A DNA stretch of 28,786 nt from a virus: positions 1-28,786 of IMG/VR virus record IMGVR_UViG_3300046371_000410; one strand, given 5' to 3'. Shown piece by piece: positions 1 to 28,786 of this stretch. The translations under genes were made by a program, and so were the position numbers. The notes beneath the pieces are model-generated. The model saw nothing but the letters and a program-made list of their open reading frames with translations, was not told where the DNA came from and made no database searches. Numbering within the stretch: the stretch's first letter is position 1; every line of letters starts with the position of its first letter.

Positions 1-236
1 ATAACTATGCGATCCAACAGAATCAATACCTGGCTGACCAAGCTTACAATATGCGAGCTCGGGACCTTGGACTTCAAACACAACAGAACTACATCAACAT
101 CAACAAGCCTATCGCTACTCCTAACGTCCTTGGGACAATGCTAGGGGCAGCCACGACGAGCCTTGGGACATACGCAGACGCTAAGCAACTACAGGCACGT
201 CAACTTTCTTCAGCACCCACAACAACTACTGACTAA
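1..236 (+). CDS. Internal virion protein, gp14-like, C-terminal fragment
   Basis: The reading frame is open from the left edge (first full codon at base 3) to a TAA at 234-236, so this is the 3' end of a longer gene; the ATG at 51 is internal. About 77 residues are visible. They are rich in Gln, Ala and Thr with a probable helical stretch (NQYLADQAYNMRAR), and end in a Thr run. No enzyme motif is present. The call rests on position: it lies immediately before two very large virion genes in the gp15 and gp16 slots, with a 1-base TAATG overlap, where T7 has the inner-core protein gp14. In T7 gp14 is ejected and forms a pore in the outer membrane. Function here is inferred from synteny. Confidence 0.55.
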   Translation, partial: NYAIQQNQYLADQAYNMRARDLGLQTQQNYININKPIATPNVLGTMLGAATTSLGTYADAKQLQARQLSSAPTTTTD

Positions 237-3200
237 TGAAACGCAGAGATTTATTTACCAAGCCAGACCGTGAGCAGGTGCCATTCAACTTGAGTGCTCC
301 TGCGATCACAGGGAAACCCTTTCAGGCAGGTCAGTATTCGGTGGCCGTGCAAGCCCCCGTGCCTGCCTCACAGACGTCTCTGGGGAAACTAGCAGCAACG
401 CTAGGGCAGATAAATCCAGCAATCAAAGCGTATGGGCAAGCAGAGCAAGCCACAACAGACCTCCAAAAGACTATGTTCGGGCTCGACTTTGCTCAGATGA
501 CTGAAAAGGAGAAGGAGTTAGCAGCACAAAGACTTAAAAGCGAAGAGAAGTTCAACAGTAAGCTACGCGGCGAGGGCTACGAGCTTAACCCAGTCGCAGA
601 GATATACGCTAAAGAACTCATAGGGGCAGACAAGGCCGATGAGTATATGGCCTTTATTGAGGAGAACAAAGCCCAGTATATTGAAGACGAGGTAGTTGTT
701 AAAGGACGCAAACCAAGCCCAATGCAGATCAATGAGTTTGTTGAGGGCCTTACCACACAATTCAAAGAGGCTAACCCAGACACAATGTCTGACCCACTGA
801 TGCTTGCTGGGTTCATGCGAAGCACAGCAGACTACCGTAACCGGGCAAGCGTTCAGATCGCAAAGGAAGCTTCGGACAGTCACAAGAACGGAGTGCTTAT
901 CCCTCAGGCAGCTAAGGCGTTGAGTAGAGTTTCAACGCTTTCAGATATGAAAGTCCCTACTCTTGATGGCAAGTCCGCGTCAATGAGCGCACAAGAACGG
1001 AATGCTAGGTATCAAGAAGCTTGGACGAAGACCGGCCCACTTACCGCTGCTGACCAGAAACTAGTCTTACAAAGCTGGCTAAACTCAATGAAGCCAGGAC
1101 TAGCGCAGGTAAAACTTGAAGAGCTCGCTGAGTCGGGCATCAAGGTAGGCAATGAGCCCCTTAGGTCTTATGATCCTATTGGGGACAGTTACTACAACAA
1201 CCTACAAGATGAGCTTGAGGATAAAGACATCGAAGAGCGTAAGGCACAACAATCTGAAGATAATTTAGTCAAGAATGAGAAAGCGAAGGAGTTTCAAAAG
1301 CTGTTTGACTCTGAAGAGTATCGAGAGCTTTCTTATGCAGAGAAGCAAGAGTATCAAGAAAAGCTAGAAGATGAGATTGATAATATAACAGATGGGGACG
1401 AGCAGGCATTAACCTCAGAGGCTTTCAGGGTGATTAGACAAAGGGAAGCAACAGAAAGAGACCGAGGGGTAGCCACAATAAGGAAGGTAGCAGGCAGATC
1501 AGGCACAGACAGTCTTGTGTCTTTTCAGAACCAAGGTTTACAAGAACTTCAGAAAGAGGCAGATAACTTCATTAAAACTAACGGGATCAAAGAGGAAGAC
1601 CCTGCTTATGGCCTAATCAAAGGGTTTGTTGAACTTGAAAAAGGAGATTTAGTGACAGGTGGTTTTGATGTTGGCCCTCCTCAGAGCAAAACCATTGAAA
1701 TGATTGGGAAGTTCAAAAGGGATTTCAATTCATTCATGACTGACCTACAGGAAAGACTTTTCGACGCTAAAGGAGGCGAGTCGCTTTCCATAGGAGATAA
1801 AACTTATAATATTTCGGACGAGAGGACATTAGAGAGTAAGCAGAATATATTAGATGAGGCACTTCTCTCTGAACGCACAAGGCTTCTCGAAGAGATCAAG
1901 ACTGAGTTCAAAAGTCTTATAACTGAGAACAAGAAGGAACTTGATGAGAGGGCAGCGGTAATAAAAGAAGAAGGAGAGAAACCAGAGCGTATTGCTACGC
2001 TTCAAGCGGCCAGAAAAGAAGACTTAGACAATTTTAGTATTTACCGAGAAGGGCTCGGAAGAAGCTTTACCAAGCGAGGATCTTATATGCGCCCTGTTGA
2101 AGGTCAACCTGGAGTTTTTGTTGGTGGGTCTAATTTTTCAAAAATAAGGACACAACCTGACGTAGTTACCCAAACTAAAGTATCAGCGTCTCAAATATTA
2201 GGAAACGCTTATGCGGCCAACGATGTGATGAAAGAAATTGATTCGTTCACAGCAGGCTTATCTAATGGGGCTTACCAAAAAAGAGACGCAAAGATTTTGT
2301 TTGAGTCTGTAAGGAGTCACTATGCTAAAACTAAAAAATACCTTAAATCAGATTACGAAAACTTTTTAGAGAAAATCCATAAAGAATGGGATTTTGTTCC
2401 CGGTTTAGGTAATGATGACAGGAATCAACTTGATCTAGCAGCTAAAGCAATCTTAAGCAGTAGAAGGTTCGCAGGATACAATCCTTCTGAGGTTTTAAAA
2501 TCAATAGAAAAAGGAAGCATCCCAGAAGGCGTAGACATCATGGGAGAGACCACTGATGGTGTATCTTTCTTTGAGAATGAACTTCTAGGTGAGAACACAG
2601 ACGGAAGAGCGCTCACAATTCTCAACTACGACAATAAAGAAGAACTACAACCAATTGCAGATAAGCTCGGCGTTTCTGTAGATACTCTTGATGAAGCACA
2701 AAAGCGGGGTCTTGAGTATTACCAAGGAGAGACCACACCTGAAAGAGTCAAGAAGCTTCAACAGACAATTAAAAGGGAAGACAAACCTCTTAGGGAAACA
2801 ATAGAAACACAGCCCGAACGTAAGGCTCCATTTAAAGTACCTACAGTCCCAAGCTTGGGGGACCTTAAGGTAGACACAAAAGTATCTACAATAGAAGAAC
2901 AAGAAGGACCACCAGAACCCACGGACGTTAAAGTAGGCACAAGAATATCTACAACAGAACAACTTCAGCTACCTCTAGAACAACAAGGAAATACTAACAA
3001 AATAACTATTCCTAAAGACAGTAAGATAGGGAAACCTATCCAGAACTTAAAATCTTCCTTTGAGAAGGCAGGCGCTAAGTATAATGTTGACCCAGCGTTC
3101 CTTATGGCAATAGCAATCATGGAGACGGGTCATGGTAAATCGAGCGCATTTAGAAACAAAAGGAATGCAATGGGAGTGACCGATGGGGACATCGTAAGAA

Positions 3201-3442
3201 CCTTCCCGACCGTTGGGGCCTCTATTAACCACATGGCTAAGACACTGGCTAATCCTAACGGACCATACAAGGGCCTGACTACTGTGGATGAGATAGCTAC
3301 AGAATATTCCCCCGTAGGCGCTGATAATGACGTTAATGGGACTAATGCACAGTGGCCTAAGATAGTTAAGAAACTGATGAAACAACTTAATCGAGAAGAT
3401 GTTGACAACCTTACTGTTGTAACCCGTTCTCCTAAAAAATAA
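236..3442 (+). CDS. Internal virion protein with C-terminal glucosaminidase-like domain (gp15 position)
   Basis: 1068 residues. Roughly residues 1-870 are charged and helical with coiled-coil-like Glu/Lys/Gln runs, as expected of an ejected inner-core protein. Residues about 870-935 form a Pro/Thr-rich linker with two copies of a short motif (KVDTKVSTIEEQ and KVGTRISTTEQ). From about 940 to the end comes a muralytic-type domain: NVDPAFLMAIAIMETGHGKS, with E963 the candidate catalytic acid, then NAMGV and FPTVGASINHMA, which resemble the N-acetylglucosaminidase (lysozyme-like) family. T7 gp15 has no such domain; in T7 the lytic activity is at the N-terminus of gp16. Likely role: virion protein that locally opens peptidoglycan during DNA ejection. 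The start overlaps the previous stop (TAATG), without a Shine-Dalgarno. The order of the virion genes supports the gp15 slot; sequence similarity to gp15 itself is not obvious. Confidence 0.75.
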   Translation: MKRRDLFTKPDREQVPFNLSAPAITGKPFQAGQYSVAVQAPVPASQTSLGKLAATLGQINPAIKAYGQAEQATTDLQKTMFGLDFAQMTEKEKELAAQRLKSEEKFNSKLRGEGYELNPVAEIYAKELIGADKADEYMAFIEENKAQYIEDEVVVKGRKPSPMQINEFVEGLTTQFKEANPDTMSDPLMLAGFMRSTADYRNRASVQIAKEASDSHKNGVLIPQAAKALSRVSTLSDMKVPTLDGKSASMSAQERNARYQEAWTKTGPLTAADQKLVLQSWLNSMKPGLAQVKLEELAESGIKVGNEPLRSYDPIGDSYYNNLQDELEDKDIEERKAQQSEDNLVKNEKAKEFQKLFDSEEYRELSYAEKQEYQEKLEDEIDNITDGDEQALTSEAFRVIRQREATERDRGVATIRKVAGRSGTDSLVSFQNQGLQELQKEADNFIKTNGIKEEDPAYGLIKGFVELEKGDLVTGGFDVGPPQSKTIEMIGKFKRDFNSFMTDLQERLFDAKGGESLSIGDKTYNISDERTLESKQNILDEALLSERTRLLEEIKTEFKSLITENKKELDERAAVIKEEGEKPERIATLQAARKEDLDNFSIYREGLGRSFTKRGSYMRPVEGQPGVFVGGSNFSKIRTQPDVVTQTKVSASQILGNAYAANDVMKEIDSFTAGLSNGAYQKRDAKILFESVRSHYAKTKKYLKSDYENFLEKIHKEWDFVPGLGNDDRNQLDLAAKAILSSRRFAGYNPSEVLKSIEKGSIPEGVDIMGETTDGVSFFENELLGENTDGRALTILNYDNKEELQPIADKLGVSVDTLDEAQKRGLEYYQGETTPERVKKLQQTIKREDKPLRETIETQPERKAPFKVPTVPSLGDLKVDTKVSTIEEQEGPPEPTDVKVGTRISTTEQLQLPLEQQGNTNKITIPKDSKIGKPIQNLKSSFEKAGAKYNVDPAFLMAIAIMETGHGKSSAFRNKRNAMGVTDGDIVRTFPTVGASINHMAKTLANPNGPYKGLTTVDEIATEYSPVGADNDVNGTNAQWPKIVKKLMKQLNREDVDNLTVVTRSPKK
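2861..2962 (+). repeat. Tandem linker repeat inside the 1068-aa virion protein gene
   Basis: Two direct copies 63 bases (21 codons) apart, starting at 2861 and 2924. They encode DLKVDTKVSTIEEQ and DVKVGTRISTTEQ. They sit between the helical body and the glucosaminidase-like domain and look like a duplicated flexible linker segment. Confidence 0.6.
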
Positions 3443-3465
3443 TTTAATACACACCAAAAACAAAC

Positions 3466-6400
3466 ATGGCTATAGATCCTACTTCACTTGATGCCTTTGC
3501 TAGCTCAGGGGCTCGTTCAATGGACGATGAAACCCCAGAACAGGAGTTCTTTTCCTTATCAGACACACTTGCAGCACCCTTTCGAGGTGTTGAGGGAGGC
3601 GTCAAAGGGCTATACGACTTCGCCGACTTCGTGGTAGGCGATGTTCTGCCTGACTACGACACACGATTGCTTGGAACATCCAATACAATGGCGGGTGGTT
3701 TCATAGAAGGAATGGCACAGTTTGCTACAGGGTTTGTTCCTGGTGTAGGTGTATTAGGCAAAGTGGGCCGTTTAGCTAACGCTAGGAAGTATCTAGGGGC
3801 AAACGTAGCTAATAAGATTGCGCGAGGAGGCAAATTGTCCCACCAAGAAGCTAGGAAGCTTGCTAAGAATACCAAGTTAAGACGCTTCGGGGATAACTTA
3901 GCAGCAGGAGTGGCAACTGACTTCTTAATGTTTGACGCTCAGGAAGAACGCCTAAGTAACCTGTTGTATCAATACCCAGACCTACAGAACCCAGTCACAG
4001 AGTATCTTCAAGCGACTGATGAAGACGGGGAGATTGAAGGGCGATTTAAGAACGCCTTAGAGGGAGTCTTTATTGAGGCAGGAGTAGGGGCTATCCTTGC
4101 TCCGTTTATCTCAAGTGTGAAGATGATTAAGAACCGTAACAAGAAGATTGCGGAGGGTAAATCACCAGAAGACGCTGTGGATGAGGCGATTGCAGAAGGC
4201 AGTGAGGATGCTGTTAAGTTTGACTATGGGAAGCTTGATGACCCCCTAACAGGGATCAAAGGGCAGTCTGCTACGAAATCGACCCCTGAGGAGATGGAAG
4301 AATTCATAACAGAGAAGGGACTAACACTAGATGACTTTATTATTGATGAGACTACGGGGCGGTTAGATTTTGCTACAGCAGGCGCAGGAGGACGTAAAGC
4401 CAGCGCTGAAGATGTATATAATTATATAACAAAAGCAAGTAATGATGACTCTGCTGTAATTGAACTTAGTAAGTTCCGAGTTGAAGGAGAAACGGGATCT
4501 TTAGGGTTTATTGATAGAATTATTTCTTCAATAGATGAAGGGAAAGGGACATATAACAAAGATACTTTAAATCAGGTTAATCTATTAAAAACATTAAGAG
4601 ATAGGTTTGGAGATACCTTAGGAAAGGTTGATATAGAAGTAGGAAAAGAAGGAAGGGCGTATTACTCCCCTAACGCTGTGTCCTCACGGAACGAATATAA
4701 CTCTAATGTTCAACTTTATGACAATGATAAGTTATCAACAGTAGTTCATGAGTATATTCACTCTCTTTCTACTGATATTATTTATAAGAATTTTTACGTT
4801 AGAGACGCAAAAGGGAAAGCTGTTAAGGGCTCTGCATACTTAGATGAACTAGGAAAACTAGTAAAAACAGGTAAGAATGCGAAGGGAGAGCAAGTCCCCG
4901 CTTCACTTCGAGAGCTAGGAGATCTCTACTTAACGGCGGTAGATCGGCTGGGACAATCAGCACTATTACGTCAAGGAGGTAAGAAAGGGGCTGCCGGAGT
5001 TCCTGATGAGGTTATGGGTAAAGGTGCTCAATATGGCCTTGGTAACATCCATGAGTTTATCACACAGGCTTTCATGGACCCTCAGTTCCAACGGGAACTA
5101 GCTTCAATAACAATCACTAAAGGTAAGAAGCCTGCTACTGTATACACAAAGTTTAAGGAGTTGATTACTAAGATACTTGGGTTTAAACCTCAAGAGTCCT
5201 CTATGCTCGATGAGGTATTGTCTGTTAGTAATTCAGTATTTAGGGACAATGAAACCTTTAGAATGTCAGGCAAAAACCCTGAGACAGTATCAGGAAGGTA
5301 TACCCCTATAGATGCCTACGATGAAATTAGTGGCCTTGAGCAAATGAGTATATCGGGGTCAGGGGCTAAGTTTGAAAAGGGCTTAGGGTTCTTGATGAAC
5401 GCTGCCACTAAGTATAAGGTTAAGATTAACAAAGAGTTTGCAAAGCAAGTTAAAGAACTTAGCGGGACTGACCTTTATCGAGGAGTTTCTGAAGGTAAAC
5501 TATCTGAAGCCTTTGAAAAGGCAGGAGTAGACTTTAAGAAAAGTTTACAAATAATGGATGAAGTAGACCGGGTATTTAATAGCACAATACGCAAAGCAAG
5601 GGATGCTCGTGAAGATTCTGTCAAAGCTAATGTTATCAAATTTGATGATAAAGTTAACATCGACAATTATCAGTTTAAGGCTACTAAGTATAAAAGAGGC
5701 ACTAAGAAGTCTGGGCTTAAGCAATTTGATTCGTTTGAAGTCAAAGTTATTTCACCAAATGGTGACGTTATAAATACCTATAGACGCAAAGCTGTATCTG
5801 AAGAATCAGCAATAGGATTTGCAATGACGAAAACAAGAGAGAATGCGTTTGGTAAAAACAAGAAACAAATCATCACTCAAGTTCGCAATGGTAAATTCTT
5901 AAGAAAGGCAGCTTCTGATGCCAACATCACCTTAGACATCAAGGAAATAAAAGAAGGTAACGGACGGCCTGACCATGTCGAGGTGACCTTCCTGGATGCT
6001 TCTCAGAAAGAAATCAACTTAAGGAATCTCCCAGATAACATACAGAGGGAAACAGAGTTATACCTAAAAGCTCGTGGAGGAAAAGTCAAAGCGGTTAACC
6101 CACAAGACGAAGTTCCTATTGGTCGTGTTGTTGATAAAGACGGCAACCCAATGGACCCGGCAACGAGTGATCCTGAGGAATATGAGAATGCTCTTACAGA
6201 AGTTGTTAGGCGTGCACTTAAAGATGCAGGACCAGGTGGGGGTGTTGATGCAATCAAAGGAGTCATACGGACTATCTCAGAAGAGAAAGACTTCATCACA
6301 ATTGCAAGGGCCCTTGCTGGGGAACAAGTAGAGTTTCTTACTAAGGAAGCTAAGATTCCTAAAACATCAGCGGATGAGTTACTTAATCCCAAGCAAAGTG

Positions 6401-8946
6401 TAGAGAGAATCAACGCGGAGCTTAGTGATGCCTTTGGGGTAAATCCTCACAATGTGCAGAAGATGGTTAAAGAGCTTGAAGCTAAAGGGGAAAAGCTTGA
6501 GGGCGTCTTTGATGAAATGCTTAAGGACCAACTTGCAATCAAGATGCTTAACAACATCATTGGGGAGAATGTGCATAACTTAGCTAAGGAGGCCAGCGAT
6601 CTCCTTAAGAAAACTCAGAAGAATGCAGACCCAGAGCTACTAGACATGTATGATGCTAAGTATGCTCAGGTGCTTCAACAGATGGAGTTAATGGTCAGCA
6701 CTCAGCGTCTATGGGGACTCTATGGTCGATACCCTTCTTTAGCACTGCTTCAACGTAAGTTTGTGTATGGGGATGTTAAGTCCAAGAGGTTTGATAGCTC
6801 ACTACAACAACTCCAAGAGCAAAGCATGGAGGCGATCCAGTCTTACAAAGCAGATCGCCGTGGCAGCATGGGCCAACAGAAGCTACTACAACTAATTCTT
6901 ACAGCACGCACTGCTGATGGGATCGAAGCAGGACTCAACAAGATTGCTAAGCAGTCTATGGGTAAACGTATGTTTGATGTTGTCCGTGAATATTGGATCA
7001 ACTCGTTGCTTTCTGGTATCTCTACCTTTAACATCAACATGATTGGTTCAGCGATTACCTATGGCCTTCGGACCTTAGAACGGGCAGGAGGTGCCGCATT
7101 AACTGGAGACTTTGAGCTTGCTAGGGCAACCCTTCGCTACGCCTTTGACACTCACGCGATCATGGATTCATTTGACCTTGCTGTGCGGGCTGCGAAGTCT
7201 GGGGAGGCAATCAGTATTCCTAACTCAAGGCAGTTCGATGATGCTAAAGATAGCATGAACGCAATCCAATCAGACCGTGAAGGTGCCTTTGGGTCTGCTA
7301 TAAACACCATCGGAACTATCGTAAGGCTACCTTCACGGGGACTCCTAACGGGTGACGAATTGTTTAAGGCGATGTCTTACCGAAGCTACGTGATGACCGA
7401 GCTAGCCCTCAAAGGGAAAGAGAAAGGCCTGACAGGGAACCAACTTGGTGAGTATGTTCAAAAAGGTGTGAATGCACACATCACCGAGACCGGGCGTGTC
7501 TTTAACGAAAAGAACCTGGTGATGACCGCTAAAGAACTGGCCGATAAGAAAAACCTTAGGTTCTCTGAAAGGGAGACTTTTGTTACTAACTACATCAAAA
7601 AACAGAAAGAAGAAAAACGCTTTATTACTGATGATGGAGTAGAAGTTGACTATGGGAACCGAGGGGCGCTTTCGGCCCGCGCTGAGCAAGGCGCAAAGAT
7701 TAACACGCACACTCAAGATTCAGAAAACAGCATTGTTAAGGGGCTCTCGAATATCATTGTGCAGAACCCTTGGATGACCGCTATCGTTCCGTTTGTAAGA
7801 ACACCTACCAACATCCTTTCGTTTGGTGTTGAGCGCTCTCCGTTTGGGCTACCTATGCACTTCACGCGGATGATGAGCTCTAAGTATAGAGAGGGATTAG
7901 CCAAAGGAACTCGCACAGAACGCGCTGAGATCCGAGGGAAAATGGCTATGTCCGTGGCAACAACCGCATCATTGATCTATGTGCTTGCTAGTCAGGGCTC
8001 CTCAAAGATGATTAGTGGTTATGGTCCTCGTGAAAAGAATGCACGGAAGGCTTGGGAGCTAGACAACCAACCTTACTCAATCAAAATAGGGGACAGGATT
8101 CACAGCTACCAACGCTTAGACCCAATGGCGACTATGCTAGGGATTGTTGCTGATATTAATGAAGGTCTCGAATATAACGAGTTCGACGAGAAAGACATGG
8201 GAACAATCTTCGGAGTGTTGGCCCTTGCGTTCTCAAACAACATTACCAACAAGTCTTATGTCCAAGGAATTGATAATCTATTTAAGGTGCTTAAAGATCC
8301 TGTAAATAACACTGAAAGGTTTATTGGTAGCATTGCAGGTGGTTTTGTTCCTAACTTTGCAAACCAAACCATGAACGTCCAAGAAGACAGGCCTCTACGG
8401 GAAGTCAGAGGAATCATGGACTACATGATTAAGAGAACACCAGGCTTAGAAGGAAAGCTTCCACCTCGGTATAACTTCTTAGGGGACGTTGAGACCCTTG
8501 AGTCTTCAGGAGGATTCAAAGGACTGGTTGATCCAATTTACTCAAAAGATGCCGCAAAGAACATCGTAGACTACGAGATAGGTAATCTCGGTGTTGGCTT
8601 TGGGAAACCAGCAACCAAACTCAGGCAAGGCTTTGAGGACTTAGAAATGAGGGACTACTACAACCCAGACACGGGCCAACAAGCGTATGCGAGGCTAATG
8701 GAACTTGTAGGGACTAAGAAACTCGGAGGAAAAACTCTAAGAGATCGACTTGCGTTGATGTTCAAGGACAAACGATATCAGGCGATGCCCGATGCAGACC
8801 CGAGGGACCCAACGGCATCTGCAAGCCCGAAAGCAAAAGCAATCAGAAGGTTACTCAGCGCCTACAATGCAGCGGCTAAAAAACAAGTCCTGGAAGAAAA
8901 CCCAGAGCTCTACCAACGCTACGTTGACTCTTACAAAGCCCAGTAA
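3466..8946 (+). CDS. Giant internal virion/ejection protein with zincin-like metallopeptidase motif (gp16 position)
   Basis: 1826 residues, larger than T7 gp16 (about 1318). Hydrophobic Gly/Ala stretches near residues 75-100 and 195-220 could insert in membrane. A metallopeptidase signature follows: VVHEYIHSLS, with H428, E429 and H432 as HExxH, and a second conserved-looking block IHEFITQAF around H529/E530 that could supply the third zinc ligand. Residues about 1160-1240 and 1440-1530 contain hydrophobic blocks including PFVRTPTNILSFG and a segment around ATTASLIYVLA. This resembles the polyvalent-type large proteins of podoviruses, in which a protease or other effector is fused to an ejected core protein. 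No transglycosylase motif was seen at the N-terminus. The gene starts 23 bases after the previous stop, behind an A/C-rich leader without a Shine-Dalgarno. Role as gp16 equivalent is inferred from order, size and membrane segments; peptidase activity is a motif-based prediction. Confidence 0.78.
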   Translation: MAIDPTSLDAFASSGARSMDDETPEQEFFSLSDTLAAPFRGVEGGVKGLYDFADFVVGDVLPDYDTRLLGTSNTMAGGFIEGMAQFATGFVPGVGVLGKVGRLANARKYLGANVANKIARGGKLSHQEARKLAKNTKLRRFGDNLAAGVATDFLMFDAQEERLSNLLYQYPDLQNPVTEYLQATDEDGEIEGRFKNALEGVFIEAGVGAILAPFISSVKMIKNRNKKIAEGKSPEDAVDEAIAEGSEDAVKFDYGKLDDPLTGIKGQSATKSTPEEMEEFITEKGLTLDDFIIDETTGRLDFATAGAGGRKASAEDVYNYITKASNDDSAVIELSKFRVEGETGSLGFIDRIISSIDEGKGTYNKDTLNQVNLLKTLRDRFGDTLGKVDIEVGKEGRAYYSPNAVSSRNEYNSNVQLYDNDKLSTVVHEYIHSLSTDIIYKNFYVRDAKGKAVKGSAYLDELGKLVKTGKNAKGEQVPASLRELGDLYLTAVDRLGQSALLRQGGKKGAAGVPDEVMGKGAQYGLGNIHEFITQAFMDPQFQRELASITITKGKKPATVYTKFKELITKILGFKPQESSMLDEVLSVSNSVFRDNETFRMSGKNPETVSGRYTPIDAYDEISGLEQMSISGSGAKFEKGLGFLMNAATKYKVKINKEFAKQVKELSGTDLYRGVSEGKLSEAFEKAGVDFKKSLQIMDEVDRVFNSTIRKARDAREDSVKANVIKFDDKVNIDNYQFKATKYKRGTKKSGLKQFDSFEVKVISPNGDVINTYRRKAVSEESAIGFAMTKTRENAFGKNKKQIITQVRNGKFLRKAASDANITLDIKEIKEGNGRPDHVEVTFLDASQKEINLRNLPDNIQRETELYLKARGGKVKAVNPQDEVPIGRVVDKDGNPMDPATSDPEEYENALTEVVRRALKDAGPGGGVDAIKGVIRTISEEKDFITIARALAGEQVEFLTKEAKIPKTSADELLNPKQSVERINAELSDAFGVNPHNVQKMVKELEAKGEKLEGVFDEMLKDQLAIKMLNNIIGENVHNLAKEASDLLKKTQKNADPELLDMYDAKYAQVLQQMELMVSTQRLWGLYGRYPSLALLQRKFVYGDVKSKRFDSSLQQLQEQSMEAIQSYKADRRGSMGQQKLLQLILTARTADGIEAGLNKIAKQSMGKRMFDVVREYWINSLLSGISTFNINMIGSAITYGLRTLERAGGAALTGDFELARATLRYAFDTHAIMDSFDLAVRAAKSGEAISIPNSRQFDDAKDSMNAIQSDREGAFGSAINTIGTIVRLPSRGLLTGDELFKAMSYRSYVMTELALKGKEKGLTGNQLGEYVQKGVNAHITETGRVFNEKNLVMTAKELADKKNLRFSERETFVTNYIKKQKEEKRFITDDGVEVDYGNRGALSARAEQGAKINTHTQDSENSIVKGLSNIIVQNPWMTAIVPFVRTPTNILSFGVERSPFGLPMHFTRMMSSKYREGLAKGTRTERAEIRGKMAMSVATTASLIYVLASQGSSKMISGYGPREKNARKAWELDNQPYSIKIGDRIHSYQRLDPMATMLGIVADINEGLEYNEFDEKDMGTIFGVLALAFSNNITNKSYVQGIDNLFKVLKDPVNNTERFIGSIAGGFVPNFANQTMNVQEDRPLREVRGIMDYMIKRTPGLEGKLPPRYNFLGDVETLESSGGFKGLVDPIYSKDAAKNIVDYEIGNLGVGFGKPATKLRQGFEDLEMRDYYNPDTGQQAYARLMELVGTKKLGGKTLRDRLALMFKDKRYQAMPDADPRDPTASASPKAKAIRRLLSAYNAAAKKQVLEENPELYQRYVDSYKAQ

Positions 8947-8947
8947 C

Positions 8948-9097
8948 ATGAACTCATCATACATGCCATCATTCATTGGATTCACCGGACTCCTTGGGAC
9001 CCTTACCCTCGAGAGTGTTAACGATGTTGTTGCTATCTGTGTAGGACTAGCAACCCTGACTTACCTTGCCATCAAAATCATTAAGGAACTTAAATAA
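8948..9097 (+). CDS. Small membrane protein, holin candidate
   Basis: 49 residues from the ATG at 8948, one base after the previous stop. Longer frames starting upstream lie inside the preceding gene and are less likely. There is a short polar start (MNSSYMPS), a hydrophobic stretch around FIGFTGLLGTLTL, a short acidic link (ESVNDV), a clear membrane segment (VVAICVGLATLTYLAIKII) and a positively charged end (KELK). Two possible membrane segments with a cationic tail fit a small class II-like holin. T7 places its holin gene 17.5 directly before terS (gene 18), the same position as here. No neighbouring endolysin or Rz gene was found. A virion or ejection role cannot be excluded. Confidence 0.6.
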   Translation: MNSSYMPSFIGFTGLLGTLTLESVNDVVAICVGLATLTYLAIKIIKELK

Positions 9098-9098
9098 T

Positions 9099-9335
9099 AT
9101 GGATAAATCAGATAAACTATACGAACTCCAGGACCTCCTCATCGACGAGTTCTTGATGCGCGTTAAGTCAGGAGAGGCAACAACCGCAGACCTATCGACG
9201 GTCCGTCAGTTTCTCAAAGATAACAACGTGAGTGCTGTGGCCACCGATAACTCCCCACTACACGAACTGGTAAACGCACTGCCATTCCATGATGATAATG
9301 TAGATCGAATCTTAGACATGACGTCCAATGGCTAG
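9099..9335 (+). CDS. terS: Terminase small subunit
   Basis: 78 residues from the ATG at 9099, two bases after the previous stop; an AAGGA lies 11 bases upstream, at a long spacing. The protein is acidic and helical: LYELQDLLIDEFLMRVKSG, then EATTADLSTVRQFLKDNNVS, then a C-terminal region ending with a predicted helix (NVDRILDM). This pattern matches the small terminase subunits of T7-like marine podoviruses (T7 gp18). TerS binds concatemeric phage DNA and directs TerL to the packaging site. It lies upstream of the large subunit, separated only by a small HNH gene. The last 8 bases overlap the HNH start (ATGGCTAG). Confidence 0.75.
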   Translation: MDKSDKLYELQDLLIDEFLMRVKSGEATTADLSTVRQFLKDNNVSAVATDNSPLHELVNALPFHDDNVDRILDMTSNG

Positions 9336-9552
9336 AAATTACAAGAACGAATACAACACCTACCACGCCAAGCCGACCCAGAAGAAACGCAGGGCCGGGC
9401 GTAACGCTGCACGAAGGCTGATGATTAAAAAGGTAGGTAGGAATACTTTGAAGGGGAAGGACGTTGATCATAAAGACAGGAACCCCAACAACAACACACG
9501 AGCAAACCTAAGGATTCAATCAAAAAGGAAAAATCGCTCAAGAAATGGCTGA
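9328..9552 (+). CDS. Small HNH endonuclease-like protein between terS and terL
   Basis: 74 residues, strongly basic (runs of Lys and Arg at both ends). The core KDVDHKDRNPNNNTRANLRI matches the second half of the HNH nuclease fold: the His of VDH, the Asn-rich turn and the N-x-R-x-x-NL segment. There is no homing-endonuclease DNA-binding domain, and the protein is shorter than most HNH enzymes, so it could be a minimal nickase, a terminase helper, or a reduced remnant. HNH proteins next to terminase genes assist packaging cleavage in some cos phages; whether that applies to a T7-like phage is unknown. It overlaps terS and terL by 8 bases each, with nearly the same sequence at both joints (ATGGCTAG and ATGGCTGA), which is unusual. 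Confidence 0.72.
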   Translation: MARNYKNEYNTYHAKPTQKKRRAGRNAARRLMIKKVGRNTLKGKDVDHKDRNPNNNTRANLRIQSKRKNRSRNG

Positions 9553-11224
9553 TATAAAACAAACAGCAGCACAGCTCAAAGACTTCCGTAACTTCCTATA
9601 CATGGTATGGAAGCAACTTAACCTTCCTGACCCTACACCTATTCAATATGAGATCGCGGATTACATGCAGCACGGAGACAAGCGAGCAGTTATTCAAGGC
9701 TTTCGAGGCGTTGGAAAGAGTTGGATCTGCTCTGCTTACGTTGTCCACCAGTTGCTCCTCGATCCCTCAAAGAATATACTTGTTGTCTCTGCTTCAAAAA
9801 CTCGAGCAGATGACTTCTCAACTTTTACTCTTAGGCTTATCCATGAGATGCCCCTACTTAAGCACCTCATTCCCCAAGACAAACAACGATTCAGTAAAAT
9901 CTCATTCGACGTCGGTCCAGCCCCAGCGGCCCACGCGCCGTCCGTCAAGTCCCTGGGTATCACATCTCAACTGACCGGGTCTCGTGCAGACATCATTGTT
10001 GCCGATGACGTCGAGGTCCCAAACAACTCGGCGACCCAGATGATGCGAGACAAGCTCGGAGAACAAGTCAAAGAGTTCGATGCGATCCTTAAGCCCAACG
10101 ATGACTCAAAGATAATCTTTCTAGGAACACCACAATGCGAAGACACAATATACCGTCAGCTAACCGAGCGCGGCTACCAGACACGCATCTGGCCTGCTCA
10201 GTATGTCACCCCAGACCAAAGCGCTAAGCGTTACGATGGGCACATCGCTGATTGTTGTGTTGATATAGAACAAAAAGGAAGGTCCACAGAACCACTACGG
10301 TTCTCTGATGTTGACCTTGCTGAACGTAAAGTATCCTACGGCTCTGCCGGGTATGCTCTTCAATTTATGTTGGACTCAAACCTTAGTGACGTCGAAAAGT
10401 ATCCGCTGAAGCTTGCGGACCTTATCGTGATGTCCCTTGATAACGAACTGGCCCCAGAACGCCTAGTGTGGGCTCGAGACCCCGAGCTCGAGTGGGACGG
10501 CTCAATACCTAACGTAGGGATGACCGGAGACAGATTCTATCGCCCCATGAAGGTGCTTGGTGAACACGTTAAGTATACCGGGAGCGTCATGTCAATCGAC
10601 CCGTCAGGACGAGGCAAAGACGAGACAGGCTATGCGGTCGTTAAGATGCTTAATGGTTTCCTGTATGTCACGGCGGCTGGAGGGGTCCAGGGAGGCTACT
10701 CTGAGGAAACCCTTAAGTTCCTTTCGATGACTGCCAAAGAACACAAGGTCAACGAGATCGTCGTGGAGAGTAACTTCGGGGATGGTATGTTTGTTGAACT
10801 ACTAAAACCAATACTTCGCAAGGTCCATCCGTGCACCATTGAGGAAGTGAGACACAGCACACAGAAAGAACGAAGGATCATTGATACCCTCGAGCCCGTG
10901 ATGACAGGCCATAAGCTTGTGGTTGACCCGAAGGTCATTCAGAACGACTACGAGACGACTCAGAGCTATCCTAAAGACCACGCGTTGAAATACCAGTTGA
11001 TCTACCAGATGACTCGTATAACTCGTGACAGGGGCGCTGTGACGCATGACGACCGCTTAGACGCGCTTTCGATGGCAGTTGGATACTGGGCCGCCCAAAT
11101 GGCCCAAGACGCGTCAGAACGCATCCTAGAGCGAAAGGAGGACGATCTTAAGATGGAGCTAGAAAAGTATGCAGAGGCATATTATAAAACACGAAAAGGG
11201 AGTGAAAACATCCTCACTTGGTAG
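9545..11224 (+). CDS. terL: Terminase large subunit (ATPase and nuclease)
   Basis: 559 residues, close to T7 gp19 (586). The ATPase domain shows a Walker A-like loop GFRGVGKS at residues 52-59 and Walker B IIVADD at about 150-155. The C-terminal RNase H-fold nuclease begins with SIDPSGRGKDETGY (D352 as metal ligand), followed by VVESNFGDGMF and the late acidic motif HDDRLDALS. The protein pumps DNA into the prohead and cuts concatemers at the genome ends. The start overlaps the HNH stop by 8 bases. A ten-codon acidic/basic tail precedes the TAG at 11222. No late tail gene follows; the next stretch is regulatory, as at the right end of T7. Confidence 0.95.
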   Translation: MADIKQTAAQLKDFRNFLYMVWKQLNLPDPTPIQYEIADYMQHGDKRAVIQGFRGVGKSWICSAYVVHQLLLDPSKNILVVSASKTRADDFSTFTLRLIHEMPLLKHLIPQDKQRFSKISFDVGPAPAAHAPSVKSLGITSQLTGSRADIIVADDVEVPNNSATQMMRDKLGEQVKEFDAILKPNDDSKIIFLGTPQCEDTIYRQLTERGYQTRIWPAQYVTPDQSAKRYDGHIADCCVDIEQKGRSTEPLRFSDVDLAERKVSYGSAGYALQFMLDSNLSDVEKYPLKLADLIVMSLDNELAPERLVWARDPELEWDGSIPNVGMTGDRFYRPMKVLGEHVKYTGSVMSIDPSGRGKDETGYAVVKMLNGFLYVTAAGGVQGGYSEETLKFLSMTAKEHKVNEIVVESNFGDGMFVELLKPILRKVHPCTIEEVRHSTQKERRIIDTLEPVMTGHKLVVDPKVIQNDYETTQSYPKDHALKYQLIYQMTRITRDRGAVTHDDRLDALSMAVGYWAAQMAQDASERILERKEDDLKMELEKYAEAYYKTRKGSENILTW

Positions 11225-11374
11225 TAGTTGTAAATGATTCATTATAAATGTCTTATATCAATGATCGTATAGGGGGAGTAAAAAGACTATTGACAAGGCT
11301 TAATTTCTCTCTTTAAGTACTCTTAGAGATGACTAAGAGAACACTATATTCTTTAGTTTATTCATTTACAACTA
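11225..11374. repeat. 13-bp inverted repeat flanking the post-terL spacer
   Basis: TAGTTGTAAATGA at 11225-11237 is perfectly inverted as TCATTTACAACTA at 11362-11374. The arms are separated by 124 bases that contain a promoter-like site and half of a phased repeat array. The left arm begins right after the terL stop. Confidence 0.6.
11254..11277 (+). promoter_or_regulatory. Candidate phage RNA polymerase promoter
   Basis: The sequence around GATCGTATAGGGGGAGTA resembles the melting/initiation part of T7 promoters (TATAGGGAGA), with the first G at 11272. The upstream specificity region does not match T7, as expected for a diverged polymerase. No clear second copy was found upstream of other genes, so the call is weak. 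Confidence 0.25.
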
Positions 11375-11416
11375 TATCTCTTAGATATCTTTAAGATACT
11401 CTAAGTAACTTTAAGT
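11311..11416 (+). repeat. Phased TTAG/TAAG repeat array before the post-terL gene
   Basis: Short motifs of the type CTTTAAG, CTTAGAG and CTCTAAG recur with their last core G at 11317, 11326, 11337, 11356, 11384, 11395, 11405 and 11415. The last four are 11, 10 and 10 bases apart, one DNA helical turn. The array ends at the ATG of the next gene. T7 has arrays of imperfect 7-base repeats (consensus CCTAAAG) beside its terminal repeats; CTTTAAG is close to the reverse complement of that unit. Function is unknown; binding of a protein to one face of the DNA, or a packaging-related role, are possibilities. Confidence 0.6.
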
Positions 11417-11647
11417 ATGCCTGATGACCCTCTCGACTCACTCAAAGCCACTCTAGGCGAACATTACGAGAATTATGTGGTTGTTGTGGCTGATACCCGG
11501 CACCAGTGCAGAGTCATTTACGACAACTCATTCGCAGCCAAAGGACTGCTCAATGTCGGATTAAATATTGTTGACGAATCGTTCAATTCATATATAGATG
11601 GCTTCGAGATTGACTTCGGGTCTTCATCAAAGACTGACGAAGAGTAA
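11417..11647 (+). CDS. Small protein after the terminase (gp19.5 position), unknown function
   Basis: 76 residues, not recognised. It is acidic and has an alternating hydrophobic core typical of a small globular protein: YENYVVVVADTRHQCRVIYD, then LLNVGLNIVDE, then an acidic Ser-rich end. No membrane segment and no enzyme motif is visible. It is preceded by a phased repeat array instead of a Shine-Dalgarno and followed by a strong terminator, so it appears to be the last gene of the late transcript. In T7 the small gene 19.5 occupies the same place before the right end; any functional link is inference. Confidence 0.6.
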   Translation: MPDDPLDSLKATLGEHYENYVVVVADTRHQCRVIYDNSFAAKGLLNVGLNIVDESFNSYIDGFEIDFGSSSKTDEE

Positions 11648-11695
11648 CCCTGAGTTGGTCTTATGCTCTATATTTGCATTGTGTTGTTCATTAGG

Positions 11696-11735
11696 CAGGG
11701 CTCTTAGTAATCGCTAGGGGCCCTGTTCTATTTTT
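11696..11735 (+). terminator. Strong intrinsic terminator, end of the late transcript
   Basis: Stem CAGGGCTCTTAG (11696-11707) pairs with CTAGGGGCCCTG (11714-11725) over 12 bp with two G-U pairs; the loop is TAATCG. It is followed by TTCTATTTTT (11726-11735). This is a complete rho-independent signal 48 bases after the last stop codon of the late genes. Confidence 0.85.
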
Positions 11736-11762
11736 GGCAAAAAAGTCTGAGAGGGTTATATA
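11734..11762 (+). promoter_or_regulatory. Sigma-70-like promoter candidate after the terminator
   Basis: TTGGCA (11734-11739), a 17-base spacer, and TATATA (11757-11762). It begins within the T-run of the terminator, so transcription would restart towards the early genes. T7 has its host-read early promoters at the equivalent left end. The sequence just downstream (TATACGGAGA) also differs from the T7 initiation sequence by a single base, so a phage-polymerase promoter is an alternative. Confidence 0.35.
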
Positions 11763-11798
11763 TACGGAGAGTGTGCCGCATCACCCCGTAGGGCCTCG

Positions 11799-12038
11799 GC
11801 GCGAGCTCAGCGAATCGAAGCGCGAACTTAGCGACCAATGATAGTTTCCTGAAGGAGCTCAGCGATACCCAAAAGCATCAAGGGGAGCCTGGCTGGTCGC
11901 TACCGGGGAGAGGTCCTGAAGTTTCGCCAGGCTAGTCGATTGGTAAACCTGGAGGAGCGCTGAGCCCGGCTGGTCGTGGTTGTGTTTGAGTGTTTGTGGG
12001 TGTTTTTACGTTTTGAAGAGCTCAGCGATTCCTTAGCG
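11799..12038 (+). repeat. Dispersed 11-bp repeat family GAGCTCAGCGA
   Basis: Copies: GAGCTCAGCGA at 11803-11813, GAACTTAGCGA at 11824-11834, GAGCTCAGCGA at 11855-11865 and 12018-12028. There is a shorter CTTAGCG at 12032-12038 and an inverted core (CGCTGAGC) at 11958-11965. The first two sit in a 15-base repeat (GCGCGARCTYAGCGA) spaced 21 bases apart, two helical turns. Related units (GCTTAGCGA) occur in the array before the RNA polymerase gene at 14302-14310. Confidence 0.65.
11887..11976 (+). repeat. Triple 13-bp repeat GCCNGGCTRGTCG
   Basis: Three direct copies: GCCTGGCTGGTCG at 11887-11899, GCCAGGCTAGTCG at 11926-11938 and GCCCGGCTGGTCG at 11964-11976. Start-to-start spacing is 39 and 38 bases. 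They alternate with the GAGCTCAGCGA family. Even spacing suggests iterated protein-binding sites, for packaging, replication or early regulation. Confidence 0.6.
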
Positions 12039-12063
12039 CTCACCAAGCCCTCTCAAAACAACC

Positions 12064-12140
12064 TTGAGAAATCTCAAATCTTTTCTTGCAAGAATCAAAA
12101 CGGACTGATAGTAATCTCTTCACTGGCCCAATAATTGGGC
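12064..12140. promoter_or_regulatory. Cluster of three palindromes upstream of the first early gene
   Basis: TTGAGA-AA-TCTCAA (12064-12077), the perfect 12-mer TTCTTGCAAGAA (12083-12094) and GCCCAA-TAA-TTGGGC (12126-12140) lie within 100 bases before the ATG at 12162. A weak -35-like TTGCAA (12086-12091) sits inside the second palindrome, with poor -10 candidates around 12107-12115. Operator sites on the early promoter are one reading; the third palindrome could instead act as an RNA hairpin in the leader. Confidence 0.4.
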
Positions 12141-12161
12141 TGGCTAAAAAGAATAAAAGAT

Positions 12162-12428
12162 ATGGAAAACGTAAGAATAACACTAGGCGGGGGGAACTTT
12201 GCAGATGTTCTCGATGCAAATGAATTTGAGCTCGAGCATCTCGAGTTTGATTTTTCTACGATTTATAAAGTAGAGTGGGGCCATCAAGATTTCATAAGAG
12301 ATATTAAAGATGAGATCTTTGAGGAGACTGGAATGATCTTTGAGCTCGAGTCAAATGATGGCGACGAGGTCCTCACGGGAACACTCCACAAAGGAACAAC
12401 AACCAACAACAAGAACAAGAACAAATGA
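12162..12428 (+). CDS. First early gene, small acidic protein of unknown function
   Basis: 88 residues from the ATG at 12162; the frame extends upstream only to a TTG at 12135 inside a palindrome, which is less likely. It is preceded by an A-rich leader (AAAAGAATAAAAGAT) without a good Shine-Dalgarno. The body is acidic, with alternating hydrophobic residues (VRITLGGGNFADVL, FELEHLEFDF, MIFELESNDGDEVL), suggesting a small beta-rich fold. The tail is low-complexity (TTTNNKNKNK) and is encoded by the CA-rich leader of the next gene. Not recognised. As the first gene after the probable left end, it may act early against the host, by analogy with T7 gene 0.3 to 0.7; that is position-based inference. 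Confidence 0.6.
   Translation: MENVRITLGGGNFADVLDANEFELEHLEFDFSTIYKVEWGHQDFIRDIKDEIFEETGMIFELESNDGDEVLTGTLHKGTTTNNKNKNK
12392..12425 (+). promoter_or_regulatory. CA-rich leader replacing a Shine-Dalgarno
   Basis: An unstructured AAC/CAA tract (AACAACAACCAACAACAAG and following) leads into ATGAACAAAAGAA. Nearly the same leader and first codons recur at 13441-13490, and similar tracts precede the genes at 3466 and 17023. It lacks G and should stay single-stranded, a feature of Shine-Dalgarno-independent initiation. Confidence 0.45.
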
Positions 12429-12625
12429 ACAAAAGAACAAAGACAAAGCAAACTATTCGAGAGATCATCACGGTCCTTGAGGAGCAGCGCTCCACGCTCG
12501 CAGACATCCAAGCAGCACTCTTGAGGGCCTCGCATGAAGATGTCATGACCGACATAATCAAGCGCACGGATACTCTCGACTTCAAGTTGATTCAGAAGCG
12601 CAACGGGAGGAGGGCATTCAAATGA
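12425..12625 (+). CDS. Early small basic helical protein, unknown function
   Basis: 66 residues. It starts at the ATGA that overlaps the previous stop, behind a CA-rich leader without Shine-Dalgarno. It has a basic N-terminus (MNKRTKTK), then a predicted long helix or coiled coil (REIITVLEEQRSTLADIQAA) and a mixed basic end (KRNGRRAFK). No known motif. The end of the coding sequence carries AGGAGG, the ribosome binding site of the next gene. Likely translated in one early operon with its neighbours. Confidence 0.6.
   Translation: MNKRTKTKQTIREIITVLEEQRSTLADIQAALLRASHEDVMTDIIKRTDTLDFKLIQKRNGRRAFK
12608..12613 (+). promoter_or_regulatory. Consensus Shine-Dalgarno for the 30-aa membrane protein
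   Basis: AGGAGG, 8 bases before the ATG at 12622. It is one of few perfect ribosome binding sites in the window and supports the short gene that follows. It also encodes Arg codons of the upstream gene, so some caution remains. Confidence 0.6.
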
Positions 12626-12714
12626 AACGGACCTTCTCAATGTTTTGGGCAGTCACGGTAAGCCTAACTGCTGCCATGTGGGTGATTATAATTAAACTGA
12701 TGCTGAAGAAATGA
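12622..12714 (+). CDS. 30-residue single-span membrane micro-protein
   Basis: Very short gene: MKRTFSMFWAVTVSLTAAMW, then VIIIKLMLKK and a TGA. There is a cationic start, one hydrophobic segment of about 20 residues and a Lys-rich end. A consensus AGGAGG lies 8 bases upstream. Both ends overlap the neighbours by ATGA, so it fits precisely between two genes of the early operon. This spacing and the ribosome site are better evidence than the length. Function unknown; small early membrane proteins of phages often alter host membrane or superinfection behaviour, but nothing here shows which. Confidence 0.55.
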   Translation: MKRTFSMFWAVTVSLTAAMWVIIIKLMLKK

Positions 12715-13325
12715 AGAAGCAAAGTCTTACAAAGGTCAGTGATAGTGTTATCCGCAAGAATCTTCGCACATGGCGAGACCGAGCTACCTATCGCGATGCA
12801 CGCCAAGGTGGTGAATGGTATGATGAAGCGAACGCTCACGCGCAAATGATCGCGCAAGAGGTTGGTTGTGATGTTTGGACTGCTGCTGCTGTTATCAGTG
12901 CGCTTAGTCCTATGAACGATTGGGAGCGCAACAAGCTTGACGCGTTGAACTTGGCGCTTGTCCATCATGATGGTGGCAAGCCTGAAGACGTTCGCGTTTG
13001 CACATTCAACAACAACAAAGCCAAAGCTTGGGACCTTCTCGAAGGTGACTCAAAAGCTCTTGATGATGGCTCACCAAAAACGTGGGCTTTCGCAAAGAGC
13101 ATAGAGCTCACAAGAATGGCTCGTTGTGTCGTGATTGATCGTTGGCATATGCGAGCATGCTTAACAAGCTCAACGAAGCGCAAAGCGATTGTGGAAGGGC
13201 TCACCAAGCCACAATACAACCGCGTAGAACGTCTTACCATTAGCGAAGCAGACAAGCTCCACGAAGCGCCATCGGTCTACCAAGCGACTCTATGGGTAAC
13301 CATAAAGCGTTATTGGGAGAAATGA
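12711..13325 (+). CDS. Early conserved phage protein with possible HhH-GPD-like core
   Basis: 204 residues. The ATG overlaps the preceding stop (ATGA). Visible blocks: EWYDEANAHAQMIAQEVGCD (residues about 35-54), TAAAVISALSPMNDWERNK (about 57-75), FNNNKAKAWDLLEGD (about 98-112), SPKTWAFAKSI and VVIDRWHMRACL (about 120-150), and a C-terminal helix with YQATLWVTIKRYW. The order A-x-x-SALSP-x-x-W-x-x-N, K-A, then VIDRWHMR matches a family of uncharacterised proteins of actinobacteriophages and other phages. The pattern of a helix with LSP followed by V-x-D-x-H recalls helix-hairpin-helix DNA glycosylases, where an Asp in the V-D-x-H segment is catalytic. That link is remote and unproven. It is the largest protein of the early operon. 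Codon use is richer in GC than its small neighbours. Confidence 0.65.
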   Translation: MKKQSLTKVSDSVIRKNLRTWRDRATYRDARQGGEWYDEANAHAQMIAQEVGCDVWTAAAVISALSPMNDWERNKLDALNLALVHHDGGKPEDVRVCTFNNNKAKAWDLLEGDSKALDDGSPKTWAFAKSIELTRMARCVVIDRWHMRACLTSSTKRKAIVEGLTKPQYNRVERLTISEADKLHEAPSVYQATLWVTIKRYWEK

Positions 13326-13534
13326 AGATAAACAAAGAAAAACCTCCTTGTGATCGCTTTGGGTTTCCCTTAGCTCTCAACTGGAATATTGTATTGAGGA
13401 ACCAACTAGAAGGAAAGCCACTTACTCAAGGGGCTTACATAACAACCAACAACAACCAACAACAACAAGAACGAAACAATGAACAAAAGAAGAAAAAACA
13501 AAGAAGAAATAGACCACGACAAGAAAAACCTTGA
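13322..13534 (+). CDS. Early small basic protein with low-complexity tail, unknown
   Basis: 70 residues from an ATGA overlapping the preceding stop; GGGAG lies close upstream. The first 40 residues look like a small folded unit (PPCDRFGFPLALNWNIVLRN). The rest (Asn/Gln/Lys/Arg-rich) is encoded by the CA-rich leader and the start of the next gene, which it overlaps by 56 bases. The tail may therefore be an accident of the leader sequence and not a conserved part. Not recognised. Confidence 0.45.
   Translation: MKINKEKPPCDRFGFPLALNWNIVLRNQLEGKPLTQGAYITTNNNQQQQERNNEQKKKKQRRNRPRQEKP
13441..13478 (+). promoter_or_regulatory. Second copy of the CA-rich leader
   Basis: Repeats of AACAACC/AACAAC followed by AAGAACGAAACA lead into ATGAACAAAAGAA, as at 12392-12437. 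The leader and the first five codons of the downstream gene are shared with the earlier copy, while the rest of the two proteins differs. Confidence 0.45.
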
Positions 13535-13772
13535 ACGACTTGAGAAGCTCGAAGGTCAAAACGCACTCAAGTTGATTGAGGAATTCGCTGAGCAAATGAG
13601 CTGGGGCGCAGACATCACTCACGTTTCGTGCGGGATTGTTCTCAAGCTCATGGAGGGCATTCCGTGTCAACTCAAAGATGCTCGAAAGCGCATAAAACAA
13701 CCTTACGTTGCAGATCAATGGGAGGAAGATTGCACGGCATTTTCTCAATATTCAAAGGAGGAAACAGTATGA
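13479..13772 (+). CDS. Early helical protein, unknown function
   Basis: 97 residues. The start MNKRRKNK closely matches that of the gene at 12425 (MNKRTKTK), with the same type of leader. Next is a charged helix (NLERLEKLEGQNALKLIEEF), then a more hydrophobic centre with AEQMSWGADITHVSCGIVLK and a polar C-terminus. Two Cys residues are not in a zinc motif. It overlaps the preceding frame by 56 bases and the next gene by ATGA. The stretch just before its stop carries AAAGGAGG for the next gene. No family recognised. Confidence 0.55.
   Translation: MNKRRKNKEEIDHDKKNLERLEKLEGQNALKLIEEFAEQMSWGADITHVSCGIVLKLMEGIPCQLKDARKRIKQPYVADQWEEDCTAFSQYSKEETV
13754..13761 (+). promoter_or_regulatory. Shine-Dalgarno fixing the start at 13769
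   Basis: AAAGGAGG with a 7-base spacer to the ATG at 13769. It decides this start over the ATG at 13628, which would give an extra 47 residues inside the preceding gene. Confidence 0.75.
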
Positions 13773-13996
13773 ACAAACTATTCACTCTTTATGAGTCAAA
13801 CCGTGCCACCTTTCCGCACATAGCTGATGCGAAGAGATTTATTGAAAACTTTAACTCTCTTCCTTATGAGCTCGAGCCCTTTGAGATTAAAAGGCCAAGC
13901 TTGAAATACAGAAGAAGACAAGAAAGTAGTTGGTATTGGATACAAGCAACGCGTCATTTTGAGCATAAAGATTGCACTTGTTTTATTTCTGAATAG
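13769..13996 (+). CDS. Last gene of the early operon, small aromatic-rich protein
   Basis: 75 residues, starting behind a strong AAAGGAGG and overlapping the previous stop by ATGA. It is rich in Phe, Tyr and Trp (LFTLYESNRATF, SSWYWIQATRHF) and has a C-terminal Cys pair (DCTC). The one HxxxxxxC-type arrangement near the end could bind a metal but is not a recognised finger. The stop is 21 bases before a strong terminator, so this ends the early transcript. Function unknown. Confidence 0.6.
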   Translation: MNKLFTLYESNRATFPHIADAKRFIENFNSLPYELEPFEIKRPSLKYRRRQESSWYWIQATRHFEHKDCTCFISE

Positions 13997-14017
13997 CTGA
14001 CAACAACAAACAAAAAC

Positions 14018-14049
14018 AAGCGCTTAGGGTTTTCTCTAAGCGCTTTTTT
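14018..14049. terminator. Early intrinsic terminator, probably bidirectional
   Basis: Perfect 10-bp stem AAGCGCTTAG (14018-14027) / CTAAGCGCTT (14036-14045), an 8-base loop, and a T-run to 14049. On the other strand the stem is followed by T-rich sequence (complement of AAACAAAAAC), so it may also stop leftward transcription. It lies between the early genes and the RNA polymerase gene. Confidence 0.85.
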
Positions 14050-14122
14050 GTGGCCTCTTTGCTTTCTCTAATTGACTAGATTTCTCAGCCAGGCCGGATG
14101 ATAGTAGAGCGTGCCCCGACGA

Positions 14123-14221
14123 TTAGGACTTAGAGCCGAACACAATGAGTGCCAGAAGAACCACGTAGTAAAGTGCTAAGCAAATGGTTGTAGTTGTAGT
14201 AAAGAAGTCTTTATTTTTCAT
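14123..14221 (-). CDS. Possible leftward 32-aa membrane micro-protein
   Basis: On the minus strand an ATG at 14221 opens MKNKDFFTTTTTICLALYYV, then VLLALIVFGSKS and a TAA at 14123. It has a charged start, a Thr run, one good hydrophobic segment and a Ser/Lys end. No Shine-Dalgarno is seen, and it would be the only gene on this strand. In its favour, it runs away from the phased array and towards the bidirectional terminator. AT-rich spacer sequence can give hydrophobic frames by chance, so this is tentative. Confidence 0.22.
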   Translation of the reverse strand: MKNKDFFTTTTTICLALYYVVLLALIVFGSKS

Positions 14222-14226
14222 AGTGT

Positions 14227-14332
14227 CTTTAAGTGTCTTATAGATTCTTTAAGATATAGTTGTCTTTTGTTTTAACCACTAAGGACCATTGCTTAGTGAT
14301 TGCTTAGCGATCTCTTAGAGATACTTTAAGAG
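14227..14332 (+). repeat. Second phased TTAG/TAAG array, upstream of RNA polymerase
   Basis: Part one: TCTTTAAGTG, TCTTATAGAT and TCTTTAAGAT are consecutive 10-mers from 14227 to 14256. Part two: TTGCTTAGTGA, TTGCTTAGCGA, TCTCTTAGAGA and TACTTTAAGAG are consecutive 11-mers from 14289 to 14332. The same motif family makes up the array at 11311-11416, and the second part also resembles the GAGCTCAGCGA family. Spacing by one helical turn places all copies on the same face of the DNA. Confidence 0.65.
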
Positions 14333-14333
14333 C

Positions 14334-14350
14334 GTGCACCGGGGGTGCGT
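14334..14350. other. Short GC hairpin before the RNA polymerase operon
   Basis: GTGCACC-GGG-GGTGCGT can form a 7-bp stem (two G-U pairs) with a 3-base loop. No T-run follows, so it is not a typical terminator; it may be an RNA processing site or chance. Confidence 0.25.
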
Positions 14351-14387
14351 CAAGAATAAAATTGACAATATGTGTTTTTTACCTAAA

Positions 14388-14393
14388 AAGGAG
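14388..14393 (+). promoter_or_regulatory. Shine-Dalgarno for the gene preceding RNA polymerase
   Basis: AAGGAG within AAAAAGGAG, 5 bases before the ATG at 14399. It supports a 56-codon gene that has no other strong evidence, and it probably feeds ribosomes into the overlapping RNA polymerase gene. Confidence 0.65.
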
Positions 14394-14398
14394 TCGTA

Positions 14399-14569
14399 AT
14401 GAGCATAAAGTTAATAAAGAACAAAGAAGCAGAAGAAATAAGACGACAACTAGTCGAGGATGAGTGTGCCATGCTTGCCAAGCGCATCAAGCGACTAAGA
14501 GACCGCCAAGAATTCATGAAGAAAGCCCTAGAATTGTATGCAGAACGAGCAGGAAAAGGATGTCGTTAA
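14399..14569 (+). CDS. Small basic helical protein overlapping the RNA polymerase start
   Basis: 56 residues: MSIKLIKNKEAEEIRRQLVE, then DECAMLAKRIKRLRDRQEFM and a basic end (AGKGCR). It is almost entirely helical and charged, with heptad-like spacing of Leu, Ile and Met, which suggests a small coiled coil. A strong Shine-Dalgarno is 5 bases before the start. The last 32 bases overlap the RNA polymerase gene in another frame. Because the RNA polymerase start lacks a Shine-Dalgarno, this gene may serve as its translational lead, whether or not the peptide itself has a role. Not recognised as a known family. Confidence 0.6.
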   Translation: MSIKLIKNKEAEEIRRQLVEDECAMLAKRIKRLRDRQEFMKKALELYAERAGKGCR

Positions 14570-16994
14570 AGAACTTACTCAGGCGGACCTCAACCAAGAC
14601 ATGGTTGACCTCGGCGTTGGTCGGTATCGCGCTCGCATCGAGTCTGCTAAGAAGCGGGAAGCGGAAAGCGAGACGAAATACGGGCAAAGGTTGATCCGGG
14701 GAGGGCTCCCGACTTACTCAAAGGCCATCAAAGAGATGGTCGATGGGTGGGACAACAGGAACAGTGCGCTCTGGCAGTTAGGCCTCCGAGAGATGAAGCC
14801 ATCAGTGATTGGTTTTATTGTGATTAAGGCCGTCCTGGATTGTATTACCCTCAAGAAGAACATGGCAGCAGTGAGTCACTTTGTTGGCTCTCGTGTTGAG
14901 GACCAGCACCGCTGTGACTTCCTTGTGAAGAACAACGAGGCCAAGGGAGAGGGAATTGTTTTAGGCGCTCAGCGCCGCCGTGGGGGCCTCCTTAACCAGC
15001 GCAGGCACATCAAGAGCTCGATGCGTAACGAGGCCGAGAAGGGCCTTATGCCAGGCTACACGGACTGGAGAAGACGCGACAAGCTTAGTTGTGGTTTGAC
15101 CTTGGTAGAACTACTCAGGCACGTCACTGGGATCATTGAGTATGTTTACATCCTAGAGAAGGCGGGTAAGAAGCCCACACGCTACGTCACGGCATCGAAG
15201 GGCACCCTGGACTGGATCGAGAACTACAACGACGACAAGGAGCTTTTCGAGCCGTTCTGGCTTCCTACCGCTGACGCACCGTTGCCTTGGGATTCAATCT
15301 GGGAGGGAGGCTATGACACAGCAGGCACAGCCCTGCCCAAGCTTCCGTTCATCAAGACGTCCAACATGGACTTCCTGAGGACAATTGAGAATGACAAGCT
15401 CGAGGTGCCCATGGAGGCCTGTAACCTTATCCAAGGGACGCCATGGGTCATCAATCCGAGCGTGCTGCGTGTTGCCAAGTGGGCCTGGCATAACAACGTG
15501 GAGGTGGGTGCCCTACCAAGCAAGGAAGACGAACAACTACCAGAGATCCCGAATGACTTCCACGAGAACGATGATAGTAATCGCAAGTGGCGACAGACCG
15601 CCGCTGGGATCTACTCACGGAACGCGAGCACCAAGTCGAAGCGACTGCTCACAAGTAAGATTATCTTCACAGCCGAGAAGCTCAGTGCCTCTCGGTTCTT
15701 CTATCCGAGTCACTGTGACTTCCGAGGGCGCGTGTATAACATTGCGTCGTCGCTGAGTGTCATGGGGAACGACCTGTGCCGGGGGCTCCTACAGTTTGCC
15801 CGGACAGAGCGACTGGCCAACGCCAACGATGCCAAGTGGCTTGCCGTTGCCGGGGCGAACGCGTGGGGAAACGACAAGGTCACACTGGACGAGCGGTGGA
15901 AGTGGTCGGAGGCGTTCACCAACGACGCCATCAAGATCGCTAAGAACCCTGAGCGTGAGTTGTTGTGGACGGAGGCAGACAAGCCATGGTCTTTCCTTGC
16001 CTGGGCGAACGAATGGGCAGCCTACAAGCTTAACGGTAAGATCAACAGTGCGCTCCCGGTGAACATGGACGCGTCCAACAATGGCCTACAGATCCTTTCT
16101 ATGCTGACGCGTGATCCGTATGGGATGGAAGCGACGAATGTTCTACCGACAACCACACCTCAGGACATCTATGGGGTTGTTGCGGCTAATGCCGTTAAAA
16201 CTTTAAAGGCCCAGGCCGCTACCGGGGATGAACTGGCGCGTGCTTGGGTTGGCTTTGGGATAGATCGGGTCAGCTGCAAGAGGCCAGTAATGTGCTATTC
16301 GTATGGGCTCACTCCGTATTCTAATCGTGCATACATTAACGAATGGTATGACGAACAGATCCACGGTAAGAAGCGAGAGAAGCCATTCAGTGACGACAAG
16401 CGCTACTACGCTATCCACATGCTTGCTGAGCATGTTTGGCGAGGCATTGAGTCGGTCCTAGAGAAGCCAAAGGAGTGCATGGACTGGTTCCAAGATTGCA
16501 CTCGGCTGATTGCCAATGAAAATCGTGCGTTGTCGTGGGTATCACCTACCGGGTTCCCTGTGCACCAAGAATACTACAAGGTTCACAACCAACAAGTAAA
16601 CACATACATCAGTGGGAAGGCAACGTGCGTAAAGTTTCGCGAGGACGACGATGAGATCATCAGTCGAAGGAGAATGGTTAATGGTGCATCACCTAACGTA
16701 GTGCATAGTCTGGATGCATCAGCCCTTCACGAGACTGTGGTGCGTGCCAACAAGAACCATGGGATCTATGACTTTTCGTTTATCCATGACAGTTATGGGA
16801 CCCACTCAAACAAGTGTGACCAACTTTCTTCGACATTGCGTGAAGTTTTTGTTGACTTCTTTTCGCGTGATCTGTTGAATGAATGGCGCACGCAGTTAAC
16901 GGAACAACATCCAGACTTAGATTTCCCGGTGCCACCAGAGTTTGGTGACGCTGAGATAAACAAGATAAAGGAGTCAACATACTTCTTTAGCTAA
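14538..16994 (+). CDS. Single-subunit DNA-dependent RNA polymerase (T7 gp1 type)
   Basis: 818 residues versus 883 in T7. Catalytic set: motif A NMDASNNGLQ with D511 (T7 D537), motif B SCKRPVMCYSYG with K581 and Y589 (T7 K631 and Y639, same 8-residue spacing), and motif C FIHDSYGTHS with D751 (T7 D812). The helix DFRGRVYNIAS around residues 394-404 matches the T7 DXXGR-type block. The N-terminal domain is shorter than in T7. It transcribes the phage middle and late genes from its own promoters after host polymerase makes it. Motif A differs from the T7 DGSCSGIQH core in the residues after the Asp. The start at 14538 overlaps the preceding small gene by 32 bases, implying coupled translation. 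Placement after the small early genes is the T7 arrangement, but an intrinsic terminator lies upstream. Confidence 0.97.
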   Translation: MQNEQEKDVVKELTQADLNQDMVDLGVGRYRARIESAKKREAESETKYGQRLIRGGLPTYSKAIKEMVDGWDNRNSALWQLGLREMKPSVIGFIVIKAVLDCITLKKNMAAVSHFVGSRVEDQHRCDFLVKNNEAKGEGIVLGAQRRRGGLLNQRRHIKSSMRNEAEKGLMPGYTDWRRRDKLSCGLTLVELLRHVTGIIEYVYILEKAGKKPTRYVTASKGTLDWIENYNDDKELFEPFWLPTADAPLPWDSIWEGGYDTAGTALPKLPFIKTSNMDFLRTIENDKLEVPMEACNLIQGTPWVINPSVLRVAKWAWHNNVEVGALPSKEDEQLPEIPNDFHENDDSNRKWRQTAAGIYSRNASTKSKRLLTSKIIFTAEKLSASRFFYPSHCDFRGRVYNIASSLSVMGNDLCRGLLQFARTERLANANDAKWLAVAGANAWGNDKVTLDERWKWSEAFTNDAIKIAKNPERELLWTEADKPWSFLAWANEWAAYKLNGKINSALPVNMDASNNGLQILSMLTRDPYGMEATNVLPTTTPQDIYGVVAANAVKTLKAQAATGDELARAWVGFGIDRVSCKRPVMCYSYGLTPYSNRAYINEWYDEQIHGKKREKPFSDDKRYYAIHMLAEHVWRGIESVLEKPKECMDWFQDCTRLIANENRALSWVSPTGFPVHQEYYKVHNQQVNTYISGKATCVKFREDDDEIISRRRMVNGASPNVVHSLDASALHETVVRANKNHGIYDFSFIHDSYGTHSNKCDQLSSTLREVFVDFFSRDLLNEWRTQLTEQHPDLDFPVPPEFGDAEINKIKESTYFFS

Positions 16995-17022
16995 CCAAAA
17001 ACAACAAAGACAAAAAAGAACA

Positions 17023-17628
17023 ATGAGTAAAGTAATTGTAACACCAGTAGGGAAGGCCGTATATCCACACCTTCAAAACCCTGACACTCGCTTCAATGAT
17101 AATGGAGTTTACCAGTGTCGCTTGCATGTTGACGAAGCTGGCTTTAACGAGTTCAGCGCCCAGATTAATGAGCTCTATGAAAAGGCTTATAAGGCTGAGT
17201 GTGCTACCAAAGACGGTAAGGTCAGGAAGGCAACATCAAACCCGCTCAGAGTCACCGACGAGGGAAGCTTTGAGATCTACGCCAAGCAGGACGCAATGAA
17301 GCAGACGAAGACAAAAGGTCTTCTTCAGTTTCGAGTGGCTGCTTACAACGCCAAAGGGACCAAGATCCAAATGCCTGCTGTTGGTTCTGGTTCTGAATTG
17401 AAGATGGCAGTCGAGCCGCACTTCTGGAACGTCTCGAGCCAAGGCTTTGGGATGACCCTGCGCTTGCGTAGTGTTCAAATCATTGACCTGAAGGAGTTCT
17501 CAGCCGACGATAAACCATTCTCTTCTGTTGATGGTTTCTCTGGAGGCGAGGCTTTCACGAATGAACTGACTAATGATGAGACGCCGAAGGTATCACAAGA
17601 GGCCGACGACGACGCCTTTTCGTTCTAA
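17023..17628 (+). CDS. Single-stranded DNA-binding protein (T7 gp2.5-like)
   Basis: 201 residues (T7 gp2.5 has 232). The order of beta-strand-like segments with aromatic residues is that of the T7 group: VIVTPVGKAVYPHLQNPDTR at residues 4-23, GVYQCRLHVD, LLQFRVAAYNAKGTKI, and FGMTLRLRSVQIIDL. The C-terminus is acidic and ends in Phe (EADDDAFSF), the tail that in T7 contacts DNA polymerase and helicase. It coats single strands and helps strand annealing. It follows the RNA polymerase gene by 28 bases, with an A/C-rich leader and no Shine-Dalgarno. Its final 56 bases overlap the endonuclease I gene. Confidence 0.88.
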   Translation: MSKVIVTPVGKAVYPHLQNPDTRFNDNGVYQCRLHVDEAGFNEFSAQINELYEKAYKAECATKDGKVRKATSNPLRVTDEGSFEIYAKQDAMKQTKTKGLLQFRVAAYNAKGTKIQMPAVGSGSELKMAVEPHFWNVSSQGFGMTLRLRSVQIIDLKEFSADDKPFSSVDGFSGGEAFTNELTNDETPKVSQEADDDAFSF

Positions 17629-17974
17629 ACTCGAGGAACGTGTAGCCCTGGCCCTTAAGGGGGCTGGGGTTGATTACACCTACGAGAGTCAGAAGCTAAA
17701 GTTTACGAGGGTCTGCACCTATACTCCTGACTTCATACTGCCTAGTGGTATAATGTTGGAAGTTAAAGGTTACTTTGAGCCCTCGGATAGATCCAAGCAT
17801 CTACTAGTTCGCAAGCAGCATCCGCAAGTTGACCTTCGTTTTGTGTTCCAGAACGCAAACCTAAGGCTCAACTCAAAGAGCTCGACAACTTATGGTGACT
17901 GGTGTGACAAGCATGGATTCTTGTGGTGTGCACAAGCAATACCAAAAGAATGGCTGAACCTACCGCCTTGTTGA
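17573..17974 (+). CDS. Endonuclease I, Holliday-junction resolvase (T7 gp3-like)
   Basis: 133 residues (T7 gp3 has 149). It shows FRSKLEERV near residue 16, YTYESQKL, the catalytic core YTPDFILPSGIMLEVKGYFE (with the P-D-x, E and K residues of the PD-(D/E)XK fold), KHLLVRKQHPQVDLRFVF, and TTYGDWCDKHG, all in T7 order. The protein cuts branched DNA and helps break down host DNA. Two ATGs are possible (17573 and 17576); the first gives MMRRRR. The basic N-terminus is consistent with DNA binding. The gene overlaps the SSB end by 56 bases and the primase-helicase start by 25 bases. There is no lysozyme gene after it, unlike T7 gene 3.5. Confidence 0.93.
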   Translation: MMRRRRYHKRPTTTPFRSKLEERVALALKGAGVDYTYESQKLKFTRVCTYTPDFILPSGIMLEVKGYFEPSDRSKHLLVRKQHPQVDLRFVFQNANLRLNSKSSTTYGDWCDKHGFLWCAQAIPKEWLNLPPC

Positions 17975-19557
17975 ATCATCAACCCTGCCCCGATTGTGGG
18001 AGCAGTGACGCATTAACAATAAACGAAGACAACTCCACTAAGTGCTTTTCTTGTGGAGTTTTTAAACGGGGAGACTCTGAACAACCTCCCATGATAGTAA
18101 TGGACAACACAAATAAAACTACGCCCTTTATTGAGGGTGACTACCAAGCCCTCGAATCCCGAGGCATCGACGAAGCTACCTGCCGTAAATACAGGTATCA
18201 GGTCGGTAACCACAATGGCAACAAATGCCATATTGCAAACTACTACGACATTGACGGGCAGAAGATTGCCCAGAAGTATCGCTACGCTAACAAAGAGTTC
18301 CGGTGCTCAGGGAAGCCTGACCACTTCTTCGGGCAGAACATCTGGGCTAACCCTACGCCAGGCTTTAAGATTGTTGTAACTGAAGGGGAAATAGACGCGA
18401 TGTCAGTCTCCGTGGCTACTGGGGGTAAATACCCTGTTGTTTCACTTGGCGCTGGCTCACAGTCTGCCAAGGCGATGTTTAAGCGTCACCTTGAGTGGCT
18501 CTCGGGCTTCAAGGAGGTAGTCCTTATGTTTGACATGGACGAGCAAGGCCGTAAGGCAGTCGAGGAGGTGGCCCATCTTTTGCCTGCTGGCAAGTGCAAG
18601 GTTGCTCACCTTCCTATGAAGGACGCTAACGATTGTTTGGTGAACCGTAACAAGGCAGCAATCATCGATGGGATCTTTGACGCGAAGCTTTGGAGGCCTG
18701 ATGACATCCTGGCAGGCGCTGACATCTATGACAAGATCTCGGAGCACCAGAACGTGGAGGCCCTTGAGTATCCCTTTGAGGGACTTAACAAAATAACACA
18801 TGGCCTAAGGCACTCTGAGATCGTCACGTTGTGTGCTGGTAGTGGTATTGGTAAAAGCCAAGTGTGCCGGATCATCACGCACCACCTCATGAAGACAACT
18901 GACAAACGCATTGGCTACATTGCTCTTGAAGAGTCGGTAGAGCGCACAGCATTGTCGTTGATTGGATTGGAGATGGGTAAGTGCCTTCACCTCGAGCCGT
19001 TTGAGCGGGACGATGAGTTCAACGAGGCCTTCAAGGCAACCGTAGGCAATGGTCGTTTTTACGTTTACGATCACTTTGGTAGTCTGGCTTCGGACAGTTT
19101 GCTTAATCGGATTCGCTTCATGATCAAAACGTATGACGTTGACTTCGTGGTGCTTGACCATATCAGCATTGTTGTTAGTGGTATTGGTAACGGGGACGAG
19201 CGCAGGCTTATCGATAACACAATGACTGCACTGCGTTCACTTGTTGAGGAGACGAAGGTCGCCATGTTACTTGTGAGTCACCTAAAGCGTCCTGAAGGCC
19301 GAGGCCATGAAGACGGAAGGGCAGTCAGCCTGTCTGACCTTAGGGGCTCCCAAGCAATAGCTCAACTAAGTGACATGGTTTTGGGACTGGAAAGGTCTCA
19401 GCAAGCCGAAGAGGTGGAGGACCGTAACAAGACAACTGTGCGAGTCCTTAAGAACCGCTTCAGTGGTGAGACTGGCATTGCCTGCACCCTGGCCTACGAC
19501 AACGAGACGGGTAACCTCTCTGAGTCACACCTTATTGAAACCAACAACCCATTTTAA
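17950..19557 (+). CDS. Primase-helicase (T7 gp4-like)
   Basis: 535 residues from the ATG at 17950; a GTG at 17923 would add nine residues inside endonuclease I. T7 gp4A has 566. The zinc-binding domain shows CPDC (13-16) and CFSC (32-35). TOPRIM primase motifs are VVTEGEIDAMS with E145 and MFDMDEQG with D195/D197. The DnaB-type helicase has Walker A AGSGIGKS (296-303), Walker B FVVLDHIS and the RGSQAIAQLSDMV block that includes the arginine-finger region. It unwinds DNA and makes primers for lagging-strand synthesis. The C-terminus ends ETNNPF, with the final Phe used in T7 to contact DNA polymerase, although it is less acidic. Single zinc-containing form; no internal helicase-only start was confirmed. 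Confidence 0.95.
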   Translation: MAEPTALLNHQPCPDCGSSDALTINEDNSTKCFSCGVFKRGDSEQPPMIVMDNTNKTTPFIEGDYQALESRGIDEATCRKYRYQVGNHNGNKCHIANYYDIDGQKIAQKYRYANKEFRCSGKPDHFFGQNIWANPTPGFKIVVTEGEIDAMSVSVATGGKYPVVSLGAGSQSAKAMFKRHLEWLSGFKEVVLMFDMDEQGRKAVEEVAHLLPAGKCKVAHLPMKDANDCLVNRNKAAIIDGIFDAKLWRPDDILAGADIYDKISEHQNVEALEYPFEGLNKITHGLRHSEIVTLCAGSGIGKSQVCRIITHHLMKTTDKRIGYIALEESVERTALSLIGLEMGKCLHLEPFERDDEFNEAFKATVGNGRFYVYDHFGSLASDSLLNRIRFMIKTYDVDFVVLDHISIVVSGIGNGDERRLIDNTMTALRSLVEETKVAMLLVSHLKRPEGRGHEDGRAVSLSDLRGSQAIAQLSDMVLGLERSQQAEEVEDRNKTTVRVLKNRFSGETGIACTLAYDNETGNLSESHLIETNNPF

Positions 19558-19561
19558 AACG

Positions 19562-19840
19562 ATGAATGAAGAATTTTTAGAACAACTTGAGAAGTTTAGA
19601 GATGCACTAGAAGATATTCCTTATCCTGTTTGGTGGGATGCAGTGTTTGACGTTATCTTAAATGGCAGGAATCAAAACAATGACTACTGGCATGACCCTA
19701 TGTATTGGGAAGGACCTAACGACGAGTATTTTAGTGGAAAGGAACACGAGCTTAGTAACAAGGCAGATTCCTATGAGTATTACTTAGGAATACAAGCCGC
19801 TGCAATTCTAACTCAATACGAAAGGAGACCAAAGAAATGA
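19562..19840 (+). CDS. Small acidic protein between primase-helicase and DNA polymerase
   Basis: 92 residues from the ATG at 19562, four bases after the primase-helicase stop. Longer frames start inside that gene. It is acidic and rich in Trp and Tyr: EEFLEQLEKFRDALEDIPYP, then VWWDAVFDVILNGRNQN, YWHDPMYWEGPND, and a C-terminal helix (YYLGIQAAAILTQYERR). It is not related to a known domain that I can name. Its last codons contain AAAGGAG, the ribosome site of the polymerase, and its stop overlaps the polymerase start by ATGA. T7 places small genes 4.1-4.7 here; a role in replication is only suggested by position. Confidence 0.65.
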   Translation: MNEEFLEQLEKFRDALEDIPYPVWWDAVFDVILNGRNQNNDYWHDPMYWEGPNDEYFSGKEHELSNKADSYEYYLGIQAAAILTQYERRPKK

Positions 19841-21642
19841 ACACTGCTGTATTTGACATAGAAACAAACGCCATCAAGGAGTGGAAGACTCTGGGTGGCC
19901 TCGAGGTTGTTCATTGTATTGTCATCATGGACAACGAAGGGACTCACCGTTACCGGAACAACTCTGAGATGGACACGATCCCGGAGGCCCTTGAACGACT
20001 CGCTAAGGCTGACTGTCTGGTGGCACACAACGGCATTGGGTTTGACCTACCAGCACTTAAGAAGCTGTATGGTTTTACCCATGACTGTGTGATCGACACG
20101 ATGGTCCTTGCCAGGCTCAACCACCCTGACCGAAAGAAGGAAGACTGGACCGAGGCGAAACTCCCAACCTTCCTACGAGGCTCGCACTCGTTGAAGTCTT
20201 GGGGCATGCGCCTTGGCGTCCACAAGGACGACCATGGTGCCACCGAGTCTTGGGAGCGCTGGAGTGAAGCGATGGAGGACTACTGTGTTCAAGATGTAGT
20301 TGTGAATGAAGCCCTCTTTACCTACCTCATGCAAGACAGAACGCCCACTGACCAAGACCTAGTGCTTGAGATGGACTTTGCGACGGCTATTCGCCAGCAA
20401 GAGTGGAACGGGTTCCCGTTTGACCTTGATGCGGCCGATCAGCTCCTACAGAAGCTTATTGTTCGGAGAGCTACCCTCGAGGAGGATCTACAACAACTAT
20501 TCCCTCCGAAGGTCATTGCCACTAAGCGCCCGTGGTGGGTCACTGATGACATGAAGCAATGGGAGACCAAGAAGGAAGCCCTTGCCGCTGGCTACAAGGC
20601 CGCTGAGATCGAGAAGGGAGCGATGAGGACCAAGTCGGTGCCGTTCAATCCTTCATCACGAGACCAGATCGCAGAGCGCCTCATGGCTGACGGATGGGAC
20701 CCTAAGTATTACGAAGGGAAACGCCCAGCCATCAATGAGCCTGTGCTCCGAGAGATCAACAGCCGGAAGAGCCTGGCGCTCCTTGAGTATCTGTTGGTGG
20801 CTAAGCGACTTGGTCAACTTTCTGAGGGCCGCCAAGGCTGGATGAAGATGGTCCACAACGGGCACATACACGGCTCAGTGAATACGGGAGGCACCGTCAG
20901 TGGCCGATGCAGTCACCAGGCTCCGAACATTGCTCAGTGTCCTTCAGTTTCTGCCGAGTATGGCTACGAGTGCCGTTCGTTGTTTACGGCCCCTCCAGGT
21001 CGTGTCCTTGTGGGTTGCGATGCGTCCGGGCTCGAGTTGCGAATGCTTGCCGGATACCTCCACAAGATTGACAACGGACGCTACACCAATGAGATCCTTA
21101 GTGGTGACATCCATACGGCTAACCAAGAGGCCGCTGGCTTACCTGACAGAAACTCAGCGAAGTCGTTTATCTACTGCCTGATTTATGGTGGTAGTGATAG
21201 TAAGTTAGGGGAAGTAATCGGGGGCACCTCGGCTGACGGTAAGCGCCTTAAGTCCGAGTTCTTCCGTAAGATGCCTGCAATCAAACGCCTGCGTGATGCC
21301 GTGCAGGACAAGGTCAAGGGCTACGGGTTCCTTAAGGGACTTGACGGACGTAAGCTGCCTTGTAGGTCCCCTCACAGTAGCCTCAATCTTTTGTTACAGT
21401 CGTCTGGGGCGGTGTGCATGAAGCAAGCCCTTGTGCACTTTGTCGAGGACATGAAGGACGAGGACTACCTTATGCACGCTAACGTCCACGATGAGGTCCA
21501 GTTTAGCTGCCCTCCCAACAAGGCCCACGACTACGGACAACGGTTTGTAAATGCCATCAAGAAAGCTGGCGAAACTCTTAACCTCCTGTGCCCACTAGAT
21601 GGAGAGTATAAGATCGGAACTAATTGGGCTGAAACACACTAA
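19837..21642 (+). CDS. DNA polymerase, family A with 3'-5' exonuclease (T7 gp5-like)
   Basis: 601 residues (T7 gp5 has 704). Exonuclease motifs: VFDIET (D7, E9), AHNGIGFDLP (D70) and YCVQD (Y149, D153). Polymerase motifs: A CDASGLELRMLAGY (D395), B RNSAKSFIYCLIYGG with K442, Y446 and Y450, and C HDEVQF (D552, E553). Y446 matches T7 Y526 (E. coli Pol I position 762), the tyrosine form common in lytic podoviruses and tied to weak discrimination against dideoxynucleotides. The segment between LFPPK and FNPSSRD (about residues 224-268), where T7 has its thioredoxin-binding insert, is shorter. A strong AAAGGAG is present 9 bases before the start. It replicates the phage genome with SSB and primase-helicase encoded just upstream. 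Confidence 0.96.
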   Translation: MNTAVFDIETNAIKEWKTLGGLEVVHCIVIMDNEGTHRYRNNSEMDTIPEALERLAKADCLVAHNGIGFDLPALKKLYGFTHDCVIDTMVLARLNHPDRKKEDWTEAKLPTFLRGSHSLKSWGMRLGVHKDDHGATESWERWSEAMEDYCVQDVVVNEALFTYLMQDRTPTDQDLVLEMDFATAIRQQEWNGFPFDLDAADQLLQKLIVRRATLEEDLQQLFPPKVIATKRPWWVTDDMKQWETKKEALAAGYKAAEIEKGAMRTKSVPFNPSSRDQIAERLMADGWDPKYYEGKRPAINEPVLREINSRKSLALLEYLLVAKRLGQLSEGRQGWMKMVHNGHIHGSVNTGGTVSGRCSHQAPNIAQCPSVSAEYGYECRSLFTAPPGRVLVGCDASGLELRMLAGYLHKIDNGRYTNEILSGDIHTANQEAAGLPDRNSAKSFIYCLIYGGSDSKLGEVIGGTSADGKRLKSEFFRKMPAIKRLRDAVQDKVKGYGFLKGLDGRKLPCRSPHSSLNLLLQSSGAVCMKQALVHFVEDMKDEDYLMHANVHDEVQFSCPPNKAHDYGQRFVNAIKKAGETLNLLCPLDGEYKIGTNWAETH

Positions 21643-21646
21643 AAAT

Positions 21647-22369
21647 ATGAAACTAATAATAGACGGAGACATGCTCCTTTATCGCTCAGGGTTTTCCTGT
21701 GAGGTCGAAGTGCGCTGGGACGATGACATCTGGACCTTACAGTCCAACGAAAACGAAATGAAAGGTCACTTTGATGTGGCCCTGAGTGGCCTTGTGAAAC
21801 TCATTGATCCTAAAGCAGAAGTGGTTGTGGCATTCTCTGATAAGGAGAACTACCGCTACGACATCTTCCCAGCCTACAAGGCCAACCGGAAGAACACAAG
21901 GAAACCACTAGGACTTAATGCCCTGCGTGACTGGGCCATTGAGAGCTACGACTCACGAGTGTTCCCACGCCTCGAGGCTGATGATGTTTGTGGTATTATG
22001 TGCACCAACGACAGGGACTGTGTGGCTGTAAGTGGCGACAAGGACTTTGGGACCTTACCGATCCGTTGGTTCAACATGAATACCAGAAGGATGAACGATG
22101 TCACCGAGGAGGAGGCAGACAACTTCCACCTTATCCAGACGCTTGCCGGGGACGCCACCGATGGCTACGGGGGAGTCAAAGGGATCGGCGTTAAGACTGG
22201 CCAAAGGCTCCTCGACAAGAAGGGATACACCTGGGACACTGTTGTTGAAGCATACGAGAAAGCAGGACTCACCGAGGATGATGCCTTAGTGACCGCCAGG
22301 CTCGCTCGGATACTACGTAACACCGACTATGATGGTGTTGATATTAAACTGTGGGAACCAAAACGATGA
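21647..22369 (+). CDS. 5'-3' exonuclease (T7 gp6-like)
   Basis: 240 residues from the ATG at 21647, four bases after the polymerase stop; an in-frame ATG at 21599 lies within the polymerase gene and would add a non-family N-terminus. Motifs of the FEN/5' nuclease fold are clear: LIIDGDMLLYRS (first acidic ligand), YRYDIFPAYKANRK, LEADDVCGIM, VSGDKDFGTLP, and GDATDGYGGVKGIGVKTGQR, the helix-hairpin-helix region. The final LWEPKR resembles the T7 gp6 end. The enzyme removes RNA primers and helps degrade host DNA for recycling into phage nucleotides. Its stop overlaps the next start by ATGA. Confidence 0.93.
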   Translation: MKLIIDGDMLLYRSGFSCEVEVRWDDDIWTLQSNENEMKGHFDVALSGLVKLIDPKAEVVVAFSDKENYRYDIFPAYKANRKNTRKPLGLNALRDWAIESYDSRVFPRLEADDVCGIMCTNDRDCVAVSGDKDFGTLPIRWFNMNTRRMNDVTEEEADNFHLIQTLAGDATDGYGGVKGIGVKTGQRLLDKKGYTWDTVVEAYEKAGLTEDDALVTARLARILRNTDYDGVDIKLWEPKR

Positions 22370-22743
22370 GAAAACTAACACCTGAAGAGATTGTTCTTCC
22401 CGACTCTGGGGAGCGCAGCGAATTCGATACGGGCGCAGTGCGAGACGCTATGCGCGGCAAAGGGATGCCTAGCTGCATTCCTACCGGGGCACTACGGGCA
22501 GTCGCTCGGCGCTTCGAGGACGGGGCCACCAAGTATGGACGAGACAACTGGTGCAAAGGGATTCCTTTGTCACGCTATGTTGATAGTTTGTATCGTCACT
22601 TGTGGTCGTATATGGATGGGGACACCTCAGAGGACCATGGTGGTGCAATCATTTGGAATGCTATGTGCCTCGTTGAGACCTCTGAGATGATCAAAGACGG
22701 GGACCTTCCAGCCGAACTCAACGACATAGACAAAGACGTATGA
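22366..22743 (+). CDS. dATP/dGTP diphosphohydrolase-like protein (former DUF5664)
   Basis: 125 residues from the ATG at 22366 (ATGA overlap with the exonuclease; a GTG at 22351 is less likely). It carries the order typical of this phage family: DSGERSEFDTGAVRDAMRGK (residues about 13-32), IPTGALRAVARRFEDGATKYG, NWCKGIPLSRYVDSLYRHLW, GDTSEDHGGAIIWNAMCL. The family name in domain databases is dATP/dGTP diphosphohydrolase N-terminal; it is an all-helical, probably MazG-related fold. Predicted role: shaping the nucleotide pool during replication, which fits its place after the exonuclease. The activity of this particular protein is not shown by the sequence, and no PurZ or other base-modification gene was found nearby. 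Confidence 0.72.
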   Translation: MRKLTPEEIVLPDSGERSEFDTGAVRDAMRGKGMPSCIPTGALRAVARRFEDGATKYGRDNWCKGIPLSRYVDSLYRHLWSYMDGDTSEDHGGAIIWNAMCLVETSEMIKDGDLPAELNDIDKDV

Positions 22744-22952
22744 GCTTATATGAATCTACTGATAGCTTCCCAGGGATACCTCTGAGCGTCTTAGAGGCCC
22801 TTGAGGAGGCATATCCCAAGAAGGACTTTGGTCCGACGGCTTCACTGAGACAACTGGACCACCACTACGGGCAGCGCTCAGTGATTGTGTTCCTTCGTCA
22901 ATTGTATGAAGAACAAAACCGTAATATTCTCAACAATACTAAAATAAGATAA
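22740..22952 (+). CDS. Small protein of unknown function, end of the replication operon
   Basis: 70 residues with an ATGA overlap to the preceding gene. The protein is amphipathic and mixed in charge: FPGIPLSVLEALEEAYPKKD, then SLRQLDHHYGQRSVIVFLRQ, and LYEEQNRNILNNTK. The central HHYGQRSVIVFLRQLYEEQ helix resembles small conserved proteins of marine T7-like phages found before the proline-rich virion protein. It lacks a metal or nucleotide motif. It is followed by a 3-base gap and the next ATG, suggesting read-through into the structural genes. Confidence 0.6.
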   Translation: MSLYESTDSFPGIPLSVLEALEEAYPKKDFGPTASLRQLDHHYGQRSVIVFLRQLYEEQNRNILNNTKIR

Positions 22953-22955
22953 GCC

Positions 22956-23150
22956 ATGTGTATGTCCGCTCCTAAGATGCCAGCCATTCCTAAACCGCCC
23001 GCACCGCCTCCGCCACCCACCAAGGTCGCGCAGAAGGTCGAAAGTGCTCGGATGCAAAAGCGCACTAAGGGCCCTCGTGGTCGTTCTTATCTTACTATCC
23101 CTAGATCTTCCGTGTCTGCCCCCAAGGGTGGAGTCGGTGTTAATGTATAA
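22956..23150 (+). CDS. Proline-rich small protein before the virion genes
   Basis: 64 residues: MCMSAPKMPAIPKPPAPPPP starts a Pro run, followed by a basic region (RMQKRTKGPRGRSYLTIPRS) and a Gly/Val end. Similar short proline-rich proteins with an MC-x-SAPKMP start occur ahead of the portal gene in cyanophage and pelagiphage podoviruses. T7 has its small virion/tail-assembly genes 6.7 and 7.3 at this place, and gp7.3 is needed for adsorption, so a small virion role is plausible. There is no Shine-Dalgarno. The Pro run can slow ribosomes without elongation factor P. Confidence 0.65.
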   Translation: MCMSAPKMPAIPKPPAPPPPPTKVAQKVESARMQKRTKGPRGRSYLTIPRSSVSAPKGGVGVNV

Positions 23151-23158
23151 ATAAAACC

Positions 23159-23461
23159 ATGCCTGAAATTAAAACAATCGGAACTGTGTCTCGCGATGTG
23201 ACTAGCGCCGCTGATATCGACATGACCTGGAATGGTAGCTCTGGAATGTTCGCTGTTATCGGCACATTCGGATCTGCCCAAATCAAGCTCCAACATAAGC
23301 TTGCGGACTCCTGGGTTGATATTGGTGAAGACGTTACGTTCACTGACGACGGCCAAGCACTGTTCACTACGGCCTCGAAAGAGCTCAAAGTTGACCTTAG
23401 TGCTGCCCCGACAAACGTAGACATCATTGTCGCGCCTGTCGCTGATAACAAAGCATTCTAA
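23159..23461 (+). CDS. Small beta-rich probable virion protein
   Basis: 100 residues. The pattern of alternating hydrophobic residues, MFAVIGTFGSAQIKLQHKL followed by SWVDIGEDVTFTDDGQALF and VDIIVAPVAD, predicts a compact beta-sandwich. It has no Cys and is mildly acidic. The lack of any enzyme motif, its place between the proline-rich protein and two fibre-type genes, and close spacing (8 bases before, 2 after) suggest a capsid decoration, adaptor or fibre-base protein. It is not matched to a specific family. Confidence 0.55.
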   Translation: MPEIKTIGTVSRDVTSAADIDMTWNGSSGMFAVIGTFGSAQIKLQHKLADSWVDIGEDVTFTDDGQALFTTASKELKVDLSAAPTNVDIIVAPVADNKAF

Positions 23462-23463
23462 TA

Positions 23464-25305
23464 ATGTCTCTTACCCGATCACTAACACGCCCTCTGACTC
23501 GTAAGATAAGTCGAGCAGACCTTACCCAAGGATTCGGAGGTAGCTTTAGCCCTTTTGCGCTAGACCCTTACCTTTTGTTTGACGCGCGTGACTCGATGGT
23601 CGGGACCCTGGAGAACCCAACGCTCGACTTGAACCCGGCGTTACCTGAGACACTCGACGTTATCACAGCGACCCGCGCAGGAATCGCGACCTACACAGAC
23701 CCCAACGGTAACATAGCGACCGCCAGTGCTGACACGGTGCGCGTTGATTACACGCAGGGAGCCGAGTTGACTCCGACGAAGTTTCAGCGGTTTGTGAATA
23801 CTGAGTTTGACCAAGCATACTGGTCGTTTAGCTCGCAGATGGGAAATCCGGTTTACAATTATGACACTGCTCCGAATGGAGAGCAGGAAGCCACCAGAAT
23901 TGTATCAAACGGAGGTTCTTATCCTCAAATCGTTGAGACTATAACAGGCTTAACTGTTGGACAGGAATACACCGCGAGCTTTTATGTTAAATCTGATGGG
24001 ACTTCACAGATTCAGCAGGCCACTCATTTTACAGGACTTTCTGGCGGTATAGGTTTTACACCGACAGATAATTGGGAGCGAGCAAGCTACACTATAACGG
24101 CTACTGCTACCACGCATAATTTTGTTATATTCACAAACAGTGGTTCTGCTCCTGCTTCATCATATCTTATTTGGGGGCCCCAAGTCGAAGAAGGCACAAC
24201 CGCGAGTTCCTTCGTGGAGAACACAACGGGAAGCCCGAAGTTTATCACGGGTGCGACCTACGGGCCGCGAGTGCCGATGATACTGGTGGAGCCGAGTGCG
24301 ACGAACTTGGTAGAATCATCGGACATCAACTCGGATTGGGGTTTTTATTCAAACGATTCAACTATTACCCAACACACGAGTGATTTAGGAGAAATAAACG
24401 CTTACGTTTTATCGCGAATAGGGAGTAACCAGAAAACGAGCTTGCAGCACGGTGACATAAGCGGAGGCTCAACGACAAACGCAACCGCTTCTTTGTTCTA
24501 CAAAAATATAGGGGAAGCGCGTTTCTTCCAGTTCTGGGATACTAATCTGAGCGGCAATAACTTCGTAAACGTTGATACCATAAGTGATGCATTTAACGCA
24601 TCTGCGGGGTCAGCTAAAATAACTAACCTTGGGAATGGTTGGAGGCGACTTGAATGGACGCGCCCCGATAGCGCCTCACAGAGCTCTGGCAAAATTAGGT
24701 TGAGCCTTGCTGACTCGTTAGGAGACTCCAGAAATTCAAATTTCGCAGGAACAGGAGGAATCGCTTTTGCGGGAGTTCAGCTTGAAGAAGGCGACGTAGC
24801 AACATCGTTCATCCCCACATCAGGCTCCACCGTGACGCGAGCCGCTGACAACCTTGTGATTTCCGGCAGTGACTTTAGCGGATTCTTTAATGCAAGTGAG
24901 GGGACGGTTTACACTGAGTTTGTGCCTACTCAAGCAAGTGCTGGCCGTTATGTATGGTCAATAAATAATGGAACTTATTCCAGCCGAACGTTCCAAAACA
25001 TACTATCCAATCTTCAGCTCACGAATACTTACCGCATCAATAATTCGGATTCTTTTTTGCAAACAATTACGACTCATAACGTTTCGCCTAATGAAATTAA
25101 TAGAACGGCGTTTACTTATAGTTCAGACCTTTTTCAAAGTTCTATTGATGGGAACAATTCTTCATCGAACAGCGGCGCAACTACTAGTGCCTTCAATAAG
25201 CTTAACCTTGGAGCGACAGCCGTTAGCTCAGACATTAACACCTATGCGCTTACAGGTCATGTGAAACGCCTAATCTACTGGCCTTATTCGTCTGACCGTC
25301 TCTAA
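23464..25305 (+). CDS. Modular fibre/spike-type virion protein with lectin-like domains
   Basis: 613 residues. The N-terminus (about 1-60) is distinct and includes SLTRSLTRPLTRKISRADLT, perhaps the anchor. Next come two related carbohydrate-binding-like modules. The first spans about 115-262, with ELTPTKFQRFVNTEF, ASFYVKSDG and WGPQVEEGTTASSFVENT. The second spans about 275-465, with LVEPSATNLVESS, NGWRRLEWT and GVQLEEGDVATSFIPTSGST. The QLEEG-ATSFIPTSGSTVTRAAD signature is typical of phage head-spike and minor fibre proteins. The last 140 residues (from SGSDFSGFFNASEGTVYTEF to LTGHVKRLIYWPYSS) look like a concanavalin A/LamG jelly roll. No signal peptide, protease or hydrolase motif was seen. 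Likely exposed on the virion and involved in binding cell-surface glycans; the attachment site on the particle is unknown. Confidence 0.72.
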   Translation: MSLTRSLTRPLTRKISRADLTQGFGGSFSPFALDPYLLFDARDSMVGTLENPTLDLNPALPETLDVITATRAGIATYTDPNGNIATASADTVRVDYTQGAELTPTKFQRFVNTEFDQAYWSFSSQMGNPVYNYDTAPNGEQEATRIVSNGGSYPQIVETITGLTVGQEYTASFYVKSDGTSQIQQATHFTGLSGGIGFTPTDNWERASYTITATATTHNFVIFTNSGSAPASSYLIWGPQVEEGTTASSFVENTTGSPKFITGATYGPRVPMILVEPSATNLVESSDINSDWGFYSNDSTITQHTSDLGEINAYVLSRIGSNQKTSLQHGDISGGSTTNATASLFYKNIGEARFFQFWDTNLSGNNFVNVDTISDAFNASAGSAKITNLGNGWRRLEWTRPDSASQSSGKIRLSLADSLGDSRNSNFAGTGGIAFAGVQLEEGDVATSFIPTSGSTVTRAADNLVISGSDFSGFFNASEGTVYTEFVPTQASAGRYVWSINNGTYSSRTFQNILSNLQLTNTYRINNSDSFLQTITTHNVSPNEINRTAFTYSSDLFQSSIDGNNSSSNSGATTSAFNKLNLGATAVSSDINTYALTGHVKRLIYWPYSSDRL

Positions 25306-25320
25306 CTTTATATTTAACAA

Positions 25321-28053
25321 ATGGCACTCAATCTATCAACCCTGACCAGCCCAGCGAACAGTTCTGTTCTTGAGGAGGTAAATACAACAGCCGATTTTCT
25401 GGAAAGCGTCCCTGTTTTTCGCAATCTTTCTAGAGGGAGCAACAAGGGCGGCGATGCGAAACAAGACGTGGCACTCAATCAGCCCAAGGCGTTGCCGCTC
25501 GCTGCCAATGGTAAAGGCTATTGTTATCTTCCGGTCACCACTGGAAACGCTCCGGGTGTTACTTTTCCTGCTATTGGAGTTAACGATAACTTTGTGTTAG
25601 AGATGGTGGTTTATATTGTGAACGTGGAAGATTTCCATGTCGTCTCTGGTTCTAACAGTCACAGAATTTTGATTTACAGCCCCAGCGGAGTCCCATCCTT
25701 TCAATATCGCGATGGTTCAAACAACAATAACGCAGCCCTAAGCGGCTCTCTATCGGCGGGCCTAAGCACTCTCAGGTTTGAAAAAACAGGCAGCACTTTG
25801 GTATTTAAGCAGAACGGGGCGGTAAAAGGAACTCTTAATAATATTACAGCAGCCCCTACGTTTACGCACCTTAGTTTTAATGGTCAGTTCTCAACGTCTC
25901 GACTCCCGCTTAACGGATACATTCAAACCTGTACGTTATCTATCGGCGGCACTCAGCAACTTAACGTTGACTTCACGGCCACCAACGTCCGCCACGGTGA
26001 CACCAAGTTCAAATGCGCGACTGGCCAAGTGGTAACAATCAATCAATCCGGCAACGACCCAGCGACGATTATCAAGAAGCCGGTGTTGAGGTTTGATGGA
26101 AGTGATGACTTCATGAAGGGAGTGTTTGGCCAGACAATTAATGGTGGTTACATGTTTATGGCCTTTAGTGTGCTTGGTGATGGAGGTAACTCAAGCGGCA
26201 GAGTGTTCACTGTTAGTTCAAACGGGGTCACAGACACAGCTTCAAGTGGCGCACTTTTTTCTTACAGAGGCGGAGTAACTAGTGATTTACAAAGTTACTT
26301 TGCCGGTGCTATCAGAAATACACAAAGTGGTATGTTCGACGATTCAAACGGCGATATATTGCATGAAGCTTTGATAAAAAACGGAAGCCAAAAAGGTGGA
26401 GTCAACAACGCAAACTTTTTAAATACTACTCTTTCAACTACCATCGACGCTGAAGAGTTTAATATTTCGTGTAATCCAACTGACACTGAGGCGCGGAACA
26501 CCGCCATAGACCTCGAATACCTCGCACTCTTCCCTGCGTCCATCACCGATGCCCAAGCTGACGACGTTCGCAACTACATCAATAACCGGAACAACGTGTT
26601 TGATCTCAAGGACGGCTTTGGGTACTACTTCTTTGACCCTCAGATTTTCCCTATTGCTTATCCTGCTGCCTTTGTGAGCTTTTGGGGTGGTAATATTGTT
26701 GGTTCAGATAATACACTTAACGCTTCTGTTAGCCAATCTGTAGTCAACCACCGACCAACACGGGATGGCTACAAGGTTACATTTAACGACAACGGTGACC
26801 ACCTTGTGGTTGCAAGTCCACTGTCAGGAGGGCAAGCTGGCTGGCAAATCGTAGGCACGTCACTCGGAACCTTTGCGTATCGCGTGAATGCCAATGCGGT
26901 CACTGAGCTGAATCTTTTGGGTAACTTAGGTAACGCATCGTATCGCAAAACTGGTGATTTGTATGGTATTATATTATTACCAGAATCGGCAACTGGTGCA
27001 GATATTGAGGCGGCGCGTAAATTGTTAATCGACCGAGGCGCGGCAGACGGCGTGACCGGCACAAGCCTTTCTCAGTATTTTAGAGAGCGAGCTGACATTG
27101 TAGATTTTCATAACGTAGATACATCAAATATTTCGTCCTTAACCAGCTCATGGTCTAACTGCTCCTCCCTTACATTCTTCCCCCTGCTCGACTTCTCATC
27201 AGGAACGAACTTTTACCAAACATGGTTTAATTGCTCCTCCCTTAAGTCCTTTCCGTTAATTGATGCTTCATCAGGAACGAACTTTTACCGAGCATGGCGG
27301 TCTTGCATATCCCTCAATGATTTTGCAGCTATCGACGCTAGAAATGGGACTTCTTTCCAAGAAGCATGGCAAAACTGCTCGTCCCTAACGTCATTCCCGG
27401 CTGGCGCAAAGCTCGGCACGGAGGCGAACAATGTGAACTTTACGAGCGCATGGCAGCAAAGTGGACTCACTTCGTTTAGCACTCCGTTACCTACTGCGAC
27501 AAGCGTGAATCAGGCATGGCATCAGTGCGCTTTGCTCACAAGTTTTAGCTCAGACCTGTCGGCAGTGACTACCGCGAACTACGCATGGTTAAGCTGCACG
27601 TCACTCACTAGTTTTGATACGCCTCTGCCATCAGCGACTCAAATGCTCCTCGCATGGTATAACTGCTCCTCACTCACAAGTTTTAGCTCAGAGCTTCCCT
27701 CAGCGGTTAACGTGAATCAGGCATGGTTAAACTGCACGTCACTCACAGATTTCTCAGCCGATGTCTTTGCTAACTGGAATCCATCAAGCATAACAACAGG
27801 AGTCTTCAACTTAGCATGGGACGGCTGCGTGGCACTCACGGCCCAATCGGTCGAGAACATCCTGACATCCATCGACACATCAGGCCAATACGCAACGTCT
27901 ACCGGAGCATCTGGTGGCTCGGCTTTGGCTGACGCTGGCATCGACATCGACTACAATACAGCCACTGGTTCACTCAGTGCCGCGACGAACACCGCAGTAA
28001 CATCACTCAAGTCCAAAGGCTGGAGCATCATTGTTAACAACGTAACACTTTAA
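25321..28053 (+). CDS. Large fibre-type virion protein with LamG-like and leucine-rich-type repeats
   Basis: 910 residues. Residues about 45-225 and 250-440 look like two LamG/ConA-like jelly rolls (for example VLEMVVYIVNVEDFHVVSG, and LRFDGSDDFMKGVFG with the closing helix ITDAQADDVRNYINNRN). Residues about 440-595 are a mixed domain. From W611 to about 850 there are ten units of W-x2-(C)-x2-L-x2-F, similar to BspA-type or DUF285 leucine-rich repeats, with Trp in place of the usual Phe. The C-terminus (QSVENILTSIDTSG, then a helical ALADAGIDIDYN stretch ending KGWSIIVNNVTL) caps the repeat. No T7 gp17 N-terminal anchor is present. Expected role: receptor or surface recognition. It sits right before two small acidic genes and the portal start, an unusual place for a tail-fibre-type gene. 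Part of the repeat is nearly identical in DNA. Confidence 0.72.
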   Translation: MALNLSTLTSPANSSVLEEVNTTADFLESVPVFRNLSRGSNKGGDAKQDVALNQPKALPLAANGKGYCYLPVTTGNAPGVTFPAIGVNDNFVLEMVVYIVNVEDFHVVSGSNSHRILIYSPSGVPSFQYRDGSNNNNAALSGSLSAGLSTLRFEKTGSTLVFKQNGAVKGTLNNITAAPTFTHLSFNGQFSTSRLPLNGYIQTCTLSIGGTQQLNVDFTATNVRHGDTKFKCATGQVVTINQSGNDPATIIKKPVLRFDGSDDFMKGVFGQTINGGYMFMAFSVLGDGGNSSGRVFTVSSNGVTDTASSGALFSYRGGVTSDLQSYFAGAIRNTQSGMFDDSNGDILHEALIKNGSQKGGVNNANFLNTTLSTTIDAEEFNISCNPTDTEARNTAIDLEYLALFPASITDAQADDVRNYINNRNNVFDLKDGFGYYFFDPQIFPIAYPAAFVSFWGGNIVGSDNTLNASVSQSVVNHRPTRDGYKVTFNDNGDHLVVASPLSGGQAGWQIVGTSLGTFAYRVNANAVTELNLLGNLGNASYRKTGDLYGIILLPESATGADIEAARKLLIDRGAADGVTGTSLSQYFRERADIVDFHNVDTSNISSLTSSWSNCSSLTFFPLLDFSSGTNFYQTWFNCSSLKSFPLIDASSGTNFYRAWRSCISLNDFAAIDARNGTSFQEAWQNCSSLTSFPAGAKLGTEANNVNFTSAWQQSGLTSFSTPLPTATSVNQAWHQCALLTSFSSDLSAVTTANYAWLSCTSLTSFDTPLPSATQMLLAWYNCSSLTSFSSELPSAVNVNQAWLNCTSLTDFSADVFANWNPSSITTGVFNLAWDGCVALTAQSVENILTSIDTSGQYATSTGASGGSALADAGIDIDYNTATGSLSAATNTAVTSLKSKGWSIIVNNVTL
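27127..27860 (+). repeat. Ten-copy W-x2-C-x2-L-x2-F repeat region
   Basis: The codons for Trp start at 27151 (W611) and end at 27817 (W833); units are 22-31 codons, most often 23-24. The DNA contains near-identical blocks: TCATCAGGAACGAACTTTTA at 27196 and 27268 (72 bases apart), CTCACAAGTTTTAGCTCAGA at 27535 and 27673 (138 apart), GCATGGTTAA-CTGCACGTCACTCAC at 27583 and 27721 (138 apart), and CGTGAATCAGGCATGG at 27504 and 27711 (207 apart). These are whole multiples of codons and of repeat units, consistent with recent duplication by recombination. Confidence 0.85.
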
Positions 28054-28056
28054 GTA

Positions 28057-28392
28057 ATGACAGACGAAACTCATCGATTCTTCCGCTTCAGCAACGAGGC
28101 ATCCTACGAGCAACTCACAGCCGCTGGTAACACCGCAAGGAACTTACCAGACGGCAACGGAACTGACAGGTGGTTAGCACTGTGGGATAAGACTTTCTTA
28201 GACCCAGAGACCAACAGCGACAGGTTGTATTGTGTTAAGCGCAGTGGTATCCTTGAGACCGACGACTTTGACCTAGAGGGTATCGAAGAGATTAACCTTG
28301 AGACCTACCTTCAACGCCTACGCTGGGAGCCACCTATCGAAGAAGACCTAGAGATGGAAGATGAGTTAGAACTACTAGACCTACCTGACTAA
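28057..28392 (+). CDS. Small acidic protein after the fibre gene, unknown function
   Basis: 111 residues, acidic (many Asp and Glu in the last third: EEDLEMEDELELLDLPD). The middle has a compact core, FFRFSNEASYEQLTAAGN, DRWLALWDKTFLDPETNSDR and LYCVKRSGILETDDFDL. It follows the fibre gene by 3 bases and overlaps the next gene by TAATG. Small acidic proteins after fibre genes often serve as fibre assembly factors or bind the tip, so that is the first hypothesis; another is a head-assembly helper for the downstream portal. No known domain recognised. Confidence 0.6.
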   Translation: MTDETHRFFRFSNEASYEQLTAAGNTARNLPDGNGTDRWLALWDKTFLDPETNSDRLYCVKRSGILETDDFDLEGIEEINLETYLQRLRWEPPIEEDLEMEDELELLDLPD

Positions 28393-28730
28393 TGGACGAA
28401 CAACAAGAACCACTTACAGAAATCGAACAGTCACGCGCTGACACAGGGTTTCGTTATTACGTCGTCAAACCCGACGAACTCTACACGGGACTTGTTGCAG
28501 CCGTAGACTCTGACCGTGGGTATCCGAACAAGCAAGGCACAACACTTACCGGACTACCACCTGTGGCTAACCTGGCTGAAGCTACCGACGGCTCAGGGCG
28601 ACTTATAGCCATCGACTGCTGGAGATTCACCGCTAACGATGACGCGATGCTTGAAGATGCCGAGGGTGTCCAAGAGCTTACTCAACTAGAATTTTTATCA
28701 ATCAAACCTCAACCCGAGGAACTACTTTAA
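28392..28730 (+). CDS. Second small acidic protein before the portal, unknown function
   Basis: 112 residues with a TAATG overlap to the preceding gene. Acidic; the central part is DSDRGYPNKQGTTLTGLPPV followed by IAIDCWRFTANDDAML, and the end is rich in Gln and Glu (LSIKPQPEELL). The pair of tandem small acidic genes shares no clear sequence similarity. No enzyme motif. A fibre-assembly or virion-accessory role is suggested by position only. Confidence 0.58.
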   Translation: MDEQQEPLTEIEQSRADTGFRYYVVKPDELYTGLVAAVDSDRGYPNKQGTTLTGLPPVANLAEATDGSGRLIAIDCWRFTANDDAMLEDAEGVQELTQLEFLSIKPQPEELL

Positions 28731-28742
28731 CAACAATAACAC

Positions 28743-28786
28743 ATGCACGTCGAGACAGCACAGCAACTCTATACCACCCTAGAAGG
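28743..28786 (+). CDS. Start of the next gene, probable portal (head-tail connector)
   Basis: Only the first 14 codons are visible: MHVETAQQLYTTLE, open to the right edge. A short CA-rich leader (AACAACAATAACAC) precedes the ATG. The A-x-x-LY-x-x-LE pattern resembles the N-terminus of T7-type portal proteins, which start with a helix of this kind, and T7 synteny places gene 8 here. With so few residues this is tentative. Confidence 0.4.
   Translation, partial: MHVETAQQLYTTLE

Follow-up and report, generated by a model that had tools for sequence, protein, structure and literature searches.

The window analyzed in this work, a virus record of 28,786 bases taken as a whole, contains two arrays of short tandem repeats, array A after the terminase large subunit gene (terL) and array B before the RNA polymerase gene, which share one repeat unit, one layout and one spacer element. 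We propose, giving this reading about an even chance of being right, that array B, together with array A, would be a cis-acting repeat element of the type found at the ends and origins of T7-group phages, placed here before the RNA polymerase gene and involved in replication start and/or early control. We favour it because of (i) the shared layout, the paired spacer element, the changes by whole units and the constrained TA steps of the arrays, and (ii) the recognition of T7 and T3 regions by a matrix built from the arrays and the presence of gh-1 and LUZ100 promoters at matching places.

Anatomy of the two arrays

The phage is a member of the Autographiviridae, with a single-subunit RNA polymerase and a T7-like gene order. 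It is a marine T7-like phage devoid of close named relatives, the nearest named polymerase being that of Ayaqvirus S45C18 (41% identity). The gene order is terL (9545-11224, plus strand; phrog_38, E 3.1e-115), array A, an ORF (11417-11647), a predicted intrinsic terminator (11694-11737, plus strand), a GC-rich stretch, early genes up to 13996, a terminator (14018-14045), array B, a small ORF of 56 codons without any PHROG match (14399-14569, plus strand) and the gene of the T7-like RNA polymerase (14538-16994, plus strand; phrog_414, E 3.1e-201).

Array B, read on the plus strand, comprises three gapless 10-mers (TCTTTAAGTG, TCTTATAGAT and TCTTTAAGAT; 14226-14255) that are kept in close relatives, an AT-rich spacer (14256-14288) and four gapless 11-mers (TTGCTTAGTGA, TTGCTTAGCGA, TCTCTTAGAGA and TACTTTAAGAG; 14289-14332). 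It is noncoding and ends 206 bp upstream of the RNA polymerase gene. The sequence-only reading had described these seven units correctly, apart from a start placed one base late (14227 instead of 14226), but had missed the layout common to both arrays, i.e., three units, an AT-rich spacer of 33-35 bp and four units. In array A, also on the plus strand, the left part (CTCTTTAAGTA, CTCTTAGAGAT and GACTAAGAGAA; 11309-11341) was aligned in 14 distinct relatives, the spacer occupies positions 11342-11375 and the right part (ATCTCTTAGAT, ATCTTTAAGAT, ACTCTAAGTA and ACTTTAAGTA; 11376-11417) ends at the ATG of ORF 11417-11647. The motif common to array B and array A (11309-11417) consists of TA-centred units, about CTYTAAG, found 10-11 bp apart.

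This sharing, which had also been claimed previously, was observed with a 12-mer matrix built from array A only (threshold of 7 bits, 60 shuffled windows as control): it finds six sites within 110 bp at array B, compared to three at the next place in the window and a maximum of five in the shuffled windows. The reverse scan is weaker, the array B matrix finding five sites at array A, a number equalled by one coding place of the window. The array A matrix did not reveal a comparable cluster in any other AT-rich part of the window, and the motif is therefore not equally dense elsewhere. When identity at lags of 10 and 11 was computed in 60-bp windows across the whole sequence, array B ranked first and fourth and the right half of array A fifth, the right part of array B (14289-14332) having the highest 10/11-bp self-similarity of all. 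Taken by itself, the phasing of TA steps stands out only modestly, within the top 3-12% of windows.

The spacers were compared using a matrix trained on array spacers of the relatives. It places an element, GTTTTAACCACTAAGGACCATTG, at 14269-14291 in array B and a copy of it, AGTTTATTCATTTACAACTATAT, at 11355 in array A, with scores of 31.2 and 24.1, respectively; the next score in the window is 13.2, from a match in coding sequence that lies on the opposite strand. Since both copies of the window were among the training members, what this result tells us is that further copies are absent. In the window and in two related genomes (G001 and G003), the two best matches of each genome are its two arrays. 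This element (GTTTTAACCACTAAGGACC, with the form TTTTAACCATTAAGAACAAT in several relatives) is a candidate phage promoter present in only two copies per genome. It was rejected as an ordinary phage promoter, as it has no third good copy and none at late genes. A search for phage promoters by self-comparison of 21-mers in the window, G001 and G002 retrieved only low-complexity leaders and tail-fibre repeats. ORF 25321-28053, probably a tail-fibre gene, carries at 27147-27740 a repeat (AW..C.SLTSF) that recurs in steps of roughly 69 bp, equivalent to about 23 residues, and its counterpart in G001 has similar repeats.

Conservation and change among relatives

Close relatives retain both arrays in place, and the conservation of spacing that the sequence-only reading had called for was found in them. 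The arrays of different relatives differ in length mostly by a whole unit or two (10, 11 or 20 bp): (i) the left part of array B has one additional 10-bp unit in L004 and L026 and fewer units in L023, (ii) its right part lacks one 11-bp unit in L007 and L008, and (iii) the right part of array A varies by 10 or 20 bp in L083, L085, L087 and L089. In L088 and L023, the spacer element of array A is nearer to the version of array B. Within the units, the TA steps are less variable (3 of 28 columns) than the flanking unit columns (38 of 111, p 0.019) and the spacer columns (27 of 68, p 0.007), these p values being indicative only since the sequences are related and not independent.

Gains and losses of whole units are what slippage is expected to generate, and both arrays are located in noncoding AT-rich DNA, so they could be neutral repeats born by slippage in AT-rich spacers. 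We consider this very unlikely: the unit, the layout and the spacer element are common to two distant places, variation is lower at the TA steps than next to them and other AT-rich parts of the window do not carry such clusters. A role at the level of RNA structure, as leader hairpins or RNase III sites, is disfavoured and seems highly improbable. The RNAs of both arrays do fold better than shuffled sequences (z of -2.8 for array B and -2.6 for array A), but the units are self-complementary, so that folding follows from the repeat itself; furthermore, neither alignment supports a conserved fold through covariation (unfavourable terms of 0.12 and 1.59 kcal/mol), with few two-sided pair changes.

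The exact motif fades across the sister clades at 85-91%. Upstream of the polymerase gene, matches to the exact matrix are enriched only in relatives that are about 95% or more identical; they are not enriched in the 85% clade and are absent in the 48-50% relatives. After terL, enrichment is seen in the closest relatives as well as in some relatives at 70% (L141, L144 and L147) and not in the 87-91% clades, where drifted 11-mers at this place are discernible by eye only.

Candidate promoters and the predicted genome end

A candidate host sigma-70-like promoter of the RNA polymerase gene is located at 14362-14389 on the plus strand (TTGACA, 16-17 bp, TAAAAA/TAAAAG). It was identified by conservation, its sequence TCAAGAATAAAATTGACAATAT being nearly invariant in the 85-100% relatives; the second hexamer is weak and the consensus promoter scan did not flag the site. 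Conserved TTGACA elements adjoin both arrays, at 11290 (array A) and 14362 (array B). In line with the alternative offered by the sequence-only reading, a control region for the polymerase gene, the units could be bound by a phage or host regulator that tunes the early promoter at 14362, array A doing likewise for the promoter-like sequence at 11290, a reading that we regard as possible and hold only tentatively. Besides the adjoining elements, the spacing of 10-11 bp, which places the sites on one face of the helix, fits such transcription control, and there is a precedent in temperate T7-like phages, for which a MarR-type repressor was proposed to bind beside the promoter of the polymerase gene (PMC10134795). 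However, no regulator gene was recognised among the ten proteins scanned from 11.4 to 14.5 kb, and the sigma-70 scan of 11150-14650 found no good plus-strand site, its three weak hits being all minus-strand and fewer than in shuffled sequences. Furthermore, a purely transcriptional role does not explain the occurrence of such units at the ends and origins of T7-group phages.

About 40 bp after the stop codon of terL, a T7-promoter-like sequence, ATCAATGATCGTATAGGGGGAGT (11258-11280, plus strand), is a candidate phiOR. This type of element is kept 3′ of terL in relatives, and its distance from terL is unchanged in the closest ones. The T7-like ATGATCGTATAGGG after terL was rejected as phage promoter: it is conserved at this place, but the window is devoid of a second good noncoding copy.

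Directly after the terminator at 11694-11737, the sequence AAAAAAGTCTGAGAGGG (11741-11757, plus strand), also found at the same place in relatives, resembles AAAAATCTGA of T7, T3 and gh-1. Since the latter precedes the right terminal repeat by 16-17 bp in T7 (39761), T3 (37961) and gh-1 (37127), the genome end, i.e., the start of the terminal repeat, probably lies near 11758, between the two arrays. The earlier proposal that the arrays bracket the genome end and the early operon agrees with this predicted position. Array A would be about 340 bp from the end with a small ORF in between, as is the case for phiOR in T7, and array B about 2.5 kb away, across the early genes. A near-copy of AAAAATCTGA also immediately precedes the end of the Pasto record, and this type of signal may be a marker of genome ends in T7-like contigs. 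Contig ends lend weak support to the predicted position: in a sister clade, that of G002, they form a weak cluster (23729-24128) just 3′ of the terminator, whereas those of the window's own clade form no clear cluster. The G002 contig itself (37,286 bases, L165/L166) is probably a complete genome because of its exact terminal overlap of 123 bp, although it is classed as linear.

Other short repeats were observed just inside the predicted left end, at 11803, 11855 and 12018 in the window (GAGCTCAGCGA) and as tandem 11-mers (ATAACAGAGGG) around 24030-24100 in G002; they are possibly the left-end array of this clade. The stretch at 12015, near the predicted end, has the second-highest 10/11-bp self-similarity of the window.

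Comparison with T7-group phages and proposed role

The matrix of the window's arrays was applied unaltered to complete phage genomes, with 300 column-permuted matrices as controls. The regions compared were picked after a first scan had revealed clusters, so that the permutation fractions below are somewhat optimistic. The top clusters fall, in T7, on the left and right repeats, the AT-rich region of the primary origin and the stretch after phiOR and, in T3, on the right repeats, the left end and the annotated origin. The four origin/end regions of T7 contain 33 of its 255 matches (12.0 for permuted matrices, maximum 23) and those of T3 contain 24 of 200 (9.6, maximum 18), totals reached by none of the 300 permuted matrices. 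By region, the matches amount to 10 at the left and 8 at the right of T7 (3.0 and 2.1 for permuted matrices), 5 in its primary origin (5924-6006; 2.1, fraction 0.020), 9 at the right of T3 (2.0) and 4 in its origin (2.1, fraction 0.063). T7 161-404, T7 39539-39777 and T3 37745-37977 stand at or below 0.3% of permuted matrices. As judged from these matches, the likeness is strong for the end repeats of T7 and T3, moderate for the primary origin of T7 and borderline for those of T3 (0.063) and gh-1 (0.083). The left ends of SP6 and gh-1 and the stretch after terL of Ayaqvirus S45C18 are also prominent. At the left end of SP6 (L178, about 240-380), 11-12-mers similar to CTTAGTAACTAC and CTTAGTCACTTC resemble the TTGCTTAGTGA units of array B. 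A simple count of YYTARR was rejected as a general marker: it localises well in the window, T7, T3, gh-1 and Ayaqvirus S45C18, but its counts barely exceed those of shuffled sequences and it fails in SP6, Roseobacter phages, LUZ100 and HTVC019P.

Like the end repeats of T7 and T3, tandem TA-centred units (CCTAAAG/CTTAAAG) near the ends that the window's own matrix picks out, the arrays appear to be made of tandem CCTAAAG-like 7-bp units, although their unit differs in detail. T7 units are about 12-13 bp apart and mostly of one form, whereas those of the window are 10-11 bp apart and partly palindromic (CTTTAAG/CTTAGAG), in a composite of three units, a spacer and four units. The likeness to the left and right arrays of T7 suggested by the sequence-only reading is thus upheld for the motif and, in placement, for array A, which follows terL at the place that phiOR and the right-end repeats occupy in T7. 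It does not extend to the placement of array B, which does not directly flank the terminal repeat and has better counterparts than the T7 left array in the interval between phi1 and gene 1 of gh-1, in phi1 of LUZ100 and in the primary-origin sequence of T7.

The primary origins of T7 (phi1.1A/B and the AT-rich region) and T3 (rep_origin 5682-5758) are, like array B, AT-rich stretches beside the polymerase gene, with units CTTAAGG, CTTTAAG, CTTAAGT, CTAAGAG and CTTTAAG. However, they are located downstream of gene 1, directly after consensus phage promoters, whereas array B is upstream. In gh-1, the phage promoter phi1 (939-961) is followed by ATCTTAAAGACATCTCAAAGGTCATCTTAAAGACC and then by gene 1, with repeated ATCTTAAAGAC units between phi1 and gene 1 and other units after gene 19 (phi17 region). 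The phi1-gene 1 interval is the closest positional match to array B, from which it differs by having about three units, 11-12 bp apart, no four-unit right half and a promoter recognised by consensus. In LUZ100, phage promoters mapped by others are located directly upstream of the polymerase gene (phi1) and after terL (phi8, followed by a terminator and the terminal repeat), i.e., at both places where the window has arrays; the matrix found no comparable tandem array in this phage, including after terL.

The arrays could also be sites of packaging or concatemer processing, the small terminase subunit wrapping DNA on in-phase tandem sites near the end. Phased TA steps suit DNA wrapping, array A is placed after terL and before the predicted end, and the motif is matched best by the end repeats of T7 and T3. 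Nevertheless, we find this unlikely given the distance of about 2.5 kb, beyond the early operon, that separates array B from the predicted end, and the lack of a comparable array after terL in LUZ100. What the short repeats at the T7 genome ends do is itself, as far as we know, not settled.

In the end/origin-type reading that we prefer, tandem TA-centred units would flank a short AT-rich core, as in the elements that T7-group phages carry at ends and origins. Array A would mark the right-end zone after terL, and array B would most likely be an RNA-polymerase-proximal origin or control element between the early operon and the polymerase gene, a single factor possibly reading both. Transcription by the phage or host polymerase, perhaps from a promoter in the spacer, would begin at or near array B and open its AT-rich repeats, thereby priming replication, and the same stretch would set polymerase expression. 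Several points count against this reading: the match to the primary origins, moderate in T7 and borderline in T3 and gh-1, the location of the T7 and T3 primary origins downstream of gene 1, the spacing of 10-11 bp not shared with the T7 end repeats, the fading of the exact motif in sister clades and the absence of copies of the spacer element at late genes.

More broadly, the end repeats, primary origin and polymerase control region of T7-group phages and of this marine clade could be written in one repeat-unit code, with a single phage or host protein, as yet unrecognised, as its reader; we regard this extension as doubtful. If it were true, the end repeats and the AT-rich origin of T7 would be copies of the same element. 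Our literature search, in which older T7 papers were thinly covered so that the link may already be published, retrieved no work uniting them under one motif. A motif learned in a distant marine phage picks out the end repeats of T7 and T3 and, with less strength, the primary origins of both. If this relationship is real, it would connect two features that have been treated separately and would point to probable origins and ends in uncultured marine phages of the T7 type, which have neither known promoters nor known termini.
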